Below are positions 1 to 33,695 of a DNA stretch of 33,695 nucleotides, piece after piece; position 1 is the stretch's first letter, and the number at the start of each line of letters is the position of its first letter. The DNA comes from a virus, in the IMG/VR virus record IMGVR_UViG_3300045921_000156, positions 1 to 33,695 of that record; one strand, 5' to 3'. Both the position numbers and the translations under genes were made by a program. The notes beneath the pieces were generated by a model, which did no database searches, was not told the DNA's origin, and was given only the letters and a program-made list of their open reading frames with translations.

Positions 1-127
1 AGCACCTCATTCAACTCTTCGCTTTCGCTGCCGAATAACGCTACTGCTCCTTGTGCGACTGAAAAGCCCCCTGCAATACCTTCTACAATGCCTATTGCAC
101 CTTTTAATTTTCCAAAGTCATCGGCAA
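1..127. repeat. Terminal direct repeat, copy 1 (circular closure)
   Basis: This stretch is identical to 33569-33695. The minus-strand tape-measure reading frame runs without interruption from position 1 into position 33568 once one copy is removed. The overlap therefore marks a circular or circularly permuted molecule of 33,568 bp. A length of exactly 127 bases equals a common assembler k-mer size, so I infer an assembly overlap and not a physical phage terminal repeat. Confidence 0.95.
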
Positions 128-329
128 AGAAGTTAACAGTTGCTTGCGTGTCGCCAATTTTATCTTGCAGCTTTCCAGCAGCTTGTGATAACTTTAAGAA
201 ATTTTTATCCTCTTTACCAATGTTTAGCAATTCGGATTTTATTTCCTTTAGCGACTGCCTAACTTCTTTAACGCTCTTAGCACTTTGAGCATTATCAATT
301 AATATCTTTAATCTTGCTTCTTCTGCCAT
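1..329 (-). CDS. Tail tape measure protein, N-terminal part (gene split by the window cut)
   Basis: The ATG at 329-327 opens a frame that begins MAEEARLKILIDNAQSAK and stays open to position 1. It continues in the same frame at 33568 and ends at 32047. The joined protein is 616 residues. The N-terminal part is helical and charged, followed by a hydrophobic glycine/alanine-rich stretch near residues 80-100 (GAIGIVEGIAGGF), as is common in tape measures. The start codon lies directly below the 195-residue tail gene that ends at 329, so the two are translationally adjacent. A shorter frame beginning with TTG at 33582 is only an effect of cutting the circle. Confidence 0.9.
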   Translation of the reverse strand, partial: MAEEARLKILIDNAQSAKSVKEVRQSLKEIKSELLNIGKEDKNFLKLSQAAGKLQDKIGDTQATVNFFADDFGKLKGAIGIVEGIAGGFSVAQGAVALFGSESEELNEV

Positions 330-916
330 TATAAGATAATTGTTATATCGTATTCAACTAACCAATTTATTGTCGATGCTGTGCCAACTACTTGTACGTT
401 CAAATTACCTGAACTACTAATTAGTGTTGCATCTGTTACTATAACTAAGTTGTTATTAGCAACAGAGCTATTAACGCTTAACATATCATCTACAACATTA
501 TATACAAATTCAAAACTCCTTAAATATGATTTATGTTTCCCATTAACATCATAACCTATCACCCTTGCTGTGCCGATAACACTTTTGTAAGTGCTATAAT
601 CACCGATACTTATGTTTGTTGGTGTATTATTCGTTGTTTGAGTTATTGGAGTGTATGCTCTTAGCCTTGTAGCTGCTATTGTGTCTAATACATCAAAATT
701 CCCAATCTTGTCAATGTAATCAATGGTATCGCCACCTCCACCGTTTACTCGCATTGTCAACTCTCGTGATGCTGTATTAAGACAAAATTCACCGTTGTAT
801 AAATCGGTGTTTACCCACGTGCCATCAGTGTGGTCGTTGCTCGTTGGCTTAGTTGGCATCTGAAATGCCGTCGTAAGCCTCTTTACCATTTGCCTTGCGT
901 ATGCTATCTTTTTCAT
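329..916 (-). CDS. Virion/tail-associated protein, 195 aa
   Basis: I do not recognise a named family. The protein has a short basic N-terminus (MKKIAYARQMVKRLTTAFQM), then a segment typical of phage fibre or appendage proteins (NGEFCLNTASRELTMRVNGG), and a predominantly beta-rich C-terminal half rich in Ser, Thr, Val and Asn. Its ATG overlaps the stop codon of the 925-residue tail protein by four bases, and its stop touches the tape-measure start, so it is translated as part of the tail operon. A small tail-tip or baseplate component is the most likely role, inferred from position and composition only. Confidence 0.55.
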   Translation of the reverse strand: MKKIAYARQMVKRLTTAFQMPTKPTSNDHTDGTWVNTDLYNGEFCLNTASRELTMRVNGGGGDTIDYIDKIGNFDVLDTIAATRLRAYTPITQTTNNTPTNISIGDYSTYKSVIGTARVIGYDVNGKHKSYLRSFEFVYNVVDDMLSVNSSVANNNLVIVTDATLISSSGNLNVQVVGTASTINWLVEYDITIIL

Positions 917-3690
917 TCTTCTATTATATTTATATTGAAATCATAATTTACATTCTGAACTGTATTACTCCCAGCATCAATAACATTCATTGTTGTAACA
1001 CTAAATGGATTTTGAACTTCATCAACACCGCCATCAACAACGTTAAATTCCTGCGGCACTAATACTCCATTTTTAATTATTCCTATTCCATCAATATACG
1101 TTGTATTGCTTTCTGTTATCGTTACTCCGCTGCCAATTATTACTACGTTGCCTGCTCCATTTAAAACTTTATTATTACTTCCTGTAATGCTTACATTTTG
1201 CGATGCACTTTGCACTATATTACCGCTTCCATTGATTAAAACATTTGCAGCGTTTTCATTGATAAAATTGTTATGCCCATTCTTTACTTGTGCCAAATTA
1301 CTTTTTACCCCACCTTTAAAAACACCCATATCTCCAACAGGTACGCTGCCACTTCCTTCCGTAAATTCTCCTAAATTACCAAGCGATATTGCTTCCGAAT
1401 TTGTCCAACTTTCAGAACGTCTTAAAACTCTTCTTTTTGGCACATATAAATCTGCTTCAACAACTTTTACTATTTCAACCTTTGTAACCTCTGATTTTAA
1501 AGGGTTATAATCAATTATCTTGTTAACCCTATAATAAGTATTGTCAATAAATATTTTGTCGTTGTATTTAAAGTTGTAAATATCCTCATCACTTAAATTA
1601 AAGTAAGCAATCAATATCTTTGTTTCAGGATTAATCTCGCTCTCTACTATTTGTTTGTAATAGGTGCTGTATAGGTTGTCGTCTGTAATTGTATTGTAAT
1701 TCCAATAATAAGCACGAGCTATTCCAAAATTTATATCCCACGTTTGATTATAAGGTTTATTAACATGCCCAGCAAATGGGTAGGTATATCTCAAGTTTGC
1801 TATTATATTGCTTGCATTATATTCAACTGTTTTACTTATCCAGCACCATGCTGTTTCCGATTGCACTAAACCGCCGTAAATCAATAAACGTGGCTTTATT
1901 TGTGCCATCGGCTTATAGTTGCCGCCATCATAAGTTACATAATAAGGCACGCAAATATCGCCCAAGTAATTTACATTTGGCGTGCTTGCTATCGTTTCTG
2001 TTTTTATCACCCTTTCCCCTTCACTCCAATCGTTATCTATATCAACGGTTTGTTCTCCGTAATAAACATTATAGTTTTCTATCGTCGCTTTATTGTGGTA
2101 GTCGCCATCTTCAATGTAATGAAATTTGATTTTATTGTAATCTAAATCAGATATTGTTTGAATTATAATAGGCTTGCTATCGTCTATTTTCTTGCTCCAA
2201 TCCTTTACCACTCCTTTATTGTAATACGTTGCTGCAGGCTCTATTTCTATTGTCTTACCTTCGTTCTTAAAATTATATCTTAGGTTAAACAACTTGCCAA
2301 TATCCTTGAAAATATCATATAGCGTTGTTTCATTGTTAAAACAACGATTTAATCCTATTGTATCGCCTTCCTCACAGTAAGGTGTTGCCAATGTTAGTTT
2401 TATATCTTCATCAGCACTCGCTTGTATTCTAAACTTCATCTGCACGTTATCTTGCCTTCTGCAATAAATTATATCATCACTTATAATTGTAGCTATTACA
2501 GCTATTTGATGTCCATTGCCAAAATAGGAAGAATAATTTATGCTTATTTCGTCAGTAAAGCTAAAGCCTGACGAAGTTTGAGGTGTTGTTGGTATTGATA
2601 TTATTTTTTCATTCGATGTTAAAACAATGTTTGTTGCATAATCAACTATTGATATTCTATATTTTATTTTAGCCTGCTGATTTGCTTGATTTTTTATCGA
2701 CCATGATGTATAACTTAATGTGTCTGTTTCATCAACATAGATAGTTATATTGTGCTTTATATCAATTTTATAATCACCGTTTGCCCCTATTTGAAAATAA
2801 TCGCCCTGATTAAGATTGCAAGGGTCGTTTAGCGTACCTCTTGTCGTTCTTTCGCTATCCGATGCGTTAAGCTGAATAAAATTAATTGTTTGATTTATCC
2901 CTTGTATTGAATTTAACTCAACCAACGATGCGCTTGTTGCTATGCCATCAAACTGCCTGCATTTTATCTCATCCTCGCTCAAAGGTACTCGCTGATAAAC
3001 ATTGGGCATTATTAGCCTTTTAAAACGCTCTGAATTAAAGAACTCTGAAATGTAATTATAACCTAATTGTGCAAGCCCTTTGTCAATAAGCGTTTTAATA
3101 TACACAGCTGGCGACATGTCCTTTGGCGACCACAAATAACCAATATCATTCACTCCCCTAAATTCTAAAGGATACACGTATCCAAAGCCCAATTCAAATG
3201 GTATTGTTTGGCCCTGATACCTAATCGATGTATCCCAACTATTCTGAACATTCGTTTTGTTTAATACATGGTCGAAGTCAGATAAATCAATATCCTTTAA
3301 TTTTAATTTTTTTAAGTCATCAAAGAAATCTATTGTTTTAGCAGTTAATACCGCTTCGTATTCTTTTACTCCATTTGGGTTAATCGTTACATTGATTAAT
3401 TTAAAACTGCCTTCAAACAAAATGTTGCTTCCTGCTTCAATGTAACACGGCGTTTTCTTTAATATCTTAAAACTACCTGATGAGGTTATATCGTAAAGAA
3501 AAGAAAGTACATCATTATTGTTTGGTGTTCCTGGCAATACAATCGTTTTAGAGTGTTCAGCCTTTAGATTTTCAAAGCTGCGAATATTTACTTCTTCAAA
3601 TTGCAATAGAATATCTACATCAGTTATATCTAACTGCTTGTAACTATCATTTAATTTTATATATAGCTTAGTATTTTTCACTATTCGCAA
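913..3690 (-). CDS. Large tail-tip/minor tail protein, 925 aa, with solenoid-like C-terminus
   Basis: The largest single reading frame. The N-terminal third contains VLPGTPNNNDVLSFLYD and SGSFKILKKTPCYIEAG, features I associate with tail-tip proteins of Bacteroidota siphophages. The middle is beta-rich. The C-terminal 150 residues hold degenerate repeats of the type N-x-I-x-G-S-G-N-x-V (for example VLINGSGNIVQSAS, VSITGSNNKVLNGAGN, VVIIGSGVTITE), which suggest a trimeric or solenoid beta structure. Its start overlaps the preceding 591-residue gene by 23 bases and its end overlaps the 195-residue gene by four. A role in the tail hub or receptor-binding tip is inferred. Confidence 0.7.
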   Translation of the reverse strand: MRIVKNTKLYIKLNDSYKQLDITDVDILLQFEEVNIRSFENLKAEHSKTIVLPGTPNNNDVLSFLYDITSSGSFKILKKTPCYIEAGSNILFEGSFKLINVTINPNGVKEYEAVLTAKTIDFFDDLKKLKLKDIDLSDFDHVLNKTNVQNSWDTSIRYQGQTIPFELGFGYVYPLEFRGVNDIGYLWSPKDMSPAVYIKTLIDKGLAQLGYNYISEFFNSERFKRLIMPNVYQRVPLSEDEIKCRQFDGIATSASLVELNSIQGINQTINFIQLNASDSERTTRGTLNDPCNLNQGDYFQIGANGDYKIDIKHNITIYVDETDTLSYTSWSIKNQANQQAKIKYRISIVDYATNIVLTSNEKIISIPTTPQTSSGFSFTDEISINYSSYFGNGHQIAVIATIISDDIIYCRRQDNVQMKFRIQASADEDIKLTLATPYCEEGDTIGLNRCFNNETTLYDIFKDIGKLFNLRYNFKNEGKTIEIEPAATYYNKGVVKDWSKKIDDSKPIIIQTISDLDYNKIKFHYIEDGDYHNKATIENYNVYYGEQTVDIDNDWSEGERVIKTETIASTPNVNYLGDICVPYYVTYDGGNYKPMAQIKPRLLIYGGLVQSETAWCWISKTVEYNASNIIANLRYTYPFAGHVNKPYNQTWDINFGIARAYYWNYNTITDDNLYSTYYKQIVESEINPETKILIAYFNLSDEDIYNFKYNDKIFIDNTYYRVNKIIDYNPLKSEVTKVEIVKVVEADLYVPKRRVLRRSESWTNSEAISLGNLGEFTEGSGSVPVGDMGVFKGGVKSNLAQVKNGHNNFINENAANVLINGSGNIVQSASQNVSITGSNNKVLNGAGNVVIIGSGVTITESNTTYIDGIGIIKNGVLVPQEFNVVDGGVDEVQNPFSVTTMNVIDAGSNTVQNVNYDFNINIIEE

Positions 3691-5443
3691 ATTTGAATGT
3701 TACTTCTAACCTAAATAATGGCATTTGAATATTTACTTTTTCTTCTACTTCTGTGTCAAGTATTACAATAGGTACAGGGCTATTTTCTTCGTCAAACAAA
3801 TAAACTTCTTTTGATGTAAATAACTCTTTCAACCATACACTTTCTGCTTCTGACAACCAATCAGACCTTAACACAATTTCATCTTCTGAATATGAATTAA
3901 AAACAGTAGTGCCTCGCTCTTGCTTTGTATAACTCCACTCTCCATTATTTACACTGCCATGTCTTTTTGTAAATGTTTTTAATTCGCTCTTTTGCTTCTT
4001 GTTATATCCTTGTTTGAAATTGAAATAATCAAACTCCCCTAAAGCGTTTAAAAATGCTATGCGATGCGTTTTATACCTGCTTTCGCAATCAACGTTAAAT
4101 CGTATCGTTTCGCTTCTTATTGCCGTATTAGTGTTGTCGTATAATCTTACTGTATAATAGCTTACATTGCTCCAATTTATCGCTGGTAATGAATTAGCTA
4201 TTCTATACTCATCAATATTCTTTGTTCCAACACCGATTACTTTAGATTGCTTCAACCTGTTGATGCTATCTGCATCTGGGTTGTTTACATTCATCGAAGT
4301 GATTAGCGTATTACTGTTGTCGTAAAACTTAAACTCGACAACCTCAACTCTACTTGTATTAATACTTGTCCCTTGTAAAAATGCAAGTGTGTGGAATTGA
4401 CTTGTAAGTATCTTTAATGTTTTAGGGCAATTTGTTAAAAACCTACTCGCATCACCTGTTGGCGTGAATGTTGTAAAATCAAAGTTAGGGTATTTATCCT
4501 TCTTTAATTTTCCATTTACAACATAAGTACGCTGCGAGCCTGTGTTAGTAAAAGCAAGGTCGGGCAGATAATAGTTGTTTCTTGAGAACATAACTCCAGC
4601 GTTTGCTGGTGAATTACCTGCCCAACGAATATTGGTAATAACTCGTGTGTAATTATTTCCATCTATTGTAACATTATTTACTTGCAACACGGTTGCCGTT
4701 CTATTATAGCTTGCATGTGTAAAACCTGCATCTTGTCTTATGGTAACTAAATCACCAACTCTAAAACGTGTAGGTCTTAATGTGTTGCCACTCCCGTAAT
4801 TTGGGAATACAAAACCAACGTAATCTACCCCATTTAAAGGGGAATAATAGTTATCAGTAAACTTTTCTGCTTCAAAGGCAACACCTGTCATGCCCGTTAA
4901 TGCAGTCGTCCACGCAATATTTGTTGTTACTGCTGTTGGGCTGTTTATCGTTGTTACAACAACATTTGTATTTTGATTAAATTGATTTGGGTCATCAGCA
5001 ACAATCACAACGGCATCGCCTTCTCGCAAATTATGTGTTGTGTCAAAAATAAGTCTTAGAAAGCCTCCGTTGTTATTTACGCTCGTTATCTTTATCTCCC
5101 TGCTAAATTCCTCTCCTATTCCAACATTATAATTCTTTACGCTATTATTCCTGTCTGCCATTACTATGGTGTCCCATTTAAAATCATAGCTTAGTCGCTG
5201 CGATAATATTGAGGAAGCATCAAAATGTCCTTGCGTAACATTTTGTAACTTATACACTTTGTTTTCGCTTACTAACTCACTACTTGTTGGTAATACGTTT
5301 ACATTGTCAATGTAGGTTCTAAAGATGAATTTAAAGTTTTTCCTGTTGATAAAATTCGATGTTACAACAAAGGGTATAGGGTTATGCACAAATGTGTACT
5401 TCCTTACTTGACTTCCTACTTTATCCTGTAATATCGTTATCAT
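3668..5443 (-). CDS. Distal tail-like structural protein, 591 aa
   Basis: A large beta-rich protein in the tail gene run, placed between the gp10-like neck protein (one base apart) and the 925-residue tip protein (23-base overlap). The C-terminal half contains RIAFLNALGEFDYFNFKQGY followed by Lys-rich ELKTFTKRHGS and a segment DWLSEAESVWLKELFTSKEV. This arrangement recalls conserved phage tail proteins of Bacteroidota, which I take to be distal tail or baseplate components. No catalytic motif is visible. Tail role is likely; the precise position in the tail is inferred. Confidence 0.65.
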   Translation of the reverse strand: MITILQDKVGSQVRKYTFVHNPIPFVVTSNFINRKNFKFIFRTYIDNVNVLPTSSELVSENKVYKLQNVTQGHFDASSILSQRLSYDFKWDTIVMADRNNSVKNYNVGIGEEFSREIKITSVNNNGGFLRLIFDTTHNLREGDAVVIVADDPNQFNQNTNVVVTTINSPTAVTTNIAWTTALTGMTGVAFEAEKFTDNYYSPLNGVDYVGFVFPNYGSGNTLRPTRFRVGDLVTIRQDAGFTHASYNRTATVLQVNNVTIDGNNYTRVITNIRWAGNSPANAGVMFSRNNYYLPDLAFTNTGSQRTYVVNGKLKKDKYPNFDFTTFTPTGDASRFLTNCPKTLKILTSQFHTLAFLQGTSINTSRVEVVEFKFYDNSNTLITSMNVNNPDADSINRLKQSKVIGVGTKNIDEYRIANSLPAINWSNVSYYTVRLYDNTNTAIRSETIRFNVDCESRYKTHRIAFLNALGEFDYFNFKQGYNKKQKSELKTFTKRHGSVNNGEWSYTKQERGTTVFNSYSEDEIVLRSDWLSEAESVWLKELFTSKEVYLFDEENSPVPIVILDTEVEEKVNIQMPLFRLEVTFKFANSEKY

Positions 5444-5947
5444 TTACTTCTCTTTTGCTATTATTTTTAATTGTGCTTCTAAATCTTTCTTTTTTGCCTC
5501 TTCAATTTGCTTCGTTAATTGCTTCTGCCTTCTCGTTGTTGATATGGTAAAGAATTGTGTCGGGGCAATACCAAACTTCCAAATGTTTCTTCTAATTGCA
5601 AAGGCTTTCCCTTCAGGTATTCCCTTTATTCTGCACCACTTCTTCAACGCTGGTATAAACAAACTTCGCCCTGTGCCTCGCCCGTCTTTTGGCTTAAAAC
5701 TAAAAGGGCTACCAACCCTTTGTGCATAACCGTTTACTCCTTTATCAACGAACTTGTAATAATCATCCGCATAAAAATTTAACTCAATCGTCTTTAACGT
5801 TTCGCTTAAATCATACTTTAATGACTTTAGCAATTTGCCCGAAGCAACTTTATTTTGATTTTGCAAACGTGTTTTCATCTCGGCAACAACGCTTGCTCCG
5901 TACTTCTTCAAAACATTTATTAATTCTTTATTCTCCTTCTGCGGCAC
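5444..5947 (-). CDS. HK97 gp10-like neck/tail-completion protein, 167 aa
   Basis: The N-terminal 70 residues carry the usual pattern of HK97-gp10-type proteins: a helix (LINVLKKYGASVVAEMKTRL), then ASGKLLKSLKYDLSE, then a beta segment leading to YADDYYKFVDKGVNG. The family sits at the head-tail interface. The C-terminus is a basic helical extension (Lys/Gln/Glu-rich). It overlaps the preceding 163-residue gene by 20 bases and is followed by the distal tail-like gene one base later. Family assignment is from the motif pattern and gene position. Confidence 0.6.
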   Translation of the reverse strand: MPQKENKELINVLKKYGASVVAEMKTRLQNQNKVASGKLLKSLKYDLSETLKTIELNFYADDYYKFVDKGVNGYAQRVGSPFSFKPKDGRGTGRSLFIPALKKWCRIKGIPEGKAFAIRRNIWKFGIAPTQFFTISTTRRQKQLTKQIEEAKKKDLEAQLKIIAKEK

Positions 5948-6419
5948 GTTTTAATTTTCTTATATCTTTATTGTTCGCCCTGTCGCTCTTTGTCGGCGGG
6001 TCTAATTTCTTATATCTAAACACCTTCCATGTATGTCTGCAATTATACCCTCCAGCGTACTTGAATACCGAATATCTTAATGTAAACGAAACCCGATTAA
6101 TTTCTTCACGTGTCCACACTTTACCAAGCGCAATAACTTCTACGCAAAAATCACGTGAGCGTGCATCTATTACTCCTCCACCGTCAAACTTTGCATTTGC
6201 TTTCTTGTCGTAATAGTAGTATTTAATTTTATCATCTTGTTCAACCTTTACCCTCCCATCTTCGTTTTCGTCAAATTCACTCTCTTTGTCAGCATCAACA
6301 TTTTCCGCTTCTATTTCATCCCAATTAAAATCGCTCGCTGGACGTCCGCATTTAGATAACAAACTAACTATGCTTCTATCCATTATTACTTCGTGTATTC
6401 TTCGTGGTCGCTTTGCCAT
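5928..6419 (-). CDS. Short head-morphogenesis-like structural protein, 163 aa
   Basis: The C-terminal half contains VIDARSRDFCVEVIALGKVW, then TREEINRV and GGYNCRHTWKVF. This order (Arg-x-Phe-Cys, then Asn-Cys-Arg-His) resembles the C-terminal domain of Mu gpF/SPP1 gp7-type head morphogenesis proteins, but here it stands in a protein much shorter than that family's usual length. The N-terminus is acidic and low in complexity (DADKESEFDENEDGR). Neighbours are the tail-terminator-like gene (one-base overlap) and the gp10-like gene. It may be a trimmed minor head protein; the assignment is tentative. Confidence 0.45.
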   Translation of the reverse strand: MAKRPRRIHEVIMDRSIVSLLSKCGRPASDFNWDEIEAENVDADKESEFDENEDGRVKVEQDDKIKYYYYDKKANAKFDGGGVIDARSRDFCVEVIALGKVWTREEINRVSFTLRYSVFKYAGGYNCRHTWKVFRYKKLDPPTKSDRANNKDIRKLKRAAEGE

Positions 6420-7072
6420 TATAAATTTATGTTAATCGTTTGTGTACCATATACAGGAAATGAGCCACTATTAACAAGTACGCTATCAACGAATACTTGA
6501 TATTGTTCATCGGGCAATGTGTAGTTGTTTGACACATTCACAACAAATGTATTGTCGCTGTTATTGATAGTTATCGAACTAATACCACCACCACTACATG
6601 GTGGCTCATCTATAAATAAACCGTTAGTATCTACTCCGGCTATTGCACACGGGTTTGAGTTGTAAAACAAACTGAAAGTTATATCCATTCCCCAACCACT
6701 TACCTCGCTGTCAAATCGCTCTGTAAACGGCGATAACGTTGGGTTTCCAACGGTGAACTTGTAATCATTCGAGCGATTAAAATGTGTATGAAAATCGAGC
6801 AATACATTGTGCATGTCTGATAACACTTCCGTTTCGTTGCGTTCATCCTTCTTTACTAAATCCATTGCAATAACTTGAAACGAAAGGCTTACGCTGTTTT
6901 CATTGACTGTTGATATAGGGTTATTCATCACCCATAACAACGGGAAGTTAATATCTTTCCACGTGTCAATTTCCCAAATATCACCATGTCCAAATGAATT
7001 AATCTGCAGGTGGTCTTCTGCAAATTTTTTGAACATTGAAATTAATTGATTATATGAATACGATGTTTGCAT
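6419..7072 (-). CDS. Tail terminator/tail-completion-like protein, 217 aa
   Basis: Residues 25-115 contain GHGDIWEIDTWKDINFPLLW, then a beta segment SLSFQVIAMDLVKKDE and the helix EVLSDMHNVLLDFHTHF. I have seen this pattern in Bacteroidota phage genes next to other neck genes, and it suggests a tail-terminator or completion role. The C-terminal 50 residues form a separate beta-rich extension (SSITINNSDNTFVVNVSNNY) that might be a small surface domain. The gene begins 18 bases after the chaperone-like extension gene and overlaps the next gene by one base. Confidence 0.5.
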   Translation of the reverse strand: MQTSYSYNQLISMFKKFAEDHLQINSFGHGDIWEIDTWKDINFPLLWVMNNPISTVNENSVSLSFQVIAMDLVKKDERNETEVLSDMHNVLLDFHTHFNRSNDYKFTVGNPTLSPFTERFDSEVSGWGMDITFSLFYNSNPCAIAGVDTNGLFIDEPPCSGGGISSITINNSDNTFVVNVSNNYTLPDEQYQVFVDSVLVNSGSFPVYGTQTININL

Positions 7073-7089
7073 CTCTACCTATATATATA

Positions 7090-7347
7090 CTATTTCTTAA
7101 ACTTTTGCTTGTCTATTTCTGCTTTTTGTTCAATGTACTTTTCACGTTCTAAAATCATTTTATTAAACACTTGTATCACGTTTAATTCTTCTATTTGCGA
7201 CCACTTTAATACATCCTCTTTTGCAAGCATATCAATTATCCTCAACCATTCATTTGTTCGGTTTTCCCTAACTGTTCCGACTTCTTCCTCATCAATTCTC
7301 TTAAATAAAGCTCCAGTATTTCCAAGTAGCGTTTCAAATAATCGCAA
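7090..7347 (-). CDS. Frameshift extension of the tail-assembly chaperone, 85 aa
   Basis: This open frame has no ATG: its first possible initiator is the TTG at 7347-7345, which sits inside a run of nine T (minus strand). It overlaps the 3' end of the 208-residue gene by about 105 bases in the -1 frame. A -1 slip on the T run would join residues 1-174 of the upstream protein to this 85-residue helical, charged tail, giving a product of about 259 residues. This is the G/GT arrangement of siphovirus tail-assembly chaperones. Independent initiation at TTG or ATG is possible but less attractive. Confidence 0.6.
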   Translation of the reverse strand: MRLFETLLGNTGALFKRIDEEEVGTVRENRTNEWLRIIDMLAKEDVLKWSQIEELNVIQVFNKMILEREKYIEQKAEIDKQKFKK

Positions 7348-7868
7348 AAAAAAAGTAGCAATGTATAACCTTCATCTGCTGTTAAGTTTTTTTCTAAAAT
7401 CTTTGCACGTTCATCTAAACTCCTCATATCATAAGGCTGTAACTCATAAGGGTTATTAGGCTTAAAACGTGCAAGTAGTTTATCAATAAACGTCGGCTGT
7501 TTTTTTATTGGACGATAAAAAATAGCAATAACTTTTGCTATGTTTTCTTTATCTGTATCTAATAAATATTTGAAATCGACAAATTCCTTTAATTTCCAAT
7601 TATGGAAACTTACATCAAACGAATAATATACCCCTTCAATTTCTTTAAGTCGAAGCTCTTTAACATCTAATTGTTTTGGCAATGTAGAAATATCGTTATA
7701 ACAACGATTTAAAAGTTTATTTGCTTCTTCAATACTCATCGCATCTACTTCATCTTGCGACAAGCCTATTATTTCTGCATAAGCATAAAGCAAGTCTAAT
7801 TTATCCGTGTCGGGCTTAATTTCTTTTCTTAGCCTTTCTAATTGTACTAATTGTTTAAGTGTCATCAT
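7242..7868 (-). CDS. Putative tail-assembly chaperone (G-like), 208 aa
   Basis: A helical, charged protein whose ATG overlaps the terminase stop (ATGA at 7868-7865). Residues 1-60 (LERLRKEIKPDTDKLDLLYAY ending near EEANKLLNRCYNDI) and the following FVDFKYLLDTDKENIAKVIA/IFYRP segment resemble tail-assembly chaperones that hold the tape measure before tail assembly. The strongest argument is the slippery T9 run at codons 172-175 combined with a long overlapping -1 frame. Here the gene is far from the tape measure in linear order (several tail genes lie between), which is less usual. No sequence search could be run. Confidence 0.5.
   Translation of the reverse strand: MMTLKQLVQLERLRKEIKPDTDKLDLLYAYAEIIGLSQDEVDAMSIEEANKLLNRCYNDISTLPKQLDVKELRLKEIEGVYYSFDVSFHNWKLKEFVDFKYLLDTDKENIAKVIAIFYRPIKKQPTFIDKLLARFKPNNPYELQPYDMRSLDERAKILEKNLTADEGYTLLLFFCDYLKRYLEILELYLRELMRKKSEQLGKTEQMNG
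7346..7354 (-). other. Slippery homopolymer for -1 frameshift (T9 on minus strand)
   Basis: On the minus strand the codons CTT TTT TTT TGC contain a canonical T-TTT-TTT heptamer (codons 173 and 174 of the 208-residue gene). A one-base backward slip continues as TTG CGA TTA and enters the 85-residue frame. I did not find a clear downstream stem-loop by eye. Confidence 0.55.
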
Positions 7869-9004
7869 GCTACTGAATATTTAACTTTTGGTTTTTTGTA
7901 TGATATTGCCCCGTATCTTAAAGCATCTACTGCATCGTCGTTTAGCTTTATCGGTTCTTCTGTTATAACATCGTTTTTTGTTTTGTACGAATAAAGTTTT
8001 AATTCTCTGTTGAGGTTTACTGAATTAATGTTTATGTATAATTCATTCCGCTTTAAAAAGTCAATCCCCTCTTGCACGTTTTTGTTTGCTGGTAAAGCTC
8101 TAAATCCTGCACGTTTCAAATCTTCTATTATCTCAGGTCTTGCGTGGTCGCAATATATTGGCACACTTCTTTCAATAGCTTGCATCTCTCTAATCAAATC
8201 ACTACTTGTCAAGCCTTTCTTGTAAAGAATTTCTTCTGCATAAATTTTATTTTCTTCGTAATAAACTTTAACAAGTGCAGTAGGGTGATTAAAGCCAAAG
8301 TCTAATCCATACACATAAGGCAGTTGTATGTCGTGCGAATATAGTTTATTGTGTGTGATTATTCGTGCATTGCTAATTGGTCGCTCGCCGAGTGCATAAA
8401 TCTTATAGTAATTCTCATCCGTATTAATTAAATATTCTATTTCTTCTATCTGCTCCTTCGGTAAGAATGGGTTATCTTTATACGTAGACTTAATTAAAGT
8501 TGCGTTATCTTTCTTCATTAACTCCCACAGCCAATGGTCGTCTGGGCATGAAGGATTGAAATCGCACACGACTTTATCTGTCGTTCTAATATTTATCTGT
8601 GTAAATTCTCCAAAACTTAACTCGTCTGCTTCGTTTAATATAGCTTTATTCCTGCCTCTACCCTTTAACCTCTGCTCATCTGCCGCAGAAAAAAATTCTA
8701 CCATCGAGCCGTTATTAAAGTAATATTCGTGCAATGTTTTATTATGCCTATCCTCATTATACATGCCATAATCATTAAGCAGCTTAAAAAAATCCCTCAT
8801 GATAGAAGCCTTTAATGCTGGCATCGTCTTACGAATTATTGAAGTGATGTATTGAGGATTTTGTAGCGATTTTATGATAACAAGCTGGCAAATAGAGATA
8901 GTCTTACTTGAACGTGAGCCACCTTGATTAATGATAAAGCGATATTTATCAAAGGCTTCAAGGTTACGCTCCAGTACTGTTGTCCCCTGTACTTCCAGCT
9001 TCAT
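7865..9004 (-). CDS. terL: Terminase large subunit
   Basis: ATP-driven DNA packaging motor and nuclease. The N-terminal ATPase has a Walker A motif GGSRSSKT (residues 28-35) and Walker B AILNEADE (121-128) with the catalytic Glu; a coupling motif DFNPS follows near 147. The C-terminal RNase H-like nuclease shows acidic residues in GLDFGFNHPTA (D234), IYCDHARPE (D285) and NDDAVDALRYG (D355-D359). At 379 residues it is compact, in the size range of PBSX/Terminase_3-type large subunits. The start overlaps the small-subunit gene by 41 bases; its end overlaps the next gene by four. Confidence 0.95.
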   Translation of the reverse strand: MKLEVQGTTVLERNLEAFDKYRFIINQGGSRSSKTISICQLVIIKSLQNPQYITSIIRKTMPALKASIMRDFFKLLNDYGMYNEDRHNKTLHEYYFNNGSMVEFFSAADEQRLKGRGRNKAILNEADELSFGEFTQINIRTTDKVVCDFNPSCPDDHWLWELMKKDNATLIKSTYKDNPFLPKEQIEEIEYLINTDENYYKIYALGERPISNARIITHNKLYSHDIQLPYVYGLDFGFNHPTALVKVYYEENKIYAEEILYKKGLTSSDLIREMQAIERSVPIYCDHARPEIIEDLKRAGFRALPANKNVQEGIDFLKRNELYININSVNLNRELKLYSYKTKNDVITEEPIKLNDDAVDALRYGAISYKKPKVKYSVA

Positions 9005-9482
9005 CTTGTTTCTTATGTATAGTTACGCTTACTTCTTTTATTACGTGTTCATTCTTATTAATATTTTCTTGCTTGTCGGTTAGCCCTACTATTCTGTTGC
9101 TTGTATTTGGGTGGAAGAAGCCGAGTAAAGCACCTGTTTTAATATTAGAATTTCTATCGTGCTTTATGTGCGTAATGACCTCCACGAAGTCATCGCCGTA
9201 AAAATCAGGCTTATCAAAATATTGATGGATAAACTTCTTATACTTTCTGTAATACCACGCAAAAAAACCTTCTAAATCAAATGGCATAACAGGATAATCA
9301 ACAACACGATTTCCGTCTTTTCCGACATATTGAATTTTAGGCCATTTCTTAGCCTCGTTTAGAACATCTACTTTATATTCTTCCCACGCTGCAAGCAATT
9401 CATCACCGTTTAAAAATATACGTGTAGGATGCACGTACATTTTAGGCTTTTTCTCGTTGTTATTATTGTTTGTTTCGCTCAT
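8964..9482 (-). CDS. terS: Terminase small subunit-like DNA-packaging protein
   Basis: A 172-residue protein directly upstream of, and overlapping, terL. After a polar Asn-rich N-terminus it has HPTRIFLNGDELLAAWEEYK, an aromatic helical core (DLEGFFAWYYRKYKKFIHQYF), and a helix containing ITHIKHDRNSNIKTGALLGFF; the C-terminus is polar and probably flexible. Small subunits recognise the phage DNA and load the large subunit. The call rests on position and on resemblance to Bacteroidota small terminases. An HTH is not obvious by eye. Confidence 0.75.
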   Translation of the reverse strand: MSETNNNNNEKKPKMYVHPTRIFLNGDELLAAWEEYKVDVLNEAKKWPKIQYVGKDGNRVVDYPVMPFDLEGFFAWYYRKYKKFIHQYFDKPDFYGDDFVEVITHIKHDRNSNIKTGALLGFFHPNTSNRIVGLTDKQENINKNEHVIKEVSVTIHKKQDEAGSTGDNSTGA

Positions 9483-9657
9483 ACCAATCCTTTACTTTTT
9501 CATAAGCATTACGGATGCAAGCACCGCAACCGCCTGTAAACATTTGTCCGAAAGCAACAAAATGTATTTTTTGTAAGATATTAAACTTTTCGCTATCTAT
9601 ATAATTTACGTTTAGTAATTTGCTTTCAAATTCTTTTATTGCTTCTTCTTTAGTCAT
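9463..9657 (-). CDS. Small conserved-looking protein, 64 aa, with GGCGACIRNAY motif
   Basis: No family recognised. A short helical protein with a central cysteine pair in TGGCGACIRNAYEKV followed by a charged helix. It overlaps terS by 20 bases, so it belongs to the packaging operon. The two cysteines spaced by two residues could bind metal but there is only one such pair. Function unknown. Confidence 0.6.
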   Translation of the reverse strand: MTKEEAIKEFESKLLNVNYIDSEKFNILQKIHFVAFGQMFTGGCGACIRNAYEKVKDWYERNKQ

Positions 9658-9681
9658 AACTTCTAATTATATATATTAGTT

Positions 9682-9945
9682 TTAATTAACTTTTACCCCT
9701 ATAATTCTATCAATGTATAATTGAATTAAAGCACCTATTGAAGCAAGATAGATGTCGTAAATAAATAATAGTGTCCAAAAGGTAGTACACTTAGTACATG
9801 ATAGGAATTTTGAAAGGATAAATAAAATTAAGTTGTCGTGTTTGTGTCTAAAATAGTCGAGTTTGATTAGGTGTAATAAATTTCTAAATTCCGTTGAGTT
9901 AATAAGAATGTGAATTAGAGCAATTATTCCGAAGTATTTAATCAT
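9682..9945 (-). CDS. Small membrane protein with CxxCxxFW motif, 87 aa
   Basis: At least two hydrophobic segments: the N-terminus (YFGIIALIHILI) and the second half (LILFILSKFLSC, then TTFWTLLFIYDIYLASIGALI). Between them lies SCTKCTTFW, a Cys-x2-Cys-x2-Phe-Trp pattern that resembles the motif of small phage membrane proteins of the DUF1360 type. Probable inner-membrane protein. It sits between the 63-residue gene and the packaging genes. A function such as superinfection exclusion cannot be claimed from sequence alone. Confidence 0.6.
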   Translation of the reverse strand: MIKYFGIIALIHILINSTEFRNLLHLIKLDYFRHKHDNLILFILSKFLSCTKCTTFWTLLFIYDIYLASIGALIQLYIDRIIGVKVN

Positions 9946-9952
9946 AGTTTTG

Positions 9953-10144
9953 TTATTTTATGATTTTAAATTCAAAAGTGTGTTCAAATGTTATGTAAGT
10001 AATCACATAATAATCTTTAGAGAGGTATTCTTTAAATAATTCTGTAAGTTTATCAAAATCTTCATCTTTTACGTGATGTGGAAAACCAATCACAAATATT
10101 GGTTTTGTTTTAAATAGTGCTAAAATTTTCTCTAATGTTTTCAT
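9953..10144 (-). CDS. Small hypothetical protein, 63 aa
   Basis: Unrecognised. The N-terminus is basic and hydrophobic (MKTLEKILALFKTKPIFVIGF), followed by a helical stretch DFDKLTELFKEYLSK and a beta-like C-terminus (YYVITYITFEHTFEFKI). The start overlaps the stop of the sigma-like gene by four bases, indicating translational coupling. Confidence 0.55.
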   Translation of the reverse strand: MKTLEKILALFKTKPIFVIGFPHHVKDEDFDKLTELFKEYLSKDYYVITYITFEHTFEFKIIK

Positions 10145-10704
10145 TTGTTTTCAGTTTTATATCCTTTAATTTTTTCAAAATGCAAACCCTGTTTTTTTAA
10201 TGCTTCATAAATTCTCCTTCTATGTTTCCCGACAATTCTATAAATTTGTCGGCTACTTATTGCCGTTTTATCGGCTATGTCTAAAACCGTCATCCTTGTA
10301 ATTAATACGTACTTAGTCAATGTTCTTTCATACCAATCATCTATCTTATTAATTTCTTCAAGCATTGCCTCGTAGGATTTTTGTAAGTCATAGCTATTTT
10401 CCAATTCACATTCTACTTCACCAAAATTCCCGACATAACTTATTAATTCATTATGCTTTCTATATTTTCTGTAAAATTCCGAAGTATTAGAATGTGTTTG
10501 ATTTGTAATTATTTTATTGATAAATGGGTAAAGTTCGTTTTTGCTGTGCAACTCTAATAGCCTTTCTTCGGGCATTTGAAGTAATATAAGAAAAAGCTCT
10601 TGTTTAAAGTCATCACAATGAAAGTGGTTAATTGTCTTAAGCATCGAGTTAACGTTGCTATCATTGTACAGTTGAGCTATTAGTTTATCCTTGCTTAGCT
10701 GCAT
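10141..10704 (-). CDS. Sigma-70-like transcription factor or HTH regulator, 187 aa
   Basis: The C-terminal region (about residues 125-170) reads TKYVLITRMTVLDIADKTAI then SSRQIYRIVGKHRRRIYEAL, a classic region-4-like HTH. The N-terminal half has DDFKQELFLILLQMPEERL and YPFINKIITNQTHSN with EFYRKYRKH, reminiscent of sigma region 2, although short and divergent. It lies immediately before the packaging and virion genes, as expected for a late-gene activator. It could alternatively be a DNA-binding packaging factor. The start overlaps the frameshifted small gene upstream. Confidence 0.6.
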   Translation of the reverse strand: MQLSKDKLIAQLYNDSNVNSMLKTINHFHCDDFKQELFLILLQMPEERLLELHSKNELYPFINKIITNQTHSNTSEFYRKYRKHNELISYVGNFGEVECELENSYDLQKSYEAMLEEINKIDDWYERTLTKYVLITRMTVLDIADKTAISSRQIYRIVGKHRRRIYEALKKQGLHFEKIKGYKTENK

Positions 10705-10949
10705 CGTTAAGTTGCTTATTTAGCTCTTTTCTGTAAGCGTTTATAAAGTTGCCGAATATCTCTGTAAGCTGTAAAACGTCTTCTCTATTTTCAAACCCTT
10801 CTGTAAGGTGCTTACTATCGTTTATTAATCGCTTAAAACGAGCCTTTTTTATCGTGTTTTAAATTAAATTCAACCATGTGCAAGCAATTCTCAAGCTCTT
10901 TAGTTAAAGCACATAGTATAACTTCTTCAACTTCTTTGTGTAGTTTCAT
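10685..10949 (-). CDS. Small helical protein interrupted by a +1-type frameshift (87 aa if joined)
   Basis: The ATG at 10949-10947 starts MKLHKEVEEVILCALTKELE and reaches a stop after 38 residues (DKKGSF-stop). At the six-A run (minus strand; plus positions 10845-10850) the next frame continues without a start codon of its own as ARFKRLINDSKHLTEGF through AYRKELNKQL to a TAA at 10687-10685. With five A instead of six the frames join into an 87-residue helical protein. Either a programmed frameshift, a genuine disabling mutation, or a homopolymer error could explain this. The second frame overlaps the sigma-like gene start by 20 bases. Confidence 0.5.
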
Positions 10950-10952
10950 ATT

Positions 10953-11339
10953 TTATTCTAAATATCGCTTAATTATACTCTCAGTTTTATGTTTATTAAT
11001 ATCTAAATTACTGCTCTTAATTGATTGAAGAATATCGAATAAAATAATTACAATTAATCGTTTAGCCTCACTACCTGTAATTAGTAGCTCATTGTTAAGT
11101 TCTCCAAAATTTTCACAGTTATTAATAAACCATTTATTAAGCTTATCTAAGCTATTTACATTTATATTATTTATTTCTTCAAACGATTTTAAATCGCCCG
11201 AAAATAATGAAGATATTTTTTCCTTTATTTTTCTAATAAATTTTTCTCTTGCATCAACCCAGCTTGCTTCATCTTTAATATCAAACAATTCTTCATCAAA
11301 TGCTGTTTCAATTATATTGAAAATTTCTTTTTCTGTCAT
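10953..11339 (-). CDS. Hypothetical helical acidic protein, 128 aa
   Basis: No family recognised. The protein is predicted mostly alpha-helical, with an acidic N-terminus (TEKEIFNIIETAFDEELFD), a hydrophobic helix near residues 88-105 (EAKRLIVIILFDILQSI) and a basic end. It is followed three bases later by the frameshifted small gene. A weak promoter-like hexamer (TAATTTTG, 11366-11359) precedes it, without a well-placed -33 partner. Confidence 0.55.
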   Translation of the reverse strand: MTEKEIFNIIETAFDEELFDIKDEASWVDAREKFIRKIKEKISSLFSGDLKSFEEINNINVNSLDKLNKWFINNCENFGELNNELLITGSEAKRLIVIILFDILQSIKSSNLDINKHKTESIIKRYLE

Positions 11340-11379
11340 ATTTTAATAAATATAATGTCAAAATTAGTATTTATATATC

Positions 11380-11393
11380 AATGTTTAAACATT
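11380..11393. repeat. 14-bp palindrome AATGTTTAAACATT
   Basis: Perfect palindrome overlapping the stop codon of the 66-residue gene. The same core occurs in the intergenic elements upstream of several early genes (see 20281-20306), so it could be a related regulatory site in front of the 128-residue gene. Confidence 0.5.
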
Positions 11394-11585
11394 AAAACGC
11401 TCAAGTTTTCCACTTTTTTCGTATTTTTTAAAAACCGCTGAATTTAGCTCTATAAAAGCGTTTGTTTCATGTACCTTGAATAAATACACATCTTTTTCTT
11501 TATCGTAGCCCGACAACAGATAGGTGTTGCCGTCCTTTCCTTTAAAGCCTATTCTGCTAATACGGCAGGTCGTCTTGTTCTTCAT
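11385..11585 (-). CDS. Small hypothetical protein, 66 aa
   Basis: Unrecognised small beta-rich basic protein (IGFKGKDGNTYLLSGYDKEK and VYLFKVHETNAFIELN). It overlaps the primase/helicase gene by 29 bases and is likely co-translated with it. Its last codons and stop form half of a 14-base palindrome (11380-11393). A small replication accessory factor is possible but not shown. Confidence 0.55.
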   Translation of the reverse strand: MKNKTTCRISRIGFKGKDGNTYLLSGYDKEKDVYLFKVHETNAFIELNSAVFKKYEKSGKLERFNV

Positions 11586-13386
11586 TTAAAAAATTATAAT
11601 TATTTGTTAATACTGCTTGTTTTGGCTGTAATAAGTTCCCTAACACATCTGCTCCATTAAAGTAATAACGCCTTGACTGCTTTATGTATTCAAATAAAAC
11701 AACGCCTTTTTTCCCAACTGTTTTTTGCCTTCTAATTTTCTTTGTGTGCAACTCGCAAGCTGTGTCTTGAGGGTTAAGTTGATGGTTTGGTCTATGGTAA
11801 ACTAAAATGTTATCCATCTTATTATTCCACATTGCTCCATCGGCAATATCAAATACATCAGGGCAAGGGTAGTTGCCATCGGCATCTTTACGCATCATCT
11901 TTGGGTGTGCAACAATTAAGAAGTACACATTATTGACTTGTGCAAAGCGAACGCAATCTGCTAAAAATGCTTCTAAATATTTATCCGTTCTTCCATTCTT
12001 AGCATTGTAATCATTAGCCATTTGGTTGAATGGGTCTATAATGCAACCGCTTATTTTCTCTTTAATTACAAGCTCTAAAAATCGTTCTTTAATGTAATCA
12101 GGAGTAGGTGCTATATCTTTTGGGTAAACATAGAAAAAATGTTTACTAATATAATCGTATGCACTTTCGTAAACTTCCCTGCTTGGTCTTCGTGGGTTTG
12201 AAGGTGTGCAATCCGCACCTAAGTAAATTTCTACTAAGTCATGGTAGAACTCTTGTGCAGGGTTATCCTCTGGAGCGAATAAAGCAAATTTTTCACCGTG
12301 AATAACAGCACGTATAAGCAAGTACCACTTCATAAATGTTGATTTCCCATAGTTGCCAATACCTGTAAGCAATGAAATTTCACCACGCTTCATTTTGTAG
12401 TGGCTATCTAATTCATAAATACCTACTCCAGCAACGCTTTCGTAGCCATCAGTATAAATTTTAATTGCCTCACTCTTAACGTCCTCGCCAAAAATTACAT
12501 CCTTTGGTTTTATTTCAGGGTTAAAAATATCAGCATCAAATTCTACTTCATGTTTTGTTTTTTTATCAATAAGTTTTTCACCTTCAAAAACAGCAGTAGC
12601 AAAGGCACTTGTTAATTTGTAAGCACTCTTAACAACTCTACTTAATTCGCTTTCGCTGAATGAATTGTCATTTATTAAAAATTCATTCTTACACAACGAA
12701 AAACAGTCATCTTGAGGTATTCCGAAGCGGTTACAAGCAGATGCCAACTTAAACAAAAATAAATTTCGCTCACCTAAAACAAAGGCATCGCCCTTATTTG
12801 TAAGCCATTTAAGCAAATTTTGAAAAATATCATAGTAATCTGTTTTAACTTCTTTAACCTTTAATTTTTGCGTTTTAACAAATTGCGTAAACACCTCTGC
12901 ATTTTCGTTGATATAAATATTTTCATCCCAGCTTTCATAGCAAACACGACTAACGTTTATTCCTGACTTGTCAATATCTTTAAAGTGTTTCTGCAACGCT
13001 TCAAAATGTTCTCTATGTTTAGTTTTATCAGCAATTTTAACTAAAGCCTTTAAGCCGTTACCGCTTGGGCTTACCCAACAAGCAAAAATGAACTTGTCTT
13101 GCTTTAATTCTTCTTTACGCTTATTTACATCGCTTAATTTGTCGAAGTCAAGGCAGATGAAGCCTGAATGTTCAATTAAACCTTCATCAGTACGCTGCGA
13201 GAATTTACCGCTAAAGCATACGCCCGGTAAGTTTGATTTTAGTTTATTGGCTCTTTCCTTGTCAAGTTGATTTCTAATTTCCAGCACTTTTTCTTTTGAT
13301 TTGCCGTGCTTAATCCTGTTAAGTGCTTGAGCTACTGTTATATAGTGTGGCTCTTGCGAAAAAATGTTTTTAAAAATTGTTACCAC
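11557..13386 (-). CDS. Primase/helicase: VirE_N (BT4734-like) domain fused to RecA-like helicase, 609 aa
   Basis: Probable replicative primase-helicase. The N-terminal 160 residues match the VirE_N/BT4734-like type: YITVAQALNRIKHGKSKEKV, LPGVCFSGKFSQRTDEG, and HSGFICLDFDKL (residues 73-84), then SPSGNGLKALV. The C-terminal domain is RecA-like: Walker A GIGNYGKST (342-350), APEDNPAQEF, Walker B GCIIDPFNQM (447-456) and LIVAHPKMMRK, as in Twinkle/DnaB-type helicases. Translation starts at GTG (13386) after an A-rich leader; no upstream in-frame ATG is present. It lies 148 bases after the initiator gene. Unwinding plus priming at the nearby origin candidate is the inferred role. Confidence 0.85.
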   Translation of the reverse strand: MVTIFKNIFSQEPHYITVAQALNRIKHGKSKEKVLEIRNQLDKERANKLKSNLPGVCFSGKFSQRTDEGLIEHSGFICLDFDKLSDVNKRKEELKQDKFIFACWVSPSGNGLKALVKIADKTKHREHFEALQKHFKDIDKSGINVSRVCYESWDENIYINENAEVFTQFVKTQKLKVKEVKTDYYDIFQNLLKWLTNKGDAFVLGERNLFLFKLASACNRFGIPQDDCFSLCKNEFLINDNSFSESELSRVVKSAYKLTSAFATAVFEGEKLIDKKTKHEVEFDADIFNPEIKPKDVIFGEDVKSEAIKIYTDGYESVAGVGIYELDSHYKMKRGEISLLTGIGNYGKSTFMKWYLLIRAVIHGEKFALFAPEDNPAQEFYHDLVEIYLGADCTPSNPRRPSREVYESAYDYISKHFFYVYPKDIAPTPDYIKERFLELVIKEKISGCIIDPFNQMANDYNAKNGRTDKYLEAFLADCVRFAQVNNVYFLIVAHPKMMRKDADGNYPCPDVFDIADGAMWNNKMDNILVYHRPNHQLNPQDTACELHTKKIRRQKTVGKKGVVLFEYIKQSRRYYFNGADVLGNLLQPKQAVLTNNYNFLNEEQDDLPY

Positions 13387-13534
13387 TTTTTTATTTATTT
13401 TAGTTAGACTTTATTTTAAGCGTTTAAATCAATTATTTTCACTCGTCCTATATCTTTATACCACTTTTATATTTTAGTTGCTTATATGCTTTGTTACGGG
13501 GCTTTATTCTAATTTTTTATTTTACATGCACATT

Positions 13535-14461
13535 TTAAAGTTGAGGTTCAGGCTCAATGTTTAATTTATTACATGCAAAAACATATTCTTGGTATGAATA
13601 AAAATCTTGCTGCCTTATTTTTTTCCCTTCATGCACTTGTTTTGTTTCTTTGTTTTCATCTTTAAACCAAACCGCTATTGCTTTTTGTTTCCAATTTATA
13701 ATTTCCTTGCCTCTACTATCTTTCCAACCTGCTATTGAATAATACTCGTAAAATTTTTCGCCAGCACTTGCCTTATACCCTTTTTCTTTAAAGTAACTAA
13801 CAACTTCCTCAAGTGTCGGTACTTTTTTTTCTTTTTTTTGTATATTATTTATATTATTAATAATATTATAATTATTATCTAAGATATTACCTGTATTACT
13901 ATTTTTTCTTTTTTTTGCTTCTTTTTTTTCTTTTTTATTGGCATGAGAAAAAATATTTAATTGCTCGCTGTCGGCAATTTCGCTGCAACTATCTGATTTT
14001 AAACTTTTTAAGTGTCTGAAACTATTGTTTTCATTTTGTACTGTCGGAAAAACTGTCGGAAAAACTGTCGGAATAACTGTCTGACTTTTTTCTTCGCTAC
14101 CTTTGCAAATATTTGAATTGCAAGTATTTATATCGTTTTTAACTGTCGGAATAACTGTCGGAATTTGTGTCTGAAAATCGTTTTTGTTTAAATAATTATT
14201 TTCTAAAAAATATACATACATTTTTTGTTTTTCAACTTTAATTTCTATTAAATTTTCTTCCTGTAATTTTTCTAAAAAGTATTTTACTTTATCTTTTTTC
14301 CAGCAAAATAATTTAGCTAATTCTCTTAAAGATAAATTAAGCTCTTTACCATTTGATATAAATAGTAATTCGATAAATGCTTCGTAATAACTTAATGCAC
14401 CTCTTTGTCGCAAAATAGGTATTTCCCTTAAATTCCTATGCAATTTTATCCAACCTTCCAT
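13535..14461 (-). CDS. Replication initiator (lambda O/DnaD-like), 308 aa
   Basis: The N-terminus (MEGWIKLHRNLREIPIL, then LSLRELAKLFCWKKDKVKYF and LEKLQEENLIEIKVEKQKMY) is a winged-helix typical of phage replisome organisers. A low-complexity linker follows (residues 95-215) with repeated Pro-Thr-Val units and a Lys/Asn-rich part. The C-terminal domain (SYFKEKGYKASAGEKFYEYY, GWKDSRGKEIINWKQKAIAVW) resembles DnaD-type helicase-loading modules. The DNA of the linker contains iteron-like repeats and a long AT tract, as in lambda O, so the gene probably carries its own origin. A promoter and a structured leader precede it. Initiator role is well supported; iteron binding is inferred. Confidence 0.8.
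   Translation of the reverse strand: MEGWIKLHRNLREIPILRQRGALSYYEAFIELLFISNGKELNLSLRELAKLFCWKKDKVKYFLEKLQEENLIEIKVEKQKMYVYFLENNYLNKNDFQTQIPTVIPTVKNDINTCNSNICKGSEEKSQTVIPTVFPTVFPTVQNENNSFRHLKSLKSDSCSEIADSEQLNIFSHANKKEKKEAKKRKNSNTGNILDNNYNIINNINNIQKKEKKVPTLEEVVSYFKEKGYKASAGEKFYEYYSIAGWKDSRGKEIINWKQKAIAVWFKDENKETKQVHEGKKIRQQDFYSYQEYVFACNKLNIEPEPQL
13821..13970. other. AT-rich unwinding tract of the candidate replication origin
   Basis: About 150 bases of nearly pure A/T with long T runs on the plus strand, encoding Lys/Asn/Ile-rich sequence in the initiator linker. It directly adjoins the iteron-like clusters and is flanked by TGTCGG cores on both sides. In lambda the origin has the same order: iterons then an AT-rich segment inside gene O. 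Function as an unwinding element is inferred. Confidence 0.6.
14011..14174. repeat. Iteron-like 12-bp repeats (ACTGTCGGAAWA) inside the initiator gene
   Basis: On the plus strand, units start at 14040, 14052 and 14064 (with a degenerate fourth at 14076) and again at 14142 and 14154 (degenerate third at 14166). A further degenerate copy lies at 14012-14018. Related cores occur at 13968-13974 (CTGTCGG) and 13813-13819 (GTGTCGG). All point the same way. The copies at 13968 and 14012 are read in a different codon phase from the Pro-Thr-Val-coding copies, which suggests that DNA sequence, not peptide, is conserved. Confidence 0.7.
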
Positions 14462-14475
14462 AATGGTAAAATTAA

Positions 14476-14585
14476 AAGCCTTTAACGTTCGAGGCTGGGA
14501 GCGTACGCAGGCAATCGTACACCTCTACTAATTAAAGGCTTGTATCTTTAATATTTTTTTTGCCTATTTTTAAAAAATTGCTCCC
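14476..14585 (-). ncRNA. Structured 5' leader RNA of the replication operon, pseudoknot-capable
   Basis: Starting from the promoter just upstream, the transcript begins near GGGAGC (14585-14580). A 10-bp stem pairs 14476-14485 with 14532-14541. Inside it, GAGG/CCTC (14491-14494 with 14522-14525) and a 5-bp hairpin GTACG/CGTAC (14503-14507 with 14516-14520) enclose an 8-nt loop. The loop (14509-14514) is complementary to 14560-14565 in the 5' part, and 14497-14502 is complementary to 14580-14585. These two six-base pairings are nested and would form a pseudoknot or an alternative fold. A GC-rich island in AT-rich DNA supports selection. It could be a riboswitch-like leader, a small RNA, or a DNA structure of the origin. 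Confidence 0.5.
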
Positions 14586-14589
14586 GTTG

Positions 14590-14621
14590 CAAATTTACAA
14601 AATTACTTCTTCTTCCGCAAA
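14590..14621 (-). promoter_or_regulatory. Bacteroidota-type promoter of the replication operon
   Basis: Minus strand: TTTG (14621-14618), 20-base spacer, TAAATTTG (14597-14590), an exact match to the TTTG/TAnnTTTG pattern. The -7 element lies just after the stop of the upstream gene, while the -33 element is inside it. Unlike the two early promoters it lacks the TGTAAA-N6-TTTACA inverted repeat, so it may be expressed constitutively. Confidence 0.75.
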
Positions 14622-14848
14622 TTCTTTATCCAAAAACGCTTGTACCTATTGCCATTCTTGTCTGTTACCCACTCGTCTGCAATAGTGTATTTTTCTTTAA
14701 TTGGACGAAACAAAACATGGTGGTTCATACTGCCAACCCCTGTTCTTTTCTTTGTTTCTTTGTAAATTGATGAAGCAGTTACTATTTCTCCTCTTAGTAA
14801 CATTTCTTCTAAAACTTGCGTTTGCGTTAGTTTTCGTTTTGTTTTCAT
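14603..14848 (-). CDS. Winged-helix-like DNA-binding protein, 81 aa
   Basis: Starts with AAATAACT-ATG. The sequence LTQTQVLEEMLLRGEIVTAS followed by SIYKETKKRTGVGSM resembles the helix-turn-helix part of small phage winged-helix proteins (HTH_55-like), and the C-terminus GNRYKRFWIKN looks like a closing beta strand. Strongly basic. Last gene of early module 2, directly before the replication promoter. DNA-binding is inferred from the fold-like pattern and charge. Confidence 0.5.
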   Translation of the reverse strand: MKTKRKLTQTQVLEEMLLRGEIVTASSIYKETKKRTGVGSMNHHVLFRPIKEKYTIADEWVTDKNGNRYKRFWIKNLRKKK

Positions 14849-14875
14849 AGTTATTTATATTTATTGGTTAAACAT
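14849..14875 (-). promoter_or_regulatory. Recurrent intergenic element before the winged-helix gene
   Basis: After the upstream stop codon comes ATGTTTAACCAATAA (a 4-codon frame ending in TAA) and, 27 bases from its first base, the gene start preceded by AAATAACT. It is one of at least seven related elements (see 22900-22926). Confidence 0.5.
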
Positions 14876-14878
14876 TGA

Positions 14879-15106
14879 TTATTTATTATTTCTATTATTT
14901 TTTGATAACATTTCTTCAATCATCTTGCAATTACGCTCAAATTCTTCTATTGGCATTTCGGCAATTTCTTTTCCTAATTTATAAATTTCAGAATCTTCAT
15001 CATCTAATGGGTCTATAAACAAATCTGATATTTGCCGTGTTGCTTCATTAATTGTTAATTTTCCTTCAGAAAAATTTAATAGTATTTCACTAATTTTTTC
15101 CTTCAT
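14879..15106 (-). CDS. Small acidic hypothetical protein, 75 aa
   Basis: Unrecognised. Helical and acidic (KISEILLNFSEGKLTINEAT, DPLDDEDSEIYKLG, EEFERNCKMIEEML). Flanked on both sides by copies of the recurrent intergenic element, with start context AATAATT-ATG. Confidence 0.5.
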   Translation of the reverse strand: MKEKISEILLNFSEGKLTINEATRQISDLFIDPLDDEDSEIYKLGKEIAEMPIEEFERNCKMIEEMLSKNNRNNK

Positions 15107-15129
15107 AATTATTTTTATTGTTTAAACAT
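15107..15129 (-). promoter_or_regulatory. Recurrent intergenic element before the 75-aa gene
   Basis: ATGTTTAAACAATAA (mini-frame M-F-K-Q-stop) lies 23 bases before the gene start and two bases after the upstream stop codon; it contains the palindromic core GTTTAAAC. Confidence 0.5.
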
Positions 15130-15132
15130 TAA

Positions 15133-15348
15133 TTATCTATCTATACAAGGACAAATCTTTAAAACACGTTGTTTAAAGTTGTCATTCTCGTAGGTTAATA
15201 GCTTCCTGTATTTATCGCTGCAACTCTTTAATTGCTGCATAGCTATTTTTAGTTTAAGCTCTTCAAATTTACGTTTCTTAAGCTCTTTATGCTGAATTAC
15301 AGCAAACATAGCAGTTATTAGCCAAAGTGCGAATAGTATGTGTTTCAT
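15133..15348 (-). CDS. Small membrane-anchored coiled-coil protein, 71 aa
   Basis: The first 19 residues (MKHILFALWLITAMFAVIQ) form one hydrophobic membrane segment; the remainder is a charged helix (HKELKKRKFEELKLKIAMQQ) ending in a Cys-x-Cys (ICPCIDR). This is an N-in, C-out or signal-anchor topology. It resembles inner-membrane spanin subunits in outline but sits among early genes, away from the lysis cluster, so no function is assigned. Start context TTTAAAACT-ATG. Confidence 0.5.
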   Translation of the reverse strand: MKHILFALWLITAMFAVIQHKELKKRKFEELKLKIAMQQLKSCSDKYRKLLTYENDNFKQRVLKICPCIDR

Positions 15349-15396
15349 AGTTTTAAATTCTTAATAGTTGTTTTTATATTTGAGTTATGCGTAACC

Positions 15397-15852
15397 CTAA
15401 AAAAGCTCTGTAGCAAGACCAGAATTTATAAGACCGAACACATCAAAATGGTTCTTAAAGAAAAAATCCATCATTTTATAATTGAATTGACCATGCCCAT
15501 CGCAAATAAAATATTGTCGGCTTGAATAACCTGAATGATAAATATAATCTCGTTTATCGCTATCTCCATTATGTTTACCATACCAAAAACCAAAACTATC
15601 ATTTTCTGACTTCCCACAAAGTTGATAATATAATTCTTTTGTAAGTTTTGAAAATGGTTTTAATATTGGTTTTATTTCGGCTAAGTTTTTAGCGTTGCCC
15701 CATCCAATGTTTACCATTTTTAAGCCTATATCAATTGATTTTAATTCATAAATATTAGGCTCTTTACTTTCGGAGTCACTTTCTATTAAAAATTTTAATC
15801 TGTAAGGTAAATAAGGTACTATATGTTTTACTTCTAATTCCATTGTTTTCAT
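15397..15852 (-). CDS. Conserved-type hypothetical protein, 151 aa
   Basis: Contains VKHIVPYLPYRLKFLIES, then KPILKPFSKLTKELYYQL, a pattern I associate with uncharacterised proteins common in Bacteroidota phages and mobile elements. The C-terminal half is aromatic-rich (GFWYGKHNGD, GYSSRQYFICDGHGQF). No catalytic motif is obvious. Two possible ATGs lie three codons apart; the first has the CTAAAACT-ATG context used by neighbouring genes. Confidence 0.6.
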   Translation of the reverse strand: MKTMELEVKHIVPYLPYRLKFLIESDSESKEPNIYELKSIDIGLKMVNIGWGNAKNLAEIKPILKPFSKLTKELYYQLCGKSENDSFGFWYGKHNGDSDKRDYIYHSGYSSRQYFICDGHGQFNYKMMDFFFKNHFDVFGLINSGLATELF

Positions 15853-15889
15853 AGTTTTAGAATTGTTAATAGTTGCGTCTATATTTGAG

Positions 15890-15988
15890 TTATAATAAAG
15901 ACAATAATATAATTGCTAATATCATTCCAGCCAAAAGGCTTAGTAAATCGAGCAAAGCAAGCTCCTTTGAGTTTCTTCTGAATTTCAT
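15890..15988 (-). CDS. Very small membrane protein, 32 aa
   Basis: ATG overlaps the stop of the 94-residue gene (ATGA, 15988-15985). The product starts MKFRRNSKELALLDLLS and continues LLAGMILAIILLSLL: a basic N-terminus and one hydrophobic segment of about 20 residues, the typical design of a single-pass mini membrane protein. Translational coupling and the membrane segment support that it is real; function unknown. Confidence 0.45.
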   Translation of the reverse strand: MKFRRNSKELALLDLLSLLAGMILAIILLSLL

Positions 15989-16269
15989 AATCTAACCCCC
16001 TTTGTATAGCTATAATAATTAATTATTCTACCTTCGTTATCAATTTTGTTATAATGCCATTCAATAATTAATCCCTTAGGCTGTTTTGAATTAATATCTA
16101 AAACGATGTCTTGAAAGTTAAAATAAAATTCACCGCAAATTGCAATCCCACCTATATTTTCAGCTACCCAGCCGTTAAATTCAAGGTCTTGTTTTTTGCA
16201 AAATACATTAATGTATTTGCTACAAATTAATTCATACTCTTTTTTTAATTCTTTTATTTTCTTATCCAT
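15985..16269 (-). CDS. Hypothetical protein, 94 aa
   Basis: Unrecognised. A charged N-terminal helix (KKIKELKKEYELICSKYINVF) precedes a beta-rich part (GWVAENIGGIAICGEFYFNFQDIVLDI, split here as two strands around Gly). It overlaps the upstream gene by eight bases and couples to the 32-residue membrane protein downstream. Confidence 0.55.
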   Translation of the reverse strand: MDKKIKELKKEYELICSKYINVFCKKQDLEFNGWVAENIGGIAICGEFYFNFQDIVLDINSKQPKGLIIEWHYNKIDNEGRIINYYSYTKGVRL

Positions 16270-16642
16270 AGTTAAATATTTTATTTAAAAGTTCAAGGTA
16301 TTGCTTATGATATTTGTTAGTAATTTCAATAAACTTATCCCAATTCTTTAATATTGTGGCAGCATGTATTACCTTCCAATAGTTTGATTCATCTGTTTGA
16401 TTAATCAAACTTCCTGTTGAAATATTTATTCCAGCATCTACTATGTCTAATTTATTATTTGTTATTAAATATACATTTATAACTTTATTCTTAAACTCAA
16501 ATGCAATTCTATCGGTAAACATATAGCAAGTCAAGTATTGATGAAGTTCAAAATTATTGCTTCTTAATTCATCAATGTATTCATTTTCAATTTTTTTAAT
16601 TGCTTCTTCTCTGCCTTTTGCTGTTTTTAAATTTGTTTCCAT
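16262..16642 (-). CDS. Hypothetical protein, 126 aa
   Basis: Unrecognised alpha/beta protein beginning METNLKTAKGREEAIKKIEN, with a middle beta region (FEFKNKVINVYLITNNKLD) and a C-terminal helical region (HAATILKNWDKFIEITNKY). It lies 20 bases below the RNA ligase gene and shares the AAACT-ATG start context of the early block. Confidence 0.55.
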   Translation of the reverse strand: METNLKTAKGREEAIKKIENEYIDELRSNNFELHQYLTCYMFTDRIAFEFKNKVINVYLITNNKLDIVDAGINISTGSLINQTDESNYWKVIHAATILKNWDKFIEITNKYHKQYLELLNKIFNYG

Positions 16643-16661
16643 AGTTTATTGTTTTAATTTA

Positions 16662-17366
16662 TTAAACTTCGTGCCAATTCCAAATAATTTGACCATTATT
16701 GTTTTCTGGAAAATATTTTCCATCAATTTTAGAATGCTTAACATATTTTGCAAGAAAATCAACTTTACCATTTCTTTCAACTCTATATATAACACCTTCA
16801 ACCTCATCGACTGCTCCGTGTCCGGATACTTCTATTTTCTTTAATGCTTTTTCAAAAAGAAGAGGCTGTCCAATGTGAATAAGATTAGGAATAACATAAC
16901 CTAATGGCAAAACTCTTAGTAAAAAGTTATGATATGTAAGTCTTTCATTTTCTTTTGTGAACAAATCAAAAACAACGAAAGGCTCGTGATTAAGTTTATA
17001 AATAGTCCCATGAGCCTGTGCAAGCCATTCTCCACATACTCTTTCATTTTCATTTAATAATTTATCAAATCTTTTTTCATTTGCTTTCACCCATTTTGAA
17101 AATAAATGGTGCTGCTCATACGGCGATGTATAAGCCAAGTATCCGCTTCTTACAAGTGGTAATATTTGACCGTTTAATTTTGCAACGCAACAGTTTGAAC
17201 CGTCAAGTTTTTCTTGAACAATTATCAAATCATTTTCATCTCTTGCCTTCTTTGTCGCAATTAATGCTTGTCCTATTTCAATGTGGTGGTCTCCATAGCC
17301 TAACCTACTGTTAGGTAGGTGTGGTATTGAGCCGTATGCTTTATGTCCAAGTGGTTTTTTGTTCAT
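16662..17366 (-). CDS. RNA ligase (Rnl2-like nucleotidyltransferase), 234 aa
   Basis: Seals RNA nicks or ends using ATP through a lysine-AMP intermediate. Motif I is EKLDGSN (residues 52-58) with K53 as the likely adenylated lysine; GEW (112-114) and FVVFDLF (130-136) fit motifs III/IIIa; EGVIYRV (190-196) is motif IV; FLAKYVKHSK (204-213) is motif V with K207 and K210. The catalytic domain is complete, but the protein has little beyond it, so a C-terminal specificity domain is small or absent. No polynucleotide kinase gene and no tRNA gene was seen in this genome. Repair of cleaved host RNA is a plausible, unproven role. Confidence 0.85.
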   Translation of the reverse strand: MNKKPLGHKAYGSIPHLPNSRLGYGDHHIEIGQALIATKKARDENDLIIVQEKLDGSNCCVAKLNGQILPLVRSGYLAYTSPYEQHHLFSKWVKANEKRFDKLLNENERVCGEWLAQAHGTIYKLNHEPFVVFDLFTKENERLTYHNFLLRVLPLGYVIPNLIHIGQPLLFEKALKKIEVSGHGAVDEVEGVIYRVERNGKVDFLAKYVKHSKIDGKYFPENNNGQIIWNWHEV

Positions 17367-17390
17367 TTTTTCAGTTTTAATTTTCTTCCA

Positions 17391-18053
17391 TTATTTGTTC
17401 TTCTGACTTAACAAAAAATCTATTGTATCAATTAGTTTTGTTACATCAACACCGTTATATACAACTTTAAAAATTTCAACGTAACCATACATTATTCCTA
17501 CTCTCTCATCAGGAGGCACATAATAATAATGGCATTTAAGCTCTAAATCGTCAATGGTAACTGTTGTTATTTTCGTTTTCACAGTTTTGTTATTTTTAAA
17601 TGAATAAATATATTTATAAACATTTCGTATATTTTCATTATTTAGATATTTAATCAAAAACATTACATTGTCATAGTCAGGTTTTAAGGACAAATAGAAA
17701 TTAATCATTTCATTTGTTTGAGCAAACTTGCAGGATGTAAGCAAAAGACACACATCTTTATAATCAGGTTTTAAAGAAATATAGAAATCTAACATATCCT
17801 CTTCTGTTAACAATGCCTCAGATATTACTAAACTTACATCTGTATAATGAGGCTTTAAGAATTTAAAATACTCAAGTATCTCAAAACTTCTTGCTTTCCA
17901 GCAATTTATAATAAACCATGCTAAGTCGCTTGGGTTATTGCCCCTCTTCCTTATTTCCTCAATAATGTCAAATTCACCTATTAAATCTTTATATTCGTAA
18001 GGCAAATCTTTTTTTACATCATATTTCCTAATAATTAATCTTGGTGTTTTCAT
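17391..18053 (-). CDS. Helical 29-residue-repeat protein (large paralogue), 220 aa
   Basis: N-terminus MKTPRLIIRKYDVKKDLPYE and FDIIEEIRKRGNNPSDLAWF match the start of the 128-residue paralogue at 19894-20280. About three repeats of 28-29 residues follow, with consensus C-x-x-A-x-T-x-E-M-x-x-F-x-x-S-L-x-P-D-Y-x-x-V-x-x-L-I (for example KFAQTNEMINFYLSLKPDYD). Then comes a C-terminal non-repeat extension with a beta-like region (VKTKITTVTIDDLELKCHYYY). The repeats look like paired helices forming a solenoid, suited to binding a partner protein. Partner unknown. Confidence 0.6.
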   Translation of the reverse strand: MKTPRLIIRKYDVKKDLPYEYKDLIGEFDIIEEIRKRGNNPSDLAWFIINCWKARSFEILEYFKFLKPHYTDVSLVISEALLTEEDMLDFYISLKPDYKDVCLLLTSCKFAQTNEMINFYLSLKPDYDNVMFLIKYLNNENIRNVYKYIYSFKNNKTVKTKITTVTIDDLELKCHYYYVPPDERVGIMYGYVEIFKVVYNGVDVTKLIDTIDFLLSQKNK

Positions 18054-18058
18054 AGTTT

Positions 18059-18547
18059 TTAAATTATAATTTTAATTATTTCTCCTTCTGAAGTCGATTT
18101 TGTTTTTAATTTTCCATCTTCCATTTCTAAATTAAATACATCAGGTAATTCTTCGTGTTTTAATAATTTTATTATTTTATTTTCAAGCTCTAAAGTATAT
18201 TTTACTCTATCTAAACCTAATAAAAATGCTTGGCAAATAGCTTCTCTAACTTGATTTTCTGTATATATTTTACTTTTTGCCATAAATTTAATTACAGGGA
18301 TAGATTTATCGATAAATTTAGTCGATGCTATGATATAGGCAACTTCACCATTTGATAAATTAATAAATAAATTATTTAATATAACATTATATTTAAAATC
18401 ATAGTAATAATTAGATTTTAATCTATTAGATTTATCAACAACCATACAATAATCATCTACTTTAATAGGCTTTAAACTATCCGATATTTTACCATTTACA
18501 GATACCGCTGTAAATATGTGTTCTTTTGGTATTTCTATTGTTTTCAT
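18059..18547 (-). CDS. Hypothetical protein, 162 aa
   Basis: Not recognised. It begins MKTIEIPKEHIFTAVSVNGK; the centre is beta-rich, and a segment TENQVREAICQAFLLGLDRV forms a helix before an acidic-to-basic C-terminus. Start ATG is preceded by ATGTTAAAACG, a weaker variant of the recurrent element, whose short frame overlaps this start. Neighbours are the HEXXH protein (upstream) and the large repeat protein (downstream). Confidence 0.55.
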   Translation of the reverse strand: MKTIEIPKEHIFTAVSVNGKISDSLKPIKVDDYCMVVDKSNRLKSNYYYDFKYNVILNNLFINLSNGEVAYIIASTKFIDKSIPVIKFMAKSKIYTENQVREAICQAFLLGLDRVKYTLELENKIIKLLKHEELPDVFNLEMEDGKLKTKSTSEGEIIKIII

Positions 18548-18551
18548 CGTT

Positions 18552-19067
18552 TTAACATTTAATTATCTTAACTTCAAGTGGCTCTACTTTATAAGTATTA
18601 ATTCCCAATCCGCTTACATAAACCCTACTTCCTTCCCATTCCATAAAATCAATATTGCAAAATTCCTTTACTTCCTGCTCAATGGTTTCCAAGTTTAATT
18701 TACGGCAGTAGCCTTTAGCAATGTTCATTATGATATACCTTCTTGCTCTTTCTTTATAAAGGGTACAATCAAAGCCAAGCAATCCGGCTTGTTCAATGGC
18801 AAACATTTCAACGATAAATTCAGATTTGTAAAGTTTCATGCTTTTTTTGGACGCACCTTTTACAATATGACCAATTTCGTGCATTGCAACACAAAATCTG
18901 TCAATGTTTGTTGGGTGTGGGATTTTAACTTCTTTCTCTTTTACCCATGCCCTTCCGCAAGATGTTGAACTCCATTTGACAACCCTTATATTATGCTTCT
19001 TGAGCAATTTTCGCAAATGTTCTTCTGCTTTTAATTTATCAAATTTATTATTTTGATTTGTTTTCAT
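18552..19067 (-). CDS. Zinc metalloprotease-like protein (ImmA/IrrE-type HEXXH), 171 aa
   Basis: Residues 55-70 read IDRFCVAMHEIGHIVKG, containing HEIGH (63-67), a zinc-dependent HEXXH motif; E87 in EFIVEMFAIEQAG may be the third ligand. This arrangement recalls ImmA/IrrE-like proteases, some of which cleave repressors. No N-terminal HTH is visible. It is the first gene after the operator-bearing promoter at 19096-19127, which would suit a role in switching early transcription. Substrate unknown; cleavage of a repressor is speculation. It could also act as an anti-defence or host-takeover protease. Confidence 0.65.
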   Translation of the reverse strand: MKTNQNNKFDKLKAEEHLRKLLKKHNIRVVKWSSTSCGRAWVKEKEVKIPHPTNIDRFCVAMHEIGHIVKGASKKSMKLYKSEFIVEMFAIEQAGLLGFDCTLYKERARRYIIMNIAKGYCRKLNLETIEQEVKEFCNIDFMEWEGSRVYVSGLGINTYKVEPLEVKIIKC

Positions 19068-19092
19068 GATTTATAGTTTTAAAGTTAAACCT
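19068..19092 (-). promoter_or_regulatory. Recurrent intergenic element (variant) before the metalloprotease gene
   Basis: GTTTAACTTTAAAACT precedes the start by about 25 bases. It aligns with the other elements except that the initial ATG is AGG, so it has no mini-frame; the shared core is GTTTAA(A/C)C followed by TTTAAAACT. Confidence 0.45.
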
Positions 19093-19095
19093 CTG

Positions 19096-19127
19096 CAAAT
19101 GTAAATAATATTTTACATATATGCAAA
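19096..19127 (-). promoter_or_regulatory. Early promoter 1 with overlapping operator
   Basis: Minus strand TTTG (19127-19124), 20-base spacer, TACATTTG (19103-19096), a perfect Bacteroidota-type promoter. The inverted repeat TGTAAA-N6-TTTACA (19100-19117) lies in the spacer and overlaps the -7 element, so a repressor bound there would block transcription. It is nearly identical to the promoter at 22945-22976. Confidence 0.8.
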
Positions 19128-19133
19128 TTATTT

Positions 19134-19448
19134 TTAAAAAAATTCTACTTCTATAAATTCAAACCCCTTCTTTACTATTATTTTTTCAAGGCATAACCTG
19201 TAAATTTCTCTGTCATTAAACTTATATTTTTTCTGCAATATATCAAGTAGTGGTTTTACGCAATTATCTATATCGCTCATTTTGTTTGAAAAGCCAAATT
19301 TAATATTTAAACATAAATTCCCTTGCTGCAATTTTAAAGGCTTTAGCATTAGCAACATTTCTTTTTCATACGCTAAATACTTCTTTGTTTTAAACCTTCT
19401 ACCCTGCCAGCATTCGTTGACTGACAGGGGTTTTATGTTTAGTCGCAT
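19134..19448 (-). CDS. rusA: Holliday junction resolvase RusA-like
   Basis: RusA family nuclease that cuts four-way DNA junctions. The 104-residue protein shows PLSVNECWQGRRFKTKKYLA at the N-terminus, then SDIDNCVKPLLDILQ with acidic D59, D61 and Lys65, and KYKFNDREI with D79. These correspond to the catalytic acidic residues and lysine of the family. Length is close to the usual 110-140. It overlaps the small HTH gene by ten bases. A hairpin-forming sequence with nine possible pairs, one a G-U, lies in its 5' codons (19408-19437). Together with the Rad52-like gene it forms a recombination/resolution set. Confidence 0.88.
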   Translation of the reverse strand: MRLNIKPLSVNECWQGRRFKTKKYLAYEKEMLLMLKPLKLQQGNLCLNIKFGFSNKMSDIDNCVKPLLDILQKKYKFNDREIYRLCLEKIIVKKGFEFIEVEFF

Positions 19449-19636
19449 AGGTCGAAGCTTTTTAACACATACAATTCTCTTTCGGTGAATTTATGAACTT
19501 TTCCACGAAAATAAAGGTTTAGTTTCATTCTACTCCAACCAAGATAGCCGCATAACTCATCTTGAGTTAAACCTTGCTGCATCAGCTTTATAGCTTTTGG
19601 GTGCTTGTGATTTTTCTTTACTAATCCTGCTTCCAT
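19439..19636 (-). CDS. Small HTH DNA-binding protein (Cro-like size), 65 aa
   Basis: HPKAIKLMQQGLTQDELCGY followed by LGWSRMKLNLYFRGK reads as a helix-turn-helix: a Gln-Gly turn after LMQQ, then a recognition helix with Trp-Ser-Arg. The rest is basic and short. It is a candidate regulator of the phage's own operator-bearing promoters, but this is inference. It is embedded between the 81-residue gene (one base gap) and RusA (ten-base overlap). Confidence 0.6.
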   Translation of the reverse strand: MEAGLVKKNHKHPKAIKLMQQGLTQDELCGYLGWSRMKLNLYFRGKVHKFTERELYVLKSFDLCD

Positions 19637-19637
19637 A

Positions 19638-19883
19638 TTAACAATTAATTTTACTTAAATCATACAATTCTACATTTACTTCTTCATCTAGCTTAACATC
19701 TTTAGGCTCTCTTTTTCTTAGCTCTCTCCTTAGGGCTTCAAGCATTGCGCGCATCTTGTTTGCATCGTGCAAAAAATCCTCTTTATCTCGCTTTGTTGGT
19801 CTTTTAACCAATTTAGGAAAGCAGGATTCTATTTCTTCAATACGCTGCTTTATCAACTCTTTGATAATGTTTTTTGTTTTCAT
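19638..19883 (-). CDS. Small charged hypothetical protein, 81 aa
   Basis: Unrecognised, highly charged alpha-helical protein (NIIKELIKQRIEEIESCF, LHDANKMRAMLEALRREL, KREPKDVKLDEEVN). Start context AAAAAAACT-ATG. Located directly upstream of the small HTH gene. Confidence 0.5.
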   Translation of the reverse strand: MKTKNIIKELIKQRIEEIESCFPKLVKRPTKRDKEDFLHDANKMRAMLEALRRELRKREPKDVKLDEEVNVELYDLSKINC

Positions 19884-19893
19884 AGTTTTTTTG

Positions 19894-20280
19894 TTACCTT
19901 AAAGATTTAAGGTATTTTTGCATTTCATGGGTATTGGCAAATTCGCAATTTCTAATTAACCACCTTACCTCATCACAACTTGGGTTTAGTGATATAAAGC
20001 ATTCCAACATCTCGTTGGTTTGGGCAAATTCGCAATCTCTAATTAACTCACTCACATCATCATAATCTGGATTTAGCGATATAAAGTAATTAAGCATTTC
20101 TTGTGTCTGTGCTTTAGGACAGTAAGTAATTAACCATTTTAAATCAGCTATTTTATTTCTCTTATATCCTCTCTTTCTAATTTCCTCAATAGCATCAAAT
20201 TCTTCGGGTAAATCATTGTAAGCTTCGCAAGGGGTTATTAATAAATCAGATTTTTTTATAATTAATTTTGGCTGTTTCAT
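19894..20280 (-). CDS. Helical 29-residue-repeat protein (short paralogue), 128 aa
   Basis: Shares its N-terminal pattern (PKLIIKKSDL, then EEFDAIEEIRKRG) and repeat consensus with the 220-residue gene at 17391. Two near-exact 29-residue repeats are visible: CPKAQTQEMLNYFISLNPDY plus DDVSELIRD, and CEFAQTNEMLECFISLNPSC plus DEVRWLIRN, followed by a partial third. The two copies in one small phage genome indicate duplication with divergence. Likely a helical solenoid with a protein partner; function unknown. Confidence 0.65.
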   Translation of the reverse strand: MKQPKLIIKKSDLLITPCEAYNDLPEEFDAIEEIRKRGYKRNKIADLKWLITYCPKAQTQEMLNYFISLNPDYDDVSELIRDCEFAQTNEMLECFISLNPSCDEVRWLIRNCEFANTHEMQKYLKSLR

Positions 20281-20306
20281 TGTTTTTAGTTTTAATGTTT
20301 AAACAT
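20281..20306 (-). promoter_or_regulatory. Recurrent intergenic element with 18-bp palindrome
   Basis: Contains TTAATGTTTAAACATTAA (palindrome 20292-20309) and mini-frame M-F-K-H-stop, placed 26 bases before the start of the 128-residue gene and two bases after the upstream stop codon. Best symmetric example of the element family. Confidence 0.55.
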
Positions 20307-20309
20307 TAA

Positions 20310-20543
20310 TTAAAAAGGTAAGTCATCGTCTTTTTGTTCATATTTCCCTTTATTATCAGCCTTTTTAAATGGCTCTGAAAATTGCAAGCTCAAATATTTA
20401 TTTCCATTCTTTGCCTCTTTAACCCAAGCTGCGACTTCTTTCTGTATACCATCAACTACGCATATATCTTTATATTCAGGCGCTTTTTCATTTCCTTTTT
20501 TGTCGTTCTTAAATAACGCTCCGCTGTTGTTTTTCTGTTCCAT
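20310..20543 (-). CDS. Small SSB-like protein with acidic C-terminal tip, 77 aa
   Basis: Begins MEQKNNSGALFKNDKKGNEK, a start shared with many phage-encoded small DNA-associated proteins. The centre has VAAWVKEAKNGNKYLSLQFS, an OB-like strand pattern, and the end is DDDLPF, the same kind of acidic tip by which bacterial SSB recruits repair proteins. At 77 residues it is much shorter than a full SSB. It sits with the Rad52-like and RusA genes, so a role in recombination is likely. OB fold not demonstrated. Confidence 0.55.
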   Translation of the reverse strand: MEQKNNSGALFKNDKKGNEKAPEYKDICVVDGIQKEVAAWVKEAKNGNKYLSLQFSEPFKKADNKGKYEQKDDDLPF

Positions 20544-20610
20544 GTTTATTTGTTTTTAATTGTTTATTTATAATACTATTGTCAGGTTTATCCTTATTTT
20601 ATTACTATGT

Positions 20611-20982
20611 TTAATTGTTTAAATTAATTTGTTTATATTCTTCTTTAAGATAACTAATAATGCTACGCAAGCTCTCTATTGTATAGTGAAGCTCTTTGTT
20701 TAACTTCTCGCAGTAATTCATGTTAAAGTATTCATCTGTCAACTCGCCACCTGCTATTATCTTTAACTTAGTTATGTTTACATTCGGATATTTGTCGCAC
20801 AACTCAGCGAATTTCTTATTGTATATCTGCTCGGTAGTTGCGCACAATTCAGCAGATAAACCAAGCATATTAGCTGCATCATTTAGTCGTTCTATTACAT
20901 CTGCAGGCACACTTACATCTACTTTTTTCTTTAAAAAATCCTCAATATATTGAATTGCAGAATTTATCTCAAGTACATTCAT
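20611..20982 (-). CDS. Hypothetical helical protein, 123 aa
   Basis: Unrecognised. Mostly helical (NSAIQYIEDFLKKKVDVSVP, ERLNDAANMLGLSAELCATT, CEKLNKELHYTIESLRSIIS). It follows the 142-residue recombination-associated gene by 12 bases and precedes the SSB-like gene; an accessory recombination role is possible by position only. Downstream, 67 A/T-rich bases (20544-20610) have no gene. Confidence 0.5.
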   Translation of the reverse strand: MNVLEINSAIQYIEDFLKKKVDVSVPADVIERLNDAANMLGLSAELCATTEQIYNKKFAELCDKYPNVNITKLKIIAGGELTDEYFNMNYCEKLNKELHYTIESLRSIISYLKEEYKQINLNN

Positions 20983-20994
20983 AGCTATGTTGTT

Positions 20995-21423
20995 TTAATA
21001 AGTTAACACTATTTGGTCTTTGCCTTCTGTAAATGACACTTTAGGCACTTCTACTCCTTCGCTGTCAAAGATAGGTTCTTTTGTTTTAAAAGCTAAATCG
21101 AGTAGCTCTTTACGTGATTTTAGCTTTCTTTCCATTTCAGCATATACAGGGTCTTCGCTGTAATTTAATTTTTTCCCACCTCCACGAATGGCAATTAAAA
21201 CGCCATTGAATTTATCAAGTGTAACATTTCCGTACACTTTATTCTTAATAGTTTCAAAGTATTTGCTTGCGAAGTCGTATAGCTTCTTTGCATTGGTAAG
21301 TAAATCTTCATTAGATACGTTACCGCTATCAATTAAAGATAGTGCCACTTGTTCTGCTGTTGTTTCAACTTCTTTTTTAGTTGATACAGCTTTAAATTCG
21401 CTTTGAAATTTAGTTATTTCCAT
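20995..21423 (-). CDS. Conserved-type phage protein next to Rad52-like gene, 142 aa
   Basis: No named family. N-terminal helix-rich half (KEVETTAEQVALSLIDSGNV, LLTNAKKLYDFASKYFETIK) and a C-terminal half with LIAIRGGGKKLNYSEDPVYA, EMERKLKSRKELLDLAF and strand-like ends (VSFTEGKDQIVLTY). Proteins of this kind appear beside Rad52-like or RecT-like annealases in phages, so I infer a partner or accessory role. It follows the annealase gene with a recurrent intergenic element in between. Confidence 0.5.
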   Translation of the reverse strand: MEITKFQSEFKAVSTKKEVETTAEQVALSLIDSGNVSNEDLLTNAKKLYDFASKYFETIKNKVYGNVTLDKFNGVLIAIRGGGKKLNYSEDPVYAEMERKLKSRKELLDLAFKTKEPIFDSEGVEVPKVSFTEGKDQIVLTY

Positions 21424-21449
21424 AGTTTTTATTTTTATTATTTAAACAT
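21424..21449 (-). promoter_or_regulatory. Recurrent intergenic element before the 142-aa gene
   Basis: ATGTTTAAATAA (mini-frame M-F-K-stop) starts 26 bases before the gene and a few bases after the annealase stop; ends AATAAAAACT-ATG. Confidence 0.5.
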
Positions 21450-21452
21450 TGA

Positions 21453-21941
21453 TTATTTCTTTTCTTCAATAACATACAACTCTCTATCTAATTTCCCTTC
21501 GTTAAATGCTTTTACAAAGTTATAAAGCCTTTCTTTTGCCCATGTGGGTATAAATTTCTCATTTGTTGCAATCATGACTTTAGGGTAATTATAAAGCTCC
21601 CTACCCATGCCAAATTGCACAGCTACACGCTTCATGCTGTCAGAAATACCCCCCTTTATAGGCTCTATATTCGTGTTTGAAGCTCCATCCGACTTACTAA
21701 CCACCTTATCCCCTATTCGTGCCGTTATCGTGCATATAAAGCCTTCATTTATTGGTTGAAATTCGTTGCTCCAATTCTCCCAGCCAAATGCTTTGTCGAG
21801 CCTCTCCATTACACATCGGTTATTAATGTAAGGTACAACTATTAGTTTAGCTTTATCACTTGTTTGCGACTGCACACGCCATTCAACATCATCAGGCGAT
21901 AGCGGTGCTGTAAGAATTTCTCTAATTTTTTCTGTTTCCAT
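21453..21941 (-). CDS. Rad52-like single-strand annealing protein, 162 aa
   Basis: Homologous-recombination annealase (Rad52/Sak-type family). Signatures: LTAPLSPDDVEWRVQSQTSD, AKLIVVPYINNRCVMERLDK, FGWENWSNEFQPI, ICTITARIGDKVVSKSDGAS and GGISDSMKRVAVQFGMGREL. The pattern Pro-x-x-Val-x-Trp-Arg, then Arg-Leu-Asp-x-x-Phe-Gly-x-x-Asn-Trp, then Asp-Gly-Ala-Ser, then Lys-Arg-Ala-Val/Ile-x-x-Phe-Gly-x-Gly-Arg-x-Leu-Tyr is diagnostic of the family. Length is typical of phage versions. It likely repairs and recombines phage DNA together with the SSB-like, RusA and exonuclease proteins. Confidence 0.88.
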   Translation of the reverse strand: METEKIREILTAPLSPDDVEWRVQSQTSDKAKLIVVPYINNRCVMERLDKAFGWENWSNEFQPINEGFICTITARIGDKVVSKSDGASNTNIEPIKGGISDSMKRVAVQFGMGRELYNYPKVMIATNEKFIPTWAKERLYNFVKAFNEGKLDRELYVIEEKK

Positions 21942-21988
21942 AGTTTTTTATTTTATTTATATTTATCCTTATCATTCATTCTTATAAT

Positions 21989-22120
21989 TTATATCCAAAT
22001 AATAAATAGGATAATTGTTATAAAGAATATACAAACAGTTGGCTTTGCTTCATTATCTACATTAAAGTAGTTTATTGTGAATAAAATTGCGCTTAAAATC
22101 AATATTATATATCTGTACAT
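21989..22120 (-). CDS. Small two-segment membrane protein, 43 aa
   Basis: Start AATAAAAACT-ATG (22120), same leader as neighbours. The product has two hydrophobic segments (MYRYIILILSAILFTINYF and CIFFITIILFIIWI) joined by a short polar loop. It fills a gap otherwise left between the annealase and the 66-residue gene, and its start context argues for translation. Function unknown. Confidence 0.5.
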   Translation of the reverse strand: MYRYIILILSAILFTINYFNVDNEAKPTVCIFFITIILFIIWI

Positions 22121-22138
22121 AGTTTTTATTTTTAAAGT

Positions 22139-22339
22139 TTAATAATTTTGAGCTATTAATTCTCTTGTTGAGAAATCAATAACAAATGATACATTCTTGC
22201 TTCTGCACTCTTTAACTAACTCGTCAAAGTCGCTTCCTCCAAGCATATAGCCTGTTATCTTATAAATTTCTTTCCCAAATTCTTCTTTATCGAATTTTAG
22301 CCAATATCTTGGCTCTATTAATTTGCCTGTTGCTTCCAT
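22139..22339 (-). CDS. Small hypothetical protein, 66 aa
   Basis: Unrecognised (MEATGKLIEPRYWLKFDKEE, then FGKEIYKITGYMLGGSDF and a basic end). Start context CTAAAAACT-ATG identical in kind to the other early genes. Located between the 78-residue gene and the mini membrane protein. Confidence 0.5.
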   Translation of the reverse strand: MEATGKLIEPRYWLKFDKEEFGKEIYKITGYMLGGSDFDELVKECRSKNVSFVIDFSTRELIAQNY

Positions 22340-22358
22340 AGTTTTTAGTTTTTTTTAA

Positions 22359-22595
22359 TTAATACCACACTTTAGTTGTTTTGGGAGTGCCATTATCAAA
22401 TGATTTTATTGACTTATAACTATCTATTTGGCTACATTTTATATCATATTTGTAAAAGTAATTTCTGCCATATTTTTTAATACCTGCATTGTAAGTTAAT
22501 GTACATTTTCTTCTATTCATAGCATCTTTTTTATTATTACTAATTAAGCTAATGTACCCTGATGCGTTGTCAAATTCTGTTAATACGTAAATCAT
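22359..22595 (-). CDS. Small hypothetical protein, 78 aa
   Basis: Unrecognised; basic, Lys/Tyr-rich (RRKCTLTYNAGIKKYGRNYF, KYDIKCSQIDSYKSIKSF). A strand-like N-terminus MIYVLTEFDNASGYISLI suggests an alpha/beta fold. Start preceded by TTTAAAACT and a recurrent element. Confidence 0.5.
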   Translation of the reverse strand: MIYVLTEFDNASGYISLISNNKKDAMNRRKCTLTYNAGIKKYGRNYFYKYDIKCSQIDSYKSIKSFDNGTPKTTKVWY

Positions 22596-22621
22596 AGTTT
22601 TAAATTTTAAAGGTTAAACAT
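22596..22621 (-). promoter_or_regulatory. Recurrent intergenic element before the 78-aa gene
   Basis: ATGTTTAACCTTTAA (mini-frame M-F-N-L-stop) starts 26 bases before the gene, just after the upstream stop (TAG plus five bases). Confidence 0.5.
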
Positions 22622-22626
22622 GATGG

Positions 22627-22899
22627 CTATATATTAATACGATAAGAACCTGATTCATAAACCAATGTTCCGTCCCATTGGTTATATATATCCTTAATTA
22701 AGTCTTTATTATAGTGGTCTTCACAAGCAGAGTCGCCACCCCAAACTACATCACCACCATAATTTCCTTTTAAACAGATAGAATAATACCCTGAAGAGTA
22801 ATCAAATATTTGAAAATCATTCTTAAATACCTTAATAACATCTCCACGATAAGTGGTTGTATCTTCTAATCTAATTTTTCTTAATTTTAAAGTTTCCAT
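22627..22899 (-). CDS. Hypothetical protein, 90 aa (first gene of early module 1)
   Basis: Unrecognised. Beta-rich with Gly/Tyr/Trp in the middle (FDYSSGYYSICLKGNYGGDV, VWGGDSACEDHYNKDL, QWDGTLVYESGSYRI). It is the first gene downstream of the operator-bearing promoter, so it should be produced early. Early-position small proteins in phages often act on the host, but no such evidence is seen here. Confidence 0.55.
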   Translation of the reverse strand: METLKLRKIRLEDTTTYRGDVIKVFKNDFQIFDYSSGYYSICLKGNYGGDVVWGGDSACEDHYNKDLIKDIYNQWDGTLVYESGSYRINI

Positions 22900-22926
22900 A
22901 GTTTTTAAGTTTTAAAGATTAAACAT
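22900..22926 (-). promoter_or_regulatory. Recurrent intergenic element before the first early gene
   Basis: ATGTTTAATCTTTAA (mini-frame M-F-N-L-stop) starts 27 bases before the start codon; the leader ends TTAAAAACT-ATG. It lies within the 5' untranslated region of the 22945-22976 promoter, showing that the element is not itself that promoter. Confidence 0.55.
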
Positions 22927-22944
22927 TTAATTAATTTGACACTG

Positions 22945-22976
22945 CAAATGTAAAATAATTTTTACATATAAGTCAA
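22945..22976 (-). promoter_or_regulatory. Early promoter 2 with overlapping operator
   Basis: Minus strand TTG (22976-22974), 21-base spacer, TACATTTG (22952-22945). An inverted repeat TGTAAA-N6-TTTACA (22949-22966) overlaps the -7 element. The downstream GCAG and the spacer sequence match promoter 1 closely. The 146-base gap 22900-23045 contains nothing else but A/T runs. Confidence 0.8.
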
Positions 22977-23045
22977 GTTTTTTTTACATTTTTTTTGTAA
23001 CTTATTGATATTCAATTAGAATAATTTTATATTTTTTTTTAAAGT

Positions 23046-23462
23046 CTATATTTTTTTGAATATAACAAGGCACATTATAATTGATAGGACAAGTAAGAAT
23101 AGCCATTTTATTAACTTGCTTATACCCCCTAAGTAATCTATCTTATTAACTACTCTATCTATTGGCACTTTCTTTTCAATGTATATAGTATCTCCAGCGC
23201 ATCCGCCTTGTACTTGCAATGTATCATTTATCCTTACTATCTTAACGTGCCATTGGTCTTTATATAATGTAATTGTATCATTTGTTTTAGTTACAACTGT
23301 AGTATCGTGCAAAACTTCATTTATTATAACCGTGTCTAAAACTGAAATGCTATCTTTTTGTAATTCTATTCCCTTTTTTATTGCCCTTTTCAAGTGCCAT
23401 TCAGCACTGCATGAAGTTAATATCAATGTTGCAACAATGATTAATATTTTACTTGCTTTCAT
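23046..23462 (-). CDS. Lipoprotein with C-terminal membrane segment: unimolecular spanin candidate, 138 aa
   Basis: N-terminal signal MKASKILIIVATLILTSC ends in a lipobox (L-T-S-C18, with Ser at +2, compatible with outer-membrane sorting). The middle is strand-rich (DTVIINEVLHDTTVV, YKDQWHVKIVRINDTLQVQG). The C-terminus carries a membrane helix (LIKWLFLLVLSIIMCLVIF). An outer-membrane lipoprotein end plus an inner-membrane end is the design of unimolecular spanins such as T1 gp11, and the length is similar. It lies at the end of the lysis region after the M15 endolysin. Its start overlaps the preceding gene by four bases. Confidence 0.65.
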   Translation of the reverse strand: MKASKILIIVATLILTSCSAEWHLKRAIKKGIELQKDSISVLDTVIINEVLHDTTVVTKTNDTITLYKDQWHVKIVRINDTLQVQGGCAGDTIYIEKKVPIDRVVNKIDYLGGISKLIKWLFLLVLSIIMCLVIFKKI

Positions 23463-23764
23463 TTCTTTTTCTCCCTCTTTGTTTTTTTTTCTTCTTTTAT
23501 TTCATCTACAATGCTGCTATATGCCACAAGGCTCGAATAATGCGCTATTCGTGCATTATTGATAAACTTAATAAAATCAATTAAGTCGCATTTATATCTT
23601 CGCTCCTCGCCATTCTTAAAATTTACAATAACACCTCTGCTTGTATCGCTTTCATTTATTGGCGAGAATTGCATTACCTCAAACGCATTTATATACGCAT
23701 CATGGTAATATTCATAACCATTTTCATTATACCTAATTTCTTTTGCGTGAAAAAAGAATAGCAT
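23459..23764 (-). CDS. Hypothetical protein, 101 aa
   Basis: Unrecognised. Begins with aromatic residues (MLFFFHAKEIRYNENGYEYY), has a strand-rich centre (RGVIVNFKNGEERRYKCDLI) and a Lys/Glu-rich basic C-terminus. It overlaps the spanin-like gene by four bases and follows the DUF3310-like gene. Not a recognisable lysis protein. Confidence 0.5.
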   Translation of the reverse strand: MLFFFHAKEIRYNENGYEYYHDAYINAFEVMQFSPINESDTSRGVIVNFKNGEERRYKCDLIDFIKFINNARIAHYSSLVAYSSIVDEIKEEKKTKREKKK

Positions 23765-23765
23765 A

Positions 23766-23984
23766 TTATTTTTGTTGTTTTCTTAATTCTATCAATTCTA
23801 ATTCAAAGTGCAAGTGGTCAATCGCCTTTCTTATGTCTTGCTCCGCTGAGTTACCCTCTTTCTTTCCAGCACGCAACAAATAACACACGGCACTTCCTAA
23901 ATTATAACTTAACTCAAAGTCATGGCACACATCTTTTGCCTTAATTCCTTTATACTTTCCAATATAATACTTTGGTGTACTCAT
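23766..23984 (-). CDS. DUF3310-like protein, 72 aa
   Basis: Starting at the internal ATG MSTPKYYIGKYKGIKAKDVC, the protein shows FELSYNLGSAVCYLLRAGKK and QDIRKAIDHLHFELELIEL, the DUF3310 pattern (Tyr-x-x-Gly...Ala-x-x-Tyr-x-x-Arg-x-Gly-Lys, then Asp-x-x-Lys-Ala-x-x-x-Leu). This start overlaps the exonuclease stop as ATGA, so I prefer it to the longer frame at 24062. The family is widespread in phages and sometimes called nucleotide-kinase-like; its function is not established. Confidence 0.7.
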   Translation of the reverse strand: MSTPKYYIGKYKGIKAKDVCHDFELSYNLGSAVCYLLRAGKKEGNSAEQDIRKAIDHLHFELELIELRKQQK

Positions 23985-24982
23985 TTTGCAATACTTATTA
24001 ATAAGTTTCTTTTCTTTTTCAATGCTGTAACACCAACTCTGCTTCTGCTTAAACTTCCGCAATCACCACACCTCAACTCTAAGTATTGATTTGCTTGCGT
24101 TGTATAACACTTACCTGTTTCGCTTAAATTCTTACTCCCACACGTTGGGCAAGCCCTTATGTTATCATCAATATGCAAGCCAACATTTGGGTGCGAGGTT
24201 ATCCAATTTCTAATTCTTAAATAAGTTTCTTCGAGTATCTTAACATCGTTAATATTATACTTCAACATTCTATCTAAAGCCTTTTTATCGCCATTTATAC
24301 ACGCTTCCCATAATTCAAAATCGCTGCTTTCATTCTTCCTGTCAAGTCCTAATATTTTATTTACATAATCTAATTTGTTTGAAGTAAAGCCAAAATGTTT
24401 GCGTACCTGTTCTAATGTGTCAATTACTTGGTAATAGCTTGGTTTTGGCAAACCATGCAAAACAAACTTAGTGTTCAATTTCTTTATATCAAACTTTTTT
24501 GCGTTATGAGCAATAACAATATCAGCCTCATCAATTAATTGCCATATAGCCTTTGTTATGCGCTTGTCGTCCCTTTTTTTGCACTCATTTGGGACGAGTA
24601 TCGCTGAATAAACTTTATTATCAAATAACCACTTTGCACTCCAGCATAATAGTGTCCAATCCTTTTTTATCTGATTTATCCCGATATTTTGCTGCCAAAT
24701 TCCCCACGTATATGATTCTATTGGCAACGTTTCAATGTCAATGATTAATATCTTAGCTGTGTGCGGTATTGCAGACGTGCGACTTTCTCTATTTTTATTT
24801 CCCATCAATCCCAAATAGTACCTAACTAAAGCTCTTACTGTTTCAACGCTTTTACCTTTAAACTCTTTCTTGTATTTTCGCTTTAATTGAATTGCAAATT
24901 CAGTTTTGTTCAATGTTGCAACATTAACCTTGTTTAGTTCTTCTAAAATTATTACTTGCTTAGGGCTTGGAGTTCTACCCAT
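23981..24982 (-). CDS. DEDDy 3'-5' exonuclease with C-terminal zinc ribbon, 333 aa
   Basis: RNase H-like exonuclease fold: ILIIDIETLP with D82 and E84 (Exo I), IVIAHNAKKFD with D165 (Exo II), and YNINDV with Y242 and D246 (Exo III, DEDDy type). The N-terminal 65 residues are basic and helical, possibly a DNA-binding HTH (SPKQVIILEELNKVNVATLN, KGKSVETVRALVRYY). The C-terminus has two Cys-x2-Cys pairs (C278/C281 and C305/C308), a zinc ribbon. This three-part arrangement is compact. It lies within the lysis gene region, apart from the recombination genes. Roles in proofreading, end-processing or host DNA breakdown are all possible. Confidence 0.75.
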   Translation of the reverse strand: MGRTPSPKQVIILEELNKVNVATLNKTEFAIQLKRKYKKEFKGKSVETVRALVRYYLGLMGNKNRESRTSAIPHTAKILIIDIETLPIESYTWGIWQQNIGINQIKKDWTLLCWSAKWLFDNKVYSAILVPNECKKRDDKRITKAIWQLIDEADIVIAHNAKKFDIKKLNTKFVLHGLPKPSYYQVIDTLEQVRKHFGFTSNKLDYVNKILGLDRKNESSDFELWEACINGDKKALDRMLKYNINDVKILEETYLRIRNWITSHPNVGLHIDDNIRACPTCGSKNLSETGKCYTTQANQYLELRCGDCGSLSRSRVGVTALKKKRNLLISIAK

Positions 24983-24996
24983 ATTTTGTTTTTTAT

Positions 24997-25257
24997 TTAT
25001 TCGCTTTCTTTATCTTTGTTCTTCTCTACCATGATAGTATTATAGCCAGCGTAAACAAAGAAAGTACCGCTAATTGCTAAAACATCGGTCAAAGATAATG
25101 ATTTATTTTTAATTGAATAATAAATATAAATTAAAGAAATTGCTATTGCTAAGTTAAATAATACAAATCGCTCTAAACGCTTGGAAGAAAAAAAGCTCTT
25201 TTGACTGCTAAATGTTTTAAGAAATTCTTTTAATAAAAATAATATATGTGCTTTCAT
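24997..25257 (-). CDS. Small two-segment membrane protein, holin-like, 86 aa
   Basis: The ATG at 25257-25255 (MKAHILFLLKEF) overlaps the endolysin stop (ATGA). The product has two hydrophobic helices (FVLFNLAIAISLIYIYYSI and LTDVLAISGTFFVYAGYN) and a charged C-terminus. A longer reading from 25383 would overlap the endolysin by 130 bases and is not preferred. Position next to the endolysin suggests a holin or antiholin role; the 81-residue protein upstream is a second candidate. Confidence 0.6.
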   Translation of the reverse strand: MKAHILFLLKEFLKTFSSQKSFFSSKRLERFVLFNLAIAISLIYIYYSIKNKSLSLTDVLAISGTFFVYAGYNTIMVEKNKDKESE

Positions 25258-25724
25258 TTTATTGGTAAATACTTTGTTTCTCCGTTTATTTTCATCGCTC
25301 TTAATATCTGCTTTCTGTTCTTTCTTTTCTTTGTATATGAAACATGCACCCATTGCGGTTCTTTGTCCGTGCCAAACTCCCATATTAATTGGTCAAAATC
25401 TAAATTGTTCTTAATGAAATTAAATATTTGTGCATTTGTAATACCATTATTGTAAATGTTCGCATCAATATCCATTGCCTCGCCTAACATGTGCTGACTT
25501 GTACTACTGCCACCTATTCGTTTATTAATTTCAGGGCTGCGATAAAATGATGAAATACCAATAGGTTTGCCAAAATGTTTTCTTAAAGGCTCAAAAACTG
25601 CTTCTGCTAACACTTTCATAGCTTCTAAATGTTCAACCGTTGGTTTGTTATCTATCTTTAACTTCACTGCTGTTTCTGATTTTATCGCTTCTGCTAAAGT
25701 TATATGTTTACTTATATTAGTCAT
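25254..25724 (-). CDS. Endolysin, peptidase M15 family (D-Ala-D-Ala-type), 156 aa
   Basis: Zinc peptidase that cuts peptidoglycan cross-bridges. The M15_3 pattern is clear: GISSFYRSPEINKRIGGSST, SQHMLGEAMDID with His78 and Asp85 as zinc ligands, and QWVHVS with His127. No signal peptide is visible, so export probably needs a holin. It is flanked by two small membrane proteins (start overlaps the 81-residue gene by four bases, stop overlaps the 86-residue gene). Confidence 0.88.
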   Translation of the reverse strand: MTNISKHITLAEAIKSETAVKLKIDNKPTVEHLEAMKVLAEAVFEPLRKHFGKPIGISSFYRSPEINKRIGGSSTSQHMLGEAMDIDANIYNNGITNAQIFNFIKNNLDFDQLIWEFGTDKEPQWVHVSYTKKRKNRKQILRAMKINGETKYLPIK

Positions 25725-25966
25725 TTCCCTGTAATTCTTTTAATAAATTCAACAACTTGCTTTATGCTTTCATATACCATTTTAAATGCTTTACCTGCAT
25801 TAATAAGTATTACAAGCGATAAAGAAAATAGTGTCAATAGCTTAAAATAAGCCTCGTAATTATTAATTAAATGTGAAGCCATGTTGGTAATAAAGCTGGT
25901 AGCAATCAATAGCAAACTTGCTGCTAATGTTTTTAAATCAGAAACGTCATTGTGAAATTGTGCCAT
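25721..25966 (-). CDS. Holin-like membrane protein, 81 aa
   Basis: Two hydrophobic segments (LKTLAASLLLIATSFITNMA and YFKLLTLFSLSLVILINAG) with a polar N-terminus and a Lys/Glu-rich C-terminus, the general design of class II holins. The gene overlaps the preceding one by 20 bases and the M15 endolysin by four. Holin families are too diverse for a firm call by eye, but the lysis context supports it. Confidence 0.6.
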   Translation of the reverse strand: MAQFHNDVSDLKTLAASLLLIATSFITNMASHLINNYEAYFKLLTLFSLSLVILINAGKAFKMVYESIKQVVEFIKRITGK

Positions 25967-26141
25967 CTTCTGTATCGCTTGTTGGTTCTATGTTTTCTTC
26001 GCTTCTATACTTTCTTAAATATTCCTCATAATCTTCATCGGTTATGTAATACTCAATGTAAGTGCCTTTATGCACCACTGCTTTAGCCTTTGGTGGCTCT
26101 TGTTTTGGCAAACCTTTCTCGTTTGTTTCAATAGTTATCAT
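25947..26141 (-). CDS. Small acidic hypothetical protein, 64 aa
   Basis: Unrecognised: MITIETNEKGLPKQEPPKAK, then VVHKGTYIEYYITDEDYEEY, ending in an acidic tail. It couples to the fibre-like gene by a four-base overlap and to the holin-like gene by a 20-base overlap. Possibly a small fibre chaperone or structural accessory by position; not shown. Confidence 0.5.
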   Translation of the reverse strand: MITIETNEKGLPKQEPPKAKAVVHKGTYIEYYITDEDYEEYLRKYRSEENIEPTSDTEDGTISQ

Positions 26142-26953
26142 GGTCTGAATATTTGAATTACTACACTATCTATTGTTGAGCTATCGCTTGTTGTTGTTTG
26201 TGTCAATCCTATTCCTAAGTAAACGTCTTGTGTCCAATTCATATTAATTACAACTGTTGCAGTTGTTGATGTCGTATCGTCTGTAAAAATCTGTGCAGCC
26301 GGCCCAACAGTTTCTGTTGCATTAACTTGATTAACTATATCATAATGCCTGTACATCCTTGCAAACCTTGATGTTGCATTTATTGCTCCAAATGATGTCA
26401 ATGAATTATAAGCTACATTATCATACGACCATCGTATAAAGTATTGGCTATTACCTGTTTGCGATGCAGGACGTGAAACTCTAATACTTATTCTTATTTG
26501 GTCGCCTGTTTTAAACGTACCTGCTGGTATTAGATAACTTCTTACTACTGTATTAGAAAAATTTGCACCTGTGCTTGTTGTTTTAGTAAAATCAACTAAG
26601 TAAGGTTTTAAAGCGTCAAATGTTTGAACATTGATATTGCTTGCAATAGGTATTCCATTATTATTACTAACCAACACTCTATCCGCTGTTATCGCTGGTG
26701 CTTCAACTATTGCACCGCCGCTTGACTGCATTATCCTGTTATTGTTTAATGCTGTATTACTATTTGTACCCCCTTTATTTATAGGCAAAATAGTGAAGGC
26801 ATCTTCTTTGCCATTAATCTGATTTTGCAACTTACCAAAGGCTTGTAACACCGTGTCTGCTGCTGTTATCGCACCAGTTAAGGTTACATTTAAACCCGTT
26901 AACAGCGTATTGCGAACCTTATTACCTATATCATTAATATTAATATTTATCAT
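26138..26953 (-). CDS. Tail-fibre/appendage-like protein, 271 aa
   Basis: N-terminus NININDIGNKVRNTLLTGLN followed by VTLTGAITAADTVLQAFGKL and QNQINGKEDAF is a pattern common in phage fibre proteins of Bacteroidota, as is the INKGGTNSNTALNNNRIM segment. The C-terminal 150 residues are a beta-rich module (RISIRVSRPASQTGNSQYFI, VVINMNWTQDVYLGIGLTQT) that looks like a receptor- or carbohydrate-binding jelly-roll. Position between connector and lysis genes fits an adhesion protein. Target receptor cannot be inferred. Confidence 0.65.
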   Translation of the reverse strand: MINININDIGNKVRNTLLTGLNVTLTGAITAADTVLQAFGKLQNQINGKEDAFTILPINKGGTNSNTALNNNRIMQSSGGAIVEAPAITADRVLVSNNNGIPIASNINVQTFDALKPYLVDFTKTTSTGANFSNTVVRSYLIPAGTFKTGDQIRISIRVSRPASQTGNSQYFIRWSYDNVAYNSLTSFGAINATSRFARMYRHYDIVNQVNATETVGPAAQIFTDDTTSTTATVVINMNWTQDVYLGIGLTQTTTSDSSTIDSVVIQIFRP

Positions 26954-27495
26954 AAATCTTTATATTTATCGCAATTACTTCCTCTTCCAAATACGATGCT
27001 TGAACGATAATTTTCTTTTACAGGATGAACCACATCTATTCCACTACCAGCGTTATTATACAACGGATATGAAGTTGCATTTTGCATTAAATAACGTGTT
27101 ATTCGCTCTGCATAATATTCTGCTTTGTTTATATGCTTTCCCTCTAAATACTTTATCTCGCTCAACGAAACAGCATTTGAATATTCGCTATTTTTTGTTG
27201 ATACATTCTTATTTGTGTATTTATAATTTAAATGTGGTATCAACTCAACTGTAACGTATTCAACTAAGCACGGGGCAATATAGTCATCGAGCAATGTTTC
27301 GTTTAATGTTGTAACAGTATTATTTGCGATTTGTGTCTGCAATTCATTATACAACGCTGTACCCAATATTCGCATGATGTTACTTTCTTGTGCGAATAGT
27401 ATAGTGCTTGTTAAATACTTACTATCTACATTTTCATTTATCAATGAATTTTCACGATAATATTTTTCTGATATAAACAGTACATTAGTTGGCAT
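26950..27495 (-). CDS. Head-tail connector-like protein (DUF6712-like), 181 aa
   Basis: Helical N-terminal domain (VLFISEKYYRENSLINENVD, TSTILFAQESNIMRILGTAL, LYNELQTQIANN) characteristic of DUF6712-type connector proteins in Bacteroidota phages, with a central LNETLLDDYIAPCLVEYVTV segment. Directly after the portal gene (11-base overlap), as expected for an adaptor protein. No catalytic feature. Family name from pattern; not verified by search. Confidence 0.6.
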   Translation of the reverse strand: MPTNVLFISEKYYRENSLINENVDSKYLTSTILFAQESNIMRILGTALYNELQTQIANNTVTTLNETLLDDYIAPCLVEYVTVELIPHLNYKYTNKNVSTKNSEYSNAVSLSEIKYLEGKHINKAEYYAERITRYLMQNATSYPLYNNAGSGIDVVHPVKENYRSSIVFGRGSNCDKYKDL

Positions 27496-28714
27496 CGCTC
27501 ACTTCGTTTAACGGTTTATAACCTATTATTTCTCTTAATTCATCTTTGCTCAATATCTGTGTCAATACGCTTTCTGAAAACGAATAAGCCAACGGTGCTT
27601 TCGTGCTTAACTCAAATTCTGCATTCAAATTATTATACGCTGCAATCTTATTAAATGCTTTAACAATTTCAGCTTGTGCTGGCTTTATTACGTTGTTATT
27701 ATAGATATTAAAGGCAGTTATCAACTCTTGGTTGCCGCCTATTTGCCCTGCTGTTTTAATTCCAAACAGCATCGGTGAAGTTACGCCATGTCCTGTGATT
27801 ATGTTTTGCACGGCTAATTCATTCAGCGTTGTGTATAGCTTGTCTGCATCGCTTAATTGTACAGGGGTAAATGTAGGGGTACTATCTTTATCTGATGTAA
27901 ACATACACACCCAAATACCTGCATTTCTATTTCCTGAAACTTCATCCTCTAACCTTCTCTTTATCTCATCCTGCTCTTCTTTTGTCGGCAAATATGGGAA
28001 ATTTACTATCATGCTTGGCGCCATGCCATTCTTAATGTTATTCAAATGAAAAATTGATGTTTGAACATCAACATCAATGTAATTTATTGCACCTACATAC
28101 GAAGGTAGTGGATAGTAGGAATTACCAGCAAAATAAGGCTTAACATACAATAATTGTTTCTCGCTCTTTACTTCTTCATTGTAAGCATCTATTCTAATAG
28201 GCTTGCTCTTCATCAAAGCTCTACGCTCCCAGCTTGTTGCTATATAGTAACTATCAACAACTCCTTCTTCATTCTTCTTCCCACTTCTTATTGTTGAGAA
28301 ATCAACGTGTTCTACTTGCGAAATCTTAGTGCCATCATTGGAGTAAATTACTTCTAAAGCAAACCCGCCAAAAACAACAAAATCAAAGATACACTTGTGA
28401 AGCACCTCGTTTAAATTTTCGTCTGAAAACTTATTCTTTATAAACTCTGAAATCCTTGCTGTGTCTGCTGTATTTAATCCTAAAGCCTTTAAGCCTTCAC
28501 CGTATATCAATTTAATCTTATTCTGCACAATAGCATTGTGAGTGGCACTACTTCTTAATAAGTTAAGTAAGTATTCAGGATAAAGATTATCATCACCATA
28601 CCACACCCATTCATCGCGCTTATTCTCTAAGAACAACGGCTGTTTTGATTGCTTTACATTTGCAACAAATATTGTTTGATTATTCTCTTTTATTTCAACT
28701 TTATTTATTTCCAT
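27485..28714 (-). CDS. Portal protein, 409 aa
   Basis: Dodecameric DNA gate at one capsid vertex. N-terminal WVWYGDDNLYPEYLLNLLRS, THNAIVQNKIKLIYGEGLKA and the following helices match the SPP1/PBSX-like portal pattern seen in Bacteroidota phages. Additional landmarks: FDFVVFGGFALEVIYSNDGT, PSYVGAINYIDVDVQTSIFH, and a C-terminal helical domain with IIGYKPLNE. It overlaps its neighbours by about ten bases on both sides. The gene lies after the major capsid gene instead of directly after the terminase. Confidence 0.85.
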   Translation of the reverse strand: MEINKVEIKENNQTIFVANVKQSKQPLFLENKRDEWVWYGDDNLYPEYLLNLLRSSATHNAIVQNKIKLIYGEGLKALGLNTADTARISEFIKNKFSDENLNEVLHKCIFDFVVFGGFALEVIYSNDGTKISQVEHVDFSTIRSGKKNEEGVVDSYYIATSWERRALMKSKPIRIDAYNEEVKSEKQLLYVKPYFAGNSYYPLPSYVGAINYIDVDVQTSIFHLNNIKNGMAPSMIVNFPYLPTKEEQDEIKRRLEDEVSGNRNAGIWVCMFTSDKDSTPTFTPVQLSDADKLYTTLNELAVQNIITGHGVTSPMLFGIKTAGQIGGNQELITAFNIYNNNVIKPAQAEIVKAFNKIAAYNNLNAEFELSTKAPLAYSFSESVLTQILSKDELREIIGYKPLNEVSDAN

Positions 28715-29115
28715 TGTTTTATAATTGGTTTGTCAGGTTCATACGCTTCTTTCTCCACAGCATCTTTAATAAGCCTCATTATTCCTACTTCGCAAGTGTG
28801 ATAAACTATTGGCGGTGGCAGTGTTGTGTCGTAATACTTCACTACGTAATCGTAATATCCAACATCCTTTAGATACAGCTGGGCATTGCTTAAATCTTGC
28901 TGGCTAAGTGTATTTACTACTTCTAATTGAAATAAATTATAAAACTGCTTATGCAAGCTTAAGTCTTCTAATTCAATAGTAAATACATCCTTCGTAATTT
29001 GATTTGTAAATTCAAACACATAAGCAATATCGCTTGGGTTAATAGTGTCAAAATCTATTTTCTCCCACAACGATAAAACAAATGTGTTATTCTGCCCCTT
29101 CTTTAGCAATATCAT
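28705..29115 (-). CDS. Head/neck-associated hypothetical protein, 136 aa
   Basis: Begins ILLKKGQNNTFVLSLWEKID, then strand-rich YVFEFTNQITKDVFTIELED and FNLFQLEVVNTLSQQDLSNA, a pattern I have seen in small proteins of Bacteroidota phage head modules. A beta-sandwich decoration or neck protein is possible. Overlaps the 66-residue gene by 29 bases and the portal gene by ten. Confidence 0.5.
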   Translation of the reverse strand: MILLKKGQNNTFVLSLWEKIDFDTINPSDIAYVFEFTNQITKDVFTIELEDLSLHKQFYNLFQLEVVNTLSQQDLSNAQLYLKDVGYYDYVVKYYDTTLPPPIVYHTCEVGIMRLIKDAVEKEAYEPDKPIIKQWK

Positions 29116-29287
29116 TGCCTTTACTTTTCTTTATGCTTACTTCTTTTTTTTCTTCTTCTTCAAACAAATAACCGTAACCATAATAAGTTAACAGAGCTTC
29201 ATCTTGCTCGGTTAATTCATCAGTGTTTATCATTCTATTTAACTTTGGCAAATACATTGTTTTGCCTTTATATTCTTCTTTTACCAT
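29087..29287 (-). CDS. Small charged hypothetical protein, 66 aa
   Basis: Unrecognised: KGKTMYLPKLNRMINTDELT, LLTYYGYGYLFEEEEKKEVS, Lys-rich end. Sits just after the transcription terminator at 29301-29330 and before the 136-residue gene, with which it overlaps. Probably part of the head assembly module. Confidence 0.5.
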   Translation of the reverse strand: MVKEEYKGKTMYLPKLNRMINTDELTEQDEALLTYYGYGYLFEEEEKKEVSIKKSKGNDIAKEGAE

Positions 29288-29300
29288 AACTTATTTTTTT

Positions 29301-29330
29301 TAATAAAAAGGGGGTATTCGCACACCCCCC
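29301..29330 (-). terminator. Rho-independent terminator after the tail-tube-like gene
   Basis: On the minus strand a six-pair stem GGGGGT/ACCCCC (29329-29324 with 29315-29310) with an eight-base loop is followed by TTTTTATTA. This is the clearest terminator in the window. It would reduce expression of the portal and downstream genes relative to the capsid and tail-tube-like genes. Confidence 0.8.
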
Positions 29331-29372
29331 TCTTGTCTAACCTATTAAACTATAAAACTATGAAAACAAAAA

Positions 29373-29888
29373 CTAAATTATTGTTGGTATTACGGAGCTA
29401 TTTACCTCTATCTCCATCGCTGGCTCTTGGTTTGTCAATGTTAATGTGTAGCCTGAAAAATCTGAATTTGATGTGCCCGTTGCGGATGAACCCTCTGAAA
29501 GCTGCAACCCATTTGTGCGACCAAATAGCCAATATTTACCGTCGTTTGTTTCTACTATTGCAACTAAATTTGCCAATGCCATCAAAGCTATCTTATTTCT
29601 CTTTGATTGCTCTAACTTAGTAAATTGCAATGTAACTGTATGGGTGTACGATAGCAAACCATTTGGAACATCAGAATTTACTGTACTTCCAGCACTTCCT
29701 GTTTCTTTCGCAAATTCAAATATTTGGAACTTTTTTGTTGGCGACATCGCAATCGCTGTTACAACATTATTCGCATCCAAAGTGTATGATGAAACCTCAT
29801 CGAAGTTTCCAAGATACACACGCTTTATGCCCGGTATTTGTTTGTCGCACGATGCTAATATTCCAGCTGTTATTAATGAACAAGACAT
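29373..29888 (-). CDS. Putative major tail (tube) protein, 171 aa
   Basis: N-terminal MSCSLITAGILASCDKQIPG followed by IKRVYLGNFDEV is a motif I associate with a highly expressed structural protein of Bacteroidota phages. The C-terminal part has SDFSGYTLTLTNQEPAMEIE, which fits a tail-tube-like fold (two strands after Gly-Tyr). It lies between two terminators, which would set its own expression level, as suits an abundant tube subunit. An alternative is a minor head or decoration protein. Confidence 0.5.
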   Translation of the reverse strand: MSCSLITAGILASCDKQIPGIKRVYLGNFDEVSSYTLDANNVVTAIAMSPTKKFQIFEFAKETGSAGSTVNSDVPNGLLSYTHTVTLQFTKLEQSKRNKIALMALANLVAIVETNDGKYWLFGRTNGLQLSEGSSATGTSNSDFSGYTLTLTNQEPAMEIEVNSSVIPTII

Positions 29889-29902
29889 ATTCTAATTTTT
29901 TT

Positions 29903-29935
29903 AAAAAAGGTTAAAGGGAGCTGTTACACTCCCTT
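29903..29935 (-). terminator. Attenuator-like terminator after the major capsid gene
   Basis: On the minus strand a seven-pair stem AAGGGAG/CTCCCTT (29935-29929 with 29920-29914) with an eight-base loop is followed by TAACC and then six T. The T run is offset by five bases, so it may terminate only part of the transcripts, which would fit an abundant capsid protein with lower downstream expression. Confidence 0.6.
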
Positions 29936-29939
29936 GTTA

Positions 29940-30884
29940 TTAAATGTTAACGTAAACAACCTCGTTAGTAAAGTAAACTTGAGTACCTAACTTCCAATGA
30001 GCTGTGAAACGTATATCTCTATTATCTTTTGAGTACCACAAATCAACACTTCCACCTTCTACTTCATCAGCTAAGTCAGTACCGAATACTAAGTTGCTCG
30101 CTCTTGTTAATACCATTTTATTATTTACACCTGTTAACCCATTGATGCCAACAACTTTTACGTTAGTACCTAATAAGTAGGCTTCAAATTCGTTACCCTC
30201 TTTTGGTGATTGGTAGTAGCTATTAGCATCAACCAATGCTTGAGTGTACATTCTGAATAATGTTTTAGACATGTATAATGTTAAATCGTCTGCACCTCTA
30301 ATATTATCAGGTATTAGCGATTCAGCTTTATACATTATCTCTCTAATGTTATTCTTAGTTATTGTTGTAATTGTTGGCGAGAAGTCAGTACCTACAACAT
30401 TTATTTTGTCGGTAGATGATGCAATTCTCTTTAACCAACCATCGCACCAGTGCATAGGGTCAGTGTTAGGTAACGCTGTATCGCCTCGCCACATCAAGTC
30501 ATCTGTTCTGCGTGCAATTAGCTGTGATTTTTTATCTAAGTAAGCCTCCGCAAAAACTAATACATCGTCTTTTGAACCTTTAGGAGCTTTAAGTGCAGCC
30601 CAATAAGCGTTGTAATCCTTAGGACACAATGTTTCTTGCGACTTAACTGAACACACTGTTAAAACCTTCTTAGTTAAAGGCGTTGTGCCTGATGCGTTAA
30701 AACCGCAGCTATCTGCTTGCAATACTAAGTCAGTGTCAAAATAGTTTAGTTGCTGTGAGTGCTTAATTCCTTCAATTACAGTAACACCTGTTTTAAGTGT
30801 TTCTGCACCTGCTACCGATTTCGTGATTAATTCGTGTGAAAGCTCGTCGGTATATGTACTTAATCCTGATAAATTTAATGCCAT
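29940..30884 (-). CDS. Major capsid protein, HK97-fold type, 314 aa
   Basis: Main shell protein. Landmarks: a helical N-terminus (SGLSTYTDELSHELITKSVA), SQLIARRTDDLMWRGDTALP and MHWCDGWLKRIAS in the middle, and a C-terminal VEGGSVDLWYSKDNRDIRFT followed by AHWKLGTQVYFTNEVVYV, consistent with an HK97-type capsid. It sits 22 bases below the scaffold-like gene, and a hairpin follows it. There is no obvious delta domain, which is why a separate scaffold-like gene is present. The fold is inferred from order and length, not shown by search. Confidence 0.82.
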   Translation of the reverse strand: MALNLSGLSTYTDELSHELITKSVAGAETLKTGVTVIEGIKHSQQLNYFDTDLVLQADSCGFNASGTTPLTKKVLTVCSVKSQETLCPKDYNAYWAALKAPKGSKDDVLVFAEAYLDKKSQLIARRTDDLMWRGDTALPNTDPMHWCDGWLKRIASSTDKINVVGTDFSPTITTITKNNIREIMYKAESLIPDNIRGADDLTLYMSKTLFRMYTQALVDANSYYQSPKEGNEFEAYLLGTNVKVVGINGLTGVNNKMVLTRASNLVFGTDLADEVEGGSVDLWYSKDNRDIRFTAHWKLGTQVYFTNEVVYVNI

Positions 30885-30906
30885 TTTTCTATTGTTTTAA
30901 TTGTTA

Positions 30907-31392
30907 TTACTTAATATAGTCGTATATTGATTTTTTACCTTGTTTTACTTGCTCTTTTTCTGCTTGAGTTTTTTTAGCAGCTGGCAATTCGTTTATTCTT
31001 TGCTCTACCTTTTCAATTTTCTCATCAGCTGCTTGTGCCACCTTTAGCATCGCTTCTTCAAACTTTGCTAATTTGCCTTCAAGTGCATTTAGTTTTTCTT
31101 CAAATGATTTTAGAACCTCATCTGCTTGCGATACTTGTGCTTGAGCTTGTGGCTTTTCAATCGATTTTATTACGCCATCAACAACTTCTATTTTAGTGCC
31201 ATCTTCCAATTCATAAGTACCACTATTTAATGACATAACACCTTCCGATGTTACAACATTGATTGGCTGATTTACTTCTAAAATTTCAAATTGAATTTCA
31301 GTGCCATCAATAAGTTTTGCTGATGCCTGCTTCACAGGCTGCTTTTCGAGTATCACCTCGATTATTTTCTTTAGTTTTTCTGATGCATTCAT
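30907..31392 (-). CDS. Scaffolding-like protein, 161 aa
   Basis: Beta-like N-terminal part (AKLIDGTEIQFEILEVNQPI, TYELEDGTKIEVVDGVIKSI) followed by a long charged coiled coil (LKSFEEKLNALEGKLAKFEE, AADEKIEKVEQRINEL) and a basic C-terminus KQGKKSIYDYIK. Position between the head protease and the major capsid gene plus the coiled coil is the classic location and look of a capsid scaffold. Internal cleavage by the protease is likely but not shown. Confidence 0.65.
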   Translation of the reverse strand: MNASEKLKKIIEVILEKQPVKQASAKLIDGTEIQFEILEVNQPINVVTSEGVMSLNSGTYELEDGTKIEVVDGVIKSIEKPQAQAQVSQADEVLKSFEEKLNALEGKLAKFEEAMLKVAQAADEKIEKVEQRINELPAAKKTQAEKEQVKQGKKSIYDYIK

Positions 31393-31429
31393 TCTTTTTA
31401 TTTTTAATTCACCCTTATATATTATTTTT

Positions 31430-32026
31430 TTACAACGTGTGCCATAATTCTTCCAAAGCCTTTATTTCCGCATCTTTCACAGCTTCCATCTCTACTACTT
31501 CATTCGTATATTCATGCATTAATACTCCCTCGATAGAATAACCTCTATATTTACCTGTTTTTATTTTTTCATTCCATAAATTCTCGTCGGTTACTTTTAC
31601 CTTCGCCATCCATGTGCCTTTAGGTAATTTAAAACCATATAATACAGATTTGTCTTTTTCTTCATCTTCGATTATCCAGCTTTCAATTACATAAGCACCT
31701 GCCATAACATTGGTATGCGCTTCATTTATCGCATCAATTCTTTTCTTAGCAATAAAATCTTCTGCGATTTTTGCAACGCTTTCAGCTGTATATTTTACAA
31801 AGTATTCTTTGCCGTCTTGGTTACGATAAATTAATTGCTCTGGAATTAATAAAGCGCCTATAAGCTCTTGTTTGTCCTTTACAATAGCATATCTTACTTG
31901 TTCTTTTTGCTCGTTATAAGCAACGAAATCAACTTCTATTGCTGGAGTTTCTACAAGCGAAATTTTAAAAACACCTGTTTCTTCATCCGATAAATAAGCC
32001 TCGTAAATTGGTATTGTTTTATTCAT
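31430..32026 (-). CDS. XkdF-like prohead protease, 198 aa
   Basis: Putative head-maturation serine protease (XkdF/Peptidase_S78_2 type). Landmarks in order: IPIYEAYLSDEETGVFKISL, VETPAIEVDFVAY, DAINEAHTNVMAGAYVIESW with a candidate catalytic His, LPKGTWMAKVKVTDENLWNE, and KYRGYSIEGVLMHEY with the candidate Ser in the S-I-E-G motif. It follows the tape-measure gene and precedes the scaffold-like gene. Predicted to cleave scaffold and capsid precursor during head maturation. Confidence 0.8.
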   Translation of the reverse strand: MNKTIPIYEAYLSDEETGVFKISLVETPAIEVDFVAYNEQKEQVRYAIVKDKQELIGALLIPEQLIYRNQDGKEYFVKYTAESVAKIAEDFIAKKRIDAINEAHTNVMAGAYVIESWIIEDEEKDKSVLYGFKLPKGTWMAKVKVTDENLWNEKIKTGKYRGYSIEGVLMHEYTNEVVEMEAVKDAEIKALEELWHTL

Positions 32027-32046
32027 ACACCTATATATGTTATTAA

Positions 32047-33695
32047 TTAGTAAATTGTGCCATTTCGTTCTATCTTAGCTATTCGCTTTTGACTATCCGT
32101 TATTTCTTTCTCACTTACATAAGCCTTTACTTCTATTGTCTGTTTTGTTTCCAGTGGTGAAACATCGTTTTTGTCTGCACTACCAACTCCTCTTGAGCCA
32201 ATAAAACTACTGTCTAATGTGAAGTTGTTTATTGCTTCTAACAACGGTGCGAAAAGGCTTGTGCTACGTGCATTTACAACGTATTCGCCGTTTGATAAAT
32301 ATGCGGGTATGCTATCACTTGTCCCAGTGCCCTTACCTCTAACATATCCGCCAGTTGCAAAACGTGGAGGTTCAGGCACATTTGATTGCGACAAAATACT
32401 CTTTGCCTGTGCTATACTTGACAATATCTGCACTATTCCCGTTGCGTATTGTAATGCTCCCGCAGCTCCGAATGTTACTGCATTCGCAGGGTTTGCAGAA
32501 GATGCTGCAGTTAACGCTGATATTGATTTTGCTAAATCAATACCTATTTGAGTTAATGTTACTATCTTTTGAAATTCAATCGCTTCTTTTGATTGTGCCC
32601 CTAACGCATTTGAAAGTGATTTTAAAGAATTTACAAAATCGCTCGCTGCAGCTAACTCCGCTTGTCTTATTAACTCTCTATTCGCTTGTTGCCTTGCTTC
32701 TATTTCTGTTAGCCCCTTCTGATATTCTTCATAATCAATTAAACCTGTTTGATAAAATAATCTTAAATTATTTTTTTGTGCTTCTAAAAAGTCTAACTGT
32801 CCCTTTTCTGACTGTTTATAAGCATAAACAAGTCTATCTACCTCTTCTTCTATTATGTTCTCCTCTTGAACGAGCGGTATTTCTTGAATTTTATTTGAAG
32901 CCTCTTCACGTAACTTTATTATTTCATTTATAGTTTGTCTTTCAAATTCTAATCTTGCTTCTTCGAGCTCTCTTTCTGCTCTAATTCTTTCGTTCCTCTT
33001 TTCATACGCCTCTTTTCTTTTTTTCTCAAGCTCTTCAATTGATTTTTTTTCTTGCTCTCTTCTTTCTTTTAATAGCACCGCATACTCACCAAGTACTTTA
33101 TTTAAATCACGCTGCAGCTCTAATTTTTTCTTCTCGTCTTTCTCAAGCAAAATATTTGTTTGAATTTCTACTGCTTGAAGTTTTAATATTTCACGCTTTA
33201 CCTTGAATATCTTGTCATAGCTCGCACCTTGAGCTTCTAATTTTTTTACATTTAATTCTAATTCGCTTGTTAAATCAGCTGTTGATTTTTTCACCTCGTT
33301 TGAAATGCCTGCAAATTTTTCAAAGGCACTAACTAATTTATCCCAATTAGCTACAACTGCTCCAATTAAAACTAAAAATGCACCAAAGCCTGTTGCTGCC
33401 AATGCAGCCTTAACACCTGTTAAACCTCTTATTGATGCGACAAGACTACTATTCCATAGCTTTTGAGCCGTTGTTGTAAGCAATATTCTTTCATAACTAT
33501 CTTTATTTAGTTTTGCATTTATTGCTTGCAAACCATTTAGAATAGCCATTATTCCTTGCGTCTTTTTAAGCACCTCATTCAACTCTTCGCTTTCGCTGCC
33601 GAATAACGCTACTGCTCCTTGTGCGACTGAAAAGCCCCCTGCAATACCTTCTACAATGCCTATTGCACCTTTTAATTTTCCAAAGTCATCGGCAA
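32047..33695 (-). CDS. Tail tape measure protein, central and C-terminal part
   Basis: Continuation of the gene that starts at 329; within the window the 5' end is cut, and 33569-33695 duplicates 1-127. The product sets tail length and leaves with the DNA during infection. Visible features: a hydrophobic segment (AATGFGAFLVLIGAVVANW) that could be membrane-active, a long Lys/Glu-rich coiled coil (KKLELQRDLNKVLGEY through RAERELEEARLEFERQ), an alanine-rich segment, and a C-terminal module with FATGGYVRGKGTGTSDSIPA and LSNGEYVVNA, a widespread tape-measure ending. At 616 residues it is short for a siphovirus tape measure; by the usual rule of about 1.5 angstrom per residue the tail would be roughly 90 nm. 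The head protease gene follows 20 bases downstream. Confidence 0.88.
   Translation of the reverse strand, partial: ADDFGKLKGAIGIVEGIAGGFSVAQGAVALFGSESEELNEVLKKTQGIMAILNGLQAINAKLNKDSYERILLTTTAQKLWNSSLVASIRGLTGVKAALAATGFGAFLVLIGAVVANWDKLVSAFEKFAGISNEVKKSTADLTSELELNVKKLEAQGASYDKIFKVKREILKLQAVEIQTNILLEKDEKKKLELQRDLNKVLGEYAVLLKERREQEKKSIEELEKKRKEAYEKRNERIRAERELEEARLEFERQTINEIIKLREEASNKIQEIPLVQEENIIEEEVDRLVYAYKQSEKGQLDFLEAQKNNLRLFYQTGLIDYEEYQKGLTEIEARQQANRELIRQAELAAASDFVNSLKSLSNALGAQSKEAIEFQKIVTLTQIGIDLAKSISALTAASSANPANAVTFGAAGALQYATGIVQILSSIAQAKSILSQSNVPEPPRFATGGYVRGKGTGTSDSIPAYLSNGEYVVNARSTSLFAPLLEAINNFTLDSSFIGSRGVGSADKNDVSPLETKQTIEVKAYVSEKEITDSQKRIAKIERNGTIY
33569..33695. repeat. Terminal direct repeat, copy 2 (circular closure)
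   Basis: Second copy of the 127-base overlap described at 1-127. It lies inside the tape-measure gene and adds no new coding content. Confidence 0.95.

Follow-up and report, generated by a model that had tools for sequence, protein, structure and literature searches.

A candidate pseudoknotted attenuator leader ahead of a phage replication initiator gene, and its architectural relatives in Bacteroidota

Introduction

Riboswitches and attenuators that control terminators reside in 5' leaders, in which a structured domain is mutually exclusive with an intrinsic terminator and a gene lies directly downstream. The RNAs described here share these properties but differ as a class: the genes behind them belong to no common pathway, the structured domain is a nested double pseudoknot, and the helix sequences are largely free. 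HDV-like ribozymes also possess a nested double pseudoknot topology. As in those ribozymes, the 5'-most strand (here A) pairs directly 3' of hairpin P3, nested within an outer helix. However, the element in our study has neither P4 nor a J4/2 with the catalytic C, since only 0-2 nt separate A' from the next 3' strand; its L3 pairs upstream with B and not downstream, and no Rfam ribozyme matches it. Type III toxin-antitoxin leaders (ToxI/ToxN) are arranged as promoter, pseudoknotted RNA, terminator and gene. The same order is found in the window, by which we mean the whole 33,695-nucleotide virus record IMGVR_UViG_3300045921_000156. In contrast to ToxI, its RNA is a single unit without tandem repeats, and the genes downstream of such elements are not ToxN-like (a DnaD-like initiator in the window).

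To our knowledge, few regulatory RNA classes specific to Bacteroidota are known. Candidate Bacteroidota motifs include Bacteroidales-1, Bacteroides-1, Flavo-1 and Bacteroid-trp (Weinberg et al. 2010, PMC2864571), which resemble the present RNAs in being intergenic; all four have Rfam accessions, and searches of the window, of three phage copies and of 18 genome loci with the element returned none of them. An RNA-seq study of Flavobacterium psychrophilum (PMC9723704) describes unnamed structured 5' elements that likewise lack Rfam hits; its named examples lie ahead of housekeeping genes, among them pheA, hisG and ftsY. Searching the literature by motif words and by conserved sequence, with few subscription papers covered, gave no description of a motif such as ours. 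Attenuator leaders are known as a kind; the present architecture and family appear to be undescribed.

Results

A phage leader RNA with two rival folds

The leader is read on the minus strand, with about 125 nt between the promoter and the initiator ATG (Table 1). The transcript is expected, from the promoter sequence, to start near 14587. The resulting 5'UTR (about 14587 to 14462) contains no AUG, and the ATG at 14461 starts 7 nt past the U-rich tail. A first-pass annotation had described a host-type promoter followed by a GC-rich island in AT-rich DNA, with an outer stem, an inner stem, a hairpin and two nested distal pairings. Each of these was recovered: all 10 outer base pairs form, as do 6 of 6 pairs in either distal helix, and the GC content is 0.42 at 14450-14549 versus 0.2-0.35 in the surroundings. 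That reading had missed the U-rich tail after the outer stem, as well as a rival hairpin (arm 1) that uses the stem's 5' arm. The outer stem is present, and its best reading is as the terminator-like member of a pair of competing states. Its arms are part of an extended 24-bp inverted repeat (79%).

Table 1. Features of the leader region and the gene behind it
Feature	Position	Strand	Evidence
Promoter, Bacteroidota sigma type, TTTG-N20-TAAATTTG: TTTG 14621-14618, 20-nt spacer, TAAATTTG 14597-14590	14590..14621	-	Sequence
A, GGGAGC, 5' strand of closing helix, extreme 5' end of RNA	14580..14585	-	6/6 pairing with 14497-14502
B, AGGCAA, pseudoknot strand	14560..14565	-	6/6 pairing with 14509-14514
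Arm 1 hairpin, GCCUUUA (14539-14533) / UAGAGGU (14527-14521)	14521..14539	-	Minimum-energy fold
P3 hairpin, 5 bp, GUACG (14520-14516)-AUUGCCUG-CGUAC (14507-14503); 8-nt loop with B' UUGCCU (14514-14509)	14503..14520	-	Sequence and fold
A', GCUCCC, directly 3' of P3	14497..14502	-	Pairs with 14580-14585
P1 outer stem, terminator-like, AAGCCUUUAA (14541-14532) / UUAAAGGCUU (14485-14476)	14476..14541	-	Perfect 10 bp
P2 inner stem, 4 bp, within P1, GAGG (14525-14522) / CCUC (14494-14491)		-	Sequence
U-rich tail of P1, weak, UUAAUUUU	14468..14475	-	Sequence
DnaD-like/O-like replication initiator, 308 aa	13535..14461	-	PHROG 186 (E 1.4e-9), PHROG 345 (E 8.6e-5)

In place of the outer stem, the minimum-energy fold has a three-way junction, with A/A' as its closing helix and arm 1 and P3 as its arms, and the P3 loop is able to pair with B. 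Since arm 1 and P1 have their 5' arm in common, they are mutually exclusive. The two folds have energies of -27.5 and -25.9 kcal/mol, so that forcing P1 costs 1.6 kcal/mol, with the B duplex (-6.8) left out. The small energy gap and the common 5' arm point to two rival folds, one of them with a terminator-like stem; a competition between arm 1 and P1 is what this folding model predicts. With UUAAUUUU behind it and the start codon just beyond, P1 looks like a terminator.

None of 8000 local dinucleotide shuffles reached the whole-layout score of the leader. Equally good layouts occurred about twice in approximately 8 Mb of shuffled strand, a rate that predicts about 0.02 such layouts for the two strands of the window together, in which the descriptor matches once; it was designed after the element had been seen. 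By folding energy alone the leader does not stand out (z -1.4), which is no surprise given that the calculation ignores pseudoknots. Loose descriptors amounted to noise (27 matches versus 24 in shuffles), and only the strict one was therefore used. The first-pass view of a pseudoknot-capable leader that could switch is supported.

The window itself carries a 127-base exact terminal direct repeat (1-127 and 33569-33695), so the record is circular; a sister contig of 86% identity (L109) runs across this terminal junction. Within the initiator gene, at 14041-14163, six copies of CTGTC(G/T)GA, five of them as AACTGTC(G/T)GA and most at 12-base spacing, form an iteron-like array of the kind seen in lambda-O-type origins.

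The layout recurs in other phages

Applied to related phage records, the strict descriptor scored 80.6 (L010), 80.0 (L148) and 77.0 (L131), compared with 66.4 for the best shuffle in about 8 Mb. A fourth copy (L103) scored 61.4, below that large-scale best; each of the four outscored every one of its 8000 local shuffles. Descriptor matches in L007, L029, L039, L145 (second site) and L159 were left out of this comparison, and a candidate variant in L211, beside a start codon and inside other sequence, was dropped as a chance match. The four copies have unrelated sequences and one architecture: A, B, an arm and P3 in turn, the P3 loop containing B', the segment immediately 3' of P3 serving as A', and a terminator after that. 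A' adjoins P3 in the window copy as it does in L010, L148 and L131. The L010 element heads an operon containing the same MEGWIKLHR initiator as the window, and the copy in L103/L130 is solitary, with its own promoter and terminator and a distance of over 370 nt to the next ORF. An unannotated homologue of the L148 element, 77% identical, is present in Bacteroides phage BS-TP1; in an alignment of the two, compensatory double changes are seen in P0, C, A and P2, and P1 differs by wobble exchanges.

Simpler leaders behind a promoter precede the replication operons of the Flavobacterium elemo phages (L110, L317 and L318). There, a 5' hairpin pairs through its loop with the terminator loop, over 7-8 bp. 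Three versions of this loop helix exist (TGAGAGC/GCTCTCA, GTGGAGG/CCTCCAC and GTGAGATG/CATCTCAC); across them covariation is seen in the 5' hairpin and in the terminator stem as well as in the loop helix. The same simpler layout is found in L003 ahead of an HNH gene and an initiator. Together with the elemo phages it indicates that leaders pairing a 5' segment with a terminator loop recur in the replication operons of these phages. In L003, which is the nearest relative, the small HNH endonuclease gene (3717-3998) sits directly before the initiator, behind the structured leader. The 'hypothetical protein' phanotate21 annotated in elemoA phages (L318, 2056-2175) overlaps the leader RNA ahead of the replication operon and is probably spurious.

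A leader family in Bacteroidota genomes with covarying nested helices

A search pattern was built from the B sequences common to L148 and BS-TP1. It gave at least 118 matches in public genomes, mostly intergenic in Bacteroidota; those that fell inside ORFs in other phyla were discounted as chance matches. The resulting leader family of Bacteroidota genomes, with a GAAAUCGCCAA...GGUGUUUGGCGAUACC core, is referred to as type I (L173-L302), and 88 distinct copies were collected, almost all from Bacteroidota. Among 97 candidates, the A helix averaged 7.5 bp versus 2.7 bp with swapped partners. In an alignment of 68 sequences, each of the nine A pairs varies on both strands, pairing holds in 92.8% of cells versus 76.2% in shuffles, and the covariation score is 0.509 versus 0.180 in shuffles, a value reached by none of 500.

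As the pattern had fixed B, a covariance model was built without the B helix. It found matches in 9 of 119 Bacteroidia genomes. Across these matches and L131, B/B' takes the forms ACCGCGAA/TTCGCGGT, TCTGACAA/TTGTCAGA, ATCGCTAA/TTAGCGAT and TCGGCAG/CTGCCGA; 6 of the 8 pairs change on both sides, mostly among matches of the B-less model. The covariation of A/A' and the matched changes of B/B' establish the nested pseudoknot of type I. Sequence is conserved at the RAA linker and around P3, and the helix sequences are largely free.

A terminator-like stem with a T-rich tail accompanies 81 of the 88 copies. Of 84 copies, 76 have a next ORF in the same orientation (4 have it on the opposite strand and 4 have none), at a median of 89 nt after B' and within about 170 nt in 66 of the 76. 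TAnnTTTG lies upstream of 54 of 84 copies, compared with 16 of 84 on the opposite strand. Several copies can coexist in one genome, as in Paraprevotella clara with 5-6. The genes behind them, named from their sequences by eye, are very diverse, mostly accessory and without a pathway in common: BspA-like surface proteins, lipoproteins and small membrane proteins, in addition to HTH proteins, a restriction-modification gene and phage genes. The layout, which the first-pass annotation had noted before replication genes, is not peculiar to them, as the downstream genes are so diverse and one phage copy stands alone.

The window copy shares the architecture of type I and not its sequence

Helix A/A' is present in the window copy, with A' at 0 nt from P3 (0-2 nt in type I), as are B/B' with B' in the P3 loop, a terminator stem that takes its 5' arm from within arm 1 and has a T-rich tail behind it, a TAnnTTTG promoter (14597-14590), and a close same-strand gene, the initiator. 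The type I sequence signature, namely a 3-nt RAA between A and B, a B like AUCGCCAA and a GGY/RCC P3, is absent: the window has a 14-nt linker, AGGCAA as B and a longer P3 (GUACG). When the type I model was run on 501 bases of the window, the best match was precisely the leader element, at 11.9 bits, a score too low to hold in a whole-genome search. As the architecture fits and the sequence does not, the element is a divergent or convergent copy of the fold and not a type I member; judged from sequence, it fits the class by architecture only.

Phage records and the records of relatives yielded no direct homologue of the window copy. Of the viral pattern scans, one returned two chance matches and another none, and the short matches in 395 genomes of the phylum proved on inspection to be chance. 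The sister contig stops short of the leader region, and the leader sequence is not kept among protein relatives of the initiator and the primase. The covariation proposed as a check was found in architectural relatives, whose distal helices both show abundant compensatory changes. The first-pass statement that no named motif has this layout was borne out by Rfam 15: searches of the window, of three phage copies and of 18-20 genome loci produced no family match. A PyrG_leader match to the window was rejected (19.8 bits against a cut-off of 65), and weak matches to sau-19 and snoZ30a fell far below their cut-offs.

Discussion

We propose, with a probability of roughly 0.6, that the window RNA is a cis-acting pseudoknotted 5' leader of the replication operon that would control transcription by attenuation. 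In one state, A would pair with the segment directly 3' of P3, closing the three-way junction of arm 1 and P3, and B would pair into the P3 loop to give a nested double pseudoknot. Arm 1 would then occupy the 5' arm of the terminator, so that RNA polymerase would continue into the initiator gene. In the alternative state, free of A/A' and B/B', P1 would form and transcription would halt before the ATG. This scheme starts from the pairings and near-equal folds seen in the window and, in type I, from the covariation of both helices, the terminator and the same-strand gene. From these we infer that the window copy is transcribed, that the pseudoknot would be the read-through rather than the termination state, and that some signal (ligand, protein or RNA-folding speed) would set the balance between the folds.

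The element might instead be the gene of a free small non-coding RNA of about 115 nt that acts in trans, its place before the initiator being incidental. It does have its own promoter and a terminator-like end; the L103/L130 copy is found alone, and nothing unites the genes that follow related copies. Nevertheless, the prevalence of a nearby same-strand ORF behind type I copies and the 7 nt between the U tail and the window ATG argue against a stand-alone gene, and a plain small RNA needs no rival fold consuming a terminator arm; we consider this reading unlikely. Still less probable is a 5' stabiliser, a knotted end that would shield the mRNA from exonucleases or a structure that would affect initiator translation, with no attenuation involved. 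Such a role is consistent with the location of A at the extreme 5' end of the transcript, with a fold kept while helix sequence is free, and with the occurrence of the elements before genes of all kinds, but it gives no role to the terminator-like stem and T-rich tail of most type I copies, and type I keeps the sequence of its RAA linker and of the region around P3.

Against an operator or origin site, in which the initiator or a repressor would bind inverted repeats in DNA, the compensatory changes in crossing helices of the class are telling, as they would be meaningless for double-stranded DNA. The initiator gene moreover harbours a separate iteron-like array; although the position between promoter and initiator gene and the extended inverted repeat would suit such a site, we regard it as very improbable. 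Given the points raised against each, these three readings are less likely than attenuation. Fortuitous pairing within a GC-rich stretch of otherwise AT-rich phage DNA, in keeping with the ordinary minimum-energy z, the missing homologue and the descriptor's design once the element was known, is the least credible reading in view of the local shuffles, the placement between promoter and start codon and the same architecture proven elsewhere by covariation.

A broader proposal can also be made, to which we give slightly less than even odds: a phylum-wide Bacteroidota class of pseudoknot-controlled attenuators that would have spread with accessory genes and would gate phage replication operons, the window copy being a divergent member. 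The occurrence of several copies per genome before unrelated accessory and phage genes points to a common signal gating horizontally acquired DNA, and the attenuators are possibly riboswitches for one such signal. Should the phage copies respond to host state, phage replication would be linked to it.

The leader is short and thus suited to in vitro transcription and probing. A convenient laboratory model is the cultured phage BS-TP1, whose type I element lies at about 93,470-93,640 of PQ571274.1 (L171, 2990-3160). Further structures were noted in related phages. On the plus strand of L145, at 15725-15863, the phage of L010 has another inverted structure, whose 25-bp stem has AGCCCGTTTCAAGGGTAATTAATTG on one strand. 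In several others (records G043-G059, e.g. G043:C1:43344), TATATTTGTTCCATAAGGAGG follows a promoter-like site and is possibly another conserved leader.

Follow-up and report, generated by a model that had tools for sequence, protein, structure and literature searches.

The 5′ leaders of early genes in this Bacteroidota phage share a repeated short AT-rich sequence. From sequence comparison, we put a probability of roughly 0.6 on this element being a two-box translation-initiation leader for non-Shine-Dalgarno ribosomes, copied as an intercistronic linker in the phage lineage. Both the spacing between the two boxes and their distance from the start codon are maintained in the copies of this phage, in other phages of Bacteroidota, and in front of unrelated genes in bacteria. 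In the window (the whole analysed stretch of 33,695 nucleotides), ATGTTTAA is found in each of the six gaps after 14848, 15106, 20280, 21423, 22595, and 22899, as an earlier note on this DNA had claimed. The distance from the ATG of ATGTTTAA to the real start is 27, 23, 26, 26, 26, and 27 nt, in this order, and all genes carrying leader copies are on the minus strand. ATGTTTAA lies 20-30 nt upstream of 6 of the 33 early-region starts; the simulated mean was 0.07 and the maximum 2 (3000 simulations). Counted as a word, it occurs in 7 of 58 upstream stretches (0.30 expected). Over the whole window and both strands the excess is mild: 12 matches vs. 6.5 expected, a number reached in 4 of 100 shuffles. 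The placement of ATGTTTAA before early starts is not due to chance.

The copy before the gene at 14603-14848 (14849-14881) begins with the upstream stop codon, TAA, and ends immediately ahead of the start codon, with TTTAA at -24 and TAAA at -15. In the copy before 14879-15106 (15107-15135), both boxes are shifted jointly by 3 nt (TTTAA at -20, TAAA at -11). The copies before 19894-20280 (20281-20312) and 20995-21423 (21424-21455) follow, the former containing an 18-bp palindrome. The copy before 22359-22595 (22596-22627) lacks the preceding TAATYA, and that before 22627-22899 (22900-22932) is downstream of a TACATTTG -7 box. In four of the six copies the repeat starts at the stop codon of the upstream gene (TAATYAATGTTTAA). 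The mean pairwise identity over the first 22 nt is 0.77 among the six copies vs. 0.39 for 21 other starts. A version with AGG in place of ATG is present before 18552-19067 (19068-19092), directly after a TACATTTG -7 box, as had been reported earlier. Further ATG-less relatives precede other early genes: an AAG version (AAGTTTAAT...TAAA) before 16262-16642 (16643-16669), which overlaps the end of the upstream gene; a two-box leader beginning gaaTTTAA (TTTAA at -25, TAAA at -15, and ACT before ATG) before 9682-9945 (9946-9970); and a TTAAAC version (TTAAACTTTAAA...ACT) before the 43-aa ORF at 21989-22120 (22121-22142). All of these are also on the minus strand. A search of the window with Rfam covariance models gave no match at the gathering threshold.

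The real start has A at both -3 and -6 in all six copies. TAAA begins at -15, -11, -14, -14, -14, and -15, with the A-rich stretch at about -14 to -11 present. The spacing from TTTAA to TAAA is 9 in all six, the boxes moving together in the 23-nt copy. The Shine-Dalgarno words GGAG, GAGG, and AGGA do not occur in the six leaders. No stable RNA structure was found in the copies (folding 0 to -3.4 kcal/mol), which counts against an RNA-processing site, one of the roles suggested earlier. With A-3, A-6, and a TAAA that starts somewhere from -15 to -11, every full copy resembles the Kozak-like initiation region of Bacteroidetes. There, according to the available text of two studies (Baez et al. 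2019, PMC6847099; Accetto and Avgustin 2011, PMC3155529), no Shine-Dalgarno sequence is used, and A-3, A-6, and an A-rich stretch from -14 to -11 raise translation. The downstream half of the leader is this known A-rich Bacteroidota initiation region, with a TAAC/TTTAAYC box near -23 making up the upstream half. Neither a TTTAAYC/TAAC box at about -23 nor a fixed two-box spacing is described in the available text of the same two papers. That of Nakagawa et al. 2017 (PMC5397173) gives, for several phyla with Bacteroidetes among them, only base biases: U near -25 and both C and A near -15.

The core TGTTTAAYC-WWTAAA plus ATG was searched in 395 Flavobacteriales genomes. The span from the start of the pattern to the end of the ATG was 26-30 nt at 48 of 70 sites, equivalent to a distance of about 24-28 nt between the start codon and the base preceding TG. 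With the upstream half scrambled there was no such peak, 21 of 141 among the matches listed having this span (Fisher p 1e-14 vs. 48/70). Sixty of the 70 sites were fetched, and 23 without a readable ORF were set aside; the core was 22-29 nt from the start codon at 35 of the remaining 37, where starts are first-ATG calls and sites from related genomes are not independent. The genes behind these sites presumably include HSP20, SSB, HPF, HU, and integrase, judging from their N-terminal sequences. About 70 of the best 80 of 81 genome-collection matches are taken by us to be Bacteroidota from the genus group in the title, two titles being unclear. Merging of homologues by eye in 80 of these 81 stretches gave about 44 groups, 27 of them at 26-28 nt. 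At about 10 of 35 genomic sites, the stop codon of the upstream gene may come from TTTAA. In viral contigs, 41 sites were left from 80 of 120 stretches when duplicates, internal ATGs, and ORF-less sites were removed. Orthologues of mscL were found in 46 of 119 genomes, and the box was present in 6 of the 30 loci that were read. Several more mscL loci, outside this count, seem by eye to have TTAACC near -21. Counts of TTTAACC...AACTATG in 198 genomes across the phylum were not above the reversed control; therefore, the upstream box without TAAA does not stand out by such counts.

The same arrangement is seen in starts that were not chosen by the motif. Among 614 clustered phage starts (reduced from 4766), TAAC peaks at -22 (36 vs. 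10.5 expected), TTAAC occurs 19 times at -23 (2.7 expected), and the composite TAAC...TAAA was seen 12 times (0.4 expected). The exact word TTTAAYC was not significantly enriched in this set (maximum 3). At -24 to -21 the composite is enriched in two Flavobacteriales (8 vs. 0.67 in G522, 9 vs. 0.53 in G284) and in the Bacteroidales G203 (5 vs. 0.13), and it is found in none of 177 starts of the Shine-Dalgarno-using Bacillota G583. The purine peak at -13 is strong in G583 (192 vs. 9.9) and absent from both Flavobacteriales. The words TAG and TGA show no enrichment at the position of the TAAC box. The excess of TAAC in starts without TAAA is weak (p 0.32, 0.020, 0.009, and 0.048 in four sets); this means that the upstream box may not act alone. 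An early count over 395 genes in matched loci, with the matches removed, gave four sites at -30 to -26, a sample too small to be read further.

The mini-frames described in the earlier note are present. In coordinate order they read MFNQ, MFKQ, MFKH, MFK, MFNL, and MFNL, and each is closed by TAA before the main start. They might form a reinitiation cassette, in which a ribosome that has finished the upstream gene starts again at the AUG immediately after that gene's stop codon, makes a peptide of 3-4 residues, terminates 8-14 nt short of the real start, and initiates once more at the latter. The in-frame TAA at codon 4 or 5 in all six copies, the AUG 3 nt behind the upstream stop in four of them, and the shared form of the copies in the sister phage L110 (MFNH) and in L085 (MFNL) would fit such a cassette. 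However, the AUG is not kept with the core outside the window: A precedes TG, making ATG, in only 13 of 35 Flavobacteriales core sites, 14 of 40 viral-contig core sites (from 80 of 120 stretches), and three of the six mscL leaders with the box, and only 2 of the 12 composites in the clustered phage starts are preceded by TG. The AGG, AAG, and TTAAAC versions occur within the same gene cluster. Five of the six mini-AUGs have U at -3, an unfavourable base according to the available text of PMC6847099. The stretch from -21 to -1 is depleted of AUG in Bacteroidetes, and the six extra AUGs all begin upstream of it, at -23 to -27. The register between the mini-frame and the main frame is also not constant (23, 26, and 27 nt), and the TAA that closes the mini-frame doubles as part of the A box. 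A cassette of this kind seems quite unlikely; on the two-box reading, the ATG inside the leader is incidental.

The position of the upstream box could also be set by transcription, TTTAAYC being what is transcribed first from Bacteroidota promoters, under selection for promoter escape or 5′-end stability. The box position matches common 5′ UTR lengths, the median being 24 nt in F. psychrophilum (PMC9723704) and the commonest length 23 nt in B. theta (PMC7366714). Since transcription commonly starts at this position, the signal could in part be linked to promoters. A TAnnTTTG box is located just upstream in the mscL leaders, in the window copies at 19068 and 22900, and in Flavobacterium phage FpV9, which has one copy behind a TACATTTG box. 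TTTGC is also enriched at the upstream-box position, and the -7 box and the TTTAA box are fused in several viral matches among the 80 of 120 stretches listed. On the other hand, the five intercistronic window copies have no TAnnTTTG within 60 nt. The distance from the promoter box to the element varies (3 and 18 nt in the window, 11 nt in FpV9, about 5 nt in mscL), but that to the start codon does not. Nor is the TAAC box commoner behind a -7 box (9/58 vs. 93/600, two genomes). A promoter-proximal role is considered unlikely, though with some chance left to it, and the earlier hunch of an action at the mRNA or translation level, independent of the promoter, holds up.

The two palindromes noted earlier, of 18 bp at 20292-20309 and of 14 bp at 11380-11393, are both present and perfect, and the fuller copy in L110 is in antisense orientation. 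These observations would suit an operator or other DNA-binding site, namely a palindromic AATGTTTAAACATT site to which a repressor of the phage would bind. The palindromes are not special to the element, however: this AT-rich window holds 11 perfect 14-bp palindromes (simulated mean 4.1, maximum 9 in 60 simulations) and two of 18 bp (simulated mean 0.43). The copies do not share palindromy, only one of the six holding the perfect 18-bp form, and the AATGTTTAAACATT palindrome, in the gap before 10953-11339, is about 50 nt from the start and so does not have the leader spacing. A better operator candidate is the 18-bp palindrome TGTAAA-N6-TTTACA, which is exact in both promoters and nowhere else free of mismatches. 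An operator role is considered very unlikely. Of the earlier interpretation, the recurrence and the hunch of an mRNA- or translation-level action stand; the operator, mini-ORF, and RNA-processing options are less well supported.

Conservation, on which the earlier interpretation had been made to depend, is of two kinds: the phage relatives identified by protein lack the full repeat, and the core recurs before unrelated Bacteroidota genes. Phages found via the exonuclease, the Rad52-like protein, and the primase-helicase did not have the full repeat, and a scan with the RNA ligase confirmed no early-region relative. The exact element plus start was matched in 79 stretches of viral contigs, mostly chance matches or C-termini of upstream genes, and then in three in a further search. 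Blastn of the element pointed to Riemerella phages RAP44 and GRNRAP2 and to crAssphage; neither Riemerella phage has it as a leader in the part of the annotated starts that was read, and the crAssphage match is inside gp75, not in a leader. The early region is absent from L110, the sister phage and only close relative. L110 has an antisense leader copy behind a late gene, and an antisense remnant (AACCTATTAAACTATAAAACTATGAAAAC) is at the same site in the window (29339-29367, plus strand), at the 3′ end of the late gene 29373-29888. These antisense copies, and the fact that the copies, which span the gap from stop codon to start codon, resemble each other far more than other leaders do, could mean that the element is only a recombination linker, that is, short intergenic homology for early-gene shuffling with no effect on expression beyond that of any A-rich leader. 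We regard this as very unlikely, because in unrelated bacteria the core has the same spacing in front of single genes, a setting in which gene shuffling plays no part. Linkage and the two-box initiation leader are, however, not mutually exclusive.

Among known systems, the start-associated sequence (SAS) of cluster K mycobacteriophages (Pope et al. 2011, PMC3203893) is similar in several respects. The available text describes it as a 13-bp GC-rich sequence, GGGATAGGAGCCC, located 3-9 bp from the start and rare in the host; its conservation extends beyond the canonical ribosome-binding site, and its role is presumed to be translational. Like the leader, it is a short asymmetric phage repeat found in front of many genes that are unrelated; some copies include the upstream stop codon, and rare ones are reversed. 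In the window, six ATG copies and the AGG copy stand before different early genes. The leader differs in being AT-rich, in its sequence, in its distance of 20-27 nt from the start, and in the recurrence of its core in genes of the host phylum. The TAACTGA direct repeats before start codons of Beggiatoaceae, cyanobacteria, and five Bacteroidetes, for which ribosomal protein S1 was proposed among the readers (PMC4679880, available text), likewise place a TAAC-containing motif near start codons without Shine-Dalgarno, but they are tandem heptamer arrays of other sequence and spacing in few genomes. The archaeal halovirus HF2 also has short intergenic repeat families (29-58 bp), but, in the accessible part of PMC8707807, these have promoter activity, whereas the phage leader copies are mostly without a promoter box.

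In the proposed mechanism, both boxes are in register with the start codon. The upstream one, TTTAAYC or more generally TAAC, occupies about -24 to -17, and the A-rich TTAAAA box at about -16 to -11 is followed by A-6 and A-3 (AAAACT-ATG). The single-stranded leader would help the 30S subunit to dock. For the A box this would probably involve ribosomal protein bS1, as proposed by others; the upstream box might be a further contact or standby stretch. The near-identical stop-to-start copies would also serve as a ready-made intercistronic linker, copied between early genes. A more tentative idea, which we hold as possible rather than likely, is that Bacteroidota ribosomes read a second box, UUUAAYC/UAAC, centred near -21, which together with the A box at -13 would make a spaced two-part docking site replacing Shine-Dalgarno on a subset of mRNAs. 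The phage would then have stamped near-optimal copies between its early genes, so that many small genes load efficiently from one transcript. The known cues for start-codon choice without Shine-Dalgarno in Bacteroidota are the A-rich stretch, A-3, A-6, and low structure. A further box at a constant distance, in phages and hosts, would be a concrete and cheap target for mutation, and for strong expression in gut and soil Bacteroidota the phage leader is a candidate part.

The recurrent element that the earlier note had placed in six gaps (after 14848, 15106, 20280, 21423, 22595 and 22899; the genes concerned are on the - strand) was confirmed in all six, with ATG-to-start distances of 27, 23, 26, 26, 26 and 27 nt, respectively, and with every mini-frame closed. 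The word ATGTTTAA occurs 12 times on both strands of the window, against 6.5 expected; it lies 20-30 nt before 6 of the 33 early-region starts, against 0.07 expected (maximum of 2 in 3000 simulations). The unusual feature of this word is its position, not its count. Mean identity over the first 22 nt is 77% among the copies versus 39% among other starts, and the TAA of the upstream gene provides the first bases of the repeat in four of the six. The repeat is real. The palindromes noted earlier are not peculiar to the element, since palindromes are frequent in the window. Genes 15133-15348 and 15397-15852 have a different common leader of ~40 nt (15349-15390 and 15853-15895; by eye ACTCAAATATA..CAACTATTAA.AATT.TAAAACT-ATG); the two make up another small set of leaders that were copied.

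The 33.7-kb phage record has its genes on the - strand. Pfam and PHROGs identified an exonuclease (23981-24982), a Rad52/Erf-like annealing protein (21453-21941), an SSB-like protein (20310-20543), a primase-helicase (11557-13386) and a portal (27485-28714; score under the Pfam cut-off). We infer a Bacteroidota host, because of the relatives of the primase and exonuclease and the TAnnTTTG promoters. A sister contig (L110/L002) aligns at ~86% identity across 24002-33695 and continues into 3-1420. The alignment runs from 33695 to 3, so that the window ends join with ~124 nt missing between them; the record therefore probably represents an almost entire genome in circularly permuted form. Gene 19894-20280 contains a tandem duplication (19921-19999 and 20008-20086, 80% identical), and a similar repeated motif seems, by eye, to be present in gene 17391-18053. 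A long hairpin (-25 kcal/mol; 0/200 shuffles equally stable, z -3.6) is predicted for a GC-richer intergenic stretch (14462-14560, - strand); this stretch matched no tRNA (ARAGORN) or Rfam family, and might be a small RNA or a terminator.

The full repeat was not found in phage relatives identified by protein similarity. The sister contig has a 39-bp antisense copy behind a late gene, and the window retains at the same site a remnant without the mini-frame ATG. One copy each is present in a viral contig (L085) and in Flavobacterium phage FpV9. A bacterial genome collection was scanned for ATGTTTAAHCWWTAAA followed by ACTATG, at an allowed ATG-to-ATG distance of 22-34 nt. This gave 81 stretches, in records that we take to be mostly Bacteroidota, with a distance of 26-28 nt in 59 of the 80 read. 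In a Flavobacteriales gene family, MRTSSTFS... (L323, L325, L337 and ~15 more; presumably integrase-like), the leader TGTTTAAYCATTAAA(A)GACGACAA-TATG is nearly invariant.

Many of the scanned stretches are mutual homologues, and therefore further positional tests were made. Across 395 Flavobacteriales genomes, 70 sites have TGTTTAAYCWWTAAA with an ATG no more than 30 nt behind it, and in 48 of them the span from pattern to ATG is 26-30 nt. With TTTAA swapped for AATTT the span was flat, 21/141 falling at 26-30 nt among the matches listed (Fisher p 1e-14, the sites being partly non-independent). The control pattern is commoner overall; therefore, the signal is one of place, not abundance. Sixty of the 70 sites were read with flanks; an ORF follows in 37, and in 35 of those the distance to the start is 22-29 nt. 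Judging from N-termini, the genes behind them presumably encode heat-shock, single-strand-binding, hibernation-factor, histone-like, integrase and other proteins. A viral scan gave a like peak, at 26 nt in 17 of 41 clustered sites. The base preceding TG varies in the 35 bacterial sites (A 13, T 10, C 6, G 6) and in the viral ones (T 22, A 14, G 3, C 1), so that the ATG is not among the conserved parts.

The upstream box was also examined at starts picked without the motif. Among 614 phage starts (clustered from 4766, in loci fetched by protein similarity), TAAC is at -22 in 36 (10.5 expected), TTAAC at -23 in 19 (2.7 expected) and TAAC-N2-5-TAAA at -23 in 12 (0.4 expected). This composite at -24..-21 was found 8 and 9 times in two Flavobacteriales genomes (0.67 and 0.53 expected) and 5 times in one Bacteroidales genome (0.13 expected), versus 0 in 177 starts of a Bacillota genome, which has a strong Shine-Dalgarno peak (purine words, 192 vs 9.9 expected). 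Of the TAAN words there, TAAC shows the highest enrichment, TAG and TGA words show none, and a long upstream frame ends at 9/58 of these TAACs in the two Flavobacteriales genomes; therefore, the signal is more than one of upstream stop codons. Nor is TAAC linked to the -7 promoter box (9/58 vs 93/600). However, four findings count against the upstream box: starts lacking TAAA show a weak TAAC excess (p 0.009 to 0.32), few of the clustered phage starts have TTTAAYC in its exact form, a peak near -24 is also seen for TTTGC promoter words, and a search across the phylum that left out the TAAA box was not above its reversed control.

An 18-bp palindrome, TGTAAA-N6-TTTACA, lies between the -33 and -7 regions of both TACATTTG promoters (19100-19117 and 22949-22966), its only mismatch-free copies in the window; these are likely operators of an early-gene repressor. 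Upstream of starts in other phage loci, L052 has its own word, CGTACTTTGT, four times, and L210, L220, L222 and L239 have ACTATATT four times; both look like repeated promoters. The common leader of a phage gene family, MENVNQQEQ... and variants (L547, L557, L569, L585, L591, L602, L611), joins a promoter box TATATTTG directly to TTTAAACTTTAAA, that is, a promoter fused with the two-box leader.

In F. johnsoniae, A-3, A-6 and A-12/A-13 increase translation (Baez et al. 2019, PMC6847099). The same paper reports that U-3 is unfavourable and that AUG is avoided between -21 and -1, and proposes the A-rich stretch as a possible binding site of bS1; the window copies agree with these features. Two other papers give AT enrichment at -12/-13 (Accetto and Avgustin 2011, PMC3155529) and biases to U near -25 and to C and A near -15 (Nakagawa et al. 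2017, PMC5397173). The start-associated sequence that cluster K mycobacteriophages carry comes closest in layout, and differs in sequence and spacing (PMC3203893). No description of the upstream box was found in the literature searched, where coverage of subscription journals was thin.

The proposed leader mini-ORF is most likely incidental: its ATG is not kept where the core is kept, and the extra AUG lies just outside the region where AUG is avoided and, in five of the six copies, has U at its -3 position. We favor a two-box leader (probability about 0.6). Judged by its sequence, the downstream half is a strong initiation region of the kind usual in Bacteroidota; the upstream half is a box that holds its place before genes in Bacteroidota and their phages. 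That this box makes a specific ribosome contact substituting for Shine-Dalgarno is a tentative and rather unlikely proposal. It seems that this phage copied the leader as one unit running from the stop codon to the start codon; the leader may raise translation, and its upstream box may matter by itself.
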